A DNA stretch of 64,000 nt from Novosphingobium marinum (lineage in GTDB: Bacteria > Pseudomonadota > Alphaproteobacteria > Sphingomonadales > Sphingomonadaceae). Every line of letters starts with the position of its first letter. The stretch's first letter is position 1. The DNA lies in NCBI RefSeq assembly GCF_013408095.1, contig NZ_JACBZF010000006.1, forward strand, positions 62,001 through 126,000, in the 5' to 3' direction. Both the position numbers and the translations under genes were made by a program. Below the pieces are notes generated by a model. The model was given only the letters and a program-made list of their open reading frames with translations, made no database searches and was not told where the DNA came from. Positions 1-64,000 of this stretch are shown here, one piece after another.

Positions 1-262
1 GCCGATAGTGGTCAATAAGCGAATTGCGCAGGACCCGGCGAAGCCAGGCGTCCACCTTCCCGTTGTCCTGCGGTTCCCGGGCGGCCCGAAGGACTTTGAC
101 GCAGAAATCCTGAAACGCATCTTCCGCTTCCTCGGTACGACTCAGCCGCCGTTGGAAGTACCGCATGAATTCGGCGCGGCATTCGGTCAGTCGTTGGATG
201 ACGGCGTCCTCGCCGAGCGCAGACGAGGGTCTGAATGACCCGTTATGTGTTAAGGTTGGCAT
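1..262 (-). CDS. ECF-type RNA polymerase sigma factor (5' part, runs off the left edge)
   Basis: The reverse strand starts with an ATG at 262, preceded by a GGAGG ribosome site 7 nt upstream, and stays open to base 1. The translation contains a sigma-70 region-2 signature: EEAEDAFQDFCVKVLRA near residues 41-57, then VDAWLRRVLRNSLIDHYR. Both match the region 2.1-2.4 pattern of extracytoplasmic-function sigma factors, which direct RNA polymerase to stress promoters. Only about 87 residues are visible, so region 4 is unseen. It lies downstream of the secreted Cys-containing protein at 347-766 on the same strand, possibly in one transcript. Family assignment is fairly sure; the target regulon is unknown. 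Confidence 0.75.
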   Translation of the reverse strand, partial: MPTLTHNGSFRPSSALGEDAVIQRLTECRAEFMRYFQRRLSRTEEAEDAFQDFCVKVLRAAREPQDNGKVDAWLRRVLRNSLIDHYR

Positions 263-346
263 AGTAAGACCTCCATGCCGAGAGGAAATCAAAAGGGGGG
301 TTCGGATCGCAAAGGACCCGCGTGTACCCACCGCGAAAAGCCGGAT

Positions 347-766
347 TTACGCGGTGAGCCGGGGCGGTGGGATCTCTTGTTCGAGGAGTGCAGGATCAAA
401 AGCGTCCGCTGGCCCGATCGACCATGCTCCGGTTGTCGGTGCGGCGCGACGAGACAAGGTGCTATCGGGCAGAACCGCGCAGCAGATCGACGAGCGGCAA
501 TGGTCAGCGGTTGCAGGGGACTGTTTGTGAAGTGCGCCGGTCGTGCAATGCTCTTCCAGTTCGGCTACTTGCGACGTGGATGGCGCGACCGGAGCCGCGA
601 ACACGGCCGCATCGAGATGAAGAAAGTTCAGGCCGAGCGCCAGCAACAGGCAGAGAACCAAGCGGCGCAAGCTTGCAGCACGATTGGGGTTTCTTGCAGA
701 AGCTTTTCTCACTGAAGCGGCACCGACATATCCGATGGCCCGGTCGCCATCTGGGGCACCTGACAC
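347..766 (-). CDS. Small secreted Cys-containing protein of unknown function
   Basis: The frame encodes up to 139 aa. The hydrophobic stretch LRRLVLCLLLALGLNFLHL followed by AAVFAAP looks like a Sec signal peptide, so the mature part is probably periplasmic. The mature part carries a few Cys (EEHC, DHCRSSICC) and ends in a Pro-rich tail. The pattern resembles small metal-resistance accessory proteins (CopL/DUF2946-like), but I cannot show that. The start is uncertain: the first in-frame start is GTG at 766, and a GTG at 712 would place the signal peptide closer to the N-terminus. No strong ribosome site is seen for either. It lies 85 nt upstream of the ECF sigma gene. Confidence 0.45.
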   Translation of the reverse strand: MSGAPDGDRAIGYVGAASVRKASARNPNRAASLRRLVLCLLLALGLNFLHLDAAVFAAPVAPSTSQVAELEEHCTTGALHKQSPATADHCRSSICCAVLPDSTLSRRAAPTTGAWSIGPADAFDPALLEQEIPPPRLTA

Positions 767-899
767 GCGAATGCCTCGGCCGGCATTGAGCTATGTCAAC
801 GCCGCGCATCTAAGTCGGCCGGCCGGGCGCCCTACCGGGTTCGCTCCAACGAGCGCCAACATTGGTTTGTCTTTTCCGTTGTTCGACTTTCCGGTGCGC

Positions 900-1841
900 T
901 CACGGCCGAGGCGGAATTTGCCTGCTCAGTTCGCCGTAAAGCCGCTCGACATCTTCACGGCGGCACAGGCCAGTGCCAGGCGACAGTACGGCGGCAGCGC
1001 CTGCCGCCATGCCGTAGGCGAAGGCATCTTGCTCATCGCGGCCCTGCGCCAAAGCGAGTGTCATCGCCGCGACGAAGCTGTCGCCAGCGCCGACCGCGCT
1101 CTTCGCGACCACGTCGAGCGCCGGCTGACGTAGCGCGGCTTGAGCGGTCACGAGCAGCGCACCGTCGCGCCCAAGCGTCAGGGCCACCATCTCTGCCGAA
1201 CCAGCATCAATGAGTTCCCTGGCCGCCGCCTCTTGTGCCGCGCCGTCGGCGAGCCTGCGTCCGACCAGCGCCTCGAGTTCGCCAAGGCTGGGCTTCACCA
1301 GGTGGACGCCGCGAACAAGCCCGGCACGAAGCGCGCTTCCCGACGTATCGAGAACCAGTCGAATTCCCTTGCGGTGCGCCAGGGCAGCTACGGTCTCATA
1401 GAAATCGTCGGGAACAGCACGCGGCAAGCTGCCGCTGGCGACGAGGTATTCGCAATCGATATCTTCGAGGGCCTCCAGGATTGCGCGCCATTCCCACTCC
1501 ATCACGAGCGGGCCCGCGGGGACGAAGCGATATTCCTCGCCGCTCGAACGTTCAAAGACTGCGTGACTGATGCGGGTATGGTCCGCGATCGGTACACGAC
1601 GGTGTGCGATCAATGCGGTATCGAGAAGGTCGTCGAGCACACCGCCGGTCGCGCCGCCGGCCAGATACATCGCAAGTACAGGGCCACCCAGCTCCCTGAT
1701 GACCCGAGCCACATTGATCCCGCCCCCACCAGGATCATAGCGTTCATCGGACGTTCGAATCTTGTGAACCGGTCGCACGATGTCCGCCTCGGCGGAGCCG
1801 TCGATCGACGGGTTCAGAGTCAATGTGACAATCGTCTTCAT
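900..1841 (-). CDS. pfkB: PfkB-family sugar-phosphate kinase (phosphofructokinase-like), copy 1
   Basis: The product (313 aa) is a ribokinase/PfkB-fold kinase, most like 6-phosphofructokinase II or 1-phosphofructokinase, phosphorylating a fructose phosphate with ATP in the cytoplasm. Seen in the sequence: N-terminal TLTLNPSIDG, the PfkB signature GGGGINVARV at about residues 41-50, and the C-terminal catalytic/anion-hole motif SAVGAGDSF. The ATG at 1841 is preferred over upstream starts because GGGAGGAA lies just upstream of it. It is divergent from the beta-PGM/trehalose phosphatase gene, which supplies glucose-6-phosphate. A paralogue lies at 25037-25975. Which fructose phosphate is used cannot be told from sequence. 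Confidence 0.88.
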   Translation of the reverse strand: MKTIVTLTLNPSIDGSAEADIVRPVHKIRTSDERYDPGGGGINVARVIRELGGPVLAMYLAGGATGGVLDDLLDTALIAHRRVPIADHTRISHAVFERSSGEEYRFVPAGPLVMEWEWRAILEALEDIDCEYLVASGSLPRAVPDDFYETVAALAHRKGIRLVLDTSGSALRAGLVRGVHLVKPSLGELEALVGRRLADGAAQEAAARELIDAGSAEMVALTLGRDGALLVTAQAALRQPALDVVAKSAVGAGDSFVAAMTLALAQGRDEQDAFAYGMAAGAAAVLSPGTGLCRREDVERLYGELSRQIPPRP

Positions 1842-2286
1842 TCGCCAGTTCCTCCCGGCTTTCCTGGACACGGTGCCGGCCGAGGGACAGCAACCGGGTA
1901 GCGCCGCCCGCCAAGGGCAGCGTAGCAAGTCTTCTGTGATCTCGAGCCGGACATCGCCCGAGAGACGTTGCCCATGCCGATTTGTTACGCGCAAGCCACT
2001 CCCGTGGTCCTTCCGAAAACCGCCGACAGGTGAAATGCGGCGCCGACGCGGCGGTCGTCTCGGCCCATTGCCGCAAACTTGCCGGTCCGGAGGACCACCG
2101 CAGGAGCGAGCGGCCCGCGTGCCGGTGTAATGGGCCGGCAGCGCGTTCGTCTAATGGTAGTCCTTCTTCTTGGGAGCCTCTCTTGTGCGTCCGCAGGGAG
2201 AAAAAAGGGCTTCATCACTCGAAGTTGGGCAGAGCGCTGATGCCGGTCATCGGTGGACCGCCGCAAAACGGAGACACAGCAAAGCG
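1842..2286. other. Divergent intergenic region between pfkB and the beta-PGM/otsB fusion
   Basis: These 445 bases separate two divergent sugar genes and should hold both promoters. I see no convincing gene. A tRNA-like D-arm string near 2148 has no matching acceptor stem or T-arm. A GGAG at 2270-2273 is the likely ribosome site of the fusion gene. Confidence 0.4.
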
Positions 2287-3861
2287 ATGAGCCCTGGTCC
2301 GGCCGATCCGCATGAAGAGGGTTACGCGGCCTTCCTCTTTGACCTTGACGGCGTGGTCACCAATACGGCGCAGCTGCATGCAGCGGCATGGAAGCAATTG
2401 TTCGACGAATTCCTTGCCCAGCGTACAAACCGGCGCGGCAAGCCATATCGCGCGTTCGGAGAAGAGGACTACCGACGCTTCATCGATGGCATGCCCCGAT
2501 ACGAGGGAGTGCGCAGCTTCCTCGTATCGCGCAAGATCAGCCTGCCCCATGGCGATCCTGCCGATCCGCCTGATCGCGAGACGATCTGTGGTCTCGGCAA
2601 CCGCAAGAATCGTTTCTTCCAGGAGCAGCTGGCAGATAGCGGCGTAGAAGTCTTCGAAACCAGCGTTGCCTTCATCCGAGAGCTTCGCCGTCAAGGCGTG
2701 AAAACCGCTCTCGTCTCCTCAAGCAAGAACGCATCGGCTGTCCTCGATGCAGCCGGTCTGAAAGGGATTTTCGACGTGCGGATCGACGGCGTGGAAGCCG
2801 AACGGCTTTCGCTGGCAGGAAAGCCGCGGCCAGATACCTTTCTCGAAGCAGCGCGGCGCCTGGAAACGCCCCCGCAACACTCGGTTGTCATAGAAGATGC
2901 CATCGCCGGTGTAGCAGCCGGCAGGGCGGGCGGCTTCGGACTCGTGATCGGTATCGACCGGACCGGCGTTGCGGCTGCCATGAAAGCAAAAGGTGCCGAT
3001 ATCGTGGTTGAGGATCTTGCCGAACTGGAGCTTCGCCCGATTCCTCCGATCCAGAACCATCAGACCGCCGATCTTCTACCCGACGCCCTCTCCTGCACGG
3101 CCGGCATATGCGCACTATTTTCCAAGAAGCGTCCGGCCGTTTTTCTCGACTACGACGGCACGCTGACGCCGATCGTCGCCCGGCCAGAACTTGCCGTCCT
3201 GTCCGCCGAAATGCGGGGGATCCTCGCGGATCTTGCCTCGCATTGTCATGTCGCCATCGTCAGCGGGCGCGACCGCGCGGAGGTGGCTCGTCTGGTCGGC
3301 CTTGACGGTCTCGTCTATGCTGGAAGTCATGGCTTCGACATCGCAGGTCCCGATGGCTTGCATGAGGAGCATGAAGGCGCTTCCGCCTTTCTTTCGGCGC
3401 TGGACCGTGCCGAAGCACTGCTCCAGGCCGAGATTGGCGACATCGAAGGCGTTCTGCTCGAACGCAAGAAGTTCGCCATCGCTGTCCACTACCGTCTGGT
3501 GGCGCGAAGGCAAATCACGCGAATCAAACGCGCCGCGGAGACGGCGGCTGAACGCCATGGCCTGAGGCAAACGACCGGCAAGAAGGTTTTCGAGCTGCGT
3601 CCGGATTTGGACTGGGACAAGGGCAAAGCCGTTCTCTGGCTATTGTCCGCGCTCGATCTCGAAGCAGAAGACGTCGTGCCGCTCTATGTCGGCGACGACG
3701 ATACGGACGAAGACGCGTTTGCCGCACTGTCAGGTCGGGGGATCGGCATCCTGGTGACGAACGCTGCCCGCCATACCTTAGCGCAGTATAAATTGTCGGA
3801 CACCCAGGCGGTCGAGCAGTTTCTGGGCTCCCTCTCTCGAAAGCTGGCGCGTCGTGGCTAG
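2287..3861 (+). CDS. Fusion of beta-phosphoglucomutase and trehalose-6-phosphate phosphatase
   Basis: The product (524 aa) has two HAD-fold domains. The first (about 10-250) has nucleophile motif DLDGVVTN at residue 19 and late motif EDAIAGVAAGRAGGFG, typical of beta-phosphoglucomutase (beta-G1P to G6P). The second (about 275-520) has DYDGTLTP at residue 288, VSGRDRAEV, and GDDDTDEDAF at 469, typical of OtsB (trehalose-6-P to trehalose). The ATG at 2287 is chosen because homology begins just after it and GGAG lies 13 nt upstream. The stop overlaps the GH65 gene by 8 nt. Together the two genes could turn trehalose-6-P into trehalose, phosphorolyse it, and recover G6P. No otsA is seen in the window. 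Confidence 0.9.
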   Translation: MSPGPADPHEEGYAAFLFDLDGVVTNTAQLHAAAWKQLFDEFLAQRTNRRGKPYRAFGEEDYRRFIDGMPRYEGVRSFLVSRKISLPHGDPADPPDRETICGLGNRKNRFFQEQLADSGVEVFETSVAFIRELRRQGVKTALVSSSKNASAVLDAAGLKGIFDVRIDGVEAERLSLAGKPRPDTFLEAARRLETPPQHSVVIEDAIAGVAAGRAGGFGLVIGIDRTGVAAAMKAKGADIVVEDLAELELRPIPPIQNHQTADLLPDALSCTAGICALFSKKRPAVFLDYDGTLTPIVARPELAVLSAEMRGILADLASHCHVAIVSGRDRAEVARLVGLDGLVYAGSHGFDIAGPDGLHEEHEGASAFLSALDRAEALLQAEIGDIEGVLLERKKFAIAVHYRLVARRQITRIKRAAETAAERHGLRQTTGKKVFELRPDLDWDKGKAVLWLLSALDLEAEDVVPLYVGDDDTDEDAFAALSGRGIGILVTNAARHTLAQYKLSDTQAVEQFLGSLSRKLARRG

Positions 3862-6280
3862 TTGGACCCTTGCCTATGACGGCTTCGACCCGGACCAGGA
3901 AGCCTTGCGCGAGGCGCTGTGCACGCTCGGCAACGGCTATTTCGCAACCCGTGGCGCGGTGGAAGAGAGCGATGCGGACGAAACCCACTATCCCGGCACG
4001 TACCTGGCGGGCGGATACAATCGTCTGGTGACGGATATTGCCGGGCGGCCGGTTGAAAACGAGGATCTCGTCAACCTGCCGAACTGGCTCCCGCTCACCT
4101 TCCGGCCGGAGGGCGGCGAGTGGCTCAATCTGCCCAGCACCCAGATCCTTGTCTACCGCCAGGAACTGGACCTGGAACAAGGCGTGCTCCGGCGCGTGAT
4201 GCGCGTGCGCGACCGCGAAGGGAGGGAAACGCATCTCACCGCCCGCCGTCTCGTCCACATGGGTTCGCCCCACCTCGCCGCGATCGAATGGACGCTGCTA
4301 CCAGACAACTGGTCGGGGGGCATCGAAGTGCTGTCCGCTCTCGACGGACGAGTGATCAACTGCGGCGTTACGCGCTACCGCCAGCTCGATGGCAAGCACC
4401 TCATCCCATTGATCGCCGAGGAGCTTGGTGAGGACGGACTCCTTCTCGTCGCTGAGACCAGCCAATCGCGTATCCGGATCGCCGAGGCGGCCCAAACTCG
4501 CGCTTACAGCAACAACGAACGGATAAAGAGCGAACGCCAGTTCCGGCAGGATCACGGTTATGCCGCTCACGCGCTCTCGTTCGAGGTGGCGGAAGGAAGC
4601 CCCGTCACGATCGAAAAGATTGTCGCGCTACACACTTCGCGTGACCGGGCTATTTCGAGTCCCGAGCAGGCGGCGCGGAACACGCTGCGCAAGGCAGGGC
4701 GCTTTGCGGCGCTGCTCGAGGATCACGCCCGCGCCTGGTCGCAGCTGTGGCGCCGCTGCGACATCACTATGGAGGGAAGACAGCGAACGCAGATGATCCT
4801 GCGGCTGCATATCTTTCATTTACTGCAGACCGTTTCACCGCACAGCGTCGATCTCGACGCCGGTGTGCCCGCGCGTGGCCTTCATGGCGAGGCGTATCGC
4901 GGTCACATCTTCTGGGACGAACTCTTCATCTTCCCTTTCTTCAACCTGCGCATCCCCGAGATCACGCGCGCGCTGCTGTGCTACCGGCATCGCAGGCTGC
5001 CCATGGCACGATGGCTGGCGCACGAAAGCGGATACCGCGGCGCCATGTACCCGTGGCAGAGCGGCAGCGACGGGCGGGAGGAGACGCAGACGCTCCATCT
5101 CAACCCCAAATCCGGCCGCTGGTTGCCCGACAACTCGCACCTGCAACGTCATGTCAACGCCGCCATCGCGTACAATGTCTGGCGCTATTACCAGGCGACG
5201 GGAGATCACGAGTTCCTGTCGTATTACGGCGCGGAAATGCTATTCGAGATCGCCCGATTCTGGGCGAGCATTGCGGTCTTCAACCCAATTCGCGGCCGAT
5301 ACGAAATTCGCGGCGCAATGGGCCCGGACGAATTCCACGATCGCTATCCGTGGTCGGATACGCCCGGACTCGACAACAACGCCTACACCAATGTCATGGC
5401 AGCCTGGGTGCTCGGTCGCGCATTGGAGGCCCGCAATCACCTCGATGCTGAACGGCGAACCGAACTCGACGAATCGCTCGGTCTCAGCGCGGAGGACCTC
5501 GCCGCCTGGGATGAGATCGGCCGCAAGCTGATGGTGCCGTTCCACGAGGGGGTGATCAGCCAATTCGAAGGTTATGAAAGGCTGCTGGAGTTCGAGTGGG
5601 AGGCTTACCGAGAAAAGTACGGAGACATTCGCCGGCTCGATCGCATCCTTGAGGCCGAAGGAGACACCGTCAATCGCTACAAGGCATCAAAGCAGGCCGA
5701 TGTGCTGATGCTGTTTTATCTCTTTTCATCCGACGAACTGGGACATCTGTTTAACCATCTTGGCTATAGCTTTGAGAAAGAGCTGATCCCGCGAACTGTC
5801 GATTACTATCTGCGACGAACCTCCAACGGCTCGACGCTGAGTGGGATTGTGCATTCCTGGGTTCTGGCCCGATCGGACCGAGCGGAATCCTGGATGCAGC
5901 TGAAAGACGCGCTGGAGAGTGACATTGCCGATGTTCAGGGAGGTACGACCCCAGAGGGCATTCATCTTGGTGCCATGGCCGGCACGGTTGATCTGATCCA
6001 GCGCGGGCAGACCGGACTGGAAATTCGCGATGACACGCTGCGGCTCGACCCTTGCCTTCCGCACGAGCTGCAAGGTCTGAGCTTTCGCATTCGCCACCGC
6101 GGTCAATGGCTCGATGTCGAGATCAAAGGCGGCCGCATCACCGTGTCTGCATCCGAGAGCTGGGATGGACCGAGCCGGCTTGTGATTGGCGGCAAAAGCT
6201 ACCCTCTGGGCGCGGGCGAAGTCCGTCAGGTCGCTTGCCATTACCCACAGCGTGGTGATGATCGGGCTGAAGGCGGCTAA
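3854..6280 (+). CDS. Glycoside hydrolase family 65 phosphorylase (trehalose/kojibiose phosphorylase-like), copy 1
   Basis: The product (808 aa, usual GH65 length) should cleave an alpha-linked disaccharide with phosphate, releasing beta-glucose-1-phosphate and glucose in the cytoplasm. Seen: N-terminal TLGNGYFATRGA, the (alpha/alpha)6-barrel stretch HGEAYRGHIFWDELFIFPFF, the catalytic acid in GPDE (Glu493), and a phosphate/substrate stretch KASKQADVLMLFYLFS. The start is GTG at 3854 inside the end of the previous gene, an 8-nt overlap that suggests translational coupling. The adjacent beta-PGM and trehalose phosphatase domains make trehalose the most likely substrate; this is inference from context. 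Kojibiose or nigerose phosphorylase activity is possible. Confidence 0.9.
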   Translation: MASWTLAYDGFDPDQEALREALCTLGNGYFATRGAVEESDADETHYPGTYLAGGYNRLVTDIAGRPVENEDLVNLPNWLPLTFRPEGGEWLNLPSTQILVYRQELDLEQGVLRRVMRVRDREGRETHLTARRLVHMGSPHLAAIEWTLLPDNWSGGIEVLSALDGRVINCGVTRYRQLDGKHLIPLIAEELGEDGLLLVAETSQSRIRIAEAAQTRAYSNNERIKSERQFRQDHGYAAHALSFEVAEGSPVTIEKIVALHTSRDRAISSPEQAARNTLRKAGRFAALLEDHARAWSQLWRRCDITMEGRQRTQMILRLHIFHLLQTVSPHSVDLDAGVPARGLHGEAYRGHIFWDELFIFPFFNLRIPEITRALLCYRHRRLPMARWLAHESGYRGAMYPWQSGSDGREETQTLHLNPKSGRWLPDNSHLQRHVNAAIAYNVWRYYQATGDHEFLSYYGAEMLFEIARFWASIAVFNPIRGRYEIRGAMGPDEFHDRYPWSDTPGLDNNAYTNVMAAWVLGRALEARNHLDAERRTELDESLGLSAEDLAAWDEIGRKLMVPFHEGVISQFEGYERLLEFEWEAYREKYGDIRRLDRILEAEGDTVNRYKASKQADVLMLFYLFSSDELGHLFNHLGYSFEKELIPRTVDYYLRRTSNGSTLSGIVHSWVLARSDRAESWMQLKDALESDIADVQGGTTPEGIHLGAMAGTVDLIQRGQTGLEIRDDTLRLDPCLPHELQGLSFRIRHRGQWLDVEIKGGRITVSASESWDGPSRLVIGGKSYPLGAGEVRQVACHYPQRGDDRAEGG

Positions 6281-6580
6281 GCGTGATGATCAACCGGAAT
6301 GACCTGCGATTTCGAACTGGGCGCACCGAGCCAGCCTGGTGCGGGGCTCGTAGCAGTTTGCGGTTGCTCCGGCAAACCTCTCAGCAAGTTGTCCTCTTAC
6401 CCGGACCTTGCCGCCCCGATTGGCCGACCTGGCCGAACCCCCCCCCCTGTTGCCGGCGCCGCGTCGTCGGATCGGATGACGCAGAGCTCTGTGGGCCGCA
6501 CGTGCATGACCATCTCCATCGGCATGATCCGGCACTATTCGGCAACCAGGCCGGCCCGCAACAACACAGGAGAAACGAAC
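6281..6580. other. Intergenic, no gene seen
   Basis: These 300 bases lie between the GH65 gene and the DUF302 gene. They include a run of eight C near 6440. I see no supported gene or clear terminator. The AGGAGA at 6569-6574 serves the DUF302 gene. Confidence 0.4.
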
Positions 6581-6988
6581 GTGAGCTATTATTCTGCCAA
6601 GACCATCGAAGCCGGAGACATCGAAGCCGCGCACGAGCGCGTAAAGGCGCCGCTGCAAGAACATGGGTTCGGCATTCTCACTGAGATCAACCTGCAGGCA
6701 ACTCTAAAGGAAAAGATCGGCGCGGACTTCCGGCCCTACCGTATCCTGGGCGCATGCAATCCAACCCTGGCGCACAAGGCATTGCAGGCCGAGGACAAGA
6801 TCGGAACCATGCTGCCCTGCAACGTCATTATCCAGCAGGTTGCTGCCGAGGCGTTCGAAGTCGCGGCGGTCGATCCGGTCGCCTCGATGCAAGCGATCGA
6901 AAACGCGGCGCTGGCAGAGGTCGCGGCAGGCGTGAGAGATAAATTGAAAGCGGTGATAGCGGCTCAATCGGCCCGTGCACCCCCCTAA
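6581..6988 (+). CDS. DUF302 family protein
   Basis: The product (135 aa) matches the DUF302 family: GFGILTEINLQATLKEKIG, then RPYRILGACNPTLAHKALQ, then IGTMLPCNVII. The family's biochemical role is not established; members are small soluble proteins often found in metal and oxygen-stress gene clusters. The GTG at 6581 is chosen because AGGAGA lies 7 nt upstream and the family starts at this point; an upstream ATG in the same frame lacks homology. It is followed by the Met-rich secreted protein on the same strand, 70 nt downstream. GACNP holds the single Cys usually conserved in the family. Confidence 0.85.
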   Translation: MSYYSAKTIEAGDIEAAHERVKAPLQEHGFGILTEINLQATLKEKIGADFRPYRILGACNPTLAHKALQAEDKIGTMLPCNVIIQQVAAEAFEVAAVDPVASMQAIENAALAEVAAGVRDKLKAVIAAQSARAPP

Positions 6989-7058
6989 GAAATAAACAAG
7001 GAGAATGCCTACGCCAAGGAAATATTCACGATCAACCCACCGAAATTTAGAGGAAATG

Positions 7059-7457
7059 ATGATGAAACGGACACTCTTTACAACCGCACTTGCCGCCGCG
7101 CTTGCTTCGTCGCCCGCCATTGCACAGCAGGCTGAACATCAGCACGGCGCTACAACCGCTCAGGCTGGTGAACCGGACCACAAGGCCGGCATGATGATGG
7201 GGTCTCAAGCGATGCAAGAGCACCGTCAGAAGATGGAGGAAATGCGCGCGCTGATGCAAAAGGCGCGCACCGCCACCGACCCGGCCGAGCGCCAGCGGCT
7301 GATGGCCGAGCACCAGCAGAAAATGCAGGAACACATGGCAAGCATGATGAAAGGCGATCATGCCGCCATGATGCGCGCTTGTCAGGAACGCATGGCGATG
7401 ATGCATGACATGATGGAGCAGATGGCGGCTCAGCAGGGCGAAATGACGCATCATTAA
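7059..7457 (+). CDS. Met/His-rich periplasmic protein, possible copper binder
   Basis: The product (132 aa) begins with a clear signal peptide (MMKRTLFTTALAAALASSPAIA, cleavage before QQ). The mature part is Met- and His-rich (HKAGMMMGSQAMQEHRQKM; HAAMMRACQERMAMMHDMM) and mostly helical, with one Cys. Met-rich periplasmic proteins often bind Cu(I), and the copA-copB pair is 4 kb away, so a copper-buffering role is a reasonable inference but unproven. Three ATGs in tandem occur at 7056, 7059 and 7062. AGAGGA ends at 7054, so 7059 or 7062 has the better spacing. It is convergent with the sensor kinase. Confidence 0.75.
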   Translation: MMKRTLFTTALAAALASSPAIAQQAEHQHGATTAQAGEPDHKAGMMMGSQAMQEHRQKMEEMRALMQKARTATDPAERQRLMAEHQQKMQEHMASMMKGDHAAMMRACQERMAMMHDMMEQMAAQQGEMTHH

Positions 7458-7470
7458 CAAACCGATCAGA

Positions 7471-7500
7471 GCCGCCGCGCCGGGAAAACGACACGGCGGC
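7471..7500. terminator. Possible stem-loop between convergent genes
   Basis: GCCGCCG and CGGCGGC form a 7-bp inverted repeat between the Met-rich gene and the kinase gene, which converge here. No T-run follows, so it is only a possible terminator. Confidence 0.3.
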
Positions 7501-7624
7501 CCATCGGGCTTCAACCGACGAGTCGCGGAAACGCGGCGCGAAAGGCACCAACCGATTGCTCGGGAGGCAGCGTTCCTTCCTGCTAATAAGTTTGCCGCTG
7601 ATCAGATTTTTTGGAAATGTCCAA

Positions 7625-9037
7625 TCAGAGGCTCAACCGTTCCTCTTTGTTCTCAAGCGGCAACGCCATACGGCAGAGCAATCCCTGGGGAAGATAGTCT
7701 ATTTCAACTTTCCCGCGCAAAGATCGCGTAAGCGTCGTCTCGATCAGGGTACTGCCAAAACCGCGGTGCGTTGGCGGAGATACGGGCGGTCCGCCGCTCT
7801 CTCTCCATTCCAGCGTCAGCCAACAGCCTCGATCACTGTCCTCAAGGGCCCATTCTACCGAGACGGTCCCTGTCGCAAGGCTCAGGGCCCCGTATTTCGC
7901 AGCATTGGTAGCCAATTCGTGGAGAACCAAGCCGACCGAAAGACCTGTCTTCGCATCAAGTGAGACAGTTGGGCCCGCAAGCACGATATTGGTGCCGTGC
8001 GCGTTCCGGAAGGGCTCCAACTCGCGAAGGAGCTGATCAAGCAGAGTGGTGCCGCTCTCGCCGTCTTGCGTCAGGTTCAGGCTCTTGGCGACCGCGCCAA
8101 GCCGCCCCTGCAGCGCTTGCTTGTAAGCATCCACGGATTGGGTGCCACGAGAGGAAAGACTCACGACGGATTGAACCAACGCCATCATGTTCTTCATGCG
8201 GTGATTCAGCTCGGCGGCGAGCAGGCGTCGCTGTTCGTCAAGCTCACGCCGCTCGCTCACATCGAAGGAGACGCCAACAAGGGTCTTGGCTTCTCCTTCC
8301 CCTCCGCGCAAGACCGTGCCCCGCGCGGCTACCCAGCGGGATGATCCCTCCCGATCGCGAATCCGGAACTCCCCGGCAAACTCTTCGGTCCTGGCAATGG
8401 CGTTATCGAGCACCCGGCGCAGCCCGGGTAGATCCTCCGGGTGAACCCTCGCAAAAGCATCATCGACATTGAGCCGTTCCTGTTCGCTCAACCCCCATAG
8501 GTGCCGCAAGGCGTCATCGCCCACGAGTTCATTGTTCTGGAGGTTCCACTCCCACGTACCCATGCGCCCGCCCCCGAGCGCCAGGCGCAAGCGACTTTCG
8601 TTCGCTGCAAGCTCGCGGTTACGCGTTTCGAGTTCCTGCTCAAGATGCCTGCGCTCCGAGACGTCCCGGATCACGACCGTGAGGGTGGTGTTCCCACTGA
8701 GCACATGCCGGGATAGCGTGGCTTCGACGGGGAATTCTTCGCCATTCTTGCGTTGCCCGAGCACATCCCTGCGATGCCCCATGATGCGGCGGGTCGCCTC
8801 CGAATCCGCCGCGAACGCCTTCACGTCGCTGACATGTCTCGCACGAAAGCGACGAGGAAGAAGGATCTCGACCGTTTCGCCAAGTATCTCGTCAGCCTCG
8901 TAGCCGAAAATCTCTTCAGCTGCACGGTTGAAAAGCAGGATGCGTCCGCTTCCGTCTGTGCTGACGACACCATCGCCAATCAGCGCAAGAATATCCGATC
9001 CTGAAGCTGCTGATGCAGGATGGCTTCCGCCGACCAT
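7625..9037 (-). CDS. PAS-domain HWE-family sensor histidine kinase
   Basis: The product (470 aa) has an N-terminal PAS domain (about 10-120: DGVVSTDGSGRILLFNRAAEEIFGY), a second PAS/PAC domain (about 145-265: WEWNLQNNELVGD, then VGVSFDVSERRELDEQR), and an HWE-type kinase domain with the phospho-acceptor in AELNHRMKNMMALV (His279) and N-box LVLHELATNAAKYGAL. No membrane segment is visible, so it is likely cytosolic. The start is set at 9037 because GGGAGGGAG sits 5 nt upstream; longer frames lack a ribosome site. No response regulator is adjacent. It may sense oxygen, redox or light through PAS ligands; the signal is unknown. Confidence 0.9.
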   Translation of the reverse strand: MVGGSHPASAASGSDILALIGDGVVSTDGSGRILLFNRAAEEIFGYEADEILGETVEILLPRRFRARHVSDVKAFAADSEATRRIMGHRRDVLGQRKNGEEFPVEATLSRHVLSGNTTLTVVIRDVSERRHLEQELETRNRELAANESRLRLALGGGRMGTWEWNLQNNELVGDDALRHLWGLSEQERLNVDDAFARVHPEDLPGLRRVLDNAIARTEEFAGEFRIRDREGSSRWVAARGTVLRGGEGEAKTLVGVSFDVSERRELDEQRRLLAAELNHRMKNMMALVQSVVSLSSRGTQSVDAYKQALQGRLGAVAKSLNLTQDGESGTTLLDQLLRELEPFRNAHGTNIVLAGPTVSLDAKTGLSVGLVLHELATNAAKYGALSLATGTVSVEWALEDSDRGCWLTLEWRESGGPPVSPPTHRGFGSTLIETTLTRSLRGKVEIDYLPQGLLCRMALPLENKEERLSL

Positions 9038-9472
9038 GAACTCCCTCCCAATGTGGCGATCTACATTAAAACCCGGTGTACCTTGTCCCTGCCCCACGGC
9101 AAATCCAAGGACTATCCGACCACCGCACTGAAAAGGTTCAAGCCGACGGAAAAAAGTCATCATCGGCATGGTTGCTCCGCAGCCGCCTGTCCGGACAAGG
9201 CTTCAGAAGCGTCCTGTTGCCCGCAATCTCCCGCCCCCAGGTCCAGAAATCGTGAATGCGTCATTCGACTGCCGGCAGGGATGGCTGGAGGCGATTTCCT
9301 CCATCGACACAAAACCTCCGATGAACCTGGAGCGACCTTTCCGCCCGTCAGCCCAAGACACTCACTATCCAAGATGCTGATAGCGCCAGCTCATTGGAGG
9401 TACACAAACGTGTGACGAACGAACAACGGGGTGATAAGAATATGTGCCAGTGCAATCGTCAGATCGGCGGAT
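9038..9472. other. Divergent intergenic region, no gene seen
   Basis: These 435 bases separate the kinase from the divergent DUF305 lipoprotein and presumably contain both promoters. I found no supported gene. Confidence 0.4.
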
Positions 9473-10096
9473 ATGAAGAAACGACTGGACGCACGGCAGA
9501 TCACGGCAACTTGCTTGTTGATGACAATGTCGGCTTGTGACCGCACGGGGGCCCAGAACGGCGGCGATCCCTCCGAGGCCATTTCACATGATCTTGGGCC
9601 ATTCTTCCGGGCCGAAACCGCCATGTACGACAGCATGAGAGCCGCCATCGGAACGAGCTCGGGCGACAATTGGGTAAGAATGATGATTGCGCACCACGAG
9701 GGCGGAGCGGCACTGTCGCGGGTGCTTCTTCAGGAAAATCCATCTCCTGAAATCCGGGCTCTGGCAATGCACACGGTGCGAGCGCAGGAACGGGCGGTCC
9801 GCGAGCTCGAGAAGCTGCTACGCGACGGGCCCACAGATGTCGAGAGCGCGCTGGTCTTTCTGCGGCCGATACAAAAAATGCACGATGCAACCACAGGCGT
9901 TTTCGGTCCCGATGTGTGCACGGTCTGGTTGAGGAAGATGATCGAACATCATCGCGGCGCGATAGACATGTCCAATGTCCTGCTGAAGCAACCCGGCGTT
10001 CCTAGAGACACTGCCAATGCGGTCCGAAAGCTCAGGAACGAGCAGGTTAAGGAGATGAAGGTGCTCGAGCGTGCGCGGGAGGGGCTAGAAACCTAG
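9473..10096 (+). CDS. DUF305 family lipoprotein
   Basis: The product (207 aa) begins MKKRLDARQITATCLLMTMSAC. The LMTMSAC end looks like a lipobox with Cys22 as the lipidated residue. The DUF305 (ferritin-like) fold is indicated by two MI.HH motifs: VRMMIAHHEGGAALSRVLL and LRKMIEHHRGAIDMSNVLL. DUF305 proteins are helical, often exported and associated with copper or metal clusters; the HH pairs could bind metal. The ATG at 9473 is chosen because it begins the signal sequence, although the ribosome site is weak. It is convergent with pgk. Confidence 0.85.
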   Translation: MKKRLDARQITATCLLMTMSACDRTGAQNGGDPSEAISHDLGPFFRAETAMYDSMRAAIGTSSGDNWVRMMIAHHEGGAALSRVLLQENPSPEIRALAMHTVRAQERAVRELEKLLRDGPTDVESALVFLRPIQKMHDATTGVFGPDVCTVWLRKMIEHHRGAIDMSNVLLKQPGVPRDTANAVRKLRNEQVKEMKVLERAREGLET

Positions 10097-10147
10097 AGGT
10101 GCGAGGAAAGAGGTCATACATGGTTCTGTGCGCATATGATTTCACCT

Positions 10148-11362
10148 TCATCTTCGCAGCGCCACGACGCCGGGCAGCGCCTTACCCTCTAGCCATTCGA
10201 GGAACGCCCCACCTGCGCTCGACACGTAACTGAACCGGTCGGCAACGCCCGCGTGGTTGAGCGCTGCGGCCGTGTCACCCCCGCCCGCGACTGCTCGGAG
10301 GCGCCCAGCATCTGCCAAATCGGCGATCGCCCCGGCAAGGGCTACCGTTCCCTGGTCGAAAGGCGGAACCTCGAACGCTCCAACCGGACCATTCCAGACG
10401 ACGGTCCGCATGTGCTTCAGCGCCTTCTCAAGAAGCGCTACTGTCGCGGGACCGACGTCGAGGATCATTTCGTCTGCGCCGACCCGCTCAACCGAAACCG
10501 TACGCGAGACGGCGCCGGCGGTAAACTCGGTGGCTACGACCACGTCGATCGGCAGGAAAATCGTGCAATCGGCCTCGTTAGCACGGTGGATAACCTCACG
10601 GGCATTGTCCAGCATTTCGCGTTCGGCCATCGATCTGCCTATTGGCCGGTCCTGGGCAGCCAGAAACGTGTTGGCCATCGCACCCCCAATGCCGATGGCC
10701 TGCATCTTGGCGACCAAATTGACGAGGAGATCGAGCTTGGTGGAAACCTTGGCTCCGCCGACAAGCGCGAACACCGGGCGATCCGGGTTTTCGAGAACCA
10801 GGCTCAGCGACTTGATCTCAGCCTGCAGAGCGCGCCCTGCCACCGCCGGCAGCACGTGCGCGATGCCCTCCGTCGATGCATGAGCACGATGCGCTGAGGA
10901 AAATGCGTCGTTTACGTATATGTCGCCCAGGTTTGCGAACTGCGCGACCAGCTCTGGATCGTTGGTCTCCTCACCCGGATGGAACCGCGTGTTTTCCATG
11001 AGCAGTAGATCGCCCGGCGCCGCGGCTTTGACGGCCTCTCTCGCATGGCCATCGCGCCAGTTCGTCGCGACGAAACGAACCGGCATGCCCATCGCTTTCT
11101 CCAGCGCGCCCGCGACGGGCTCGAGACTCATATCGGCAACCACCTTTCCCTTCGGACGACCCAGGTGAGAAAGGAGGACAACTTTCGCGCCCTTCGCGGT
11201 CAGTTCGACAAGCGTAGGGATAATGCGCTCGATCCGGGTGGCGTCGGCCACGACCCCGTCTTCGACGGGCACATTGAGGTCGACCCTGACGATGGCGGTC
11301 TTGCCGCCAAAGTCGATATCATCGAGTGTCCGCAAGGATGAGGCAGAGGAGGGCCCGAGCAT
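10148..11362 (-). CDS. pgk: Phosphoglycerate kinase
   Basis: The product (404 aa, full length) matches phosphoglycerate kinase, which makes ATP from 1,3-bisphosphoglycerate and ADP. Seen: N-terminal DLNVPVEDGVVADATRIERI, LLSHLGRPKG, the substrate stretch LLMENTRFHPGEE, YVNDAFSSAHRAHAST, the hinge GGAKVSTKLDLL, and the C-terminal nucleotide stretch VAGGGDTAAALNHAG. A pgk apart from the usual gap-pgk operon and inside an island of sugar phosphorylase and fermentation genes is likely an extra copy. It stands alone on its strand, converging with the DUF305 gene. Confidence 0.95.
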   Translation of the reverse strand: MLGPSSASSLRTLDDIDFGGKTAIVRVDLNVPVEDGVVADATRIERIIPTLVELTAKGAKVVLLSHLGRPKGKVVADMSLEPVAGALEKAMGMPVRFVATNWRDGHAREAVKAAAPGDLLLMENTRFHPGEETNDPELVAQFANLGDIYVNDAFSSAHRAHASTEGIAHVLPAVAGRALQAEIKSLSLVLENPDRPVFALVGGAKVSTKLDLLVNLVAKMQAIGIGGAMANTFLAAQDRPIGRSMAEREMLDNAREVIHRANEADCTIFLPIDVVVATEFTAGAVSRTVSVERVGADEMILDVGPATVALLEKALKHMRTVVWNGPVGAFEVPPFDQGTVALAGAIADLADAGRLRAVAGGGDTAAALNHAGVADRFSYVSSAGGAFLEWLEGKALPGVVALRR

Positions 11363-11539
11363 AATATGCGCCTTTCATTCTGTCTGCGAACGGGTGGATA
11401 CTCTCCACGCTCAGTGCAAAATATGTTCCGATCGCCTTATCAGCTTTACTCGGGCCGAAGGACGTGGCCGAGACCGTCACTGCAATTGACGATCCGGCTC
11501 ATACTCGAGAATATTCGTTTCCCAGCTGAGGCTTGCGTG

Positions 11540-12607
11540 TCAGAACCATAGACGCACGCCAACGACGAAACTGGTCACGCTCGGATCCTCTCCGGCAGCC
11601 CTGGCATAATCGGCGCTTTGGCCAAGCCGCCACTCCTGATCGATCCCGACATAGGGTGCAAATTCGCGCACGAACTCGTATCGCAAGCGCAAGCCGGTCT
11701 CGATACGATCGACGCCGGCGCCAATCCCGAGCTCTGGTATGTCCTGTGCCGAAAGGCCTATTTCCGCACGCGGCTGCAGGATCAGCCGCTGGGTGATACG
11801 CTGGTCAAGCTCGCCCTCGATCCGCGCGGTGACATCACCCTTGTTGGAGACGAAGGCGGCCGCATCGACTTCGAATAGGTAGGGGGCAAGCCCCTGGACG
11901 CCAACGACTGCATGCGTCCGGTCGGGACCGGCCAGATCTTGCCGGACACCCGCTTGCAGATCCCACCATGGGCCAATTGCGTGGCTCCAGAGCGCTTGGA
12001 CTTCAGCTGATTCCGGATTCTCGCTGAAAACGCCCTCACCTTCGCTCTTGAACCAGAACTTGTCGATATCGCCGCCGTAATAGCCTTGAACATCCCACAA
12101 ATATCCGTCTTTGCCCTGGCGCACGCGATATTCCGCCCGGTCAGCCATGAACCAGAAGACGGGCAGGCCGCTGACCACGCGCGCCACTGCTGCGCGCGAA
12201 GCTGCCATGATTCGGGGACCGACGAAGGCATCGGCCGCATAGGCAGGGCCAGAATATGCCTCCGGCGGCGGCGGAGCTTCCGGGATTCCCGCAACTTTAT
12301 CCATCGCGCCATGAGCCGAGTGATCTATGGCGCCGTCCATCTCCATGGCTCCCGCAGGATCGTGGCCAACGGCGCCGGAATCCATTCCTCCCGGCTCGCC
12401 TGGCTGCTGATGATCCATCGACCCGTGATCCATCGGCGGCAGCGCTGTGGCTGCCTGGATTTCGCTTTCCTGCTCGGGATGCGCCGACTGCGGCGGCGCC
12501 TTATCTGGTGCATCTGCTTGCACTTCGTGGGGTTGGTGCGCTGCATGGTCTTGTGCGTATGCAGGAGCAGCCGAAGCCAGCAGAAGAATGAACGCTCCAG
12601 TCCTCAT
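11540..12607 (-). CDS. copB: Copper resistance protein B (outer membrane)
   Basis: The product (355 aa) starts with a signal peptide (MRTGAFILLLASAAPAYAQ), then a His/Met-rich segment (MDHGSMDHQQPGEPGGMDSG, about 60-130), then the CopB beta-barrel domain: AEYRVRQGKDGYLWDVQGYYGGD, EVQALWSHAIGPWWDLQAGVRQD, and a terminal aromatic residue (VVGVRLWF) typical of outer-membrane proteins. The ATG at 12607 overlaps the copA stop in an ATGA, so the two genes are probably translationally coupled. CopB is thought to bind or sequester copper at the outer membrane. The length is usual for the family. Confidence 0.92.
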   Translation of the reverse strand: MRTGAFILLLASAAPAYAQDHAAHQPHEVQADAPDKAPPQSAHPEQESEIQAATALPPMDHGSMDHQQPGEPGGMDSGAVGHDPAGAMEMDGAIDHSAHGAMDKVAGIPEAPPPPEAYSGPAYAADAFVGPRIMAASRAAVARVVSGLPVFWFMADRAEYRVRQGKDGYLWDVQGYYGGDIDKFWFKSEGEGVFSENPESAEVQALWSHAIGPWWDLQAGVRQDLAGPDRTHAVVGVQGLAPYLFEVDAAAFVSNKGDVTARIEGELDQRITQRLILQPRAEIGLSAQDIPELGIGAGVDRIETGLRLRYEFVREFAPYVGIDQEWRLGQSADYARAAGEDPSVTSFVVGVRLWF

Positions 12608-14355
12608 TGCCCAACCTCCCCGTTCAGGGGGCGGACGGTGACGACCTGAAACATGCCGTTGTGCATGTGGTAGATAAGGTGGCAATGGAATGCCCAGTCG
12701 CCAGGCTCATCGGCAGTCAGATCAAAAGTTGCACTGCTTCCTGGCTGGACCGTAAGCGTATGCTTGAGGGGCTGAAAACCGTCGTGGCCATTCACCAGTT
12801 CGAAGAAGTGGCCGTGCAGATGAATGGGATGCGCCATCATCGTATCGTTCACCAGACGCACACGGACGCGTTCGTTGAACGCGAAGCGAATGGGGTCATC
12901 GGTGACGGCAGAAAACTTCTTCCCGTCAAAAGACCACATGTAGCGCTCCATGTTACCGGTCAGATGAATCTCGACCGAGCGCGAAGGCCGGCGCTGATCC
13001 CTGTTCGGTTTGGCCGCCACCAGGTCCTTGTACGTCAGCACGCGGTGGGAGACCTTGTCGAGCCCGGTACCGGGATAGCCCATGCGGTCGACCGGATTCA
13101 TTGCCACCATGTCGAGCCCCGGACCGACCTTTACGTCCGGTGGCAACTTCGATGTGTCGCGCATGCTCATTCCGTCCATCGCCATCGCACCCATTGGCGC
13201 AGACTGCGCGCCTCCCACGCCTTCATGGTCCATCGAGCCAGGTTCCATGTCGCTCATGCCCATATCGGCCATTGTCAGCAGCGGCGGCGCGCGCAGGTCA
13301 GGGACGGAAGCGCGCGCGCCCGGTCGGGCCGCGAACATGGCCAGGCCCATCCCGGTGCGATCCATCGCTTCGGCGATAAAAGCAAAGGCATCGCCATCTC
13401 TCGGCTCGATGATGACATCGTACGTTTCCGCGTTGCCAATCTGGAACTCGTCAACCTCCAAGGGGCGGACATTCTGCCCGTCTGCGGCGACAACTGTCAT
13501 CGGCAATCCGGGAATCCGCACATTGAAGTATGTCATCGCGGCGCCGTTGATGATTCTGAGGCGGATTCGTTCACCCGGGCGATAGGCAAATTCCAGCCCG
13601 TCGTCGGGACCATATCCGTTGACGAGAAAGCTGTAGGTCGACCCGGTCACATCAGAGATGTCGGTCGGCATCATCCGCATGCGCGCCCACATCCTGCGCG
13701 CTGCACCGCTCAGCGGATAATCGTCGGTTGCAGTGGTTTTGTTGTAGTTGAAATAGGCGTCGGCCACCTTGAGCTTTTTCATGATCGTATGCGGGTTCAT
13801 CGGCGACCAGTCCGAGAGCATGAGGACATAGTCGCGATCATAGGCGAAAGGCTCCGGCTCGGCCGGATCGATGATGATGGGGCCGTAATGTCCCATTGGC
13901 TCCTGCAACGTGTGCGCGTGCCACCAGTAGGTTCCCGCCTGCCGGACCGGGAAGTCGTAGCGGAATCGTTCGCCCGGCTTGAGGCCAGCCATCGATACGC
14001 CCGGAACACCGTCCATAAGGAATGGAACCAGCATGCCATGCCAATGGACCGAGGTATCTTCCGAGCTGTTGTTGAGCAAATCGACGACAAGGTTCTGTCC
14101 CTCTCTCAGCCGTAACAACGGTCCCGGGATCGTCCCATTGACGGTGACGGCGGGACCACGACGAGCCCCCGTCTCGAAAACGGCGTCGGCCACTGTCAGG
14201 CTTAGATGTTCTCCCGACAGGACATCGCTACCGCGACGCGCAAGAGTTCCCCCCATCGCTCCGCGCGCCCAAGCTGGCATGGCAGCCGCGATACCCAGGG
14301 CACCGAGCGAGACGCTGCCTGCGGCCAAAAACTTTCGTCGATCAATTGATGTCAT
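12604..14355 (-). CDS. copA: CopA-type multicopper oxidase
   Basis: The product (583 aa) begins with a twin-arginine signal (MTSIDRRKFLAAGSVSLGAL) and is exported folded. Cupredoxin domains carry the copper ligands HWHGMLVP (about 104), YWWHAHTLQEPMG (about 144), HPIHLHGHFFE (about 509) and HCHLIYHMHNGMF (about 557, with the Cys-His of the type 1/3 site). A Met/Asp/His-rich insertion lies between about 365 and 400 (MADMGMSDMEPGSMDHEG), typical of CopA and probably copper-binding. The enzyme oxidises Cu(I) in the periplasm. It is the first gene of copA-copB. A possible FNR-like box lies about 80 nt upstream. Confidence 0.95.
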   Translation of the reverse strand: MTSIDRRKFLAAGSVSLGALGIAAAMPAWARGAMGGTLARRGSDVLSGEHLSLTVADAVFETGARRGPAVTVNGTIPGPLLRLREGQNLVVDLLNNSSEDTSVHWHGMLVPFLMDGVPGVSMAGLKPGERFRYDFPVRQAGTYWWHAHTLQEPMGHYGPIIIDPAEPEPFAYDRDYVLMLSDWSPMNPHTIMKKLKVADAYFNYNKTTATDDYPLSGAARRMWARMRMMPTDISDVTGSTYSFLVNGYGPDDGLEFAYRPGERIRLRIINGAAMTYFNVRIPGLPMTVVAADGQNVRPLEVDEFQIGNAETYDVIIEPRDGDAFAFIAEAMDRTGMGLAMFAARPGARASVPDLRAPPLLTMADMGMSDMEPGSMDHEGVGGAQSAPMGAMAMDGMSMRDTSKLPPDVKVGPGLDMVAMNPVDRMGYPGTGLDKVSHRVLTYKDLVAAKPNRDQRRPSRSVEIHLTGNMERYMWSFDGKKFSAVTDDPIRFAFNERVRVRLVNDTMMAHPIHLHGHFFELVNGHDGFQPLKHTLTVQPGSSATFDLTADEPGDWAFHCHLIYHMHNGMFQVVTVRPLNGEVGQ

Positions 14356-14433
14356 CTATTATCTCTGCTGGTGGTTCGGTCGTGCGGTTCTGAAGCCTGG
14401 GTTTGGCAAAGACCTTTTTGATTGCCCTCGCCC

Positions 14434-14447
14434 ATGATCCAGATCAA
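14434..14447 (-). promoter_or_regulatory. FNR/FixK-like half-palindrome upstream of copA
   Basis: The sequence is ATGAT-CCAG-ATCAA, one mismatch from the FNR consensus TTGAT-N4-ATCAA. Its centre is about 85 nt upstream of the copA start. Chance occurrence is possible. Confidence 0.3.
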
Positions 14448-14485
14448 AATATCCATTATTGTATCGGCTTTCTCTTGGCCAAACC

Positions 14486-14517
14486 CCAAGGCCTGGGACC
14501 CTTCGAGAGAGGGAGGC
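14486..14517 (+). terminator. Possible intrinsic terminator
   Basis: An imperfect GCCT / AGGGAGGC stem near 14490-14512 is followed by a run of six T on the + strand. The + strand has no gene just upstream, so its purpose is unclear. Confidence 0.25.
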
Positions 14518-14521
14518 TTTT

Positions 14522-15595
14522 TTAAGGTGTGATGGCCACCTTGAGTACGCCGTCACGCTGGTGGGCGAAGAGTTCATAGGCTGCTTCGATGTCGTCGAGC
14601 TTGTAGCGATGGGTAACCATGGGCCGGAGGTCTACCCTCCCCGCCGCCAGGACGTTGATGAGTCGGCGCATGCGTTCCTTTCCGCCCGGACACAGCGTCG
14701 TTACGATGCTGAGATCGCCAAGCCCGGCGGCAAACGCATCCAGCGGGACATTTATATCCGCGGAATAGACGCCAAGACTCGAAAGCGTTCCACCTGGGCG
14801 CAGCACCCTCAGGCATGCCTCGAATGTTGCCTGGCTTCCAAGCGCCTCGATCGCGACGTCCACCCCCCGCCCGTCGGTCAGGCGCAGTATCTCGTCCACA
14901 GGATCGACGGTGCCGGCGTCCACCACGGCATCAATACCCAGCGCTTTCGCGGTCAGGAGACGTGCGGGCAAACGATCGACCCCAATGACGAGGGTTGCCC
15001 CGGCAAGCTTCGCGCCGGCCGCAGCGCAGAGGCCAATAGGCCCCTGCGCGAATACCGCGACGGTATCGCCGATCCGGACGCCGCCTCGCTCTGCCCCTCC
15101 AAAGCCCGTCGACATGATATCCGGGCACATCAACACCTGCTCGTCCGTCAGACCGTCGGGGACAGGGGCGAGGTTAGCCATGGCGTCCGGAACCAGCACA
15201 TACTCCGCCTGGCAGCCGTCGATCGTGTTACCGAGCTTCCATCCGCCGATCGATTTCCAGCCATGGCGAGCGTCCGGTCCGTCTTGCGAATGAAAGCCGG
15301 CAAGACAGGCGTTGCTGTGGCCACTGGGTGAGATCGCGCCTGCGATCACCCGCTGACCCTCGTGGTACCCGGTGACGGCCGAGCCCAGCTTTTCGATAAT
15401 CCCGACCGGCTCGTGTCCAACGGTAAGGCCGGGGGCAACCGGGTATTCGCCTTTCAGAATGTGCACGTCGGTGCCGCAGATGGTGGTAGTGGTGATCCGC
15501 ACAAGCGCATCGAGTGCCCCGACTTCCGGAATCGGCTTCTCATCGAGCACAATCCGCCCCGGCTCCACGAACACCGCTGCCTTCATCTTCGCCAT
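14522..15595 (-). CDS. Zinc-dependent alcohol dehydrogenase (MDR family)
   Basis: The product (357 aa) is a medium-chain dehydrogenase. The catalytic zinc ligands fit CGTDVH (Cys at about 40) and GHEPVG (His at about 62). The NAD(P) site follows in the Rossmann fold with VAVFAQGPIGLCAAAGAKLAG and an acidic residue in VIGVDR that favours NAD(H). The segment GFHSQDGPDARHGWKSIGGW replaces the usual four-Cys structural zinc loop, as in NADP-dependent isopropanol-type and related enzymes. ATG at 15595 is chosen because AGGGA lies 6 nt upstream. It may reduce an aldehyde during fermentation in this island; the substrate is unknown. Confidence 0.88.
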   Translation of the reverse strand: MAKMKAAVFVEPGRIVLDEKPIPEVGALDALVRITTTTICGTDVHILKGEYPVAPGLTVGHEPVGIIEKLGSAVTGYHEGQRVIAGAISPSGHSNACLAGFHSQDGPDARHGWKSIGGWKLGNTIDGCQAEYVLVPDAMANLAPVPDGLTDEQVLMCPDIMSTGFGGAERGGVRIGDTVAVFAQGPIGLCAAAGAKLAGATLVIGVDRLPARLLTAKALGIDAVVDAGTVDPVDEILRLTDGRGVDVAIEALGSQATFEACLRVLRPGGTLSSLGVYSADINVPLDAFAAGLGDLSIVTTLCPGGKERMRRLINVLAAGRVDLRPMVTHRYKLDDIEAAYELFAHQRDGVLKVAITP

Positions 15596-15776
15596 GATCA
15601 TCCCTGTCTTTGTAAACACGCATCTCTTTTGATTGCACAAAGAGACATCCCAAGGCTGCGCGACGAGTACTGATCAGCAAGTTGTTGCTGACAGGCATTT
15701 TCCGTGCACAAGGATTTAGACGCTTATCGAGACGTGATATTACAACTTTCGGAGCTGTCATAGCGGTTGGTGTCCT

Positions 15777-15995
15777 ATGCTCCGGTTTCGCGAACTGCTC
15801 GACCTGGCCGACGACAAGTCACGATCCTGCGCGGCCGTCGGTGCGCTTGCGCGCACTGATCTCGCCGAAGTCGAACGGAAGATCGATCTCCTTGCGCTCC
15901 ACGGGGAACTCGACCGAATGCTTGCGACCTGCGACCAGGGCACCGTCAGCGACTGTCGGGTTATCGAGACGCTCGCAAAAGACGCGATCCAGTGA
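15777..15995 (+). pseudogene. MerR/CueR-family regulator, C-terminal fragment
   Basis: The visible 72 aa match only the C-terminal half of MerR-family metal regulators: FRELLDLADDKSRSCAAVG, a dimerisation helix AEVERKIDLLALHGELDRML, then the metal-loop pattern CDQGTVSDCRVIE. The N-terminal helix-turn-helix is missing, and I see no ribosome site for the ATG at 15777. The two Cys of the effector loop remain. It is most like CueR/HmrR/CadR-type regulators. The loss places the break at the second helix of the effector domain. Confidence 0.7.
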
Positions 15996-15997
15996 GC

Positions 15998-16315
15998 GCC
16001 GTCTGGATCTATCCCTAGCCGCGCTCGCCGAAATCGCGGGGTGTCTTGCTTTCTGGCGTGGATGAGTATGGATCGCTCAGCGCTTGTGGCTGAACCCGGC
16101 ATCCTGTCGTACGCCCTCTTCGCACATTTTTTGCGCGGACTGACGCCGACGCCGCAGGTCGGGCGTTTGCGGCTTATCGCGGCGTCTATATCGCTGCCTC
16201 ACGTCGCTGGCTCTGGATGGTCGAAGAAACTCCGACGGACCGCTGGGACCTGCTGGAAACGGCGATTTGTCCCGCCAGTGCCGCAGCTATTCTGTTTGCG
16301 CCGCACGACGTCTGA
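15998..16315 (+). pseudogene. Broken YnfA/UPF0060 family membrane protein gene
   Basis: Three pieces in different frames align in order with the YnfA family: LAALAEIAGCLAFWRG (ends about 16062), then SALVAEPGILSYALFAHFL (about 16078-16135), then AGRAFAAYRGVYIAASRRWLW...DRWDLLETAICPASAAAILFAP ending at a TGA at 16313-16315. The order and spacing match one small four-helix membrane protein, so this is one gene with at least one frameshift and internal damage. It directly follows the merR fragment. Confidence 0.7.
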
Positions 16316-17052
16316 TCGGCCTCGCCCTCACCGCAATTGGCTAGCTGGCGGAGTTATCATCTGGAGACTCCACATCATGGATTGGACGCAGCGCCACCCC
16401 ATCAACAATTCGTGGCTCCTGCTTTTCGCGCTCGGCGGCACATAGTTTGCCCTTTCCGAATTTATCCTGCTCGCCAATCGCATGCCTAGGATAAGGCGGC
16501 GGGGGGAATTTTGAACGAAACAGTAAGCGCCGAGGTTAATCATTCAGGTTAAGGCCGCACAAACCTCACGAAAGCCAAGGAAAGTAAGGTACGATAATCC
16601 ACATACTGATGAGCACCAGCGCCAGGCCCGTTGCAGGCTCGACCGGCATCAAGTCGCTATAGCGCCAACTCGAGATGCTCTCGCGCGGCAGCGAGGTGGC
16701 AATCAATACCACCACGGCCGCAACCTCGAGACCAAAGGCAAGGTAGATTGCGATCGGGGACTTGGAAGGTTACCAAAGCCAGTTGCCACCACCTTTGAGG
16801 ACGGCCAATTCATTAACCGTCAACAGGATTCGGCCATCGCCGAGACTGGCGAGGCCGCAGCGTACTGTTCGCTCATATGGGGTGAGGTTTGCACCGTCGA
16901 AGAAAGGCATTTGGAAAATCTCTTAGACGAAGGCGACCAGGCTCCCACAAAAATATCAGCCAAAAAGTTCGATTCACGCTTCGGCCTTTATTCGCGACGG
17001 TCGTAAAAAGCGGATCCGGCAAAACCAGCAACTTCAATCACTTGGTCGATAG
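16316..17052. other. Intergenic region with gene debris
   Basis: Over 700 bases hold no intact gene. On the - strand, about 16770-16566, a 67-codon frame (AIYLAFGLEVAAVVVLIATS; PATGLALVLISMWIIVPYFP) reads like two membrane helices of a larger protein that lacks its start and is preceded by an in-frame stop. On the + strand, MDWTQRHPINNSWLLLFALGGT at 16378-16443 ends at a stop but looks like the start of another membrane protein. Confidence 0.45.
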
Positions 17053-17379
17053 TTATTCTATGATCGCGTCGCTGGAACCGCTTACTTTCAGGATCCTTTG
17101 AGATCGATCAAGAAATTTCCGCATGTCGTCTGCTGCCAATTCGGTGAGCGGATGCCTTGTGGCATCAGCGCGTGGCTCTATCATATCGGCGCGCCGCCTT
17201 ATCTGGTCGACCTGCTTTTCGGTCGCATCAGAGAGGAGCCCGAGAACGATGTTTTCAAGGGTGATGAGGCGAATTCGCATCTGCACGAGTTCAGAGTGAC
17301 CCGGCTCTGGGATTTGCCAGCTGCCGTCGTCACGCGTTACCGATTTCTCGACGTGTCCATCGGATTCTTCTACCGCCAT
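17053..17379 (-). CDS. Hypothetical protein (helical)
   Basis: The frame encodes 108 aa from an ATG at 17379 with GGGAG 8 nt upstream. The middle part MRIRLITLENIVLGLLSDATEKQVDQIRRRADMI reads as amphipathic helices and is typical of small uncharacterised alphaproteobacterial proteins. No signal peptide or known domain is recognised. It stands alone between gene debris and the IS5-type element. Confidence 0.6.
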   Translation of the reverse strand: MAVEESDGHVEKSVTRDDGSWQIPEPGHSELVQMRIRLITLENIVLGLLSDATEKQVDQIRRRADMIEPRADATRHPLTELAADDMRKFLDRSQRILKVSGSSDAIIE

Positions 17380-17664
17380 GTGTGGTCTCCCAATTATACT
17401 GCGCTTACCGCGAGCTAGCCCAAGTTCGAGAAGAAACCTATTGTCCATCGGGCGGCGTTAGGTACAGAAACCGCTCAGAAACTCGTGTCCCGATTACCAT
17501 AACAAACGCCCTCTCTCGTCTGCACGACGTTTAACGTGGCCGCGAAACAACCGCTATGACAAGACCAGAGAGTCCTACCTCGGCTTCGTCGCGCTCGCCT
17601 CAGTCAAACTCTGGATATCCTTTGTCCACGAAGCCTAGTTTTGTTGGAGGCTCCGCAATTCTCA

Positions 17665-18619
17665 GAGTCTGACTCGAAACTATCGGCTGTATTTTCATAG
17701 ACGTACGATGCGTCGAGTGAGGAGCTGGACGGAAGCGGTGAACAGCCAGCAGCGGGCCGATGCGAGGGTCTGTTCGAAGTCCTTTGCAAGGCGACGGTTG
17801 CGGCCGAGCCAGGCGAATGTCCGCTCGACCACCCAGCGTCGCGGCAGGATTTCGAAGCCCTTTGCCCTGTCGGACCGTTTGATGATCTCGATGGTCCACT
17901 GCCCGAGCCGGGCGAGGCTACCCCTGAGCTTCTTCCCGGCATAGCCGCCATCGGCGAAGACGTGCCGCAGCCATGGGAACGAGCGGACGATCTCGGCCAG
18001 CAGCAGCGGAGCACCGTCACGGTCCTGGATATCGGCGGTGTGGACCACGGCATGAACCAGATTACCTTCGGTATCGGTCACGATATGACGCTTGCGCCCC
18101 TTGATCTTTTTACCTGCATCATAGCCCTGCGGACCTCCGCTTTCGGTCGTCTTGACGCTTTGGCTGTCGATTACACCGGCACTGGGCGAAGCCTCACGGC
18201 CCTGGGCGGTGCGTAGGTCTTGCAGCAGATAATGGTTGATCCGTTCCCACAGGCCCGCATCGCGCCATAAGTAGAACCAGCGCTGCACGGTCGAGGCCGG
18301 CGGAAAACAGGGGGGCAGCATCCGCCAGGGCAACCCGCCGCGAAGCAGGTAAAGGATCGCCTCGACAATGCGCCGGACTGGCCATTTGCGAGGCCGCCCA
18401 GTCTGCGATGGCGGCGGGAAAAAGGGCTCCAGAACGGCCCACTCACCATCGGTCAAATCGCTTGGCAGGGCGAGGCCTTTGCGCGAATGATGCGCGCGGG
18501 TGGTATCGGTCCACATCGCTGATCTCCGGAAGTTCTTCGCAAAACCTCCTGAATCAACGGCAAGGCACGGCGTCAAGCTAACCTGCTGATATCACCCACC
18601 TTAGTTTCGGGTCAGACAC
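17665..18619 (-). mobile_element. Complete IS5-family insertion sequence (955 bp)
   Basis: The ends form an 18-bp inverted repeat with two mismatches: GAGTCTGACTCGAAACTA at 17665-17682 and, on the other strand, GTGTCTGACCCGAAACTA at 18619-18602. The bases TCA flank both ends (17662-17664 and 18620-18622), a 3-bp target duplication of the TNA type known for the IS1031 group of the IS5 family. One transposase gene fills the element. The intact ends and duplication suggest a fairly recent insertion. Confidence 0.85.
17695..18516 (-). CDS. IS5-family transposase
   Basis: The product (273 aa) matches IS5-family DDE transposases. Seen: N-terminal LTDGEWAVLEPFFPPP, the DUF4096-like region RGGLPWRMLPPCFPPASTVQRWFY, first Asp in GVIDSQSVKTTE, second Asp in HVFADGGYAGKK, and the conserved Glu stretch WVVERTFAWLGRNRRL. 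The ATG at 18516 is chosen because homology begins there. It sits inside intact terminal repeats, so it is probably active. Confidence 0.93.
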   Translation of the reverse strand: MWTDTTRAHHSRKGLALPSDLTDGEWAVLEPFFPPPSQTGRPRKWPVRRIVEAILYLLRGGLPWRMLPPCFPPASTVQRWFYLWRDAGLWERINHYLLQDLRTAQGREASPSAGVIDSQSVKTTESGGPQGYDAGKKIKGRKRHIVTDTEGNLVHAVVHTADIQDRDGAPLLLAEIVRSFPWLRHVFADGGYAGKKLRGSLARLGQWTIEIIKRSDRAKGFEILPRRWVVERTFAWLGRNRRLAKDFEQTLASARCWLFTASVQLLTRRIVRL

Positions 18620-18871
18620 TCAGCATTGTCCAACGGACGGCTGCGGCACTACGTTGGCCTCGATCTCAAAAGAGACTGTGGTGAAGCTAAGCAACTCAGT
18701 AGTGCTCTCTTGGGGTGTTTATCTACTGGGAGTTATTTCTTAACCGCGACAGACCAGTAGAATATACCAAACCGAAAGGAAGAGCGCGCGACCGGTTTGT
18801 CCGTCGTCAGAACATTTGGCACAACTCGCGGCGTAGATCAGCGGAGTGTGGGCCTCGTCTCGGATTGATGT

Positions 18872-19852
18872 TTAGGCGGCGAGCTTGCAGTGTTGCAAGC
18901 GCCGATGTTCGAGTGTCTTTCGCTTGATCCTTTCTCTTCGTTTGATGATGGCGGCAGCCCTGCCGAAGTAGGCATCGGCGGGTGTCACATTGTCCAGGCT
19001 CTCGTGGTAGCGCTGGTGGTTATAGTGCTCGACGAAGGCCTCGATCTGCTGTTGGAGATCGCCGGGCAGGAAGTAGTTTTCCAGCAGCACGCGGTTCTTC
19101 AGGGTCTGGTGCCAGCGTTCGATCTTGCCCTGCGTCTGCGGATGGAAGGGAGCGCCGCGCACATGGCTCATCCTGTTTGCCTCGATGTATTCGGCTAGTT
19201 CCCCGGCAATGTAGCTGGGGCCATTGTCCGACAGCAGGCGGGGCCTGTGCAGCACGTTGGCGTGGTTGCAGCCTGAAGCTGCCAGCGCCATATCGAGCGT
19301 GTCAGTGACGTCCTCGGCTCGCATGGTGGTGCAGAGCTTCCAGGCGATGATGTAGCGTGAGTAATCGTCGAGCACGGTCGAGAGATAGACCCAGCCCCAT
19401 CCGATGATCTTGAAGTAGGTAAAATCCGTCTGCCACATCTCATTGGGTCGAGAGGTCTGCGTGTGGAACGCCTCTGCCGCCTTGATCACCGTGTAGGCCG
19501 GGCTGGTGATCAGATCATGGGCCTTCAGCAGCCGGTAAACCGTGGCTTCGGACACGAAGTAGCGCTTCTCGTCGGTGAAGCGCACCGCCAGCTCGCGGGG
19601 ACTGAGATCGGTCTGCTCCAGAGCCATCTCGACGATCTGGTCCTGCACCTCGGGCCCAATACGGTTCCACACCCGGCTCGGCGCTGAAGGACGGTCCTGG
19701 AGCGCCTCCGGCCCACCTTCGAGGTAGCGGTCATACCAGCGATAGAAGGTCCGCCGTGCCACGCCGAGCTGGTCCAGCGTACGCTTGGCGGGCAGGTGCG
19801 ACTGCTCGACGATCCTGATGATCTCCAGCTTCTCGGATGCGGGATACCTCAT
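18872..19852 (-). CDS. IS3-family transposase OrfB (integrase catalytic part)
   Basis: The frame encodes 326 aa from the ATG at 19852 and continues open upstream to 19924. The rve-type integrase core is visible: NEMWQTDFTYFKIIGWG (first Asp), LLSDNGPSYIAGELAEY (second Asp), and HPQTQGKIERWHQTLK (Glu). An N-terminal HTH part (RRTFYRWYDRYLEGGPEAL) precedes it. It overlaps the orfA stop by 4 nt. OrfB is read in the -1 frame relative to orfA, and a run of seven A at the overlap (SLLKKS region of orfA, CTCAAAAAAAGC) is a plausible slip site making the OrfAB fusion transposase. Confidence 0.93.
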   Translation of the reverse strand: MRYPASEKLEIIRIVEQSHLPAKRTLDQLGVARRTFYRWYDRYLEGGPEALQDRPSAPSRVWNRIGPEVQDQIVEMALEQTDLSPRELAVRFTDEKRYFVSEATVYRLLKAHDLITSPAYTVIKAAEAFHTQTSRPNEMWQTDFTYFKIIGWGWVYLSTVLDDYSRYIIAWKLCTTMRAEDVTDTLDMALAASGCNHANVLHRPRLLSDNGPSYIAGELAEYIEANRMSHVRGAPFHPQTQGKIERWHQTLKNRVLLENYFLPGDLQQQIEAFVEHYNHQRYHESLDNVTPADAYFGRAAAIIKRRERIKRKTLEHRRLQHCKLAA

Positions 19853-20223
19853 TCGTCGTCTCCCCCATCCGCGATCATGCTTTTTTTGAGCAGACGGTTC
19901 TCCAGCGTCAGGTCCGCCACGCATTCCTTCAGATCGCGCGCTTCACGGCGCAGATCCTTTACCTCGTCGGTGGTAGCAGCACGGGCTGTATCGCCAGCAA
20001 GCCTGCGCTTGCCGGCCTCCATGAACTCCTTGGACCAGGTGTAATACAGGCTCTGTGCGATCCCTTCACGGCGGCACAGCTCGGCAATGGAGTCATCGCC
20101 GCGTAGGCCATCGAGCACGATGCGGATCTTGTCTTCAGCAGAGAAATGCCGACGGGTCTTGCGGCGGATGTCCTTCACCACCTGCTCGGCAGGCAATTTG
20201 GGCTTTGAGGATTTGGGCTTCAT
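19849..20223 (-). CDS. IS3-family transposase OrfA (DNA-binding part)
   Basis: The product (124 aa) is the HTH_8-type OrfA: RRHFSAEDKIRIVLDGLRG, then ELCRREGIAQSLYYTWSKEF, then a leucine-zipper-like helix (LRREARDLKECVADLTLENRLLKKS). OrfA binds the terminal repeats and partners with OrfB. An A7 slippery run lies near its 3' end. The start ATG is at 20223. Confidence 0.9.
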   Translation of the reverse strand: MKPKSSKPKLPAEQVVKDIRRKTRRHFSAEDKIRIVLDGLRGDDSIAELCRREGIAQSLYYTWSKEFMEAGKRRLAGDTARAATTDEVKDLRREARDLKECVADLTLENRLLKKSMIADGGDDE

Positions 20224-20308
20224 CTTCGTTCCTTCGTCACTACGACGAAGCCCAAATCCTCCTTAAATCACAACCTCAAATCTGTGCCATAGGTGCTGAC
20301 GGGGGACA

Positions 20309-21523
20309 GACTGGTCAGGCAATGTCGAGCGCGCGGCCGCTCAAGGGGAACGCCTGCTCGGTTTCGCCATGCTCCGGCTCGAACAGTCAAGAGAGCGCAT
20401 TGCGCACGCAGATCTGAAGAATGCACGGATGCTGGGATTGATGGGGTTCGTCGATCCGCCGCGCGAGGAGGCGAAGCGGGCGATCGCCGAATGCCGATCG
20501 GCCGGCATCGCGATCAAGATGATCACCGGCGATCATGCCGCGACCGCCATGGCGATCGCCCGGCAGTTGAACCTTTCGGACAATCCGCAGGCTTTGACCG
20601 GCACAGAGATCGAAGCATTGGACGACGACGAGCTGTCCGGGCGTGTAGAGCAGGTCTCGGTGTTCGCGCGCGCCAGCCCCGAGCACAAGCTGCGTATCGT
20701 GCGCGCGCTGCAATCGCATGGCCATATCGTCGCGATGACCGGTGACGGGGTCAACGATGCGCCGTCGCTCAAACAGGCCGACGTCGGCACCGCCATGGGC
20801 ATCGCAGGGACCGAGGCCGCGCGCGAAGCCTCCGAGATGGTGCTGCTCGACGACAATTTCGCATCGATTGTAGCCGCCGTACGCGAAGGCCGCACTGTCT
20901 ACGACAATATCCGCAAGGTCATTGCCTGGACCGTGCCAACCAATGGAGGCGAGGCAATAGTGATCGTCCTCGCCGGCTTCGCGCTGCCAATGACTGCGAC
21001 GCAAATCTTGTGGGTCAATCTTGTCACCGCGGTGACGCTGGGTCTCGTCCTTGCCTTCGAACCCCCAGAGCCGGGTGTCATGGAAAGGCCTCCGCGCAGG
21101 CGCGATACCCCTCTGCTGACCCCGCTCCTCGTCTGGCGAGTGGCACTGGTTTCGGCATTGTTCGCGGGCGTTTCGCTGTTGATTTTCTTTGGCGCGCAAT
21201 CGCTGGGTGCCAGTGTGGAAAAGGCCCGCACGATGGTGGTCAACATGCTGGTGGTTGCCGAGATCGCCTATCTTTTCAATGTTCGCTTCCTGCACATGCG
21301 TTCACTCACGTTGAAGGGGGCGCTCGGCACCAGACCCGTGCTGGTCGCGCTGGCGATTGTGATCGTCGCGCAGATCGCGTTTACTTACTTGCCGCTCATG
21401 CAAATCGTTTTTGAAACCGAGGCGCTTACCATTACCGAAGGAGCGATCATCGTGCTGATCGGCTTCGGATTGCTGCTGCTTCTGGAAGCCGAGAAGCGGT
21501 TCACCCGCAGATATACGATGTGA
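20309..21523 (+). pseudogene. Cation-transporting P-type ATPase, C-terminal part
   Basis: The frame is open from the very end of the IS3 element (ERAAAQGERLLGFAML). It carries the C-terminal half of a P2-type ATPase: GLMGFVDPPREEAK, MITGDHAATAMAIA, the hinge VAMTGDGVNDAPSLKQADVG, and a six-helix membrane domain with PTNGGEAIVIVLAGFALPMT and QILWVNLVTAVTLGL. The N-terminal membrane helices, A-domain and the phosphorylated DKTGT are missing, so it cannot pump. An ATG at 20369 could start a shorter peptide. The family resembles Ca2+/Mg2+-type or MgtA-like pumps. The gap to GH65 copy 2 is 32 nt, so it was likely first in that operon. Confidence 0.85.
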
Positions 21524-21555
21524 TATCCATCCCACCTACTAACCAGGAAAAATCC

Positions 21556-23958
21556 ATGTTGCGCCCACGCCTTACTCCTCCCAGAGACATCTTCCCGGTC
21601 GACCCGTGGGGAGTGGGGGCGGCGCGGTTCGATCGTGACCTTCTTCAGGCATATACCGGGCAAGCGGAGACGATGTTTGCGCTCTCCAACGGGTATCTCG
21701 GCATCCGCGGGACGATGGACGAGGGACAACCGGTGGAAGAGCCGGGTACCTATCTGAACGGCTTCTACGAAACGCGGCCGATTACCTACGGTGAGAGCGC
21801 CTACGGTTTTCCCGACACCGGCCAGAGCATGCTTGTCTGCCCCGATGGCACCCCCATACGCCTGACCGTCGATGATGAAATCTTCAATCTCGCCACAGCC
21901 GAGGTGCTGGAGTTCTCGCGCCGCCTCGATCTGGCGAAAGGCGTGCTCACACGCAACACCACGTGGAGAACGCAGCGGGGGCGCCGTCTTACGCTGAAAA
22001 CGACACGTCTGGTCTCGCTCGACATGAAGCACGTCGCTGCGATCCACTGGGAACTCGTGCCCGAGGACGACGTGGACTTGGTGATTTCGTCGGAGATCGT
22101 GGAGCGCGCTCCGTTGCCACTCGAAGACTTCGACCCGCGACTGGCCGAAACTCCGGAAGGCAGCATCCTGTGTACGACCGGTGGGTCGGTGGACGGCCTG
22201 CGAGCCGTGCTGGGCTTTGTGACCTGCCGCTCGCGGCTCGCGCTCGGCTGCGCGATGGATCACGTGCTCGAAACGTCCTCACCGTGCGAGACGGTCGCGG
22301 AACGCAAGGAGACCGGCGCCGCGGTGACGATGCGAATAGCCGAACGCGCGGGCGTGCCGATCCGGCTCACCAAGTTCATGGCCTATCATTACGGGCTTGA
22401 AGACGGCGACGACATGGTTGCCGCTGCCAGAGCAAGTCTCGACAAGGCCGTCGCACGCGGTTTCCCCGCCCTGCTTGCAAGACAGGAGGAGAACGTGGCG
22501 CAATTCTGGGCCGGTGCGGACGTGGAAGTGGAGGGCGACCCTGCGATCCAGCAGGTCATACGTTGGAACCTGTTTCAGCTCATGCAAGCGTCTTTCCGTG
22601 TGCATGGTCATGGCATCGGCGCGCGGGGCCTGACGGGGCGCAGCTACGAAGGCCACTACTTCTGGGACACCGAGATCTACGTATTGCCGTTCCTGAACTA
22701 CACCGCGCCCGATACCGCGCGCGCGGTGCTCAAATTCCGTTACGATATGCTTCCCCAGGCACGAGCGCGCGCGCGCGAGCTGGGTCATCGGGGCGCAACC
22801 TTTCCCTGGAGGACAATCAACGGGAACGAGGCCTCGGCCTATTACGCGGCCGGTACCGCGCAATATCACATCAACGCCGACATCGCCTATGCACTGAATA
22901 GATATGTCGAAGTGTCCGGAGATGACGAGTTCCTCGCCCGCTACGGCGCCGAGATCCTGGTCGAGACGGCACGCTTCTGGCTCGACCTCGGTTTCTTTTC
23001 GGCTCGTCGGGAGGGCAGGTTCTGCATCAACGCGGTGACGGGGCCGGACGAATACAATGCGGTAGTTGATAACAACTACTTCACCAATCTGATGGCTCAG
23101 GAAAACCTGCGCCTCGCAGCCAAAGCCGTGCTAACTCTCGACAAGGATGCGCGCGCAGCGCTGGTCGAGCGGACAGGCCTGGCGCCCGAAGAGCCCGCGG
23201 CATGGAGCGAAGCCGCGGATCGCATGTACCTACCATATGACGAGCGGCTCGGCGTCCATCCGCAGGACGACAGCTTCCTCGACAAGGAGGTCTGGGATTT
23301 CGAGAACACCCCGGAGGAGAATTATCCCCTTTTGCTCAACTATCACCCCTTGAATCTCTACCGATCGCAGGTTATCAAGCAGGCCGATACGCTGCTGGCC
23401 ATGTTCCTGATGAACGGTCATTTCGCCGATGCCGAAAAGAAGCGGGATTTCGACTATTACGACCCGATCACCACTCATGACAGTTCATTGTCTGTCTGCA
23501 TCCAGTCGATCATAGCGAGTGAGATCGGCTATAGTCGAAAGGCCTTCGACTACTTCAATTTCGCCGCCTCGATGGATCTCTCCGACGTCGGCGGCAATGT
23601 AAAGCATGGCGCACATGTCGCCTCTATCGGAGGCACCTGGATGGCGCTCGCCTACGGGTTCGCCGGTCTGCGCGACGGAAGTGGCGAAACAAGGTTCCGC
23701 CCCCGCCTGCCCGCCGAATGGACACGCTTGCAAATTCCGCTCACGATCCGCGGGCGGCGCATTCGCGTGTCGATCGATCACGAGGAGACGGTCTACCGGC
23801 TGGAAGCCGGCGATGCGCTAGAAATCATACACGAAGATGAAACTGTGCAGCTGACCCCTGCCGTTCCGGAAGCGCGACGACCGACGACGAAAATGGCGCC
23901 CGATCGGAAAGCGGGCTCCGGGGCGGTCGATCCCGCCGAACCCGACGATAGCACGTAA
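21556..23958 (+). CDS. Glycoside hydrolase family 65 phosphorylase (maltose/trehalose phosphorylase-like), copy 2
   Basis: The product (800 aa) is a second GH65 enzyme releasing beta-glucose-1-phosphate from an alpha-glucosyl disaccharide. Seen: ALSNGYLGIRGTMDEG near the N-terminus, RGLTGRSYEGHYFWDTEIYV, the catalytic acid in NAVTGPDEYNAVVDNNYFTN (Glu499), and the binding stretch KQADTLLAMFLMNGHF. These match maltose/trehalose phosphorylases more closely than copy 1 does. The ATG at 21556 is used, with a weak CAGGAAAAA site upstream. A beta-PGM gene converges 20 nt downstream and should convert its product to G6P. Confidence 0.92.
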   Translation: MLRPRLTPPRDIFPVDPWGVGAARFDRDLLQAYTGQAETMFALSNGYLGIRGTMDEGQPVEEPGTYLNGFYETRPITYGESAYGFPDTGQSMLVCPDGTPIRLTVDDEIFNLATAEVLEFSRRLDLAKGVLTRNTTWRTQRGRRLTLKTTRLVSLDMKHVAAIHWELVPEDDVDLVISSEIVERAPLPLEDFDPRLAETPEGSILCTTGGSVDGLRAVLGFVTCRSRLALGCAMDHVLETSSPCETVAERKETGAAVTMRIAERAGVPIRLTKFMAYHYGLEDGDDMVAAARASLDKAVARGFPALLARQEENVAQFWAGADVEVEGDPAIQQVIRWNLFQLMQASFRVHGHGIGARGLTGRSYEGHYFWDTEIYVLPFLNYTAPDTARAVLKFRYDMLPQARARARELGHRGATFPWRTINGNEASAYYAAGTAQYHINADIAYALNRYVEVSGDDEFLARYGAEILVETARFWLDLGFFSARREGRFCINAVTGPDEYNAVVDNNYFTNLMAQENLRLAAKAVLTLDKDARAALVERTGLAPEEPAAWSEAADRMYLPYDERLGVHPQDDSFLDKEVWDFENTPEENYPLLLNYHPLNLYRSQVIKQADTLLAMFLMNGHFADAEKKRDFDYYDPITTHDSSLSVCIQSIIASEIGYSRKAFDYFNFAASMDLSDVGGNVKHGAHVASIGGTWMALAYGFAGLRDGSGETRFRPRLPAEWTRLQIPLTIRGRRIRVSIDHEETVYRLEAGDALEIIHEDETVQLTPAVPEARRPTTKMAPDRKAGSGAVDPAEPDDST

Positions 23959-23959
23959 A

Positions 23960-23976
23960 GTCAGTCTCGAACTGAC
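23960..23976. terminator. Small stem-loop between convergent genes
   Basis: GTCAGT and ACTGAC form a 6-bp inverted repeat in the 20-nt gap between GH65 copy 2 and the beta-PGM gene. No T-run is present. Confidence 0.3.
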
Positions 23977-23978
23977 GC

Positions 23979-24716
23979 TCAGAGAACTTCCACAACGGAT
24001 AGATCGGGCACCACCATGTCCGCACCTGCTGCAAGCAAGGCCTCGGCATGCTGGCCACGACCGACGCCGATGACGGTGTGGAAACCGGCTTTCCGGCCCG
24101 CCGCGACACCGGCAATCGCGTCCTCGAAGATCGCCGCCCGCGTCGGCTCGACTTCCAGCCGCTGCAGTGCCTCGCGAAACAGCGCCGGGTCCGGTTTGCT
24201 TGGCAGATCAAGTCGTGCTGAGTCGACCCCGTCTACCCGTATCTGGACAAAGCTGTCCAACCCGGTGGCCTTGAGTACCGCCCCTGCGTTAGCACTGGAG
24301 GAAGCGACCGCCACCCGAATATCTGCTCGCCGCAAAGCCTGAAGCAGGGCCCTGGCACCTAGCAGCGGCGCAGAATCGCACCGAAGTCGCTCCTGTACCG
24401 CCTCGTTCTTGCGCCGGGACAACCCCTGTACCGTTTCAGCATCGGGCGGGTCGGACTCCGATCCTTCGGGTAATTCGATGCCGCGCGAGGCAAAGAAGGC
24501 GCGAACGCCGTCCTCGCGGCGGCGGCCATCGACGAACGCCCGGTAATCCTGTTGGCTGAAATCGGCCAGGGGCGGGCGCCTTTGGCGCAGGAAGGCGTCG
24601 AAGGTTTCCTTCCACGCTGCTTCGTGCAGACCAGCCGTGTTTGTAAGTACGCCATCAAGATCGAACACTGCTGCGTCGAGGTGTTCGGGCGAAAGCGACA
24701 CTTCCATGCGGGTCAA
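23979..24716 (-). CDS. pgmB: Beta-phosphoglucomutase
   Basis: The product (245 aa) is a HAD-fold beta-phosphoglucomutase converting beta-glucose-1-phosphate to glucose-6-phosphate. Seen: nucleophile and acid/base motif AAVFDLDGVLTNTAGLHEAAW, a helical cap domain, VAVASSSANAGAVLKATGL, KPDPALF and late acidic motif FEDAIAGVAAGRKAGF. The start appears to be TTG at 24716, because GGAGA lies 6 nt upstream; the ATG nine bases later has too long a spacing. It converges with the GH65 gene. It is a separate-chain counterpart of the first domain of the fusion at 2287. Confidence 0.92.
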   Translation of the reverse strand: MTRMEVSLSPEHLDAAVFDLDGVLTNTAGLHEAAWKETFDAFLRQRRPPLADFSQQDYRAFVDGRRREDGVRAFFASRGIELPEGSESDPPDAETVQGLSRRKNEAVQERLRCDSAPLLGARALLQALRRADIRVAVASSSANAGAVLKATGLDSFVQIRVDGVDSARLDLPSKPDPALFREALQRLEVEPTRAAIFEDAIAGVAAGRKAGFHTVIGVGRGQHAEALLAAGADMVVPDLSVVEVL

Positions 24717-25036
24717 CTGTAATCTCCAGGCGGCCCCAACACCTGAGCGGGGCTTTCGGCATGCTGCGGTTCGACCTTTATACTACCAGCCACAGGATGC
24801 CTGCAAACCTTCTAAATGCCCACAAGCCTCTGGCTGGCATTGACACCGCCAGGTTTGGCCCCCGATGCGTGGTGCATAGCGTACCGCCACGGCTTTTCGC
24901 GCAGTTCCCAGTGCAATAGGGTATTGAACTGCGCCTTGTTGCCAGTTCGCTGCTATGTAGTTATTCTGGCCCGAACTGACACCTTGCCATGAAAAACACG
25001 TTTGTTGGTTAAAGCGGAACTGGAGATCAACGCCTG
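24717..25036. other. Divergent intergenic region, no gene seen
   Basis: These 320 bases lie between the divergent beta-PGM and pfkB copy 2 and should contain both promoters. No gene, hairpin terminator or clear operator was recognised. Confidence 0.4.
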
Positions 25037-25975
25037 ATGCTAAGTATTGTGACGCTTACGATGAACCCAACCCTCGACGTTGCGTTCGAAATCGATCGCA
25101 TCCTGCCAGTGCACAAGATGCGCGGAGGCAATGAGCGACATGATCCGGGCGGCGGCGGTATCAACGTTGCGCGAGTATTTGTACGGCTGGGAGGCAACGC
25201 CCGTTGCTGCTATCTGAGCGGAGGCGCGGCTGGTGCTGCTCTCGATTGGCTAGTCGATTTGCATCAGCTGGTGCGCAACCGGATCGCGATCGTTGGCGAA
25301 ACCCGGGTAAGCACATCGATATTTGAGCGGGACAGCGAGAGTGAATATCGCTTCGTAACCGACGGACCAATCATATCGGCTGGAGAGTGGCAGGAATGCG
25401 AAGCTGCCGTGGCGGAAATCAGCTGTGATTACCTCGTCGCCAGCGGTTCGCTCCCGCAGGGCGTGCCGAATGATTTCTATGCCCGCATCGGCAGATTGGC
25501 TAAGAAGCGGAACATCCGGTTTGTCCTCGACAGCTCCGGAGCCGGATTGGCCCACGGCCTGGAAGGCGGCGGCGCCTTTCTGGTGAAGCCGAGCATTGGC
25601 GAACTGCGCGCGCTGACCGGCAAGCAATTGCAGGAAGAGGAAGCGATTATCGAAGCCGCAGAAGGCATAGTCCGGCGTGGAGAAGCCGAGCATGTCGCAG
25701 TGACAATGGGTCACGACGGCGCGATCCTGACGAATGGAAATGGAACAACCCGGCTCCCCGCGCTTCCCGTGGAAGCCATGAGTGCCGTCGGAGCAGGAGA
25801 CAGTTTTCTGGCGGCAATGGTCCATGCATTCTCGGCTGGGCGTGAGCCTGTCGACGCCTTGCGCTTCGGCATGGCGGCCGGCGCTGCCGCCGTGCTTACT
25901 CCCGGTACCGACCTTGCCCGGGCAGACGATATCCATCGGCTTTATGGAGATATGTCAAAACACCACAGCTTCTGA
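25037..25975 (+). CDS. pfkB: PfkB-family phosphofructokinase, copy 2
   Basis: The product (312 aa) is a PfkB/ribokinase-fold kinase. Seen: TLTMNPTLDVAFEIDRILPV, PGGGGINVARVFVRLGG (sugar-phosphate binding), VASGSLPQGVPNDFY, LVKPSIGELRALTG and MSAVGAGDSFLAAMVHA (anion hole and base). It resembles the minor 6-phosphofructokinase II of enterobacteria. GGAG lies about 12 nt upstream of the ATG. It is convergent with the lactate permease gene and divergent from the beta-PGM gene. It is a clear paralogue of the 900-1841 gene but not a near-identical copy. Confidence 0.9.
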   Translation: MLSIVTLTMNPTLDVAFEIDRILPVHKMRGGNERHDPGGGGINVARVFVRLGGNARCCYLSGGAAGAALDWLVDLHQLVRNRIAIVGETRVSTSIFERDSESEYRFVTDGPIISAGEWQECEAAVAEISCDYLVASGSLPQGVPNDFYARIGRLAKKRNIRFVLDSSGAGLAHGLEGGGAFLVKPSIGELRALTGKQLQEEEAIIEAAEGIVRRGEAEHVAVTMGHDGAILTNGNGTTRLPALPVEAMSAVGAGDSFLAAMVHAFSAGREPVDALRFGMAAGAAAVLTPGTDLARADDIHRLYGDMSKHHSF

Positions 25976-26016
25976 CGCTGGCGGCCGGATTGAGGGTTAC
26001 GCCGTTCGCGGCGATT

Positions 26017-27507
26017 TCAGAACATCGGCAGCAAGGCAGACAGCGCAAGGAGCAGCGCGCCGCCAGCAACCGCATAAAGCACGCAGACCGGTAGCGTTTG
26101 TTTCAGAACCTCCCCCTCCCGTCCAATCAAACCCACGGTCGCAGCGCCGGCGACGATGTTGTGCGGCGCGACGATATTGCCGATCGCTACGCCGAAACCC
26201 TGGCCGGCAAGCGCTAGCAGCGGCGCGACATTGCCCGCAGACGCCGCGGACACCTGGAATTCGGCCAGGACGATGTTCGAGGTCGTGGCCGAACCAGTGA
26301 CGAAGGAACCCAGCGCTCCGGTCAATGGCGAAGCGAGCGGCCAGGCCGATCCCAGCAGCTCGGCGGCAGCGAGGGCCAGTGCTTCTATCATTCCGCTATG
26401 CACCATGAATCGGGCAAGCAGCAGGACGGAAACGAGGGCCAGGGCGACCGGAGGCAACCGGCGGGCGGCGGCAACGAAGGTGACGTTCAGCATGCTTCGC
26501 CCGGTTGCATTTGCGTATGCGGGGATAAGCAGGGAAAGCATCAGCAACCTGCCCGGATGGTAAAGCGGCGCCAGCGAACCTCCAAAGTTCCGTCCCAAGG
26601 TCCATTCCAGAGTTGCTTCCTGCAATATACCGGCGATTGACGGGATCAGCCGGGTAGCAAGAATTAGGACCAGTACTGCAAGATAAGGCATCGCTGCTAT
26701 TGCAAGCGTCCCCGCAGGGATGGAGCCAGCTGGGGCCATTCTTCGTCGCCGCACCACCAGAACGAACAATACCGCTCCGATCAATGCTCCGCCCAGCGTC
26801 GGCAACTCGGGTCCCGCCGCCCAGGCGAAGACCGCAGCCGGAGCAAGGAACAGCAGCGCCGCCCCAACCGGCGCCAGCCAGCTGGCGCGCATCGCGGGAT
26901 CGTCGGGCCGAGCGAGGCGGAATACGAGCATGGTGAGCATCCAGCCGATTGCGCCGTGCAAAAGCATGATAAGCAGGGACAGGGTCCGGGGGTCTGCCGC
27001 CATGGTTTCGACCAACGGTACGATCGGTGTGCCGACAGCTCCGAACGAAACGCCGGCGGCATGGCCGAACAACGCCAGCACGAGCGCGCGCAAAGGCGTA
27101 AAGCCAAGCCCGACAAGCATCGGCGCGACCAGCGCGATCGGCGTTCCGAAGCCTGCTGCCCCCTCGAGAAACAGGGCGAAAAACCAGGCGAGCAACAATG
27201 CGTGGATTTGTGGCTTTGGCGATACGGAGGCCAGCCAGCGCCCTATCTCGGCGGTAGCTCCCATGCGCTGCTGATATTCGTAGATGCAGAGCGCGGGAAA
27301 AATAATCCACAGGATCGTCGCCGAAGTAAACACAGCTTCCAGCGCGGGGCCGGCAAGCGCCAGGGAGTTCGTCGGGTAATCGAACGCGAGAACAGCGATT
27401 GCGAGACCGCCTGCGGCACTCCAGAACCCGGCCTCCGCTGCCGAGCGGCGCAGGCCGACAAGAAGAACGACGAACGCGATGAACGGCAAGAGTGCCAGTC
27501 CGGCCAT
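26017..27507 (-). CDS. lctP: L-lactate permease family transporter
   Basis: The product (496 aa) is a 12-14-helix inner-membrane protein of the LctP family, which moves lactate or glycolate with protons. Seen: FPALCIYEYQQRMGA, the conserved re-entrant stretch FLEGAAGFGTPIALVAPMLVGLGF, GHAAGVSFGAVGTPIVPL, and C-terminal SFVTGSATTSNIVLAEFQ and GNIVAPHNIVAGAATVGL. It starts 3 nt after the ldhA stop, so the two form an operon in which lactate made by LdhA is probably exchanged. The direction of transport cannot be told from sequence. Confidence 0.93.
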   Translation of the reverse strand: MAGLALLPFIAFVVLLVGLRRSAAEAGFWSAAGGLAIAVLAFDYPTNSLALAGPALEAVFTSATILWIIFPALCIYEYQQRMGATAEIGRWLASVSPKPQIHALLLAWFFALFLEGAAGFGTPIALVAPMLVGLGFTPLRALVLALFGHAAGVSFGAVGTPIVPLVETMAADPRTLSLLIMLLHGAIGWMLTMLVFRLARPDDPAMRASWLAPVGAALLFLAPAAVFAWAAGPELPTLGGALIGAVLFVLVVRRRRMAPAGSIPAGTLAIAAMPYLAVLVLILATRLIPSIAGILQEATLEWTLGRNFGGSLAPLYHPGRLLMLSLLIPAYANATGRSMLNVTFVAAARRLPPVALALVSVLLLARFMVHSGMIEALALAAAELLGSAWPLASPLTGALGSFVTGSATTSNIVLAEFQVSAASAGNVAPLLALAGQGFGVAIGNIVAPHNIVAGAATVGLIGREGEVLKQTLPVCVLYAVAGGALLLALSALLPMF

Positions 27508-27510
27508 AGC

Positions 27511-28521
27511 TCAGGCCAGTTTCTCGACCGAGACCTCGTGAAGCGCCACGCCGTTCTCTTCGAAGCTGGTTATATTGGCGATCGTAGTTTCCGCAATCGC
27601 CGTCATGGCTTCGCGCGTGAAGAAGGCCTGGTGGCCTGTGATCAAAACGTTGGGGAAGGTCAGCAGCCGGGCGAAAACATCGTCCTGGATCATCTTGCTC
27701 GACAAGTTTTCGAAGAACAGATCTCCTTCTTCCTCGTAAACATCGAGACCAACCGATCCGATGCTCCCGCTCTTGAGGCCGGCGATCAGCGCCCTGGCAT
27801 CGACCACCCCGCCACGGCTCGTGTTGATCAGCATGATACCGTCCTTCATCTTGCCGATCGCCTGATGGTCGATCAGATGATAGGTCTGCGGAGTCAGCGG
27901 ACAGTGAAGCGAAATGATGTCCGATCTCTCGAAAAGCTCGTCGAGATCGACATATCGGCCTCCAAGATTCTCCATTTGCGGATCAGGCTTCGGATCGTGC
28001 GCGATCAATTCGCAGCCGAAGCCTTTCATGATCCCCGCCATGCAGAGACCGATCTTGCCTGTTCCCACAATGCCGACGGTGCGTCCGCGTAGATCGAACC
28101 CAAGCAGTCCTTCGAGCGCGAAATTGCCTTCCCGTACGCGCGCATAGGCCTTGTGGATCTTGCGATTGAGCGAAAGGATCAGAGCGGCAGTGTGCTCGGC
28201 GACAGCATCGGGCGAATAGGCCGGAACGCGTGCCACCGTCAGCCCTTCTTTCCGGGCCGCTTCCAGATCCACATGGTTGAAGCCGGCGCTGCGAAGCGCA
28301 ATCAGCCTGACGCCTTCCCCGGCGAGAATCCCAAGAACCTGACGATCAAGCCTGTCGTTGACGAAGGCGCAAGCCGCATCGTGACCTTTCGCGAGCAGTG
28401 CGGACTGCTTGTCCAGCCTTCCGTCCAAGTAGGTGAACTGATGCCTTCCATCGGTCCTCTCGGCAGCCGCATCGAGAAAAGTACGGTCATAGTTCTTCGA
28501 ACTGAAAACGGCGATCCTCAT
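27511..28521 (-). CDS. ldhA: D-lactate dehydrogenase (2-hydroxyacid dehydrogenase family)
   Basis: The product (336 aa) matches fermentative D-lactate dehydrogenase: pyruvate plus NADH to D-lactate. Seen: RSAGFNHVDLEAARKEGL, VPAYSPDAVAEHTAALIL, the NAD-binding loop GTVGIVGTGKIG-like motif (TVGIVGTGKIGLCMAGI) with acidic HDPKPD, catalytic Arg in LINTSRGGVVDA, Glu in DVYEEEGDLF and His in LITGHQAFFT. The ATG at 28521 has GAAGGGA about 10 nt upstream; the alternative TTG at 28539 lacks a ribosome site. It leads the ldhA-lctP operon. A FixK/FNR-like palindrome lies about 160 nt upstream. Confidence 0.95.
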   Translation of the reverse strand: MRIAVFSSKNYDRTFLDAAAERTDGRHQFTYLDGRLDKQSALLAKGHDAACAFVNDRLDRQVLGILAGEGVRLIALRSAGFNHVDLEAARKEGLTVARVPAYSPDAVAEHTAALILSLNRKIHKAYARVREGNFALEGLLGFDLRGRTVGIVGTGKIGLCMAGIMKGFGCELIAHDPKPDPQMENLGGRYVDLDELFERSDIISLHCPLTPQTYHLIDHQAIGKMKDGIMLINTSRGGVVDARALIAGLKSGSIGSVGLDVYEEEGDLFFENLSSKMIQDDVFARLLTFPNVLITGHQAFFTREAMTAIAETTIANITSFEENGVALHEVSVEKLA

Positions 28522-28679
28522 GATGATTTTTCCCTTCAACCTGTCCTATGGACATAGCGCGGCAGGGTTCCTGCAAGTTGAGAAACGGCCTGTGCAAACG
28601 CCTGACTGGCACCGAGTTGATCGACGATATGCCCAACCGGATTACTCTTTGTCACCAGGGCTTTGGGAATTAACAGAGC

Positions 28680-28693
28680 TTGATGATTGTCAA
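28680..28693 (-). promoter_or_regulatory. FNR/FixK-like box upstream of ldhA
   Basis: The sequence TTGAT-GATT-GTCAA is symmetrical in its TTGA/TCAA arms and matches the FixK/FNR-type pattern TTGA-N6-TCAA. It sits about 160 nt upstream of the ldhA start, far enough for a promoter and leader between them. An anaerobically induced fermentation gene is a sensible target. Confidence 0.45.
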
Positions 28694-28732
28694 GTCGGGT
28701 GGCGCCCCTCGGGCATATAAAATAACCGCCGT

Positions 28733-28920
28733 TACTTCGAAGACATGATGTGGATCGCCCGAACGGGCGCGCAGTGGCGGCATTTGCCAGATGAGTATGG
28801 CAAGTGGAACAGTGTCTTCCGTTGCTATCGGCGATGGGGCACGACCGGCGTCTTCGATACCTTGCTGGAGAGGCTGGCCGAGCTTGCGGGACGCGACACA
28901 GCCGCCGACATCCATCCCGG
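28733..28920 (+). pseudogene. IS5-family transposase fragment
   Basis: The frame RYFEDMMWIARTGAQWRHLP, then YGKWNSVFRCYRRWGTTGVF and LLERLAELAG match the N-terminal DUF4096 part of IS5-family transposases. Both ends are missing: no start region before it, and the DDE catalytic domain does not follow. It is unrelated in detail to the intact element at 17665 and marks an old insertion at the island/backbone junction. Confidence 0.7.
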
Positions 28921-28988
28921 CATAAGACCCCTGCAGAAGGGGCATCGGACCTGCGGCTCGTCGATGATCGCAGCCCTTCCTCCCGAGC

Positions 28989-29351
28989 TCATGCCTTCTT
29001 TTGGCATTTCGCTTTCCGGCAATCATTCCGAACGTCGCTTTTCGCCTGATCGCCGCAGTCCTGCTTCTCCTGTTTGCAGTCGTGGCATTTGATCATTTCG
29101 TTCAGCGACATACGGCGCTTCTTGCCCTCGACACTGTCCTCGAGCATCGCTTTCGCCTTCGCTTCCCGGGCGACAAGATCGAGCATCTTCCGGGCGACAT
29201 TGCCGGTGCTCTGATTCACCCCCTTGGCGATCGTCTTCGTGGCGGCAGCGTGTTCGTGCATTTCGTCCGCCGCTAAGGCGTCCTGTGCTGCTGCCGGCAC
29301 CGACATGAAAACTCCTGCCAGTGCGACGGCTGTCATCATCTTCTTCAACAT
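28989..29351 (-). CDS. Secreted Lys/Cys-rich hypothetical protein
   Basis: The product (120 aa) begins with a signal peptide (MLKKMMTAVALAGVFMSVPAAAQ). The mature part is helical and charged and ends in a Cys/Lys-rich tail, CHDCKQEKQDCGDQAK and NDCRKAKCQKK, with five Cys. The start at 29351 has GAGGGAA 6 nt upstream. No family is recognised. Function is unknown; the tail may bind metal or form disulfides in the periplasm. It sits at the border of the transfer region, downstream of the traI operon genes. Confidence 0.65.
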   Translation of the reverse strand: MLKKMMTAVALAGVFMSVPAAAQDALAADEMHEHAAATKTIAKGVNQSTGNVARKMLDLVAREAKAKAMLEDSVEGKKRRMSLNEMIKCHDCKQEKQDCGDQAKSDVRNDCRKAKCQKKA

Positions 29352-29484
29352 TGTCAGTTCCCTCTTCTTTCCGGTTGCCCGGGGTGGTTGATGCGCCGGT
29401 GGCGCGTGATGCCCCCTGCGGAGCGGTTGCGCGGAAGGTGAATTCCTCCCGGACCTTTGAGGCGCTTGCGCGCGAGCATGGGCG

Positions 29485-29694
29485 TCATCGCCAGAAGCCG
29501 TCGCGCCTTTCGCCGCTGCGGTTGTCGTAATTTTCCTTGTCGTCGTATCCGCTCTTGCGAATGCCGACCTCGACGCGATCGCCTCCGGCATTGCGGATGT
29601 GGAGGTCGCGCAGGTCCACCCTGTTACGGTGTGCCCAGTCCTCGGCGGCTCGCTTGCTTCCGAATGTGCCTACGTCTTCGTAATCGAACGCCAT
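29485..29694 (-). CDS. Small hypothetical protein
   Basis: The product (69 aa) starts at an ATG preceded by AAGGAGGATCACG, an excellent ribosome site. The sequence MAFDYEDVGTFGSKRAAEDW followed by ARNR-type basic and DRVEVGIRKSGYDDKENYD is soluble and charged. No family is recognised. It is at the 3' end of the traD-traI transcript direction. Confidence 0.65.
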   Translation of the reverse strand: MAFDYEDVGTFGSKRAAEDWAHRNRVDLRDLHIRNAGGDRVEVGIRKSGYDDKENYDNRSGERRDGFWR

Positions 29695-29861
29695 CGTGAT
29701 CCTCCTTCAGGTCTGAGTGGCTTGCCAAAGTGATTGGGTTGGTGGGACAGAGCTCGATCTGAGCGCGTCCTCGATGTGCCGCCCGACGCTCGTCTGGGTG
29801 GGCCGCTCTCCAGCGAGAAGACGCAGGTGGCCTGCATTCCGTTCAGGAGCGTGCCCATCAT
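29670..29861 (-). CDS. Possible small protein coupled to the upstream gene
   Basis: The frame encodes 63 aa. Its ATG at 29861 overlaps the previous stop in an ATGA, and GGAGAAGGAGG lies just upstream. The composition (Arg/Ser/Gly-rich, no domain) is not convincing, and it overlaps the next small gene by 25 nt. It may be real only as a coupled reading frame. Confidence 0.3.
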   Translation of the reverse strand: MMGTLLNGMQATCVFSLESGPPRRASGGTSRTRSDRALSHQPNHFGKPLRPEGGSRWRSITKT

Positions 29862-30253
29862 GCCTCCTTCTCCCGCCAGAATTCGTTCAGGCGACGCGGA
29901 AAGAGCGCGTAGACGCGGTTCATTCCGAGCGGCGCGGCGAACTTCGTGGCGAGATTGACGAAGGCCACGGCGATCGATCCGACGATCACCGCGATGAGGA
30001 TGGCGAGACCGAGTGCGACGCATTCGGCTACCATCTGCTGGTTCGCGACCATTTCGCGCATGTCGGCGCATCCCTGGACCCCGTGCAGATCCAGATCGCA
30101 CACCACGAAACTGTCCCCCTCCACCATTTCGGCGACTTCCTGCAGGCCCGCCTGCTTCACGAAGTTGGAAAGCGTCGGCTGTTGCTCGAGAACGGCCATT
30201 AGACCGTCGTTCTGCGGGACTTTGGCGATCAGGCCATGCTGGGTCTTGTCCAT
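29858..30253 (-). CDS. Small single-pass membrane protein downstream of the relaxase
   Basis: The product (131 aa) has one clear transmembrane segment near its C-terminal third (LGLAILIAVIVGSIAVAFV). The soluble N-terminal part includes two Cys (VVCDLDLHGVQGCADMREM). ATG at 30253 with AGGAGA upstream, 10 nt after the traI stop, so it is in the transfer operon. No family is recognised; an accessory role in transfer or entry exclusion is possible but unsupported. Confidence 0.65.
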   Translation of the reverse strand: MDKTQHGLIAKVPQNDGLMAVLEQQPTLSNFVKQAGLQEVAEMVEGDSFVVCDLDLHGVQGCADMREMVANQQMVAECVALGLAILIAVIVGSIAVAFVNLATKFAAPLGMNRVYALFPRRLNEFWREKEA

Positions 30254-30263
30254 TGCCGGTCTC

Positions 30264-33200
30264 CTATCGGGCACGTTCGATGTTGCGTTCGGGAAGGTCG
30301 ATCTGCGGCACCGCGCGCAGGCTCTCTTTGTCGACCGAGGGCAGGCGATCCGCGCTTGCTTCTCCGACCTTCAGGTGTTCGGGGATCTTCGGATTGAAGT
30401 CGGGGGCCGCCCGCTCGGTGCGGACATTCTCGATCCGCTTTTCGCCAAGCGTCTCGAGCGCGCTGGTCTTGTCGCCGGGGTTGCGGCCGATCTGGGCGAG
30501 CAGCTGATCCCTGTCGTTCGTGACGATCGTGATGTCGTCGCGCACGCGGGTCATCATCACCAGTGCGAGGCGCTGGTTCGAGAGATGGCGCGCCGACGAA
30601 TGCATCTCGCCGATCGCCATGTCGCGCGTGTCGCCCTGCGCCTGGTGCATGTTGATCGCGTAGGCGAGGCCCATGCGCTCGAGCATCTTGTCGTTCTGCT
30701 TGAGTTCGACGGTCTCGCCGTGGCGGCTCTCGACCGTGACGACGCCGTCCTTGATGCCGAGGACTTTCGCCTCCTCGGATTTCATCAGCTTGCGGGTATC
30801 GTCCTTCTCGGTCCAGCGGACCTTGTCGCCCTCGTGGATGGTTTCCTTGGTCTTCTCGGACAGACGCAGGGCGTCGCGTTTGTCGACCGGGTCGATGCGC
30901 GACGGGTCGAAGCGCTTCAGCTTGCCGTTTTCGTCGCGGAGGAGCACCCTGCCCTTCGCGTCCAGGCCCTCGACATCGTATCTGCCGCGAGAAAGCCCTC
31001 CAGGGGCATTCTGGCGCATCACCTCGAGCAGCTGACCCTTGGCATAGGTTGTTGCGTAACGAAGCTCCTCGCGCGTCGCATGGGCCGGCCTGAGCGTATC
31101 GAGCGCCAACCCCTCGCCCTTGATCGACCCTTCGGCGCGCAGCCCGTCCTGCACCATCCGGTTGAGCGATGCGCGTGCGTCGCGACCGGAGGAATAGATC
31201 GCGGTCCGCTCGCGGTCCTCCGGGGGTAGATCGAGCCAGGTCTTCGCCGCGACCTCCAGATGGTCCTTGCCCGCCTCGACTACCTTGTCGCCGAGCGAGG
31301 CGAAGCTCTCCCGGAACCTGCCCGCGCGGGCGAGGCCCGAGGCTTCCTTCATGTGCTCTGTGCGCTGACGTAGGCTCGTGTCGAGCCGCGCCAGCGCGGG
31401 ATAGTCCGTCTGGATCAGCGAGAAGCTCTTGCCCGCCTCGATCGGTTGCAGCTGCGCCTTGTCGCCGATCATCACCAGCTTCTCGACACCTAGGCGATTG
31501 GCGATGGTGAGGAGGTCGTTCATCGGCTTGTTCGCGACCAGCGAGGCTTCGTCGAGCACGAGCACCTTGCCCTCGAGCGCAGCGCGCGATGCTTCGAAGG
31601 TTGGTCCGCTGCCATGAAGCGCACCGCGCAGATGCTGGTTCACGAACGAGGAGACGGTCTTAGCTTCGATGCCCTCCTTCACCGCCTCGCCGTTCGCCGT
31701 GCGTATCTCGGTCTCGTTGCGCAGGTCATTGACCATCTTGTTCGCGAAGGCGAGGCCGATCACGTCCCTGCCCTCCTCGCGCGCAACGCTAGCGATCGCG
31801 GAGATGAGGGTCGTCTTGCCGGCTCCGGCCACGCCCTGAATGACGACGGTGCGGTCGTCGCTCGACAAGGCCAGCGTGCCGGCAGCGATCTGCTCGGCGT
31901 TGAGATCGTATTCGCCCGACACCGCGCGCAACCGCTCGGGGGCCCCGCCAGCCTCTATCATGCCTGGACTCGCGTCTTTCCCCGCAGCCACGTTGGCGAG
32001 GGTCGCCCGCTCTATCGCCACGTGTTCGGGGGTGGTGTATTTCTCGATCGCCCCATCGAGCCGAGCGCTCTTGCCTGGCAGCATCTGGCCCTTGTCGACC
32101 AGCGCTTCCATTCGCGCTTCGACGCCTTCGACTGTCACTCCCCTGGCGCCGAGGTCGAGCGCGGTCTTCACCAGCTCGCCGCGCGTCCACGACGTCTCGC
32201 GCTCGCCGATCACGCGAACAGCGGATGCCGTTACGAGTTCGGTGCGCAGCTGCGTCGGGGTCAGACCCATGCGCTGCAGGCCGTTCGTGGTCAGTTCGTC
32301 GGCGGGACGCGTGTAGAGCTGCGCGGTCTCCTGGACCGCTGCGATCACTCCGCGGACGCGTTCGGCCGTTCCCAGCGGTCCCTCGCGGCCGTTGTCGATG
32401 CGGGCGCGCGTTTGTTCGACCATCGCCTTGGCATCGAACTCTAGTCCTTCGGCGCGCTTCGCCCATTCCTGGCGAAGCGCCTGCTTGTCATCAGGATTGA
32501 GTTTCGGATCCCGGGTGTTCTTGGTGACGCCTCGCAGGAATTCGGTCTCGTTCGCGCGTCGGCCGAGCTTTTCGGCTGTCGCGAGTATGTCCAGTCTACG
32601 TTGACTGAAGGCTTCGATCACCTCACGCGAGACGCCTTGGATCTCGAACTGTCCGTGTTTTCCGGTAAGCTCGGTCCGATAGCCAAGCTTCTCGAGGTTC
32701 GTTCGGAGCGCGGCATTGTAGATCGAGCCCAGGACGGAATTGTTCTTCCAGACCTCGCCGTTCCAGAGTGCCTTCCAGTTGCCCGCCTTGTCCTGGGTCA
32801 TGGCGGCGATGACGGCATGGGTGTGGTTCTGCGGATCGAGCTTGCGGCTCGTGTCGTGCTGGAAGAGCGCGTACAGCAATTTTCCTGTCTGAACCGCTTC
32901 GCCATTCGGATTGCGCGAATAGTCGCGCGCCTCGGCGAAATGCTTCTCGAGATAGGTCATGGTCGCCTTGACCGCCGCCTCCTGCGCGGTGAGGACGCGC
33001 TTGTCTCCGCCGAGCTGCGCCATGAGGCTTGCGGACTTCGGCATGGAGAAGGTGAGGTCGATCCCAGCTCTCCGGTTCTCGTTGCCGTTGACGATGGTCC
33101 CGTCGGGCAGCTTGCCATCGAGGACCTTCTCGAAATCCTCCTTCGTGACGGGACCGCTCAGGCCCAGCGCCTCGGCACCCTTGCCGCCCCACTCGCTGAG

Positions 33201-33290
33201 CTCGGCAGGGCCATCGCCGACATAGTAGTCGTCCTTGGCGAAGTAGTTCGCTGCTCCGCCTGCGGAGGAAACCGATGCGACGGACAGCAT
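30264..33290 (-). CDS. traI: MobF-family conjugative relaxase/helicase (TraI/TrwC-like)
   Basis: The product (1,008 aa) nicks one strand at oriT, stays bound to the 5' end and unwinds DNA. The N-terminal relaxase domain (about 1-300) has candidate Tyr nucleophiles YFAKDDYYVGD (16-25) and the metal-binding 3H motif H145...DPQNHTHAVI (156-158). A SF1 helicase follows: Walker A VIQGVAGAGKTTLI, VLVLDEASLV (Walker B), and late motifs NMHQAQGDTRD. The length is close to R388 TrwC (about 966). It overlaps the upstream 66-aa gene by one base. All key residues appear present. Confidence 0.95.
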   Translation of the reverse strand: MLSVASVSSAGGAANYFAKDDYYVGDGPAELSEWGGKGAEALGLSGPVTKEDFEKVLDGKLPDGTIVNGNENRRAGIDLTFSMPKSASLMAQLGGDKRVLTAQEAAVKATMTYLEKHFAEARDYSRNPNGEAVQTGKLLYALFQHDTSRKLDPQNHTHAVIAAMTQDKAGNWKALWNGEVWKNNSVLGSIYNAALRTNLEKLGYRTELTGKHGQFEIQGVSREVIEAFSQRRLDILATAEKLGRRANETEFLRGVTKNTRDPKLNPDDKQALRQEWAKRAEGLEFDAKAMVEQTRARIDNGREGPLGTAERVRGVIAAVQETAQLYTRPADELTTNGLQRMGLTPTQLRTELVTASAVRVIGERETSWTRGELVKTALDLGARGVTVEGVEARMEALVDKGQMLPGKSARLDGAIEKYTTPEHVAIERATLANVAAGKDASPGMIEAGGAPERLRAVSGEYDLNAEQIAAGTLALSSDDRTVVIQGVAGAGKTTLISAIASVAREEGRDVIGLAFANKMVNDLRNETEIRTANGEAVKEGIEAKTVSSFVNQHLRGALHGSGPTFEASRAALEGKVLVLDEASLVANKPMNDLLTIANRLGVEKLVMIGDKAQLQPIEAGKSFSLIQTDYPALARLDTSLRQRTEHMKEASGLARAGRFRESFASLGDKVVEAGKDHLEVAAKTWLDLPPEDRERTAIYSSGRDARASLNRMVQDGLRAEGSIKGEGLALDTLRPAHATREELRYATTYAKGQLLEVMRQNAPGGLSRGRYDVEGLDAKGRVLLRDENGKLKRFDPSRIDPVDKRDALRLSEKTKETIHEGDKVRWTEKDDTRKLMKSEEAKVLGIKDGVVTVESRHGETVELKQNDKMLERMGLAYAINMHQAQGDTRDMAIGEMHSSARHLSNQRLALVMMTRVRDDITIVTNDRDQLLAQIGRNPGDKTSALETLGEKRIENVRTERAAPDFNPKIPEHLKVGEASADRLPSVDKESLRAVPQIDLPERNIERAR

Positions 33291-33490
33291 CAGACGCTCC
33301 CGAGCCTGATTACTCTTCGAAGCATTCGGCCGCGGCCGCGGAGGAGCCAGTCGGCGCTTATGCCGAATTGCTCGCCGCCGATCCCGGCTCTCACCTCATT
33401 GTCGAGGAACCGCGTCTTCGTAGCTTGATGGGGCAGCGCGGCGATCATGTGGTCGCTCCGGCTTCGGCGCATGGATGGAGAGGGGGTCAC
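33290..33490 (-). CDS. Small hypothetical protein between coupling protein and relaxase
   Basis: The frame encodes 66 aa: SDHMIAALPHQATKTRFLDN and EQFGISADWLLRGRGRMLRR. It starts with a GTG that overlaps the traD stop (GTGA) and ends in a TGATG overlap with the traI start, so all three genes are locked in one translationally coupled chain. No domain is recognised. Confidence 0.55.
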   Translation of the reverse strand: MTPSPSMRRSRSDHMIAALPHQATKTRFLDNEVRAGIGGEQFGISADWLLRGRGRMLRRVIRLGSV

Positions 33491-35883
33491 CGGCCCATCT
33501 CCTGATCCTCTTCGATGGAGACCTCATGGTGCTCTTCCGTCTCACGGCCGAACCCTTGACGGTTCTCCCGTTCGAGGATGCTTTCCTGGCCGTCGTCGCG
33601 TCCTCTGACCTGGCGCGTCTGCGCGACGACGTTCCGATTGGACGCGTTTCGCTCTTCGACGTCCCGCTGGGCCAGGCGCTGCCGTTCGCGATCGTCGCGC
33701 TTGCCGGTGTGCTTGAACTTCGACAGGTCGTCGTGATCGCGCTGGTCGCTGGTTCCGTCGACCACTTCCTTGGCAGCGGTCCTGTGCTGCAATTCGCCCG
33801 CGGTTTGCTCCACCGAACGATCGAGCGAACCCTCCACCTCCTCCCGCAACTTCTCGGCTTCGATCTCCGCCTGGCTGAGGACGACATCCACCCCGTCGCG
33901 CGTGTCCTTCGGCACGTTGTCCGGCCCCTCCCCCTCGCGCCCCCCGACACCCATTTCCGCGGCTTCCTCGTCGGTCGGCACGTATTCGGCAGCGCGCATG
34001 TCGGTGACGCGGCAGAAGCCTTCGGCGCGTTCGGGATAATCACTCCAGGTGAGCCGGATGCGTGACGCCGGGAAGCCGTCGGGGAATTTGATGAAGCCGG
34101 TCAGGCTTTCCAGATTGCTGATGTCGTCCGGCATCACGAGCTCTTCGACATCCGAGCGCGGTGTGATGGTGGATGCGTCGCGGCTGTTGTTGTAGCCGTA
34201 GGAGTAGGCTTCATCCATCAGGCGAACCTTGCGGTTGCCGATGAATTCGGAGCATCGCCGGGAGGTTTCCGGATCGGCAGTCTTGAGGATCAGCTTGGTG
34301 CCGGCAAGCGAAGCGAGATTGGTCGCGCCATGCTCGCCGTAGGTCTCTTCCAGCTTGTCGAAGGAATGCATTCCGAGGACGAACGCACCGCCGAACGCGC
34401 GGGCGGTCTGCAGGCCGTGATCGATTGCGGGAAGGCGGTGGAGCGCATGGACCTCGTCGATGAGGAACCATGTGCGCAGATTCCGGCTCCGCCTCATTTG
34501 GAACAGGGCATTGACGGCAAGGTCCATCCACAGCGTCAGCAGCGGCCGATTGAGTACGAGATCGGGGTGGGTGGAGGTGATGAAAAGGATCGAGCCTTCC
34601 CTAACGTCCTCGCTCATCCATCGCTTGATCGAGAAGCCCTCTTCGCCCGGCTTGGGTTCGGGCAAAAAGCGGAAGGCGTTGGCGTTGGCGATGAAGGTGG
34701 TCCGGATCGATTCCGCCATCTTCGCGGCGGATGGGGACATCATCGGTCCGGCAATCGTGCCCTCGAGCTGGGCATGGATCGTCTTGAGGTCCGACATCAT
34801 CAGGAAGTAGGCGAGACCCCCATTCGAGCGGACGCCCATCTTGAGCATCTTGACGCACATCTCGACCATGAGTGTGCGGGCTGACTTCTGCCAGAAATCG
34901 TCCTCGACCGATTGCCCGCTGGGAACGAGCGCTGTGGCCGCGCTCATGAACTCGGCGTAGTTGCTGCAATCGTTGAAAATGGACCAGGGTTTGCAGCGCT
35001 TGTCCATCGGGTTGAGGATCACGTCGGTGTCCTCGTTGTAGAAGCTCTCGACGAAGGTTCCTGTGAGGTCGAAGATTACACAGCGATGGCCGCGTTCGCG
35101 CGCCTGCTTGACGATCTTCTTGAGCTCTGTGGTCTTACCGGCGCCGGTCGTGCCGACGAACATCGCATGGCTTTGTTCGAGGCGCCACGGATAGGGCAGT
35201 CCGGCAAGCCTGTAGGGGTGGTGAAGGCCGCGTCGGATTCGGTCTTTGAGCGGCTCTTTCAGAACAGCGTTGGGATCTTCCGGCGGGGTGCGCGAGAGGC
35301 ATTCTTTCTGATGCTCGCGCCAGTTGTGGGCGAGGATGGATTGCTTGAGGATCGAACGCTCGACCAGGACGGCGCCGCGTTCGTGGCGCTCGGTCAGGAT
35401 GTCCGATCCGCGCTTGCGCGAAAAGTCGATGAACCAGATGGTCAGCGGGACGCAGATGAAGGCCGCGCCGAGCATCGAAGATACGGTCACTTGGATAGCC
35501 CGCGACCACGCGGCTTCGACGGCGGGATGGTATGGCACCATCGACATCGTCCCCTGCACCACCTGGCCGGAAGGAAGCGTCAGGTTGATCGCCTTCATCG
35601 GATCCAGCGACATCCATCCCCAGACCGAGGAAAGAAGCTTCATCAGGACGAGGTGGATTTCGTGAGTCTTGAACGTGAAATAGCCCAGTACGAAGAGCAG
35701 GAGGACGGTGGTTCCGATCCATGTGTAGAGCGGGATTCTGATCCCCGCCCAGGTCATCAGGATCTCGTGATGGAACAGCTGCGATCCCCGCGTGAAATTG
35801 CCCGCGTTCCGCTTCACTTTTCCGCGCGCAGAAGCGTGCGTCAGAGTGATCGCCTGCTGGTTGTATCTGATATCCTCACGCAT
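33487..35883 (-). CDS. traD: Type IV coupling protein (TraD/TrwB-like)
   Basis: The product (798 aa) is the inner-membrane ATPase that links the relaxosome to the transfer channel. Two N-terminal membrane segments flank a periplasmic loop (WIGTTVLLLFVLGYF at about 55; MLGAAFICVPLTIWFI at about 145). The ATPase has Walker A MFVGTTGAGKTTELKK and Walker B TWFLIDEVHALHRLP, with SFDKLEETYG and LAGTKLILKTADPET further on. A charged C-terminal tail of about 150 residues follows. ATG at 35883 is chosen because homology starts there; it overlaps the RHH gene by 8 nt. Confidence 0.93.
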   Translation of the reverse strand: MREDIRYNQQAITLTHASARGKVKRNAGNFTRGSQLFHHEILMTWAGIRIPLYTWIGTTVLLLFVLGYFTFKTHEIHLVLMKLLSSVWGWMSLDPMKAINLTLPSGQVVQGTMSMVPYHPAVEAAWSRAIQVTVSSMLGAAFICVPLTIWFIDFSRKRGSDILTERHERGAVLVERSILKQSILAHNWREHQKECLSRTPPEDPNAVLKEPLKDRIRRGLHHPYRLAGLPYPWRLEQSHAMFVGTTGAGKTTELKKIVKQARERGHRCVIFDLTGTFVESFYNEDTDVILNPMDKRCKPWSIFNDCSNYAEFMSAATALVPSGQSVEDDFWQKSARTLMVEMCVKMLKMGVRSNGGLAYFLMMSDLKTIHAQLEGTIAGPMMSPSAAKMAESIRTTFIANANAFRFLPEPKPGEEGFSIKRWMSEDVREGSILFITSTHPDLVLNRPLLTLWMDLAVNALFQMRRSRNLRTWFLIDEVHALHRLPAIDHGLQTARAFGGAFVLGMHSFDKLEETYGEHGATNLASLAGTKLILKTADPETSRRCSEFIGNRKVRLMDEAYSYGYNNSRDASTITPRSDVEELVMPDDISNLESLTGFIKFPDGFPASRIRLTWSDYPERAEGFCRVTDMRAAEYVPTDEEAAEMGVGGREGEGPDNVPKDTRDGVDVVLSQAEIEAEKLREEVEGSLDRSVEQTAGELQHRTAAKEVVDGTSDQRDHDDLSKFKHTGKRDDRERQRLAQRDVEERNASNRNVVAQTRQVRGRDDGQESILERENRQGFGRETEEHHEVSIEEDQEMGR

Positions 35884-36166
35884 GGTGCTCTCGCACGTTG
35901 CGCATGGCCGCACGGATCAGCTCGTCACTGTCCTCCGGATACTGCCTTTCGACCAGGAGGGAGAGCGCAAGCTGGGTGTGCTCGAGGATGGTGAGCGCAC
36001 GCTGGCCATTGAGTGCGATACCCAGCTTGAGCATCGGCAGGCCGATATTGACGGAGGTGCGTATTACCTCGGCACGCGTTATGCCTTGTGCGGCCGCGTA
36101 GGCGTCGAGGGCTTCGAGAGCATCGGGGGAGAACCCTACGCCGATGCCTTTGTAGGTACTGGCCAT
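35876..36166 (-). CDS. Ribbon-helix-helix relaxosome accessory protein
   Basis: The product (96 aa) has an N-terminal RHH-like pattern: TYKGIGVGFSPDALEALDAY, then ITRAEVIRTSVNIGLPMLKL, followed by a helical C-terminal part. Small RHH proteins (TrwA, TraY, MobC) upstream of a coupling protein bind oriT, stimulate nicking and repress their own operon. ATG at 36166 has GGAAAGAG upstream. The direct position at the head of the traD-traI operon, next to palindromic DNA, supports this role. Confidence 0.7.
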   Translation of the reverse strand: MASTYKGIGVGFSPDALEALDAYAAAQGITRAEVIRTSVNIGLPMLKLGIALNGQRALTILEHTQLALSLLVERQYPEDSDELIRAAMRNVREHHA

Positions 36167-36214
36167 GCAAACTCTTTCCGAGTTGTGCATGGTTTCTCTA
36201 TCGCAAGCCCTTTA

Positions 36215-36340
36215 TATATCCGCCGAAACGGAAAGGGAAGCGCGTTTGCGGAAGAAAGATATTTCGGCGCTAACGCGCTGATGTACCGGCATATTCCGAT
36301 CATATCGCTTCTTTCGTCCTTCGCCGAAATATGTTTCGGG
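36215..36340. other. Candidate oriT / relaxosome binding region
   Basis: Just upstream of the RHH gene lies an 11-bp perfect inverted repeat, ATATTTCGGCG at 36259-36269 and CGCCGAAATAT at 36322-36332, spaced by 52 bp. A further CGCCGAAA stands at 36221. A GCGC-TAA-CGCGC palindrome at 36267-36277 lies between. In MobF plasmids oriT usually lies beside the accessory RHH gene. The nick site itself is not identifiable by eye. Confidence 0.45.
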
Positions 36341-36473
36341 AGCGCCATTCTGAACTAAGTGGCTGTTCCAAAACCTATTTTGTCCCGAAAAGAGCTACGG
36401 CGCAGCCGTGTTCGGTGTGCATAAATCAGGGACTTGGCGGTTCTTCTCTTGGTCTGCTGGTCTTGGGGGAGTC

Positions 36474-36598
36474 GTAGAGGAGCTGGTCATCCAGCTGGAG
36501 GTGCCGGCTTTCTAGCCGGAATGAACCTCACGCTTGGTCCGCAGGGCTGATCCTCGATACTGCCAGGGCGGACAAGAGTGGACCGACAGGTCCACGTC
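36474..36598 (+). repeat. Cluster of short perfect hairpins
   Basis: Three near-perfect stem-loops follow one another: GAGCTGG-TCAT-CCAGCT, CCGGCT-TTCT-AGCCGG and GGACC-GACA-GGTCC. No gene is evident. The cluster runs directly into repeat element A, and the two together look like one structured molecule (RNA or transferred single strand). Confidence 0.5.
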
Positions 36599-36711
36599 GA
36601 TCGTGACCCGCAGGGCCGAGACAGGCATCGCCCGGCTCGGTGGAGCTTGATGACGAGACGGCCCTAGCGAAGCCAGGGCAGTGAGGAACCTAGCGCAATA
36701 GAGCGCGGTCC
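36599..36711 (+). repeat. Conserved hairpin-rich non-coding element, copy A
   Basis: This 113-nt stretch aligns end to end with 41746-41856. Blocks shared exactly include CTCGGTGGAGCTTGATGACG and AGCGCAATAGAGCGCGGTCC. Hairpins: CCGAG...CTCGG, GCCCT-AGCGAAGCC-AGGGC and GCGC-AATAGA-GCGC. Loop AGCGAAGCC is kept in both copies while flanking stems differ. It may be a structured RNA or a single-strand DNA structure. The strand of function is uncertain. Confidence 0.6.
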
Positions 36712-36859
36712 TGAGCGGCGCAGTCCGCGAAGGATGGCCCGAAACCCTCCTTCCCGAAACGATAAAAGAGCGAGAGCAGATCGCAAAAAAACATCTCGAA
36801 ATTGCAGTCAGGATCGGCCATCAGATTCCACCTCGATCATTCCGGAAATGGAGTTGAAA

Positions 36860-37105
36860 ATGGTGTCGAAAGTGGAACGCGAACGGGCGGCGTTGGAAGC
36901 GGCCGAACAGGACATTGCCGAGCGCAAGAAAAGGCTCGCGCAGATGGAGAAGGAAGAGGCCGGAAAGGAGCTTGCGCGACTGGTCCGCAAGGTCGGGCAC
37001 GAACGGTCCGTGAGACTGTTGGAGCTGGCCGTCAGCGTGAAGCCGAAGAGCGCGATAGAGGCGCTCGAAAAGATGGAGCCTGCGGGTCAGAAGCAGGCGT
37101 CCTGA
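36860..37105 (+). CDS. Small coiled-coil hypothetical protein
   Basis: The product (81 aa) is mostly helical: ERERAALEAAEQDIAERKKR is a coiled coil, then KELARLVRKVGHERSVRLLE and a Lys-rich end. ATG at 36860 with GGAG 6 nt upstream is preferred over the ATG at 36848. It is divergent from the RHH gene and lies just past element A. It resembles small mobilisation accessory proteins in size and composition, but no family is recognised. Confidence 0.6.
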   Translation: MVSKVERERAALEAAEQDIAERKKRLAQMEKEEAGKELARLVRKVGHERSVRLLELAVSVKPKSAIEALEKMEPAGQKQAS

Positions 37106-37106
37106 T

Positions 37107-37139
37107 GGGCGGCGTCCGAGAGGTCTCGGCGGCCGCCCA
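37107..37139. terminator. Stem-loop between convergent small genes
   Basis: GGGCGGC and GCCGCCC enclose an inner CCGAG-AGGT-CTCGG stem. It sits between the + gene ending 37105 and the - gene ending 37146. No T-run follows on either strand. Confidence 0.4.
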
Positions 37140-37145
37140 TACCCG

Positions 37146-37397
37146 TCAGTATTGGTCGTCCATCTTGCCGGTTGCGGTGTAGACTATGTCGTCGATGAGG
37201 TGCATCGGGAGCTCGCCGTAATCGCCTTCTTCTATCAGGATGTAACCTTCCTCCGTCTGGACGACATGGACGTCGAAGAAGGAGTGGTAAGAGCGCCGCT
37301 CCGCTTGCAGAGTCTTCTCATCGAGTGCGATTGTATCGGTGTTGATCTGGCGCGTCGTGGCGGTGTCAGCTTCGAATGTTTCCGTGGTGTAGCACAT
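37146..37397 (-). CDS. Small acidic hypothetical protein
   Basis: The product (83 aa) has AGGAGG 8 nt upstream of its ATG. The sequence is acidic (VVQTEEGYILIEEGDYGELP) with no recognised family. It is the gene nearest the presumed oriT on the leading side, and a two-stem inverted repeat (37445-37549) lies upstream of it. Confidence 0.7.
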   Translation of the reverse strand: MCYTTETFEADTATTRQINTDTIALDEKTLQAERRSYHSFFDVHVVQTEEGYILIEEGDYGELPMHLIDDIVYTATGKMDDQY

Positions 37398-37444
37398 GGG
37401 TAGCCTCCTGTCGTTGGCGGCTCGTCCGCCATGCCATGAATCAG

Positions 37445-37549
37445 CGCTCCGGCGGTGCGCGGGTCACCGGAGCGAAGCGGAGGGGAAACGAAAATTGATC
37501 GAGTGGTGCGGAAGGTGCGCAGCACCTTCACGGTCGGTCCATTTTCGTT
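37445..37549 (-). promoter_or_regulatory. Two-stem inverted-repeat element (E1) upstream of the 83-aa gene
   Basis: Stem 1: CGCTCCGG (37445-37452) pairs with CCGGAGCG (37467-37474). Stem 2: outer arms AACGAAAAT (37487-37495) and ATTTTCGTT (37541-37549), inner GAAGGTGC-GCA-GCACCTTC (37511-37529). Similar elements precede the genes at 41147 and 43185. The A/T-rich outer arm and position suggest a promoter active in single-stranded DNA, or a leader structure. Confidence 0.55.
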
Positions 37550-37741
37550 TGACCCGTGCATGGCCGGAGTGCTCATGGCGATGGTGGCGGACGGGCCATC
37601 GGCGGGAGGCTTAGATTATCTCTGCACCGCATGTTCGAGGCGCTGCCGGGATGCGCCAGTGCTCCGATTGGCTTGCATGAGAAAAGGGTGCCGCGGCGCG
37701 TGGCCGGGCACCCTTCCCCAGGCATCGTTCCAGCGGGGAGG

Positions 37742-38110
37742 CTAGTCGCTGGTCGATGGGATTTCGCGAGAGGCTGCACTCTGTTCGATCGGGCAACACT
37801 GCACGCAATGTGGAACGCCGGTGACGGGATGCGGCTGCATGACATGTCGTTCGCCCGAAACGCAGTTTTCGGTCAAGCCTTCGTCGGGTTCTGATCCCAT
37901 GATCGCGCCGGTTTCGATGTCGATCCTGTCGAAGTGGTCATCCCCTTCGTGCTCGCATTCGATTCAGGTTTCACGATCGTAGACGCCGCCCAGCTCCCGT
38001 CGCTGATTGGTCTCGTCCCAGGCGGCCCACGCGTCCTTGCAAATCGATTCCGAACCGCAGTTTGGGCACCGCATCTTTAGCTTGGGGCGAGGCTTTGCGA
38101 CCGCGTTCAT
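37742..38110 (-). pseudogene. Zinc-ribbon protein gene with an in-frame TGA
   Basis: From the ATG at 38110 (ATGA overlap with the upstream stop) the frame reads MRCPNCGSESICKDAWAAWD, a zinc-ribbon half, then VYDRET and a TGA at 37964-37966. The same frame continues after the TGA with IECEHEGDDHFDRIDIETGA to a TAG at 37742. Related plasmid proteins have a second Cys pair right after this point, so the stop looks like a nonsense mutation. The short 48-aa form (37964-38110) may still be made. Confidence 0.5.
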
Positions 38111-38673
38111 GAGGCCCACGCCAGAACAGGACGTTGTTCGCCGCAATTCGTGAATGCGAGGTATGCCAGGCTGTCGTAGATCGGCATGATCTTTGCGCCG
38201 CGGAACGCGTCGTAGGTGCGATGGTTCTGCAACAGGGTCCGCAGGCTATCGAGCGTGAGTTCGCCGGCATCCGCATTGTCCCGGCCGAGCGCGAACAGCA
38301 CCTTTCCCGCGAGGTCTGGTCCCATCATCAGATCGCGCGCGAGAGCGATATGCTCGGAGACCTCGATCGTGATCGGAGCGAGACGGCCGAGGTGCCGGAC
38401 GCGCAGCGTTCGCCCGAGAAATTGCGCCTCCTCGACAATCGCGATGATCTCGGCGCGGTGGTCGAAGCAGGCCGTGAAAGCGGCCATCGAAAGTGAGTTC
38501 GCGTTGATCTCGAAGTTGAGCGGCGCAGCTCCGAATTCGTTCGCATCGACGTCCAGTGCGATATCGCTTGCATGAAGCCGCCGTGTCAGCGCGGCGAGTT
38601 CGAGCGCCGAAATTTCGGCGGGCGTCGAATGAAGCTGGGTGCGCGTGTCTTCGATGCGGAATGTGACGAGCAT
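38107..38673 (-). CDS. Hypothetical protein
   Basis: The product (188 aa) has AGGAGG 7 nt upstream of its ATG. The sequence is a soluble alpha/beta protein without a known domain; part reads FGAAPLNFEINANSLSMAAF and KVLFALGRDNADAGELTLDS. Its stop overlaps the zinc-ribbon gene by 4 nt. A polypurine tract lies 23 nt upstream of the start. Confidence 0.7.
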   Translation of the reverse strand: MLVTFRIEDTRTQLHSTPAEISALELAALTRRLHASDIALDVDANEFGAAPLNFEINANSLSMAAFTACFDHRAEIIAIVEEAQFLGRTLRVRHLGRLAPITIEVSEHIALARDLMMGPDLAGKVLFALGRDNADAGELTLDSLRTLLQNHRTYDAFRGAKIMPIYDSLAYLAFTNCGEQRPVLAWAS

Positions 38674-38695
38674 CCTTGCCTCCTATGATGGCTCG

Positions 38696-38720
38696 TCTCC
38701 CTCCTTCCCTCTCCCCTTTG
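38696..38720 (-). promoter_or_regulatory. Polypurine tract upstream of the 188-aa gene
   Basis: On the - strand the sequence begins CAAAGGGGAGAGGGAAGGAG, 23 nt upstream of the start codon and separate from the ribosome site. It belongs to a family of at least eight such tracts in 38-61 kb. Confidence 0.5.
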
Positions 38721-38830
38721 ATGCGCTGCCCTGGCATTGTCGGATGAGCTTGCCGGTTGCGCAGAGCCGTCGGCATTCGGCTAGGCGACAACCTGCTCCG
38801 GCAAGTGACCGCTGTCTCAGGAGGATTGTG

Positions 38831-38971
38831 ATGGCGAAGCGCAGGCGAACGTATGTTCGTCAGCGAGCCGGAGCGATGCGGTCGTGGTCAGCCGTTCGAA
38901 CGCGAGGGTTTGATACCCGAGGAGGGCGACGATATCCGCAGCGGCCTGTCTTTACGTGGCGGTGGCACTGA
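38831..38971 (+). CDS. Possible very small basic protein
   Basis: The ATG at 38831 follows CAGGAGGATTGTG, a strong ribosome site. The frame is 46 aa and Arg-rich (MAKRRRTYVRQRAGAM). Another frame over the same DNA (38853-39041) also lacks stops, so a frameshift is possible. Support rests on the ribosome site alone. Confidence 0.3.
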   Translation: MAKRRRTYVRQRAGAMRSWSAVRTRGFDTRGGRRYPQRPVFTWRWH

Positions 38972-39077
38972 CATGACTCGCCTCGGCAGGCGACACCTCC
39001 ATGTCGGAAAATTGGGTGGGGAGCAGAATGGCAGCTTTTGAAAACGACGTTCCGGAAAACCGCCGTTGAGCGAAAGA

Positions 39078-39692
39078 CTATCCTAACTTGCTCTCTAACC
39101 GAGCTTTCTTCGCATCGCGAAGAATTTCCAGAGCTTCCTTGACAACATACAACCCTATCGCTGCGCCCACGAAGAGGTCGAAATAGCCGATACTGGTAAG
39201 CAGAACCGCAACGCCTGAAGCAATGACAGCAGAGTTGGCTACGATGTCCGCGCGCGTAAAAATCCATGCCGCGCGGATATGGACCTCGTCCCGTCGCTGC
39301 TTACTCAATAGGCGAAGAACAATGATGTTCACGAGAAGCGCGACCAGCGCGACAGCGATCATCCAACTGCCTTCGGGAGTTGACCCGACAATCGCACGTC
39401 GGACGACATCCGCAAGAACTCCGATGCCGACGAGCATGAGCAAGCTACCGCTCAGTGTTGCGGCTTTGGCTTTGAAGTTTGCGCTTCGCCCAATTGCTGC
39501 CAATGCAATCGCGTATGCGCTTGCGTCCGTCAGCATGTCCAAGCCGTCTGCGATCAGGCCAGTCGACTGGGCGATAATGCCCGTCGTGGCTTCGACGACG
39601 AACATGATGCCGTTCAAGATCAATGCGATCCACAAGGCACGGCGCTGCTCTTTCGTTTCGGCTTCGGTTGGTCCGCACCCACAATCGCTCAT
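39078..39692 (-). CDS. Cation diffusion facilitator family transporter (short form)
   Basis: The product (204 aa) is a membrane protein of the CDF family, exporting Zn2+ or related divalent metals by proton exchange. Helices visible: LWIALILNGIMFVVEATTGI, LIADGLDMLTDASAYAIALA (metal site D..D), LLMLVGIGVLADVVRRAI, MIAVALVALLVNIIVLRLL and ADIVANSAVIASGVAVLL (second metal-site Asp with the ADI.AN pattern). The usual cytoplasmic C-terminal domain is nearly absent, giving a shorter protein than the roughly 300-aa norm. The N-terminus is Cys-rich (SDCGCGP). It looks like metal-resistance cargo inserted in the leading region. Confidence 0.88.
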   Translation of the reverse strand: MSDCGCGPTEAETKEQRRALWIALILNGIMFVVEATTGIIAQSTGLIADGLDMLTDASAYAIALAAIGRSANFKAKAATLSGSLLMLVGIGVLADVVRRAIVGSTPEGSWMIAVALVALLVNIIVLRLLSKQRRDEVHIRAAWIFTRADIVANSAVIASGVAVLLTSIGYFDLFVGAAIGLYVVKEALEILRDAKKARLESKLG

Positions 39693-40091
39693 GGATTGCA
39701 GATAACCGAGTGTCGCAAAGCCGTAAACACGTGGTCCCCCAACGATCTAACCCGAGAACACGTTGGTATTGCCCATGAGCCTGCCGACAACTCGATCACG
39801 GCCGATTACGGCGATTTCATTCGGAAATGGCTGTGACTGCAACGAGGTCGGAAGTTGCCAGCGCAAGCCATGTTGAATGCCACCGCCATTTACCCGCAGT
39901 CGACTGGCCTGACCGCGAAGGCTCCAGAAACATCTAAATCCGGGCAAGGCAGCCATGCCGGTTCGGCCAAGGCGGACCGCGCTATGCGCAGGCGACTGAA
40001 TAGTCGCCAGCGAGCAAGTGATCGCCGAGGTCCTGTGATGCGCCCACACGGGCGACGGGGGCTCGATGCCACCCGAGCCCGTTCTGCTGAG
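39693..40091. other. Intergenic, no gene seen
   Basis: About 400 bases between the CDF gene and the terminator of the DUF2493 gene. Several open frames exist but none has a ribosome site or recognisable product. Confidence 0.4.
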
Positions 40092-40133
40092 ACAGAAAAG
40101 GAAGGGAGGCCCCGGCTTCCGCCGGAGCCTCCC
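40092..40133 (-). terminator. Rho-independent terminator after the DUF2493 gene
   Basis: On the - strand GGGAGGCTCCGGC-GGAA-GCCGGGGCCTCCC (stem 40104-40133, one bulge) is followed by TTCCTTTTCTG. It lies 10 nt past the DUF2493/SLOG gene stop. Confidence 0.8.
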
Positions 40134-40142
40134 GAGAGGCGC

Positions 40143-41147
40143 TCACCCGAAGGTGGACGCGCCGACCCGCTGCGTTTGCGGCCGCTGATCGGCGATGCGG
40201 CGGACGTGAACCGGCACGCCTGCCTGCCGCAGTCGCTGTGCCAGGTTCGACTGGATGCCGGAGCCTTCGCCCACGACTGCTTCGACCGGGCTCAGCTTGA
40301 CCATGTTCTCGTTGCGGAGGAACGGAGCGCGGTTGCCGTGGCGTCGGTCAGGCATGAAGAGGATCGTCTGCACGCCGTTCTTCTGTGCCCATGCGTTGGC
40401 CATCGCGTCGACACCCTTGCGCATTCCGGTCGTTCCGAGGACCATGTTGGGCACGCGCGACTTGATGTCGTCGAGGATGTCCCAGATCATCTCGTAGTCG
40501 TGCCATTCCTTCATACCGCCCGACACCACGACCAGCGGCCCTTCGGGCTGGAACTGCGCCCTGCGGTCCTTGGCCCGTGCGGCGAGGAAGTCGCGTGCCT
40601 GGATCTGCGAGGCGGTCACGCCGTTCTTGCTGACCTGCGATCCGCGGGTGGCGGTGAACGGACGTCCGGTCTCGACCCGGTATACGTCCGAAGCGTGATC
40701 CCGCATCGCCTCGAGCGCTTCGCGGCATCCCTGAAGGGTCTGCACCAGCATTTGCGTCTCTTCGAGCTCGACCGCGTAGATTTCGGAAGGATCGAAGTGG
40801 CGAGCCATCTCTCCCAGCTTCTTCGCGGCATCGTCCTCACGTCCTTCGACCAGGCGGGCTGTCATGTGGAAGGAATTGACCATCCCCCAGGCGAGCTGCT
40901 GGGCGAATTCCTCCATGCGGGTGTCCTTCAGGACGTCGAACACGGTGCCGATCGCCAGTTCTACCGCAGCCCGGACCATGTCCGGATCGGGCATCTCGGC
41001 GGCCATCGGCTCTTCGACGACGCTCAGCTTCGCCATGTCGCTCTGCTCGAGGAAGGCGCCATCATACGCGGCGGTAACATCGGAACGGGTGTCTGCCAGT
41101 TCCATGCGGGCGTTCGCGAGATCGGCGAAATTGTTGAACTTTTGCAT
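40143..41147 (-). CDS. DUF2493 (SLOG superfamily) protein
   Basis: The product (334 aa) has a C-terminal Rossmann-like DUF2493/SLOG domain (about 195-310): LVVVSGGMKEWHDYEMIWDI, LGTTGMRKGVDAMANAWAQ, LFMPDRRHGNRAPFLRNENM. SLOG domains bind nucleotides or ligands such as cyclic ADP-ribose derivatives and occur in immunity and plasmid proteins. The N-terminal part (1-190) is helical. AT-rich inverted-repeat element E2 lies upstream. The exact role is unknown; a link with countering host defence is possible but unproven. Confidence 0.85.
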   Translation of the reverse strand: MQKFNNFADLANARMELADTRSDVTAAYDGAFLEQSDMAKLSVVEEPMAAEMPDPDMVRAAVELAIGTVFDVLKDTRMEEFAQQLAWGMVNSFHMTARLVEGREDDAAKKLGEMARHFDPSEIYAVELEETQMLVQTLQGCREALEAMRDHASDVYRVETGRPFTATRGSQVSKNGVTASQIQARDFLAARAKDRRAQFQPEGPLVVVSGGMKEWHDYEMIWDILDDIKSRVPNMVLGTTGMRKGVDAMANAWAQKNGVQTILFMPDRRHGNRAPFLRNENMVKLSPVEAVVGEGSGIQSNLAQRLRQAGVPVHVRRIADQRPQTQRVGASTFG

Positions 41148-41229
41148 TGTAAGCCTCCATTGGTTTTGTGTCCGTCATCTTGTGATGACGGGGTCCAATG
41201 GTGCGCAGCGGACAAGCGAGGTCAGGGAC

Positions 41230-41339
41230 GTTGACCGGGAAGCCGGCACGTCAGTGCCGGACCCCGGTTAACGCCTACGGGCCGTGGGGGAGCCGATTTT
41301 TTCCCGTCTGCTGAAAGCAGACAAATGCGGGGAAAAAAT
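41230..41339 (-). promoter_or_regulatory. Two-stem inverted-repeat element (E2) upstream of the DUF2493 gene
   Basis: Stem 1 spans 41230-41271: arms CCGGG, CCGGCAC and GTGCCGG, CCCGG with a GTCA loop, nearly perfect over 18 bp. Stem 2: outer ATTTTTTCCC (41296-41305) and GGGAAAAAAT (41330-41339), inner GTCTGCT-GAA-AGCAGAC (41306-41322). The layout repeats that of E1. It lies 83 nt upstream of the start codon. Confidence 0.6.
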
Positions 41340-41418
41340 TGGGGGAACCGCGGATCCTTGACCGGATCCTTGCCGCAAGTATCCTTCGGACCCCATCACA
41401 CGAGGATGCAATCAAACA

Positions 41419-41438
41419 CACCCTCCCCCTCCCCTTTG
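41419..41438 (-). promoter_or_regulatory. Polypurine tract
   Basis: On the - strand CAAAGGGGAGGGGGAGGGTG. It shares its first 18 bases exactly with the tract at 56745-56764. Here the nearest downstream start is 272 nt away, unlike the others. Confidence 0.4.
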
Positions 41439-41745
41439 CTTGAGAATATCGGGCTCCCGCAGGAGCTGCGGCAGACAGGCCGGGGCGTCTCGCGCGCGCG
41501 GCAACGCCAGGGGTCGTTGCCCTCGCGCGGCCGCTTCGGACGCGAGCGGCGGGACCGAGAGCCCGCGGTGTGGAATCATAAAATGGAGGCCCGACCGTAG
41601 GCCGCATCGCCCTCTTTGGAGCGCGGAAGTCTGTTGGACGCCAGTTAGCCTTCGAGGCCATGCGGGCCGCAGGACGAGCCGATGCATTCTGCCCCGCTCT
41701 TCTGGCCGCAGCGCGATAGCGCGGTGCGCGGCTGTCCCGCCATGC

Positions 41746-41856
41746 GATCGTGACCCGGATGGGCCGAGACCCGCAGGGTCTCGGTGGAGCTTGATGACGC
41801 GGCGAGCCCCAGCGAAGCCAAGGCCGCAAGGAAGCTAGCGCAATAGAGCGCGGTCC
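41746..41856 (+). repeat. Conserved hairpin-rich non-coding element, copy B
   Basis: Aligns over its whole length with 36599-36711. Here the first hairpin is perfect: CCGAGACCC-GCA-GGGTCTCGG at 41764-41784. The loop AGCGAAGCC and the block AGCGCAATAGAGCGCGGTCC are unchanged. No open frame is shared between the two copies, so conservation is not for protein. Confidence 0.6.
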
Positions 41857-42319
41857 CGGCCGGAGGACGGGAGGCGGCAACTATTATAGTGTCACCTGCG
41901 CAAGAGTCTCACTATCCTGACGACGATCATGGAACGTCCAAGGCACTTAAACAGTCTCGGCTATGTAATTGCAGGGAGCGCCACTGAGCGCGCGTCCTCC
42001 CAGGCTATGATCGCATGAGGTGAGAAGCCGCGAAGAGTGGGACCAGTACCTTGGAAAAAGCGTATGATCCTTTTGGTTCGGTAATGCTGGAACCGCTGCA
42101 GCGCGAACTTGATCTGTGAGCGGCCACTGGGTTTTCGTTGGGGTAAATCTATGGCGAAGAAGCGGATCTCTCGGAGTTCTTCAACAACAACCCTCGGTCA
42201 ATTCAACAGAATGCGGAAGGACCGACGCTTCAACAACCTGCGTTGTACGGCGCGGGCGGCTCTGGCCCCCGCCCCGGCACAGCTGGTTTGCAACATATAC
42301 GGCCGCTCGTAGAGCGCCG
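41857..42319. other. Intergenic, no convincing gene
   Basis: A 53-codon frame at 42151-42312 (MAKKRISRSSSTTTLGQFNR) has only a weak purine stretch upstream and no recognised product. Otherwise no structure was recognised after element B. Confidence 0.35.
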
Positions 42320-42508
42320 TCAGGGCTCCCACACATAGGGGACATAATCGTCCGGCTTCACGACGTAGTAGCGGGCGGAATGCGGCCCACTGTGAAGCTG
42401 GTTCATGCTCTGAGCTTTCTCTTCGGCGGCCCTTGCACTCAGGCCGGTCGAGACGACGCGGTCGCTGATGTGGTCGCGGCCGAAATTTTCGATCGCGATA
42501 ACTTGCAT
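42320..42508 (-). CDS. Small hypothetical protein
   Basis: The product (62 aa) has AAAGGAGA 7 nt upstream of its ATG. The sequence MQVIAIENFGRDHISDRVVS with an aromatic end (YYVVKPDDYVPYVWEP) is soluble and has no recognised family. It is the last gene of a small operon with the 88-aa gene. Confidence 0.65.
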   Translation of the reverse strand: MQVIAIENFGRDHISDRVVSTGLSARAAEEKAQSMNQLHSGPHSARYYVVKPDDYVPYVWEP

Positions 42509-42522
42509 GGCGAGATCTCCTT

Positions 42523-42789
42523 TCAGGCTGCGCGCGGAAGCGTTGCGGCGATCTCGGCACGTTGTGCTTCAAGCGTCGCGAGATGGTGAACATAGATCGG
42601 GCCGAATGCGAGCGTTTCGGCAAGATCCTCGTCGGTCTCGAGAATGTCGAACGCGGTGTTGCGATCGAGTGCATCGAGATCGATGGTTTCCAGAAGCTGT
42701 TCGCGACGTTCTGCGAAGCGGGTGAAGTTGTTGAGCTTGCGTTGCGCATGTGCGGCGTCGCGCTCGGCAAAGAGACCGAAGTCCTTCAT
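42523..42789 (-). CDS. Small hypothetical protein
   Basis: The product (88 aa) is helical: AHAQRKLNNFTRFAERREQL and YVHHLATLEAQRAEIAATLP. The ATG at 42789 is preferred because AGGAGA abuts the ATG at 42795, leaving no spacer for that one. It lies after the ssb terminator and 14 nt before the 62-aa gene. No family is recognised. Confidence 0.65.
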   Translation of the reverse strand: MKDFGLFAERDAAHAQRKLNNFTRFAERREQLLETIDLDALDRNTAFDILETDEDLAETLAFGPIYVHHLATLEAQRAEIAATLPRAA

Positions 42790-42817
42790 GGCCATTCTCC
42801 TGCGATAGATGGTGAAA

Positions 42818-42839
42818 GGGCGGCGCTTTCGCGCCGCCC
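42818..42839 (-). terminator. Stem-loop terminator after ssb
   Basis: On the - strand GGGCGGCGC-GAAA-GCGCCGCCC, a perfect 9-bp stem with a GNRA loop, followed by TTTC. It lies 10 nt past the ssb stop. The short T-run makes it a modest terminator. Confidence 0.6.
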
Positions 42840-42849
42840 CCCTGGTCGG

Positions 42850-43185
42850 TCAGATGAACTCGACGTTTTCGGCGATGATCTCGCAGCCGTAGCGATCGTT
42901 GCCGTCGGCATCCTGCCAGCGCGAGTAGTGCAGGCGGCCGGAGACAGCGAGCTGGTCGCCCTTCGACTTGTGCTCGCGGAGCGGAAGACCCATGCCGTTG
43001 AAGACGGTGATCTTGTGAAACTCGGCGTCCGTCTTGGTGTAGCCGGTTTCCGGATCCTTCTGGACGCGGCCGTCGCGGATGACGGGACGTTCGGTGACGA
43101 GCAGCAGCTCGGTGACCTTGGTCTTGGCGCTGTCGCGGGCGATGGGGTCCTTCGCCAAGCGGCCCACCAGATTGATGTTGTTCAT
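42850..43185 (-). CDS. ssb: Single-stranded DNA-binding protein
   Basis: The product (111 aa) has the OB-fold pattern of SSB: MNNINLVGRLAKDPIARDSA, FHKITVFNGMGLPLREHKSKG, and DQLAVSGRLHYSRWQDADGN. It lacks the long acidic C-terminal tail (DDDIPF) that recruits partners in housekeeping SSB, ending instead in IIAENVEFI. GGAGG lies 9 nt upstream of the ATG at 43185. Plasmid ssb genes in leading regions coat the incoming strand and dampen the SOS response. Element E3 lies upstream. Confidence 0.85.
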   Translation of the reverse strand: MNNINLVGRLAKDPIARDSAKTKVTELLLVTERPVIRDGRVQKDPETGYTKTDAEFHKITVFNGMGLPLREHKSKGDQLAVSGRLHYSRWQDADGNDRYGCEIIAENVEFI

Positions 43186-43207
43186 TTCGTAATCCTCCAT
43201 TGGTCCC

Positions 43208-43222
43208 GGCGGACCGTCCGCC
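43208..43222. repeat. Short palindrome in the ssb leader
   Basis: GGCGGAC-C-GTCCGCC is a perfect 7-bp inverted repeat 23 nt upstream of the ssb start. It could be an operator or a leader hairpin. Confidence 0.4.
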
Positions 43223-43259
43223 GGTGGCCTCAACGAGCCCCGGAAGGAGGGATGGGTCA

Positions 43260-43346
43260 CCGCGCACTCGTGCGCGGGAAACCTCGAAAATCGAGGTGGT
43301 GCGGGCAGCTCGCGAAGCGGGCAACACGGCTCGCATTTTCAGGTTG
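43260..43346 (-). promoter_or_regulatory. Two-stem inverted-repeat element (E3) upstream of ssb
   Basis: Stem 1: CCGCGCAC (43260-43267) pairs with GTGCGCGG (43270-43277). Stem 2: CCTCGAAAAT near 43282 faces ATTTTCAGG near 43335, with an inner GCAGCT/AGCGGGC pairing. It shares CGAAAAT and GTGGTGCGG with E1 in the same order. Position relative to the downstream - strand gene is also similar. Confidence 0.5.
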
Positions 43347-43783
43347 GCCTTAATCCCGATCGGAGGGGCAGGGGCACTAGGCGGCGGACGGACCGCGCAG
43401 GGAGCAATGGGACCGATCCGAGTATCGACGACGACCGGCATGGTCGCTTGGCCCGTAGGACCTTGCTCGCGACTTTAGCGAGATCGCGCCAGCCACGCTG
43501 ATTTCGGCTAACCAGTGAATTCGGCCACAAGGCCGTGATATCCGGTTCGAACCGCTACTCCTCTGGAGCCGGTCGCAGGATCATCGTCTCCGGGCGTTTC
43601 TCGCGGAAGTGACCATGTGAGTGCCCCTGCCCATCGGACGCTATGATCGTGCCGGGAAGCCGGGGGCTATACGCTGACATGGGAGCATCCAGAACGCAGT
43701 TCGCGGCGCAGGGGCGGTGCGCGAGGGCCGCTCAGTTTGGCCCGAAGCCCGATCGACTGTCTGCTACAATTGGATAACGGTTT
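43347..43783. other. Intergenic, no gene seen
   Basis: About 440 bases upstream of E3 and downstream of the RES fragment. No supported gene, terminator or repeat was recognised. Confidence 0.35.
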
Positions 43784-44227
43784 TCAGCGCCACGATTTGT
43801 CGTTTGTCGGAAGGCGGCGGTCCTGATCGATTACGCGTAGTATGGCCTCGCTATTCAGGTTCCAGGCCCATAGTGCGACATTCTCGAGGTCATTTTGCAT
43901 GGATGCATAGGACGCTCCATGAAAACCGTCGGCAGCAAGGGTATCTGCCAGATCCCAGGTCGGGGCTTGGGTCTGCTCCACTACGTGTGTGTACCAATTG
44001 GTAGCGAGCAAATCAGGGGTGATATCGTACTGGGCGTGTGTGTTCGGATCACGTGTATCGAAAACTCTGGCATTGCGCAGTACGTAGGAGATGAGCGTGA
44101 CAGGTTTGAACGGGTCTAGACTGGGCTGGCTCTCGACCATCGCTGTGGTCGGGTCGGCACTCAGATAGAGCATTTCGACTCCTGGCGGATTCCAGCGTCC
44201 TCCGTTTGAAGCGGCTCCTGCACCGCT
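43784..44227 (-). pseudogene. RES-domain toxin-like protein, N-terminally truncated
   Basis: The frame reads SGAGAASNGGRWNPPGVEML, then YLSADPTTAMVESQPSLDPF and ends NSEAILRVIDQDRRLP. This matches RES-domain proteins, whose Arg (in GGRWN) and Glu (in TAMVE) line the NAD site. The homology begins upstream of the only ATG (44173), with no start codon before it and a terminator at 44255-44290 just ahead, so the first part is lost. RES toxins (ParT/MbcT type) degrade or modify NAD+. No Xre/MbcA-type antitoxin is adjacent. Confidence 0.65.
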
Positions 44228-44254
44228 CAGAGGCGCGCAGGAGCTGGCCGCAGT

Positions 44255-44290
44255 AAAAAGGCCCGCCCGCGGGGTCGCGCGGACGGGCCT
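44255..44290 (-). terminator. Rho-independent terminator after the DUF736 gene
   Basis: On the - strand GGCCCGTCCGCG and CGCGGGCGGGCC form a 12-bp stem with a short loop, followed by TTTTTA. It ends transcription of the DUF736 gene 53 nt past its stop. Confidence 0.85.
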
Positions 44291-44342
44291 TCGCAGTTGG
44301 CCTGTGCGGGAGGAGTCGCACCGGCCCGGGGGACGCTGTTGG

Positions 44343-44843
44343 TCAGGCGTCGGCGGTCTCCTTCGCCTTGGTCTTCGCCTTCGGCGAGGGAGCGGTGCTC
44401 TCGCCCAGGCCGTCGCCGCCGACGGTGGAACCGGGCTGCTCGGGCTCGCTGCCGGTCGCGGTCGCGTTCAGCGGCGGCAGCGCCTCCTCGCCTTCGCTGG
44501 CCATGCCGGGGAGCGTGCGCTTGCGCTGCGGGCGGCGCCAGGCGACGTTGTAGGCGCCGTCTTCCTGGCGGAACATGGCGACGTCGATCGGCTTGTCGAG
44601 CGAGGGATCGTCGACCCGGCCCGAGAGGAACACCTCGCCGGTGTCGTTCGACGAGTATTCCCACAGCGCGCCGACCTTCACCCAGCTGCGGCGGTCGGCC
44701 GACAGCGCCATGACGTCGAAGGCGGGGGCGCGCTCGTTGGTCGAGACGAACTCGCGCAGGGCGATGGTGGCAGCGAATGCCATGGTGACGATGCGACCGA
44801 TGTGAACGCCGTCCGCATTGGCCTTGAGGGTACCGATGTTCAT
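44343..44843 (-). CDS. DUF736 family protein with a long tail
   Basis: The product (166 aa) matches DUF736 in its first 105 residues: MNIGTLKANADGVHIGRIVT, then a segment ending WEYSSNDTGEVFLSGRVDDP and DVAMFRQEDGAYNVAWRRP. DUF736 proteins are common on alphaproteobacterial plasmids; their function is unknown. An extra Ala/Pro/Lys-rich tail of about 55 residues follows, possibly disordered. AGGAGA lies 8 nt upstream of the ATG. It has its own terminator. Confidence 0.85.
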   Translation of the reverse strand: MNIGTLKANADGVHIGRIVTMAFAATIALREFVSTNERAPAFDVMALSADRRSWVKVGALWEYSSNDTGEVFLSGRVDDPSLDKPIDVAMFRQEDGAYNVAWRRPQRKRTLPGMASEGEEALPPLNATATGSEPEQPGSTVGGDGLGESTAPSPKAKTKAKETADA

Positions 44844-44889
44844 GGGAAGTTCTCCTGATGCTTTTGCCCGAACCCCTTGTCCGGACCAC

Positions 44890-44914
44890 CTTCCTTCATC
44901 CCTCCTTCCCCCCG
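44890..44914 (-). promoter_or_regulatory. Polypurine tract upstream of the DUF736 gene
   Basis: On the - strand GGGGGGAAGGAGGGATGAAG, 47 nt upstream of the start codon. A GC hairpin (CCCGGGC-GCA-GCCCGG) overlaps its upstream edge. It is a less regular member of the tract family. Confidence 0.35.
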
Positions 44915-45007
44915 GGCGCAGCCCGGCAGCGCGCGCCAATCGGCGTGGGCGCGCGCCAATCCGCACCCGACCCGTCGGGAGGGAGCGTCACCGGCTTGTC
45001 GTGGTTT

Positions 45008-45355
45008 CTATGTCCTGTTCGACCTGTTGCGCGCTTCAAGCCGAGCCAGGAAGGCTTTCGCTTCGAGCTGGTTAGGCCCGTCGGTTTTCGCGAGCGTCTT
45101 CATTCTGTCGATCTCGAGACTGGCGGCGGTCTCGGCGGGAATGTCGCAGTAGGGCTCGAGCAGCCTGATCGCATCGATGGGCCGCGGCAGTTCGGCCTCG
45201 ACGGTTCCTTCCCACAGGATCGGAACCTCTTCATCCTCGTCCTTCGGGTCAGTGGCGAAGACCTGTGCGAAGAAGGTACGCAAAGGACGATCCCAGCCTA
45301 TCCATGCGGATGTCGCGGGCACGCCGTCTCGCAGCTGAAGCTGATGGCGGCTCAT
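45008..45355 (-). CDS. Hypothetical protein
   Basis: The product (115 aa) reads SAWIGWDRPLRTFFAQVFAT, PILWEGTVEAELPRPIDAIR and ends basic. No named family is recognised, but the GWDRPL..FF pattern recurs in small plasmid proteins. The ATG at 45355 overlaps the upstream stop by 4 nt. It is the last gene of a three-gene overlapping operon. Confidence 0.7.
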   Translation of the reverse strand: MSRHQLQLRDGVPATSAWIGWDRPLRTFFAQVFATDPKDEDEEVPILWEGTVEAELPRPIDAIRLLEPYCDIPAETAASLEIDRMKTLAKTDGPNQLEAKAFLARLEARNRSNRT

Positions 45356-45576
45356 GCTTGCGTCCTCGCACGGCGGTGGTCGCAGTTGCGCATGGCCTTC
45401 ATGATGCGCGCCTGTGCGAGGATGTCGTTGCGGCGGGTTCCGTCGCTGAGGCTGTCGAGCAGATTGAGCGTGAAGATAATTCGCGCGGTACAATCGAGCC
45501 CGAGCCGGGCGCGGTCGTTTAGAGTGGCGATCCTTTCAGTCGTCGAAGGTGGGGGTTGAACAAGCATGTCAGGCAT
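45352..45576 (-). CDS. Small hypothetical protein
   Basis: The product (74 aa) contains TTERIATLNDRARLGLDCTA and a basic C-terminus. AGGAGA lies 6 nt upstream of the ATG at 45576. It overlaps the genes on both sides (8 nt upstream, 4 nt downstream). No family is recognised. Confidence 0.65.
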   Translation of the reverse strand: MPDMLVQPPPSTTERIATLNDRARLGLDCTARIIFTLNLLDSLSDGTRRNDILAQARIMKAMRNCDHRRARTQA

Positions 45577-45751
45577 GGTGGATCTCCTGTGCGTGGAACC
45601 GCTCGAGCCAGGTCGACATCGGTTCGCGAGCTTCGACGGGTTGCTGCGCGGCGCGCTCCTGGAAGGCGACCAGGTCGGACGGGGCGCTCTCGATGATGCG
45701 ATTAATCTCGGCCTCTTCGAGGAGCGCTTCGCCGTGGATGAAATCGGTCAT
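45569..45751 (-). CDS. Small acidic hypothetical protein
   Basis: The product (60 aa) is acidic and helical: HGEALLEEAEINRIIESAPS. The ribosome site is weak. It starts the three-gene overlapping set; a TTATAG about 30 nt upstream of the start could be a -10 box. No family is recognised. Confidence 0.55.
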   Translation of the reverse strand: MTDFIHGEALLEEAEINRIIESAPSDLVAFQERAAQQPVEAREPMSTWLERFHAQEIHHA

Positions 45752-45826
45752 TCGTCCGGGCCGCGTCTTTGTCGACTTCCGCTATAATCCCTCTACCGTC
45801 TTGAGCCGCGGCGCCGCGCGCCCCGA

Positions 45827-46311
45827 TCAGAACGATCGTGCGCAGCCATTCAGCGGATAGTGCGCGGACCTCGTCGGGTTTCGTTGTCCGTCACGCGGTG
45901 ACGCATCGTAACCGATGTAGCGCACAACCTTGGCGCCTTCCGCCCAGGCGTCGATGGCTGGTTGCCAGGGCTTGTTGAAGGCTTCCTGCGGGGCGGCCTT
46001 GTATTCGAGACTGCAACTGTGCCGCTCGAAGGCGATCGATGGGGGGCACCCGTTGGTTAAGAGCAATTCCGTGAGGTCGCGATATGGCGGCCAGTTCTTG
46101 GAGCGCTTGGCCTCGTAGCGCACGACTTCGTACGCGATGGAGCGCTCCGCCATCCAGCGCCCATGATTTCTTGGAAGGCGTAGATCTCGATTTTCTCCGC
46201 GCCGGTGTCCGCGGTGAGGACGAGATCGGGGGCCTCGCGATTTGCCAGCTCGATCAGCAGGGCGGTGCTGTCTACGCCGATACCATAGCAAAGAACGCTT
46301 GATGGCTTCAC
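45827..46311 (-). pseudogene. PAPS reductase/ATP-pyrophosphatase-like gene, frameshifted and truncated
   Basis: From the ATG at 46311 the frame reads KPSSVLCYGIGVDSTALLIE and DTGAEKIEIYAFQEIM (P-loop-like G.G.DST in place of SGG.DS). Near 46155-46168 homology shifts by one base to WMAERSIAYEVVRYEAKRSK, then KNWPPYRDLTELLLTNGCPP and PWQPAIDAWAEGAKVVRYIG. The normal C-terminal Cys-rich part is missing after 45827. The start overlaps the GHKL ATPase stop by 4 nt, so the pair was an operon. A sequencing error could also produce a single shift but not the missing end. Confidence 0.75.
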
Positions 46312-47978
46312 GTCGCCTGCTCCAGATCGGAAACGGCCACATCGATCGGGCTGTCGTGCGTAAAGCCGATCGTTACGCTTTTACCCTTGGGCAGAGTCCA
46401 CATGATGCGCGCCACCGCGTCGCGGAATTGGGATGCGATGGCGGCGTTCTCGCCGACCAGGATGCGGTATGCGAGCTCTCGTGCGTCCCGGAGGAACCGG
46501 TCGTGCTGTGTGTCCCAGCTGTCGGCGTCGGAATCGTTCCAGGCTGAGAAGCACGCGTTGTCTAGGAGGTCCACGAGGCCATCGGGCTGAAGGCTATCCG
46601 ATGACACGTAGGCGATGGTAACGTCCTCGATCCCGTCGGAGCAGCAACCGTCCGGGAAGGTGAGAACGATGTCGGCTTTCACCCGTTCGCGCTGAGCGGT
46701 GCTGCAGCCTTGCTCCTTGATCGCGTATTCGAGGTGGATTTCCTGCGCGGCGCTGATCGCGGGGAGGGGCGGATCGGCGGCGATCGCGTCGACCGTGTGG
46801 ATCGTACCATCGGCGTGCACGATGAAGGTCGGATCGCTGAGCTCGCGCAGCTCGTCATACCAGCTATACCCTTCGAAGGCGGTGTTACGATCGACCAGTT
46901 TGGCGCGGATTGGAGTGCCGTGCAGCGCGCGGGCAATGATTTGTCCGAAATGCGCTTCTTGGGCGTCCATCAGGAATTCCTCACTGGTGATCGTCCGGCG
47001 CTGCCCGGCCTCGCTGCCGCTTTCGTTGTCGGCAATGTCCGGTTCCCACGCATTGAGAACGGCCTCGGCCTCCGCGAGGTTGATGCCGAGCTCGGCGGCT
47101 CTGCGGTAGCGTTCGAAGCTGAGGCTGTGCGACGTCTGGGCCGCGATCGCGCGGTAGCAGGCGGCCTCGCAGGCGACTTTTAACGCGTCCAACCCGGCGT
47201 TCTCCACGAATTCTTTGCGTGCCGGGAGAACGAGCTGCAGTTCGGGCGTATGCCCGATGTCGATCCGGGCGTGCATTTCTTGCTTGCCGATCTGCGGTAT
47301 TTCGAAAAGCCGCGCGAAGACAGCGACGCCGTGGAAGTTCACCGTCGGTGCCCGGTGATAAGTTCGGCCTTGGAAGACGCCGATACGACTTCCGCGCCAG
47401 TCTTCGACATGGATCGCTCCGCAGAGGAAATCCTTCTTGGGCATTTCCTTGCCATGAAAGCAGACGGGCACCGGGAAGAATTGCACGGCTTCCCGAAGGG
47501 CGTTTTCGGCTGTGCCTTCGTCAACGCCGGGGACAACGAATGAGACTGAGGTTCCCGTGGTCCTGTTGGAGCGGTCGACAACGATATCGACGTCTCCCGT
47601 CCAGGCAGCGGGCGCGATTTCGATCCGCCAGGCATCGCTCGACGAGCTAGGTCGGGATTCGATCACCGTTGCCTTACCGGCCAGGCTGAACACGCCCATT
47701 CCTGCGGGGTCTTCGCCGTTGGCGACGGCGGCGTCCCATCGCGATGCTCCCAAGGCGAGAACGCGTACCGGATCGTCAATCCCGCAACCATTGTCGTCGA
47801 GGGTAATTCGCAAACCGTTCTCTTGAGGCGTCGTGGTGACGTTGACGACGCTCGCGCCGGCCCGGCGAGCGTTCTGCAGGAGTTCGTTCAGGATGTCGCT
47901 TAGCGAGCCGTTGAACAGACGCGTTACCTTTCCGATCGTCTCGGGGCTCACGCTCGCGCGAATGGGTTCGTATTTCAT
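46308..47978 (-). CDS. GHKL-type ATPase of unknown function
   Basis: The product (556 aa) has an N-terminal GHKL (Hsp90/MutL/kinase-like) ATP-binding fold: N-box LNELLQNARRAGASVVNVTT (about 31-50), G1 box LDDNGCGIDDP (about 59), and G2-like PAGMGVFSLAGKATV. The remaining 350 residues have no recognised domain. There is no membrane segment. Such standalone GHKL ATPases occur in plasmids and phage-defence islands, but the role here is unknown. It overlaps the start of the damaged PAPS-reductase-like gene by 4 nt. A polypurine tract lies 30 nt upstream. Confidence 0.75.
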   Translation of the reverse strand: MKYEPIRASVSPETIGKVTRLFNGSLSDILNELLQNARRAGASVVNVTTTPQENGLRITLDDNGCGIDDPVRVLALGASRWDAAVANGEDPAGMGVFSLAGKATVIESRPSSSSDAWRIEIAPAAWTGDVDIVVDRSNRTTGTSVSFVVPGVDEGTAENALREAVQFFPVPVCFHGKEMPKKDFLCGAIHVEDWRGSRIGVFQGRTYHRAPTVNFHGVAVFARLFEIPQIGKQEMHARIDIGHTPELQLVLPARKEFVENAGLDALKVACEAACYRAIAAQTSHSLSFERYRRAAELGINLAEAEAVLNAWEPDIADNESGSEAGQRRTITSEEFLMDAQEAHFGQIIARALHGTPIRAKLVDRNTAFEGYSWYDELRELSDPTFIVHADGTIHTVDAIAADPPLPAISAAQEIHLEYAIKEQGCSTAQRERVKADIVLTFPDGCCSDGIEDVTIAYVSSDSLQPDGLVDLLDNACFSAWNDSDADSWDTQHDRFLRDARELAYRILVGENAAIASQFRDAVARIMWTLPKGKSVTIGFTHDSPIDVAVSDLEQAT

Positions 47979-48007
47979 CGGGTTCCTCCTTGTCGGACTG
48001 ATTCCCG

Positions 48008-48030
48008 TCTTCCTCTCCCCCTCCTCTTTG
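48008..48030 (-). promoter_or_regulatory. Polypurine tract upstream of the GHKL ATPase gene
   Basis: On the - strand CAAAGAGGAGGGGGAGAGGA, 30 nt upstream of the start codon. The separate ribosome site AGGAGG lies closer to the ATG. Confidence 0.5.
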
Positions 48031-48089
48031 CCCGAGATGGCCTGAAGCGATGGCGCGGGCGTTGCCCGAATTTCTTCGTCGGTGGTCGA

Positions 48090-49181
48090 TCAAGCCGCCT
48101 TGGCGGCGTGAAGCTCGGCAAATCGCTCGCGGATCGTCAGCGCGTCGGGCCAGTGGTTTACGAGGTTGTGCGTGGTGGTCATTTCCCTCCGCACGCGGTG
48201 AATGGTGTGTGCTTCGTCGAGCGTGGGAACGCGCGGTGGCCACCCCTTCATGAACCGGAGGTCGTTGGGTAATTCGCTCTCGATTGTACGGCGGCGTTCC
48301 GCCATCAATTTGGCTTTCCTGATCGCAGCCGTTCCCTGCGCGTCGAGGAGCTGTGGGCTGACGTCGGCTAGCCAGCGCCCCGGTTGGAACGAGAATCCGG
48401 ATTTGGCCTCGATCCCGACGATGGCGCGATAGGCCGGGTGGTTTCCCTCGCATGTCGACGAGACGGCGAGGTTGTTGAGTCCTGCGAGCACGCAGTAGCT
48501 GCAGCTCAATCGGTCCGCTCCGCGGCCGTAGGCCTCGTGCAGCGGGATGCGGCGCGTGGCGTGATAGGCGAACACGTCGCGCGCCGACCATTCGACTATC
48601 GGATGCCACGTCAGCATGGTCGTCCCTGCCCGGTTTCCGATAGGCGCAAAGCGGGTATCAGGCTTGCTGATCGGGGCCTTGGACCGGACGATGCTTTCCT
48701 CGCGGCGAATGCCGACCACAGAAATGACGGTTTCCCCGGCAAACCTCTTCCTGAGATTTGCGCCGATCGGTTGCACCTTGGTCTCACCCGTACAGAAGCG
48801 CAGGCGTGCGGAGGAAAATGGCGGCACGAGCTGGTACGTCTCGAGGTTCTCGTATCGGCGGAGCGAACTCTTCCAGCGCTGTTCCCATCGCTGAACAAGC
48901 CCGCCGGCCTTGCGCCTCACGACGGATAGGTCGACCGCGAGCATCGTCGCGATTGTTTCGACGAAGCCTGATGTGGATGGCCATTCGATCATGCCGAGAT
49001 CCGCATGGATTGCATGGCGCCGATCGCGCGGATGTCCGATCCGGTCGAGGTAGGCATCGACAACAAAGGCGGCCGCGCTGGAATCCTTCCCGCCCGAAAG
49101 GCTGTAAACGACGTGTGTGCCATCGGACAGAGCCGAGGCGACGGCGTCGTCGATGGCGATGTCGTTAACCTGCGTGGTCAT
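48090..49181 (-). CDS. PAPS reductase-like (adenine nucleotide alpha-hydrolase) protein
   Basis: The product (363 aa) has a PP-loop ATPase domain: VVYSLSGGKDSSAAAFVVDA (about 24-43), HADLGMIEWPSTSGF, RFCTGETKVQPIGANLRKRF and VVGIRREESIVRS. Cys residues in the middle (RLSCSYCVLAGLNN) may bind a cluster or zinc, as in DndC- and CysH-related proteins. It could take part in nucleotide or DNA modification; this is inference. It overlaps the upstream DUF7007 gene by 4 nt, so the two are translated together. No dnd genes are nearby. Confidence 0.85.
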   Translation of the reverse strand: MTTQVNDIAIDDAVASALSDGTHVVYSLSGGKDSSAAAFVVDAYLDRIGHPRDRRHAIHADLGMIEWPSTSGFVETIATMLAVDLSVVRRKAGGLVQRWEQRWKSSLRRYENLETYQLVPPFSSARLRFCTGETKVQPIGANLRKRFAGETVISVVGIRREESIVRSKAPISKPDTRFAPIGNRAGTTMLTWHPIVEWSARDVFAYHATRRIPLHEAYGRGADRLSCSYCVLAGLNNLAVSSTCEGNHPAYRAIVGIEAKSGFSFQPGRWLADVSPQLLDAQGTAAIRKAKLMAERRRTIESELPNDLRFMKGWPPRVPTLDEAHTIHRVRREMTTTHNLVNHWPDALTIRERFAELHAAKAA

Positions 49182-49813
49182 GCCACTCTCTTCGACCGAA
49201 GCTCGGCGGGCGGATCGATAATTTCATGCGGTATCGAGGCGAGCATGGTGACCTCGCCGCGCTGGGCGTAAGCATCCTTGTCGATCAACGCGCAAACCTC
49301 ATCGTCGGCGTACGTTGGGCGCCCGAGGTGATTTACCGACGTGAGCCGGCGAGCGATGACGCCGGTCTTATCCTGCGGGACCCAATCGGCCCAATCGCCC
49401 CACGCGCTGGTCGTGCAGAACTCGCCTATGGCGGCTTGGTATGCTGCACGAGTACGCAGGATATGCGATTCATTGGGCGCGACGGTTTCGCTGGTATGCG
49501 CCGTGAACCGGTCTGAGTGCCAACACCGGGCGGTGTCCCGCGCGAGCTGCAGGAAGCCTGCAGTGCAGGTTTTCTGCTGTGCAAGTTCTCCTTCGAAAGC
49601 CAGGTAGACCAGACACCAGTCGGCGTCTTCCTCGTAGGCGTTCTCATCGAGACGGAGCACATCGGGCATTGCGTCCTGTCGCGCATCCGAGAGGAGAAGG
49701 CCGCCGTGGCTGGCCGTCATTACGGACCAGATGCCCGGTGCGAGCTGATCGGCCTGCTGGATCGCCCCCCAGGGCGAATTTACCGGTCGTGGCGTGGCGG
49801 GGAATACTGACAT
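49178..49813 (-). CDS. DUF7007 domain protein
   Basis: The product (211 aa) matches the DUF7007 pattern: NSPWGAIQQADQLAPGIWSV, TASHGGLLLSDARQDAMPDV, and the acidic stretch YEEDADWCLVYLAFEGE. The family occurs on alphaproteobacterial plasmids and is uncharacterised. Its stop overlaps the PAPS reductase-like gene. A polypurine tract lies 31 nt upstream of the start. Confidence 0.8.
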   Translation of the reverse strand: MSVFPATPRPVNSPWGAIQQADQLAPGIWSVMTASHGGLLLSDARQDAMPDVLRLDENAYEEDADWCLVYLAFEGELAQQKTCTAGFLQLARDTARCWHSDRFTAHTSETVAPNESHILRTRAAYQAAIGEFCTTSAWGDWADWVPQDKTGVIARRLTSVNHLGRPTYADDEVCALIDKDAYAQRGEVTMLASIPHEIIDPPAELRSKRVA

Positions 49814-49843
49814 GAGCGAAACCTCCTGATTGTTCGCTCAAAT

Positions 49844-49861
49844 CCTTCCCCCTCCCCCTTT
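49844..49861 (-). promoter_or_regulatory. Polypurine tract upstream of the DUF7007 gene
   Basis: On the - strand AAAGGGGGAGGGGGAAGG, 31 nt upstream of the start codon and directly after the stop of the preceding gene. Confidence 0.5.
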
Positions 49862-51147
49862 CAGCTTATGATCTGTCTCGCGCGTTCGGCGATGATCTGT
49901 ACTGTGATCTCATCCAAGGGCAACGCTACGACCGGGCCTATCTCGAGAAGGCGCTCGTGTTCTATGCTGCGCAGTTCGAGATAGCCGCTATCGGCAGACT
50001 GGAGGATCTGCAGGGCGAAGGTAATCTGTCGCTGCGACGCCTGGTCTTTCACCGCCACAAGGAAGTCAGGTCTGGCTGAACCGTGTTCGGTCTCGATATC
50101 AAAGAGGATTTTCTTGACCGCCATGCGGATGCCGTGACGCCGTAGGCTGTATTGCGCTTTCTGGAGTTCCAGCAGGATATCCCGATCGTGGTCTCGTTCT
50201 GCCGGTACGAACTGGTTGCCGGTGAATACGGGCTGCGCATAGGCCCGCAAAGCTCGGTAGCCCTCACGCTTGCTGTGTTCACCGACGACGGCGAGAACTA
50301 GGAAAGGGGGCTGGACTTCGGCTCGAATGATTCCGGTGTGCTGTATGCGATTTCGGATCTGCACTGTGCCGAGCCCGGTCACGATCTCGCTGCTTGTCAC
50401 CTCGCTCGCTTCAAGAAGGAGGAAGGCCTGCGGCGCGTATTCTTCCGGCCAGTCGTCTTCGGCCTCGCGCAGCCTCGCATGGACCTTGCATTTCTCGTAC
50501 TCGATCGCGTTCGTGTAAAAATGATGAGCGAGCTTGATGCCCGGGGCGATTTCGAACTGTCCGGCCACCTCGCGCAAGCGCCTCATCTCTGCGCTTATCG
50601 AGCCGTCGCGCGGACCCTCTGGCGGAAGCTCGCGCAATACGTTTGATCGCGCGCGTTCGAGCAAAAGCCAAAGGAGTTTGCCGAGCCTGGGGATGGCGAC
50701 GCCGCGGGATCGGTCGTCTGGCTCGCTTTCATCAGGTTTCTGGGCGAGCTTCTCTGGCGCTTTCTGGTGCGCGTTGAACAGTCCCTTGGGCTGCTCGATC
50801 TCGTAGAGTGTGTCGCGGCCGGTTTCGCGGATACGTTGTGGCGCTTGCGGCATGTAGAACGGGCACCTGGGGCTGTGGCTCGGACGAGCGGTCAGGCGGC
50901 GGAGATAATAGGTTTCCTGGAAGCTGAGATAAGCGGGGCTCATGAGCGGCGGCGATCGATCTTCCGCCAGACAGTCGCAGGCTAGCCATTTACCGTTTTC
51001 GCGTGAGGTCACGACGAGCGAGACCGAGGCTCGGTGATCCGCCTCGTCGCCTTTGCCGATATACCATCGCACCAGCGCCGCTTTCAGCCCGTCGCTGATA
51101 GCGACGCGGTTCGTCATGCCGCTGGTATCTTTGGGTATGAGCCACAT
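49861..51147 (-). CDS. Hypothetical protein, DUF1173-like
   Basis: The product (428 aa) has an N-terminal Cys-containing part (ENGKWLACDCLAEDRSPPL, then YLRRLTARPSHSPRCPFYMP) that resembles DUF1173 plasmid proteins. The C-terminal part contains ARPDFLVAVKDQASQRQITF, reminiscent of the PD-(D/E)xK-type nuclease fold of that family, but this is a weak visual match. It is divergent from the + strand gene at 51213. DUF1173 proteins have no known function. Confidence 0.6.
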   Translation of the reverse strand: MWLIPKDTSGMTNRVAISDGLKAALVRWYIGKGDEADHRASVSLVVTSRENGKWLACDCLAEDRSPPLMSPAYLSFQETYYLRRLTARPSHSPRCPFYMPQAPQRIRETGRDTLYEIEQPKGLFNAHQKAPEKLAQKPDESEPDDRSRGVAIPRLGKLLWLLLERARSNVLRELPPEGPRDGSISAEMRRLREVAGQFEIAPGIKLAHHFYTNAIEYEKCKVHARLREAEDDWPEEYAPQAFLLLEASEVTSSEIVTGLGTVQIRNRIQHTGIIRAEVQPPFLVLAVVGEHSKREGYRALRAYAQPVFTGNQFVPAERDHDRDILLELQKAQYSLRRHGIRMAVKKILFDIETEHGSARPDFLVAVKDQASQRQITFALQILQSADSGYLELRSIEHERLLEIGPVVALPLDEITVQIIAERARQIIS

Positions 51148-51159
51148 GATCTAGACCAG

Positions 51160-51200
51160 TTGACGCGCCTCTTTGTTCACTCTATGTTCATCGCATAGAG
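51160..51200 (+). promoter_or_regulatory. Promoter with an overlapping palindromic operator
   Basis: TTGACG (51160-51165) and TATGTT (51183-51188) are spaced by 17 bp, a near-consensus sigma-70 promoter. The inverted repeat CTCTATG (51180-51186) and CATAGAG (51194-51200) covers the -10 box and start point. This arrangement suits repression of the + strand gene, and possibly of the divergent one. Confidence 0.6.
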
Positions 51201-51212
51201 GAGTTTTGCGTG

Positions 51213-51710
51213 ATGAACAAGGCATTCGCGGTTGGTCGGTTCGATCTGGATATTGCGCTTCGCGATGCGTCGCTCGACGAGATGAACCGCGTTGCCCGCC
51301 GGTCGCTGGCGAATGCGTCGATCGGCGTCGAAGCGTTCGACGCGTATCATTCGGCCCGAGAGCTTTTCGAGACTCTTGAGGCCCTTCACGAAGGCCAGCG
51401 CGGAGCCAAGCGCAAGCTCGCCCAGGTTCTTTCTTGCGAGTGCGACGATTATCAGCGTTGTCTGTATTACACGGTTGCCGGTCGCGGTGTCTTGCAGATG
51501 CTGGACGATCTGGAATGGCTGATCGACCTGCTCAAGGCGCGCTGCGAGGTTTCTGCCGGTCTCTTCCGTTCAGGGACGCTGCCGCTCGTGCAGATCAATC
51601 CTTACGTCTCGGCCGAGCCGGATGGACCTGTACCGGCGCGTGGTGGCGAGTTCGAGCAGGGCGCTTCGTGGTTCCTGGATCCGGCCCTCGGCGGCCAAGT
51701 CGGCGAGTAG
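51213..51710 (+). CDS. Hypothetical protein on the opposite strand to its neighbours
   Basis: The product (165 aa) reads GRFDLDIALRDASLDEMNRV, SIGVEAFDAYHSARELFETL and GVLQMLDDLEWLIDLLKARC, largely helical, with no recognised domain. AGAGGAG lies 9 nt upstream of the ATG; a GTG 3 nt earlier is also possible. It is the only well supported + strand gene between 38 and 62 kb and has its own promoter/operator. A regulator role is tempting but no DNA-binding motif is visible. Confidence 0.65.
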   Translation: MNKAFAVGRFDLDIALRDASLDEMNRVARRSLANASIGVEAFDAYHSARELFETLEALHEGQRGAKRKLAQVLSCECDDYQRCLYYTVAGRGVLQMLDDLEWLIDLLKARCEVSAGLFRSGTLPLVQINPYVSAEPDGPVPARGGEFEQGASWFLDPALGGQVGE

Positions 51711-51914
51711 TCAGAGCAGGATCACCTGCAGCTCGAATGTTGCCGGATCATGGCCATGCGACGGCATGACGCGCAGCGGCTGCAGCGGGCACTCGGTGCG
51801 CACGACGGCGTGATCCTCGCCGGTGGCTTCCGAAAGCCGGAGCGCCAGCCTTTCGGCGTTGTTTCTTCCGCATAGCTGGCGGCGTCTGGGATCGAGACTT
51901 TCGCATTCCATCAT
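51711..51914 (-). CDS. Small hypothetical protein
   Basis: The product (67 aa) reads ESLDPRRRQLCGRNNAERLA and ends PSHGHDPATFELQVILL. It begins 13 nt after the DUF6927 gene stop and converges with the 165-aa + strand gene with no spacing between stops. Its ribosome site is weak. No family is recognised. Confidence 0.5.
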   Translation of the reverse strand: MMECESLDPRRRQLCGRNNAERLALRLSEATGEDHAVVRTECPLQPLRVMPSHGHDPATFELQVILL

Positions 51915-51926
51915 GGAAAATCCGGT

Positions 51927-52547
51927 TCATGCGGCAGGGAAGAAAGTCTTCGCGACCTTCGGTTCGCGGACGATCTCGAACCGGCGCTCGAGAAGGCGGG
52001 AGATCTTAAATCGGCCGCGACCGTCGGTTAGCGTCAGGACGGTCTTCTGCCCTCCCCGCCGAAATCGAAACTCGCGATGTTCGCTGCCGTCGCTGAAGCG
52101 CATGGGTGCGGGGAACCGGATGAGGTCACCGTCGCCGAGGCGCCGCCCCTTGAGAGCGAGCAATCTGTAGCATCGTCGCCTCCAGTCGAGCGCCCAAGGA
52201 TGGCTTGTCGGTGTCAGGAGCTCCAGAACACTTTTCGGGCAGGCCGTTTCGACGGGCCCACATGTTTCGTCGAGGTCCTTGTAGGCGAATATATACCCGT
52301 CGGCAGCGCGAGGATTCCAGCGAACGAGACACACGACCGCTGTGATGTCGATCGTCTCGTCATGTTCATCGTAGCGCTCGGCGGCGGCGTAATAGGCTGA
52401 TCCTGAATAAACGCTCTTGAGCACCCTGAGCGCGCGAAAGGGCGTCTCATCCGCCGCCGGATGTTCGTAAGTCAGCTGAGCATCCAGATAGGCCTTCGGC
52501 GTGTCGTAGGCACCCATCCCCATTCGGGTCATTGAAAGCCATCCCAT
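51927..52547 (-). CDS. DUF6927 domain protein
   Basis: The product (206 aa) begins MGWLSMTRMGMGAYDTPKAY, the characteristic start of DUF6927 plasmid proteins, then YSGSAYYAAAERYDE, VVCLVRWNPRAADGYIFAYK and ETCGPVETACPKSVLELLTP. The ATG at 52547 is used because AAGGAAA lies 6 nt upstream and the family starts here. Function is unknown. Confidence 0.8.
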   Translation of the reverse strand: MGWLSMTRMGMGAYDTPKAYLDAQLTYEHPAADETPFRALRVLKSVYSGSAYYAAAERYDEHDETIDITAVVCLVRWNPRAADGYIFAYKDLDETCGPVETACPKSVLELLTPTSHPWALDWRRRCYRLLALKGRRLGDGDLIRFPAPMRFSDGSEHREFRFRRGGQKTVLTLTDGRGRFKISRLLERRFEIVREPKVAKTFFPAA

Positions 52548-52558
52548 ATCGGTTTCCT

Positions 52559-53200
52559 TCAGATGAGGCCGGCTTGCGCCGGCGCCGGGAGTTTCAGTTC
52601 GCTTGCGATCCGTTTCGCGAGGGCCGGAATGTCTTGCAGCACCGTGATCGGGGCCTTGCGCATCGTGGCTCCGGGCGGTTTCCAGTGCGGGTTTCGCCAA
52701 GCTACACCTGGTTCGCCGAAGCGCTCAGGGGAAATGCGGATATACAACCCTCTCGCTTCCAGCGTGTGATCTCCGGCAAGCGATTCCTGCGGCGTCGTGT
52801 ATCCGAGGCGATAGTCGTTGTGCGCCATGCCGAGTTCGAACGCGATCATGCGGAGGGTCCGCGATCCTTCGCGGCGATAGTGGCGAAGCTCCTCTTGCCG
52901 GTAGTCGATGCCGCGTCGTACCAGCGCCACGATCGCGGGCGATCGCTTCAAGTCTGCAAGCTTGTCGATGCACTGCCGTCGTAGGTCTGCATCCTCGGTA
53001 TCTTGGCGGGTTCGCACCCCTTCTGCGATCCGGGAGAGATGCCGCGTAAGTAGGAGCACCGCTGGACAATCCGCGGCCGATCTTCCGGCAAGGCGAGCAT
53101 CTTCGATCGCCTCGTTGAGCGCGCGGATCGCAGTATCGTATGTCGTTAGACCATCGGGCTCGAGGGCTCGGCGGTAGCGGTAGTCGATGTCGCAGATCAT
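52559..53200 (-). CDS. Hypothetical protein
   Basis: The product (213 aa) is helical and basic: YDTAIRALNEAIEDARLAGR, RQCIDKLADLKRSPAIVALV, FELGMAHNDYRLGYTTPQES. GGAAGGG lies 7 nt upstream of the ATG at 53200; an in-frame ATG at 53227 lacks a good site. No family is recognised. It starts 11 nt upstream of DUF6927 in the same operon. Confidence 0.65.
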   Translation of the reverse strand: MICDIDYRYRRALEPDGLTTYDTAIRALNEAIEDARLAGRSAADCPAVLLLTRHLSRIAEGVRTRQDTEDADLRRQCIDKLADLKRSPAIVALVRRGIDYRQEELRHYRREGSRTLRMIAFELGMAHNDYRLGYTTPQESLAGDHTLEARGLYIRISPERFGEPGVAWRNPHWKPPGATMRKAPITVLQDIPALAKRIASELKLPAPAQAGLI

Positions 53201-53230
53201 GAGTTCGCCCTTCCATTGCTGATGCAATGG

Positions 53231-53248
53231 CCTCTCCCCCTCCCCTCA
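53231..53248 (-). promoter_or_regulatory. Polypurine tract
   Basis: On the - strand TTGAGGGGAGGGGGAGAGG, 31 nt upstream of the 213-aa gene start. It overlaps the stop of the preceding 130-aa gene. Confidence 0.5.
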
Positions 53249-53638
53249 ATGCAGCGACCTAGATATCGCCGTGAGCGTATTTCCTGGCAGCGGCTCGAAG
53301 GCGATCGGCTTGAGAAATGCCTCGGGTGCGACCTGCTCGAGGATCCGAGCGATGGCGGAAAAGGCGACGCCGGAACCCTCGGTGGAGACCACCAGCAATG
53401 ATCTGCCGTCCTCGTGTCCTGAAAGGTTCCATCCGGCGGGACCTTCGCCCAGAAGGCTGTCGAGTACGTCGCGGGGTTCTCTGGCCGGGAAGTTCAGCAG
53501 CATCCGCCCCCTGAGCGCCGGTCCGATCAGTACACGCTCGCCATCCACGAGATCAGTTGCGTATTGATGGAGTTGAGCGAGACGCACGATCGCCTTGAGA
53601 CCCGGTTCAAGCGTAAGCTTGAAGTGTAGCCGTTTCAT
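53246..53638 (-). CDS. Hypothetical protein overlapping ardC
   Basis: The product (130 aa) reads MKRLHFKLTLEPGLKAIVRL, GRMLLNFPAREPRDVLDSLL and ends TAISRSLH. It overlaps the 3' end of ardC by 32 nt in another frame, so the two are probably coupled. No family is recognised. Confidence 0.65.
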   Translation of the reverse strand: MKRLHFKLTLEPGLKAIVRLAQLHQYATDLVDGERVLIGPALRGRMLLNFPAREPRDVLDSLLGEGPAGWNLSGHEDGRSLLVVSTEGSGVAFSAIARILEQVAPEAFLKPIAFEPLPGNTLTAISRSLH

Positions 53639-54545
53639 GGCCCTTCTCCTCAGCTTCGCTGTCGTATCCGGAGAACGCTGCGAGATAGTTGAAGGCCTGG
53701 TCGGCCTTGGCGGCGGCGGTGATGATGGCGCTCTTGTCCGACTTCAGGATGTCGAGCCAATGGCCGATATAGCTGGCATGGCTTTCGTGCAGATCGGCGG
53801 GAAGGCCGAGCTCGTAGCAGATGCGGGCCGAAATCTGTTCTGCGACGAGCTCTTCGAAGGCGTAACCTTTGTCTCCGAATCGTTTTCCGAAGGTGCGGGC
53901 AAGCCTGCTGGGATGGCCCGTCCAGTGGCCCGTTTCATGGGCGATTGTCGCGACGAGGCCATCCTCATCGACGAAGCTGTGCCGGTGAGGCATCTGGATG
54001 AAGTCGCTGCCTGGGGAATAGAACGCCCGATCACCGCCATAGCGGACCTCGGTCGGAATGGGTGCGAAGAATGCGTCGATCGCCGCCGCTTTCTGCGATG
54101 GTGTCGGAGGTGCCTCCGGGACCGGGTCGGGATAGAAATGGGCCGGCAGATCGTCGATCTGCGACGCGTTGAAGACGGAGTAGGCGCGCATGAATCGGAT
54201 CGTTCGCGAAGATTCCTCTCCTGTAGCCCGATCGACCTCCGTTTTCTTCGTCGTATTGAAGTAAATGCTTGGTTCGGCAGCTTCCCCCCGACGGACCTGT
54301 CCGCCGAGCTCCTGCGCCTGGCGATAGGTCATCCAGTAGCGGGATTCGTATCCCATCGCGTCTGCAGCGGCCCACAGGTAGAGCCGGTTGATGCCGGTGT
54401 ACGGCACGCCGTTCGCGCGCAGCGGCGCGCCGCCGGCGCCGGTCTTCTTCCAGGGGCGGCGCCAGGGCAGCGTGCCCTCTTCGATCTTTCGGATGATTAG
54501 GTTCGTAATGTCTTGGGCGACGTCGCGCTTTGCGGATCGTTTCAT
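53607..54545 (-). CDS. ardC: ArdC-type anti-restriction protein
   Basis: The product (312 aa) has an N-terminal ArdC single-strand-DNA-binding domain (DUF1738; about 1-120: EGTLPWRRPWKKTG, GINRLYLWAAADAMGYESRY, YRQAQELGGQVRRGE) and a C-terminal zincin metalloprotease-like domain with HETGH at 203-207 and a downstream Glu in FEELVAEQISARICY. ArdC binds incoming single-stranded DNA and protects it from restriction. It follows a terminator, 18 nt past the T-run, after the ParB-like gene. GGAGA lies 6 nt upstream of the ATG. Confidence 0.93.
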   Translation of the reverse strand: MKRSAKRDVAQDITNLIIRKIEEGTLPWRRPWKKTGAGGAPLRANGVPYTGINRLYLWAAADAMGYESRYWMTYRQAQELGGQVRRGEAAEPSIYFNTTKKTEVDRATGEESSRTIRFMRAYSVFNASQIDDLPAHFYPDPVPEAPPTPSQKAAAIDAFFAPIPTEVRYGGDRAFYSPGSDFIQMPHRHSFVDEDGLVATIAHETGHWTGHPSRLARTFGKRFGDKGYAFEELVAEQISARICYELGLPADLHESHASYIGHWLDILKSDKSAIITAAAKADQAFNYLAAFSGYDSEAEEKGHETATLQAYA

Positions 54546-54563
54546 GATGTGTCTCCGGGCATG

Positions 54564-54598
54564 AAAAAGGCCCGGTCGCTTGGTGGAGCGGCCGGGCC
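54564..54598 (-). terminator. Rho-independent terminator between the ParB-like gene and ardC
   Basis: On the - strand GGCCCGG and CCGGGCC flank an inner GCT/AGC stem and are followed by TTTTT. It lies 27 nt past the ParB-like stop and only 18 nt upstream of the ardC start. Confidence 0.8.
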
Positions 54599-54624
54599 AG
54601 TGCATCAGGAGGGTTGCGGCGCCT

Positions 54625-56700
54625 TCAAGCGTCCACCGCCGCTTCTTCGTCGACGTCTTCGGGTTCCTCGAAGGTCGGTTCTCCGTTTGCGTCCGCGAGA
54701 TCGGTGTCGTCGTCGGGTTCGACCGGTGTATCGTCCTCGCCGCCGGGATCCTGAGCGAAATCGAATTTCATCGCTTCGGGCAGCCAGGCGAGAGCGCGTT
54801 CCTTGATGTCTTCCTCGACGATCGCATCACCGGAAAACAGCTTCTCGCATGTCTTGGAGAGTTCGGCCTTCTTGGAGGCGGCGTACCGGGCCGCGAGTTC
54901 GGACCCGCCGATGTCGATCAGCGCAGCGAGGCAGGACGTCTTGTTGATGCGGTCAAAGAGATTCTCCGAAGTCGGCCGCCACATCGCTGCGACGTCGACG
55001 TCGAGGATACTTCCGAGGACCGCATGAATCGGATGGTATTCCGAGTTGTAGCCCTTCTTCGCCTCCAGCGAGACCGCGACTACGTAAGACAGCCATGCGG
55101 CCTTGGTCTCGTCGTCGAGTTCGCGGAAGGCCAGGAAACGCTGGGCGACCTCCTTGGGCTCGTGCCAAGTCTTGTTGAGTGCATCTTCCGCCTGTGCGAG
55201 GATGCCTTCGGCTGCCGACTGCGGGATGTCACCGTAGGCCGGATCTTGGGGCTTGCCCGCCTTGAGCGAGGTCCCCTTGCTCTCGTAGCTGCGATCGTCG
55301 CAGAGCGCGAAGATGGCATAGTCGAGCGCCAGTCCAGGATCGCCGAGAAGCGATGCGGCGAGGATGTTTCGGCGCTGGACGGAGAGCTCGTCGAACAGCT
55401 TGGCGCTGATCGGCTTCTCACCGCCCGGGGCGACTGCTTCGGGGGTCGACGGGCGAGCGGCCGAGCTGCCGGTGCTCCCGCTGGTCGGCATGTCTTCGCT
55501 GGTCGCGGTGATGTTGCCGTCTTCATCCTGCTCGAAGCTCAGCCGTTTCTCGCTGTAATAGTCGCTTTCCAGGACCATTTCGCCTTTGTTGGTCAGGATG
55601 AGGAAGCGTCCGGCTTCGCCGTGCCATTCCTCGGGCAGCTCACGGACCGGATTGTTGAGATCGTCGCGTTCGTTCGACAGCGTGTCGTATTCGACCTCGA
55701 GTTTGTCGAGATCCACGCCGTCTTCTTCCTGCGCGCTCTCGTCCTCGAAGATCGCGTTGATGTCGTCCATCCGTGCGTCGATCTCGTCGATGCGAGTGCG
55801 TGCCTCCTCGGAGAGCGGCGCAGGAGGCAGGCGCACCGGATTGAGGCCGAGTTCGCTGCGGGCGCTCCACGAATTGGTGGCAGCGACGGGGTTGATCCAG
55901 GCGAGCCCTGTTTCAGCCGCCACACGTTCAGCCTCCGCCTCCATCTTGGCACCCGCGAGCTGATGCGCGATTTCCACGTCGATCCAACGATCATCGGCCG
56001 CTTCGCTGAAAAGGTCGCGTTCGATCTTGCCACCGGCCGCGACATAGGTGTCTTCACCGACGAGAAGCGCGATCGGATCGTTGCCGCGGAGCGAGCCATC
56101 CGCGATCATTCGCCGGATGGCGTCCGCGCTGGGGTTCCATGCGTGGCGCATCTGTTCGAATACGCGCAGTTGTACCTCGTGCTGGTCGGTTGCGGCGTAG
56201 GCCTTGGCGATGTCCAGCGTGATGTCGCTGGCTGCGAGTGCTTCGAAGATTGGACCGGCAAGGTTGGCGAGGCGCAGGCGCCCGTCGACGAAACGCTGCG
56301 TCAGTCCGAAGCGCTTCGCAACCGCAGCCGTATCGCCGTCTTCTTTGATAAAATGCTGGAACGCCTGGCATTCCTCAGCAGGCGTCATCTGCAGTCGCTG
56401 GAAGTTCTCCGCCAGCGAGACCTCGCTCGCATTGTGTTCGCGGCGATCGATGACGAGGCACGGTATTTCGAAGTCCGCGTCCATGGCGCCCCGCTCGACG
56501 ATGCGGTGCATGGCCCGCATCCGCTTCCCGCCGCCTATCACCTCGAAGCGGCCGCGCTTTTTCGCCTTGGCGACGATGAGGTTCTGCAGCACGCCGCGCG
56601 CCTCGATATCGAAGGACAGTCGCTCCTCGAATTCGGAATTGGGCCGCTTGCAGACATTGTCTTCGCTCTGATCGAGCTTGCTCAACGGGATGAGTTGCAT
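54625..56700 (-). CDS. ParB/Spo0J nuclease-domain protein with a long C-terminal region
   Basis: The product (691 aa) starts with the ParB-N fold: MQLIPLSKLDQSEDNVCKRP, LQNLIVAKAKKRGRFEVIGG, GGKRMRAMHRIV and SEVSLAENFQRLQMTPAEEC. An HTH follows (AVAKRFGLTQRFVDGRLRLA). The rest is acidic and partly coiled (RTRIDEIDARMDDINAIFED) with an acidic end (EEPEDVDEEAAVDA). Size and tail are unlike partition ParB (about 300 aa), and no parA is adjacent. Plasmid proteins of this type lie in leading regions and may act on DNA during entry. AGGAGA lies 7 nt upstream of the ATG. Confidence 0.85.
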   Translation of the reverse strand: MQLIPLSKLDQSEDNVCKRPNSEFEERLSFDIEARGVLQNLIVAKAKKRGRFEVIGGGKRMRAMHRIVERGAMDADFEIPCLVIDRREHNASEVSLAENFQRLQMTPAEECQAFQHFIKEDGDTAAVAKRFGLTQRFVDGRLRLANLAGPIFEALAASDITLDIAKAYAATDQHEVQLRVFEQMRHAWNPSADAIRRMIADGSLRGNDPIALLVGEDTYVAAGGKIERDLFSEAADDRWIDVEIAHQLAGAKMEAEAERVAAETGLAWINPVAATNSWSARSELGLNPVRLPPAPLSEEARTRIDEIDARMDDINAIFEDESAQEEDGVDLDKLEVEYDTLSNERDDLNNPVRELPEEWHGEAGRFLILTNKGEMVLESDYYSEKRLSFEQDEDGNITATSEDMPTSGSTGSSAARPSTPEAVAPGGEKPISAKLFDELSVQRRNILAASLLGDPGLALDYAIFALCDDRSYESKGTSLKAGKPQDPAYGDIPQSAAEGILAQAEDALNKTWHEPKEVAQRFLAFRELDDETKAAWLSYVVAVSLEAKKGYNSEYHPIHAVLGSILDVDVAAMWRPTSENLFDRINKTSCLAALIDIGGSELAARYAASKKAELSKTCEKLFSGDAIVEEDIKERALAWLPEAMKFDFAQDPGGEDDTPVEPDDDTDLADANGEPTFEEPEDVDEEAAVDA

Positions 56701-56744
56701 GATCGTATCTCCTGATGGTCGACCGGCGATTCACCGGACACCAA

Positions 56745-56764
56745 TCCCCCTCCCCCTCCCCTTT
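56745..56764 (-). promoter_or_regulatory. Polypurine tract upstream of the ParB-like gene
   Basis: On the - strand CAAAGGGGAGGGGGAGGGGG, 45 nt upstream of the start codon. It is the most regular copy and could form a G-quadruplex in RNA. Confidence 0.55.
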
Positions 56765-56780
56765 GACCGGGCATGAGCCA

Positions 56781-59700
56781 TCAGAGAGGCGCGAGAAGAG
56801 CCCTGACGACGGGTTCGGGATTGTCGGCCGGAACGAAGATTCTGGTGCGGTACGCGATGATCTCGGTGAAGCATCCGATGGTCTTTAGCCATTCGATCTG
56901 ATCGGCGGGGACTCCGGCGATTTCGATGCGAAGATCCCCTGCCACGCGCGAGCGCTTCAGGACCGCGCCGAACGGCTGCTCGATGGTGATGCTGCGGTTC
57001 TCCCGCAGTGCCTTCACGACAGCCTCATCGGTGAGCTTCACGCTCGAATTGACACCGAACGCCTTCAGCACGTCGGCGACATCCGTGTCGTAGACGATGC
57101 GGCCGAGCCAGCTGCGGCCTTCGAGGTCTACGATGCGGTTGACCTCGAGATAGTCGCGGGGAAGGTTTGACCAGATCGGCAGCAGCAGTCCGGTTGCGAG
57201 GTGGATCGTCTCGGTGTGCAAACGCGAAGCGCTGTCTTCGGCCTCGGCCAGCCACAGCTTTGCGAAGCGAAGCTCCGCACATTCGACCCAGGCGGATTCT
57301 TCGAGGTCACGCAGCTGATGATATTCGCGGCGTAGCGGTCGGTGCAGGATGACCCGCTGGATAAGCTCACCCTTCTCGGTCATGAAATGCCGTGAGGGCT
57401 CGCACAACGCCGCCTTGTCGCTCTTCGTGTTGCGCATCAGGATGCAGCCGTCCGACCATTCGCGTCGCTCCAGCACCCTTTCTAGTGTGGTCGGCTGATA
57501 CCGGGTCGTCAGATCGATTCGAAGCAGATGCGATGTCGCACCGGTGCGCTCGTCGGTGCGAAGGATGATATCCTCGTCGACGCTCGCGCTTTCGACTTGG
57601 ATGGTCTCGATGCCGACATCCAATGTGCCGGCATCGCGCGCGGCGGATATCCGAGCTTCCACCAGGGCCAGGAATTCGTCGAATATCGCGTTCTGCATCG
57701 CGATCGGTAGGGCGAGGATGCGATTGAGCCAGCGCTGGATGGGCGGAAGATCCTCTTCCAGGATGCCGTCGGCGGAGGCGATCTTAAGACCACTGCGTTT
57801 CTGGAAATCGACCAGCGTGGCGCTGGTGAGTTTGCCTTCGGCTAGGAGGCCGAACCATGTCACGAGCGCCGCCTTGGCATATTCGCTTTCGAGGTTGTCG
57901 GCCGGGTCGAACAGGTTCTGTCCGCCGGTCTGGCGCTGGCCGCGCGTGAGCGCGCCCAGGCTGTCGAGCCGGCGCGCGATCGTACTGGTGAAGCGCAGCT
58001 CGCCCTTGCAGTTTGTGGTCACGGGGCGGAACAGCGGCGTTTCGGCCTGATGCGTCCGGTGCGTGCGTCCGAGACCTTGGATGGCGCGATCGGCCCGCCA
58101 GCCCGGCTCGAGGAGAAAATGCACGCGCTGGCGCCGGTTATCTGCGTCGAGGCTTGCGTGGTAGGAGCGGCCGGTTCCGCCAGCGTCGCTGAACACCAGA
58201 ATGTTCTTGCGCCCGTCCATGAAGTGATCAGTTTCGGACTGGTTCGTACGCGCCGACCTCGTTTCGAGTTTCTGGCTCCCGTCGCCCTGCGTTACGAGCC
58301 GCTTGGTGCGTCCGGTGACTTCGGCGACCTTCTCGGTGCCGTAGTGTTCGATAATGCCATCGAGGGCCGGCTTGATCGGGGGAAGCGCGCAGAGGTGCTC
58401 TATGAGCCGCTGCTTCTTCTCGATTGCTTCCGCATTGTGAACCGGTCGTCCCTCGTCATCGAACATTGGCATCGAACGCTCTTCACCGGTATCGTCGACG
58501 AAGACCTGCATCTGCTGGGTGGGAAAGGCACGCTCGAGATAGTCGATGACGTTCTCGCGAGGACTGAGGTCCAGATCAAGCTCGGCGCGTTCCTCGGGAG
58601 ATAGACTGTCGAGACGCCTGTCCAGAATGCTCTCGGCCGTGGAGACGAGCTGGACGACGATCGCCTTGTCGTCGTCGATATGGCCATTGATTGCGGCGAT
58701 CAGGGTCGGCAGCTTCATGGAGAGAAGGACCTGGTTGAAGAAGCGTTGCTTGGCGCCTTCGAAGCGAGAGCGGGCCGCGGCCTTTGCGCCGCTGTTGAGC
58801 GTGTCGCCGTCGAGATCGTCGACGACGTTTGTAAGCGCCAGTGCCTCCTCCATGTTCTGATGGATGATCGCCCAGGCGTCCGCATAGGTGTCATAGATGC
58901 CGATCTGATCGTTTGTCAGATCGTGCTTGAGCACCTCGTATTCGACACCGGCAAAGCTCAGTGCCCTCGCCTGATAGAGGCCCAGCGCCTTCAGGTCACG
59001 GGACACCAGTTCCATCGCGGCGATCCCGCCCGACCGGATCTGGCTGATGAAGTCCTCGCGGTTCGAGAATGCGGTTCCCGGTCCCCAGAGGCCGAGGCGA
59101 ACGGCATAGGCGAGGTTGTTGACGTCGGATGCGCCCGTGGCAGACGCGTATAGAACGCGGGCATCGGGGAGGTGGTTCTGGAGCAGGACACCGGCGATCC
59201 CTTGCAGGGAACCCGGCTTCGCGCCGCGCGCGCCCTCGCCTCCTGCCACGCCGCCCATCTCGTGGCTTTCGTCGAAGGCGATGACGCCGTCGAAGTCGGT
59301 GTCAGCCCAGTCGAGCAGCTGCTTCAGGCGTGTCGCATCCTGGCGTTGGCTGCGCAGCGTTGGATAGGTCACAAAGACGATGCCGTCGCGGAAGGGAAGT
59401 TCTTGGTCGATCTTCCAGCTGGAGAGCGGTTGGATGTCGGCGGGGAGCCCGCCGATCGCGGCCCAGTCGCGGCGGGCATCTTCGAGGAGGCTTTCGTTCT
59501 TGGATATCCAGATCGCTTGCCTGCGGCCCGCCAACCAGTTGTCGAGGATGCAGGCTGCAATTTGGCGCCCCTTCCCCGCTCCGGTCCCATCGCCCAAGAA
59601 ATAGCCCTTCCGATAGGCCTTGCCGTTCTCGGACAGCGAAAGACCCACCCCCTCCTCTGACGGCACGAACTTGCCCGGAAGAAACTGCGTCCAGGCGTTG

Positions 59701-60995
59701 CCGGCGTAAATGATCGTTTCGAGCTGCGCTTCGGAGAGATGCGCCTCGTTCAGAATGCAATCGTGAAGCCGCGGTATGTAATCGGGCACCGGCGCCGGGA
59801 TCGATCCCATGGCGACGCTCTCGACGAGGGGTGTCGGGTGTTTCCGGGAGCCCTGGATGTTGATCCGGCTCGGCCGATAGGGAACGTAGACGCCCGATTG
59901 CGCCCCGAGCGCGCGGGGCGCTTCCAGCTTGGCATAGTCCACCGTGACGATCTCGCGCGCCGCAAGCTTGCGCTCGATCTTAGGCGTGGTGCGCGGCTTG
60001 GCGCGCATCGACTTGAACAGGCTTGTCGCCTTCGGCTTGATCCGGGTGGGTCGTGCCGGCGGCGCTGTCGCGGGGTCGATCCGCTTCACGATCAAAAAGC
60101 ATTCGGCAAGCTCGGAGACGGTGTCGCGTGCAATCAAGGACGGTTTCGAATTGCCCGGAACCTTGTCGATGACCAGCAACCGGACCGCCACGCTCGTGCC
60201 CTGCTTGTGATAGCATTTGGCGAGCCTGCAGGATGTCTGCACCGTGCAGTTTGCGAAGGTTTCCTCGTAGATCCGCAGCATCTTGGCGCTGGGGGTGAAC
60301 CAGTCAGGCATGATGGCAACGACGCGGCCGCCCGGAAGCAACTTCGCCAAGGCCGCGCGCAGGTGACGGACCGCTGCGAATTGGTCGACCCCCCTGCCCT
60401 GCGAACGCGAAAACGGCGGGTTCATCAAGATCACCGTTGGCCGGAGGTCGTGCGCCGAAAGGGACGTCAGCATCGCACCGTCGAAGCCGGTGATCGTGGC
60501 TCTTTCGAAAAGAAGCGACAGCTTCGCACGGCGACGAGGATCGATTTCGTTGAGGTGGAGCTGCGCGACAGCCGGCAACATGCTCACGAGAGAGCCATGC
60601 CCGGCACTCGGTTCCAGGACGATGTCAGTGCTGCGGGGTTGCGCGGCGATCACGGCGAGCGCCGCCAGATCGGCCGGCGTCGAGAATTGCTGGAAGCGGA
60701 TCTGATCTTCGCTTCGAACGGTGTGGGTGGGCAGCGAGTCGACCAGTTCCGACAGCGCAGGCACATCTTCGAGCAAGGGTGTCGAACGCGCCGAAAGATG
60801 AAGCGCCAGCCCCGCCTCAAGCAAATCGTAGGCATCGCGCTGCGTCCAGGATCCATTCGCCGATGTGCAGCCGTGCAGCTGCTCCATGATCGCAAAGAGG
60901 CTCTTCTTCGAAAGGATCGAGCCTGCGATGTTCTGGGCGACTTCCTCGATCGCCCCCTTGAGGCGGTGGTCGGATTGTTCGAATAGGTCGGTCAC
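56781..60995 (-). CDS. DarB-like fusion of methyltransferase fold and strawberry-notch helicase
   Basis: The product (1,404 aa) has an N-terminal SAM-dependent methyltransferase fold (motif I LEPSAGHGS at about 127; catalytic NPPF at about 192) and a strawberry-notch-type SF2 ATPase (Walker A FLGDGTGAGKGRQIA at about 465; DESH in IAFDESHEMG; SATGASDVNNLAYAVRLGLW; late motif RAIQGLGRTHRTHQ). The layout matches phage P1 DarB-type anti-restriction proteins. The start is GTG at 60995, with AGGAG 6 nt upstream; a TTG at 61025 is less likely. It is the largest gene of the leading region. Catalytic motifs look intact. Confidence 0.88.
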   Translation of the reverse strand: MTDLFEQSDHRLKGAIEEVAQNIAGSILSKKSLFAIMEQLHGCTSANGSWTQRDAYDLLEAGLALHLSARSTPLLEDVPALSELVDSLPTHTVRSEDQIRFQQFSTPADLAALAVIAAQPRSTDIVLEPSAGHGSLVSMLPAVAQLHLNEIDPRRRAKLSLLFERATITGFDGAMLTSLSAHDLRPTVILMNPPFSRSQGRGVDQFAAVRHLRAALAKLLPGGRVVAIMPDWFTPSAKMLRIYEETFANCTVQTSCRLAKCYHKQGTSVAVRLLVIDKVPGNSKPSLIARDTVSELAECFLIVKRIDPATAPPARPTRIKPKATSLFKSMRAKPRTTPKIERKLAAREIVTVDYAKLEAPRALGAQSGVYVPYRPSRINIQGSRKHPTPLVESVAMGSIPAPVPDYIPRLHDCILNEAHLSEAQLETIIYAGNAWTQFLPGKFVPSEEGVGLSLSENGKAYRKGYFLGDGTGAGKGRQIAACILDNWLAGRRQAIWISKNESLLEDARRDWAAIGGLPADIQPLSSWKIDQELPFRDGIVFVTYPTLRSQRQDATRLKQLLDWADTDFDGVIAFDESHEMGGVAGGEGARGAKPGSLQGIAGVLLQNHLPDARVLYASATGASDVNNLAYAVRLGLWGPGTAFSNREDFISQIRSGGIAAMELVSRDLKALGLYQARALSFAGVEYEVLKHDLTNDQIGIYDTYADAWAIIHQNMEEALALTNVVDDLDGDTLNSGAKAAARSRFEGAKQRFFNQVLLSMKLPTLIAAINGHIDDDKAIVVQLVSTAESILDRRLDSLSPEERAELDLDLSPRENVIDYLERAFPTQQMQVFVDDTGEERSMPMFDDEGRPVHNAEAIEKKQRLIEHLCALPPIKPALDGIIEHYGTEKVAEVTGRTKRLVTQGDGSQKLETRSARTNQSETDHFMDGRKNILVFSDAGGTGRSYHASLDADNRRQRVHFLLEPGWRADRAIQGLGRTHRTHQAETPLFRPVTTNCKGELRFTSTIARRLDSLGALTRGQRQTGGQNLFDPADNLESEYAKAALVTWFGLLAEGKLTSATLVDFQKRSGLKIASADGILEEDLPPIQRWLNRILALPIAMQNAIFDEFLALVEARISAARDAGTLDVGIETIQVESASVDEDIILRTDERTGATSHLLRIDLTTRYQPTTLERVLERREWSDGCILMRNTKSDKAALCEPSRHFMTEKGELIQRVILHRPLRREYHQLRDLEESAWVECAELRFAKLWLAEAEDSASRLHTETIHLATGLLLPIWSNLPRDYLEVNRIVDLEGRSWLGRIVYDTDVADVLKAFGVNSSVKLTDEAVVKALRENRSITIEQPFGAVLKRSRVAGDLRIEIAGVPADQIEWLKTIGCFTEIIAYRTRIFVPADNPEPVVRALLAPL

Positions 60996-61027
60996 GGTCT
61001 GCTCCTGATGTTGATCCGCAACCAAGC

Positions 61028-61050
61028 TTCCCTCTCCCCTCCCCCTCGAA
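61028..61050 (-). promoter_or_regulatory. Polypurine tract upstream of the DarB-like gene
   Basis: On the - strand CGAGGGGGAGGGGAGAGGGA, 33 nt upstream of the GTG start, right after the stop of the primase-like gene. Confidence 0.5.
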
Positions 61051-61058
61051 CCGCAGTC

Positions 61059-61898
61059 CTATCCTCCAGTGTTCTCGTTCACCTCGGCCCAGTCGCCCGC
61101 CTTTCGTGGCGGAGGATCGCGGAGAACCGTCCGGTCTTTAGTCGCGTACGCCTCAATCGCCGCCAGTGCGCCAAGCCGCCCTGCCCTGTTGTTGTCCTCG
61201 GCGATCACGACCGTCTTTACGCCGTCCGGTATTCGGACAAGAGCCAGGCGTTCGGCTCCGAGCGTACTCCAGCACGGAATTCCTTTGATCCTGGTGTAGG
61301 CGACTGCATCTTCCATGCTCTCCGCAAGGCCGAGCGTGTCGCCTTTGAACGACGGTGACCAGGCGCCCATCCCCGGCCGCCCAAGCATGTATTTGCCTTT
61401 GTGGCACAGCCCTTTCGATCCGAGCGCGATACGCTGGATTGCCATGATCTCCAGGCGATCCCTCACCGCAACGAGAAGCGCGGGTCTGAAGACGGCATTG
61501 GGTTTGCGTCCGAACGGACATTTATGGTGGTAACGGATATCGCGGAGATCCAACGGAAGATTGCGCGATTTCAGGTATGCCTCAGCGAGCGTTTCGCAGA
61601 TCTCCCGGCCCTGGTCCCATATTCGCCGCGCATTCGCTGACGATGGACTTGGCTGAAATTTGGGTGCTGGCGAATTGAATACGGGCCGCGTTCGCGAGAT
61701 TGCTCGCAGTACGTCTTCATTTTGGCATCCGGCAAAGCAGTGTACCAGTATTCCGTGCTGGCCCTGCCTGATCGAGAGGGACGGCGTGCTGTCGCGGTGT
61801 GCTGGACATCGGCACATGGCGTAGCTGCCATGCCACTTGCCGCGAAGTCCTGCTACCGTGTCGATTGTTTCCTGAGTTGGGCTCAGACAGGTCAGCAT
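61059..61898 (-). CDS. CHC2 zinc-finger/Toprim primase-like protein
   Basis: The product (279 aa) has an N-terminal CHC2-type zinc finger (YAMCRCPAHRDSTPSLSIRQ, then ILVHCFAGCQNEDVLRAI) and a C-terminal Toprim domain (LAESMEDAVAYTRIKGIPCW, VKTVVIAEDNNRAGRLGALA). These fit plasmid and phage primase-like proteins that make RNA primers or bind single strands. AAAGGAGGAGC lies 6 nt upstream of the ATG at 61898. It leads the operon into the DarB-like gene. Standalone priming activity is inferred, as no helicase domain is attached. Confidence 0.88.
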   Translation of the reverse strand: MLTCLSPTQETIDTVAGLRGKWHGSYAMCRCPAHRDSTPSLSIRQGQHGILVHCFAGCQNEDVLRAISRTRPVFNSPAPKFQPSPSSANARRIWDQGREICETLAEAYLKSRNLPLDLRDIRYHHKCPFGRKPNAVFRPALLVAVRDRLEIMAIQRIALGSKGLCHKGKYMLGRPGMGAWSPSFKGDTLGLAESMEDAVAYTRIKGIPCWSTLGAERLALVRIPDGVKTVVIAEDNNRAGRLGALAAIEAYATKDRTVLRDPPPRKAGDWAEVNENTGG

Positions 61899-62391
61899 AG
61901 TTGCTCCTCCTTTACCCCGAACCTCTTCCTCCACTTTTAAGAATGAAACCGAGACGAGTGTTGATACTTGCACCATGCTTGCCGGTCTCAGGGGGTCTGG
62001 CGATATTCAAATCACGCCAAAGGTGTGGTTGTGAAAAATCTTTTTCTGATTCCAGGGTCAATGTTCCTTTCTCAGCCAACACAAGAGGCCAAGGTCGAGA
62101 GGTTCGTCAGTGCTTTATCCCGAATTTCGTGGTTCTGGTTTTTGGAGTTAACGCACAAGCGGATCGACCGGAGGGCAATCAAGCCTTCCCAGGAATTGCC
62201 TCTGCTCAATGGTAGCGGAAAGCCCGTTTCGCCGGGAATGTGGCAAGATTCATTGTGTTCTCGGTGTCCCCGTGAAACCAAGAAGCCGACGATGCGCGTA
62301 TCGTAGGACTATATGGCAACGGTGGCGGGACACCACACGAGAAGGTTGGTGCCTCTGCGCGATCGTCCGTATGGGCGTAAGTGCACCGCTC
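61899..62391. other. Intergenic region before the rep gene, no gene seen
   Basis: About 490 bases of lower GC content than the rest lie between the primase-like gene and the rep gene. A 92-codon frame on the + strand (about 62031-62306, VKNLFLIPGSMFLSQPTQEA) lacks a clear ribosome site and homology. Promoters of the leading operon and the rep terminator are expected here but not identified. Confidence 0.35.
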
Positions 62392-63690
62392 CTATTGGTG
62401 CGCGGCTCTCCGCTTGGCATAGGAGATGACGAAACTTTCCCAGATGCGAAGCCATTCTTTCTCGGTTCGAGGGCGTTCGAAGTCCGGGCAGCCACTGCGG
62501 AATTGGCTCGCCATCAGATCGACATCCCAGGGAGTACCCTTTTCGCGGCCAATCCGCAAAAAAGCTTCTTCGCGCTTTCCATACTGAAGCGACCCTGACG
62601 GAAACGCCAAGGTTTCGACTTCCGGCAACGTCTTCGCCCTGCCCTCTGCTTCGCCTGTCCTTTTGGACAGGGCTTTCCGCTTGCTGCGCGGTTCGATTCC
62701 AACGAGCCGTAGATGGGCTCCAACGAGCTTCTTCTCGAGCGGCGCTGGTGAAGGATAAAGGACGACCTTCCTCCCCGAAACATCGACATTGGCGTTCGGA
62801 TAGACTGATGTAACAAGTTGCATTGTTTCACGGACGGTCTGGCGAAATCGTTTGCTGTCCGCGGCGTTGCCCAAATGCTTGGCCAACTGGTCCCACGAGA
62901 GTGCCTGGCCGCGCTCGGCGGTAACACGGGGGAGCCGGTAGGCAAGATAGGTGTAGAGATCGAGCGCGGTCGGCGCTCCCTTCAGTTCTCGGATCGCCAC
63001 TTCATTGAGTGGAACCGCATGTTCAACGAGATGCTGATAGAAGACCTCCGACATTCTGATTTCGCGAGCGAAGGCACCGTCCTTGTCCAGCGAGCCGGCA
63101 TATTCGCTGGAAATCTTTACATCCCTGACGGCAAAGGCGTTCTGGTCCGTATCGGCGCCGTCCCATCTGATCTGCCATTCACAGGCAAGCAACCGATCGA
63201 CCTGCTGCTTCATCAGATTGGCAGTACCGCGTGGCCCGTATGAAATCGTCTGATATCCGAGACGCCGCATCCAATCAGTGAAATTGCGGCCGAGATAAAC
63301 ATCGCGCGACCGTTGCTGAACCGCTTGCGAGAGCATGTAGATTAGCGCCACGCGGGGATAGGATCCGAAAGGAACACCCAGACTCTTCATCACTCGCTTG
63401 CCATCGATCTCCTGCAGCACCGGCCGGGGATTGATTGCCAGCGCATAGCGACCGTCCTCGCGAATGATCGGTTCGAACTCGTCCTTGGGGCGCTTTGTTG
63501 GGAGCGACATGGCGCATAACGCCGAATGCAGAAACGCCGGCACCGGGTTTTCGTCCTGAACTCTCAGGAATGCGTCGAGCGTCAGTTGCGAGCCAGCATG
63601 CTCGGCAAGTGTACGGACCTGTTTCTCGCCGCCAGCCAGCATTGCCAGAGCGTATTGGTGGCCAACCGGTTTCTTGTCATCCTGCGTCAT
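62392..63690 (-). CDS. repA: Plasmid replication initiator (RepA family)
   Basis: The product (432 aa) matches plasmid RepA-type initiators: LHSALCAMSLPTKRPKDEFE, YPRVALIYMLSQAVQQRSRD, FTDWMRRLGYQTISYGPRGT, then TALDLYTYLAYRLPR. These proteins bind iterons and open the origin. The ATG at 63690 has GGGGAGGGG 4-5 nt upstream; a longer frame to 63735 lacks homology. The C-terminal third is basic (RSKRKALSKR). Four iterons lie upstream at the window edge. Confidence 0.88.
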   Translation of the reverse strand: MTQDDKKPVGHQYALAMLAGGEKQVRTLAEHAGSQLTLDAFLRVQDENPVPAFLHSALCAMSLPTKRPKDEFEPIIREDGRYALAINPRPVLQEIDGKRVMKSLGVPFGSYPRVALIYMLSQAVQQRSRDVYLGRNFTDWMRRLGYQTISYGPRGTANLMKQQVDRLLACEWQIRWDGADTDQNAFAVRDVKISSEYAGSLDKDGAFAREIRMSEVFYQHLVEHAVPLNEVAIRELKGAPTALDLYTYLAYRLPRVTAERGQALSWDQLAKHLGNAADSKRFRQTVRETMQLVTSVYPNANVDVSGRKVVLYPSPAPLEKKLVGAHLRLVGIEPRSKRKALSKRTGEAEGRAKTLPEVETLAFPSGSLQYGKREEAFLRIGREKGTPWDVDLMASQFRSGCPDFERPRTEKEWLRIWESFVISYAKRRAAHQ

Positions 63691-63869
63691 AGTCCCCTCC
63701 CCCGATTCGGCGGGCCTCGGTGGCTGGATCAACAACAGGGTTGGGGGGCTAAATCAAGCCCTTTGGCGATTTACGGACGATTTGTGGCCGAAAACCTGCA
63801 AAATCACCGATGATGTCGGGTCCGTTGAGCAAAACATGCCAATATCAAACTTTCAAACTCAAAATTTAA

Positions 63870-63884
63870 CCGATTGCGAATCGG
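63870..63884. promoter_or_regulatory. Palindrome in the rep promoter region
   Basis: CCGAT-TGCGA-ATCGG lies 180 nt upstream of repA and 36 nt from the first iteron. It could be an operator for RepA autoregulation, as inverted iteron-like repeats often are. Confidence 0.35.
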
Positions 63885-63919
63885 ATTCGAAGGAGGAGAT
63901 TCTCTATAAGTAGGTATGC

Positions 63920-64000
63920 GCTCTGAGATCATCGGTTCTTAGGCACCGAGATCATTGCATTTCTGCACTGAGTTCATCGGCCTGGCTCTGAGATCATCGG
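63920..64000 (+). repeat. Iterons of the replication origin
   Basis: Four direct repeats related to GCTCTGAGATCATCGG occur at 63920, 63943 (GCACCGAGATCATTGC), 63965 (GCACTGAGTTCATCGG) and 63985 (GCTCTGAGATCATCGG). Spacing is 23, 22 and 20 bp, close to two helical turns. Copies 1 and 4 are identical over 16 bp. The array runs to the last base and probably continues. They lie upstream of repA, as expected for an iteron origin. Confidence 0.8.

What the first reader, a model, noticed from the sequence alone, without database searches (positions are those of the whole stretch)
2287..6280. Beta-PGM, trehalose phosphatase and GH65 in a two-gene, translationally coupled arrangement
The fusion gene carries beta-PGM and OtsB domains, and the GH65 gene starts inside its 3' end. 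From memory, mycobacterial OtsB1 (Rv2006) has the same three domains in one chain of similar total length, so this may be a split form. It would take trehalose-6-P through trehalose to beta-G1P plus glucose and then G6P. No otsA is present, so it may draw on a chromosomal trehalose-6-P pool.
Basis: partly seen in the sequence, partly recalled or inferred. Interest (0 to 1): 0.55.

Follow-up and report, generated by a model that had tools for sequence, protein, structure and literature searches.

The report
Possible UDP-glucose-free trehalose-making gene pair
Two overlapping plasmid genes encode three enzymes that together could make the protective sugar trehalose from glucose-6-phosphate without UDP-glucose, a route that seems widespread in bacteria but that I did not find described; it still needs a test-tube assay.

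Summary
Observation confirmed: 2287-3861 encodes a beta-phosphoglucomutase (bPGM)-trehalose-6-phosphate phosphatase (TPP) fusion, and a GH65 gene (3854-6280) starts 8 nt inside its end. The assumed specificity is probably wrong: the GH65 carries the published fingerprint of trehalose-6-phosphate (T6P) phosphorylase (DQGQDE), not trehalose phosphorylase (TRIGPP). The set is not peculiar to this plasmid: among the 80 best loci kept by a capped genome scan, TPP is fused to or just upstream of GH65 in 69, in several layouts and many phyla. The T6P synthase OtsA was not found in 24 of 69 such genomes, many of them draft bins, against 1 of 96 with a TPP elsewhere; 23 of the 24 also lack PTS_EIIC. 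Best reading: bPGM makes beta-G1P from G6P, GH65 joins it to G6P giving T6P, TPP releases trehalose: synthesis without UDP-glucose. Enzyme identities are well supported; the direction is inferred. The OtsB1 likeness holds for domain order and length. This genome has OtsA and another OtsB on contig C4, so it does not itself decide the direction.

The parts
2287..3861 (+). bPGM-TPP fusion gene (524 aa)
2326..2934 (+). bPGM-type HAD domain (residues 14-216); D19, D21, H31, S144-N148, K179, E203, D204 present
   Evidence: conservation over 67 loci
3142..3804 (+). trehalose-6-phosphate phosphatase domain (residues 286-506); HAD motifs D288/D290, S326-R328, K445, G469-D471/D474-E475 present
3854..3861 (+). 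8-nt overlap: GTG start of GH65 inside the stop of the fusion gene
   Evidence: same overlap annotated in L006
3854..6280 (+). GH65 gene (808 aa), predicted trehalose-6-phosphate phosphorylase: fingerprint DQGQDE, phosphate site Arg/His/Ser-Thr, general acid E493
900..1838 (-). context: PfkB-type hexose kinase (1-PFK family), divergent from the pair
   Evidence: own genome has no PF00365 phosphofructokinase match
10148..11362 (-). context: phosphoglycerate kinase
21520..23958 (+). context: second GH65 (812 aa), fingerprint SRIA-H, not the T6P phosphorylase type
23979..24716 (-). context: stand-alone bPGM-type HAD protein next to the second GH65

Best explanation
The pair is a three-enzyme cassette centred on trehalose-6-phosphate. 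[quoted passage not shown] (2) The GH65 protein is a reversible T6P phosphorylase: beta-G1P + G6P <-> T6P + Pi. (3) The C-terminal domain of the first protein removes the phosphate of T6P irreversibly (TPP), leaving trehalose. Run this way the cassette makes trehalose from two G6P with no UDP-glucose and no OtsA, and the phosphatase sets the direction. Inferred from sequence: the three activities. Inferred from gene linkage and from genomes in which OtsA was not found: the synthetic direction. Nothing was assayed. In this organism the cassette is an extra on what looks like a plasmid, beside OtsA and another OtsB on contig C4, and lies among central-carbon genes (PfkB, PGK and, upstream of the window, enolase, a GAPDH-like protein and PEP synthase).
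For: Identity of the GH65: fingerprint at CsKP positions 64/392/394/402/416/585 = DQGQDE in P0002 and in 9lb6; De Beul 2021 (PMC8537180; sections Results, Discussion and figures/tables read) gives DQGQDE for T6P phosphorylase, confirmed by them on the Caldithrix enzyme, which made T6P from beta-G1P + G6P, and TRIGPP for trehalose phosphorylase. Best PDB match 9lb6, 466 bits, against 365 for kojibiose phosphorylase. General acid Glu and Arg/His/Ser-Thr or Ser-Ser at the phosphate site in 80 of 80 loci, so phosphorylase rather than hydrolase by the criteria in PMC8626586 (passages). Five arginines (R349, R381, R432, R594, R597) are each kept in 88 to 92 of 92 relatives including 9lb6 and are not Arg in the kojibiose and maltose phosphorylases or P0003, though R349 aligns with Lys in the kojibiose enzyme: candidate binders of the 6-phosphate. 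Linkage: TPP in 69 of 80 loci, catalytic TPP residues in 68 of 69. Source of T6P: OtsA not found in 24 of 69 cassette genomes (recounted in 97), including a MAG held as one 4.62-Mb chromosome record (Binatia OY282457, L080), 3 of 18 named isolates, 4 of 4 Binatia/Binatota rows, 4 of 4 Nitrospira/Nitrospirae rows and 4 of 5 planctomycete rows; PTS_EIIC not found in 23 of those 24. Control: 95 of 96 genomes whose TPP is outside a cassette have OtsA. Contrast: genome G336 has a DQGQDE GH65 about 580 bp from a PTS_EIIC gene and near a bPGM, with no TPP and no OtsA match, the expected breakdown layout. Feasibility: in bPGM-deficient L. lactis the T6P phosphorylase runs in reverse, joining beta-G1P and G6P to T6P (PMC7608592, passages); a cocktail of maltose phosphorylase, bPGM and T6P phosphorylase (with yeast) makes T6P (173 g/L, Table 1 passage of PMC13121652).
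Against: Direction is not shown by sequence. 45 of 69 cassette genomes do have OtsA, as do 2 of the 3 cassette genomes in the phylum sample (this one and G087), so T6P for breakdown is available there. Two TPP-less relatives nested among the TPP-linked ones (L016, L021) keep bPGM + GH65 and have OtsA, as expected if the same enzyme can serve breakdown. Many OtsA-less genomes are MAGs of unstated completeness; one of them (L039, G022) has a near-identical relative (L038, G021) that does have OtsA, so some absences are assembly gaps. The 69 and the 96 differ in phyla and assembly quality. Two OtsA-less cassette genomes, G003 (Halomonas) and G141, have a weak PTS_EIIC match (74.2 and 75.8 bits). 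The bPGM equilibrium favours G6P (recalled), so step 1 is uphill and needs pull. TIGR01990 (bPGM equivalog) is not reached: 107 bits against 189. At the phosphate site Arg stands where I place the phosphorylases' Lys, and Thr replaces one Ser in 70 of 80; which Lys it is in the published site is my inference from the alignment. In the one-chain Rhodococcus DK17 homologue the bPGM domain is degenerate (DLDD, no SSSKN) and L110 lacks it, so not every relative is self-sufficient. A review states that only OtsB2 of M. tuberculosis, not OtsB1 (Rv2006), has phosphatase activity (PMC11046441, passage), although PMC12090744 says no data were shown for that (passage).
Confidence: 0.55

Rival explanations
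1. Breakdown of T6P: OtsA-made T6P is phosphorolysed to beta-G1P + G6P and bPGM turns the former into G6P, as in Lactococcus; the TPP domain is a branch that diverts T6P to trehalose or limits the T6P level.
For: Same GH65 fingerprint as T6P phosphorylases; the lactococcal one serves breakdown (PMC7608592 passages). OtsA present in this genome and in 45 of 69 cassette genomes. TPP-less relatives L016 and L021 have OtsA. Neighbouring glycolytic genes fit carbohydrate use.
Against: Phosphatase and phosphorylase fused or adjacent and competing for one substrate would be wasteful; in 24 of 69 genomes no OtsA was found, and in 23 of those no PTS_EIIC, leaving no T6P source known to me. The PTS-linked GH65 of G336 lacks a TPP.
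Confidence: 0.22
2. One reading: TPP makes trehalose from T6P, GH65 phosphorolyses trehalose to beta-G1P + glucose, bPGM gives G6P. A maltose precedent, the maltose 6'-phosphate phosphatase MapP of Enterococcus faecalis, appears as a title in the reference list of PMC8537180 (paper itself not read).
For: All domains are present; the order of steps would make sense of a TPP; some GH65 enzymes do take trehalose.
Against: Fingerprint DQGQDE, not TRIGPP; no PTS_EIIC and no OtsA found to supply T6P in 23 of 69 hosts.
Confidence: 0.1
3. The GH65 and the phosphatase act on another phosphorylated alpha-glucoside, not T6P.
For: I know of no assay of a member of the TPP-linked clade (not searched for one by one); the window GH65 is distant from the Bacilli type, 38.5% identical to a Lactiplantibacillus relative.
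Against: T6P phosphorylase fingerprint and clade-specific arginines shared with 9lb6; a TPP over the trehalose-phosphatase equivalog cut-off in the partner protein.
Confidence: 0.1

Closest known systems
Mycobacterial OtsB1 (Rv2006), function called unknown in a 2024 review
   Different: Here two overlapping genes; bPGM residues intact here but degenerate in the Rhodococcus DK17 chain and absent in the R. qingshengii one. Rv2006 sequence was not fetched.
Lactococcus lactis T6P phosphorylase + bPGM (EC 2.4.1.216 pathway)
   Same: T6P phosphorylase-type GH65 plus a bPGM. The lactococcal sequence itself was not aligned; 9lb6 and a Lactiplantibacillus relative stood in.
   Different: The lactococcal pathway breaks down PTS-imported trehalose; here a TPP is fused in, and no PTS gene was seen among the neighbours examined.
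OtsA/OtsB trehalose synthesis
   Same: Ends with TPP acting on T6P.
   Different: T6P would come from a phosphorylase and beta-G1P instead of OtsA and UDP-glucose.
In vitro T6P synthesis with maltose phosphorylase, bPGM and T6P phosphorylase (Taguchi 2020, as described in PMC13121652)
   Same: Uses bPGM and T6P phosphorylase to make T6P without nucleotide sugar.
   Different: A designed cocktail fed by maltose, no phosphatase; I have not read the original paper.
GH65 trehalose phosphorylase (EC 2.4.1.64)
   Same: Same glycoside hydrolase family and beta-G1P product.
   Different: Different specificity fingerprint (TRIGPP).

Membership tests
GH65 T6P phosphorylase (EC 2.4.1.216) | GH65 N, catalytic and C domains | tested here: met
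   PF03636, PF03632, PF03633 all over cut-off
GH65 T6P phosphorylase (EC 2.4.1.216) | Fingerprint DQGQDE at six positions (PMC8537180) | tested here: met
   (local-pair MAFFT). In mafft --auto the fifth position reads W for P0002 and equally for 9lb6, so agreement with 9lb6 does not depend on the alignment but the letter D at 416 does
GH65 T6P phosphorylase (EC 2.4.1.216) | General acid Glu and phosphate-binding residues (Lys, His, two Ser in the solved phosphorylases) | tested here: met
   Glu and His kept; Arg for Lys and Ser-Thr for Ser-Ser, as in 9lb6; site described in PMC8626586 passages. The hydrolase general base position was not tested separately
GH65 T6P phosphorylase (EC 2.4.1.216) | Enzyme activity on T6P + Pi | not testable with these tools
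   assay needed
GH65 trehalose phosphorylase (EC 2.4.1.64) | Fingerprint TRIGPP | tested here: not met
   DQGQDE
Trehalose-6-phosphate phosphatase (OtsB) | TIGR00685 equivalog over cut-off and four HAD motifs | tested here: met
   199.3 over 68.05 bits; motifs
beta-phosphoglucomutase | TIGR02009 subfamily over cut-off and catalytic residues | tested here: met
   171.8 over 153.35 bits; residues
beta-phosphoglucomutase | TIGR01990 equivalog over cut-off | tested here: not met
   107.3 under 189.4 bits
OtsB1 (Rv2006) type | All three domains in one chain | tested here: not met
   two genes, different frames
OtsB1 (Rv2006) type | Direct sequence relation to Rv2006 | not tested
   Rv2006 not fetched; Rhodococcus chains used instead
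OtsA/OtsB pathway | OtsA in the same operon | tested here: not met
   only OtsA match of the genome is at C4:74812-76137

The most novel reading that the evidence does not exclude
bPGM + T6P phosphorylase + TPP is a natural, UDP-glucose-independent route of trehalose synthesis (2 G6P -> trehalose + 2 Pi), spread over many bacterial phyla as separate, half-fused and fully fused genes and on plasmids; related actinobacterial OtsB1 proteins of unknown function would belong to it as condensed forms.
Probability: 0.5. Interest if true: 0.8.

Novelty: new variant of a known kind. Interest (0 to 1): 0.6.

Why it matters
In the passages I saw, a 2025 review lists T6P phosphorylase only under T6P degradation (PMC12125463), and a 2024 review calls the function of OtsB1 unknown (PMC11046441). 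If the cassette works as proposed, it adds a trehalose-making route that saves a nucleotide sugar, explains why TPP occurs where OtsA is not found, gives OtsB1-type proteins a concrete, assayable function, and shows that such a route can travel on plasmids. OtsA-based predictions of who can make trehalose would miss these organisms.

Tried and rejected
Trehalose phosphorylase reading of the GH65: rejected on the fingerprint. Hydrolase reading, prompted by the PDB name 'Trehalose-6-phosphate hydrolase' for 9lb6: rejected because a phosphate site is kept; 9lb6 may be the T6P phosphorylase structure of Feng 2025, but that paper is not held and the link is a guess. A dead TPP domain: rejected, motifs intact. 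FNR-type control of the pair: boxes are at chance level in the window (18 found, 17.3 expected) and none lies just upstream of 2287. L097 (genome G125), which looked like a T6P phosphorylase without any T6P source, turned out to have another fingerprint, ARAPDR. The equilibrium constant 760 in PMC13121652 is given there for the overall maltose + polyphosphate reaction and again for the last step, so I do not rely on it. No structure prediction was run; it would not settle specificity or direction. Searches for prior proposals of the route: (listings seen; passages of four papers read); none found, in an open-access library only.

Counting notes. Rows dropped: 11 of 80 loci without a TPP found (3 P|G, 1 PG, 7 with neither; L046 and L068 of the 7 have under 1.4 kb upstream of GH65) are not in the 69. 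L017 was not held for the OtsA search; L016 and L021 (no TPP) both have OtsA. The 96 are 99 TPP genomes of 299 minus the cassette genomes G000, G087 and G141. The Fisher value (8.7e-10) ignores relatedness and is descriptive only; for the 18 loci that I took from their titles to be named isolates it is 3 of 18 against 1 of 96, p 0.012. The tree is a quick tree with some long branches; one-chain three-domain forms need at least 3 changes on it.
Full report
What is there. 2287-3861 encodes 524 aa with a bPGM-type HAD domain (14-216) and a trehalose-phosphatase domain (286-506); 3854-6280 encodes an 808-aa GH65 protein whose GTG start overlaps the preceding stop by 8 nt. A Croceicoccus marinus plasmid carries the same pair, 98% identical in both proteins, with the same overlap. 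The window is part of a 133,589-base contig (C6) of a 3.59-Mb genome in 22 contigs, and the contig also carries relaxase and coupling-protein genes.

What the GH65 probably does. GH65 specificity can be read from six co-varying positions (PMC8537180; sections Results, Discussion and figures/tables read). By alignment to the kojibiose phosphorylase 3wiq, P0002 reads DQGQDE, the T6P phosphorylase motif; trehalose phosphorylases read TRIGPP. The reference rows behave as published as far as they can be read: 3wiq EEAPWE (published EEAPxx), maltose phosphorylase 1h54 KV-N-S or KVFN-S (published KV[MF]NES; the fifth position falls in a gap). The best solved relative, 9lb6, is named a T6P hydrolase in the PDB but has the phosphorylase fingerprint and a phosphate site. 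One caution: the fifth letter depends on the alignment (D, W), always the same letter in P0002 and 9lb6.

How common the set is. Around these 80 the order bPGM-TPP-GH65 recurs: 46 with bPGM-TPP fused before GH65 (as here), 11 with three separate genes, 6 with all three in one frame, 3 TPP|GH65 and 3 TPP-GH65 in one frame without a bPGM found (L053 and L078 of these six are cut by a contig start), 3 bPGM|GH65, 1 bPGM-GH65 fusion, 7 with neither found (repeating). TPP is thus linked in 69 of 80. Record titles include Pseudomonas, Halomonas, Chelativorans, Desulfobacterales, Nitrospira, Planctomycetaceae, Pontibacter, Actinomycetota, Acidobacteria, Gemmatimonadales, Binatia and Atribacteria. On a quick tree, one-chain three-domain forms need at least 3 changes and three-gene forms at least 6. 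TPP catalytic motifs are complete in 68 of 69, the remaining row having a gap at motif I (L053 begins at a contig start). bPGM residues over 67 loci: D-x-D-G-V 67, H31 67, K179 66, E203-D204 65, and Lys or Arg at 147 in 60.

Why synthesis. A phosphatase and a phosphorylase that share T6P make a straight path only if the phosphorylase makes T6P. I tested whether T6P could come from elsewhere. OtsA (PF00982) was not found in 18 of 49 and 6 of 20 TPP-linked genomes, 24 of 69. PTS_EIIC (PF02378) was not found in 17 of the first 18 and in none of the other 6; the one exception, Halomonas jincaotanensis, has a weak match of 74 bits. As a control I took 299 genomes of the window's phylum, asked for at 95% completeness or more: 99 have a TPP, and only 2 of these lack OtsA, one of them (G141) being itself a DQGQDE cassette genome, with a weak PTS_EIIC match of 76 bits; outside cassettes it is 1 of 96. 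The OtsA-less cassette genomes include a MAG held as one 4.62-Mb chromosome record (L080), three of 18 named isolates (L015, L023, L030), 4 of 4 Binatia/Binatota rows, 4 of 4 Nitrospira/Nitrospirae rows (L031, L044, L060, L077) and 4 of 5 planctomycete rows (L043, L055, L056, L065; the Phycisphaerae bin L069 has OtsA). Against this, L039 and L038 are near-identical and only the latter's genome shows OtsA, so some MAG absences are gaps; no completeness figure is given for genomes reached through loci. A counter-arrangement exists: G336 has a DQGQDE GH65 about 580 bp from a PTS_EIIC gene, with a bPGM nearby but no TPP and no OtsA match, which fits import and breakdown. A Lactiplantibacillus plasmid locus (L106) has GH65 and pgmB and no gene annotated as TPP in the 14 kb held. 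Two TPP-less loci nested among TPP-linked ones (L016, L021) lie in genomes with OtsA, so the same GH65 may serve breakdown where OtsA feeds it.

Is it feasible? Yes from print. In bPGM-deficient Lactococcus the T6P phosphorylase runs in reverse, joining beta-G1P and G6P (PMC7608592, passages), the Caldithrix enzyme makes T6P, and a three-enzyme cocktail with bPGM and T6P phosphorylase has made T6P in bulk (PMC13121652, passages).

OtsB1. A 2024 review calls its function unknown (PMC11046441, passage); a 2025 proteome paper calls it DosR-regulated, found it only in carbon-starved cells, and says it is not biochemically characterised (PMC12090744, passages). The Rhodococcus DK17 one-chain relative lies near a universal stress protein, a response regulator and a GAF sensor kinase, has intact TPP motifs and a GH65 one letter off (SQGQDE), but a degenerate bPGM domain. 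A second Rhodococcus relative (L110) is TPP-GH65 without bPGM. In such forms the TPP-GH65 link outlives the bPGM domain; a separate bPGM would be needed. The window pair is a split and apparently complete version of this architecture. Whether Rv2006 itself has the fingerprint was not tested.

What this organism may do with it. The genome has OtsA and another OtsB on contig C4 (333,515 bases), so here the cassette is an addition. Its neighbours on C6 are PfkB, PGK and, upstream of the window, enolase, PEP synthase, a D-2-hydroxyacid dehydrogenase, a GAPDH-like protein and a Crp/Fnr-type regulator; the genome has no PF00365 phosphofructokinase match. This looks like a mobile central-carbon island, perhaps for energy-poor conditions, but no FNR-like site was found in front of the pair.

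Verdict. Observation confirmed. Enzyme assignment changed from trehalose phosphorylase to T6P phosphorylase (well supported, unassayed). Best mechanism: UDP-glucose-independent trehalose synthesis, 0.55; breakdown of T6P remains the main rival.

Noticed in passing
window 21520-23958: Second GH65 has fingerprint SRIA-H, close to but not the trehalose phosphorylase motif; L098 (KRIA-H) and L100 (TRIA-H) in other genomes are alike, so this may be an unassigned GH65 group.
   Followed up: partly
window 18872-20223 and 20369-21523: An IS3-type transposase region lies directly before a P-type ATPase of which only the last 384 aa remain (matches positions 482-852 of an 854-position profile): a truncated cation pump.
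   Followed up: no
own genome; window 900-1838 and 25037-25975: No PF00365 phosphofructokinase match in the genome, but two PfkB-type kinases in the window: the island may supply the missing glycolytic step.
   Followed up: partly
L010 (C6:44001-62000): Upstream of the window: enolase, PEP synthase, D-2-hydroxyacid dehydrogenase, CBS protein, GAPDH-like protein, Crp/Fnr-type regulator with an N-terminal cysteine cluster, ATP synthase alpha and gamma subunits.
   Followed up: partly
L010: FNR-like boxes (up to 2 mismatches) are 19 against 5.4 expected, 0 of 200 shuffles as high; one with a single mismatch (15482-15495) ends at the first base of the Crp/Fnr-type gene's ATG. Many of the others lie inside genes.
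   Followed up: no
L104 4239-9392 (Nitrobacter hamburgensis plasmid 2): bPGM-GH65 fusion followed with a 4-nt overlap by a HAD-IIB hydrolase, near phosphoketolase and glucokinase: perhaps the phosphatase partner replaced by another HAD type.
   Followed up: no
L009 8076-11642 and upstream frame: The annotated start of the Rhodococcus DK17 one-chain protein leaves out part of an open frame with a degenerate bPGM domain.
   Followed up: partly
PDB 9lb6/9lb7: Named T6P hydrolase, yet 9lb6 carries the T6P phosphorylase fingerprint and a phosphate site.
   Followed up: partly
window 30264-33290 and 33487-35913: TrwC-type relaxase and TraD-type coupling protein genes: the contig looks like a conjugative plasmid.
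   Followed up: no
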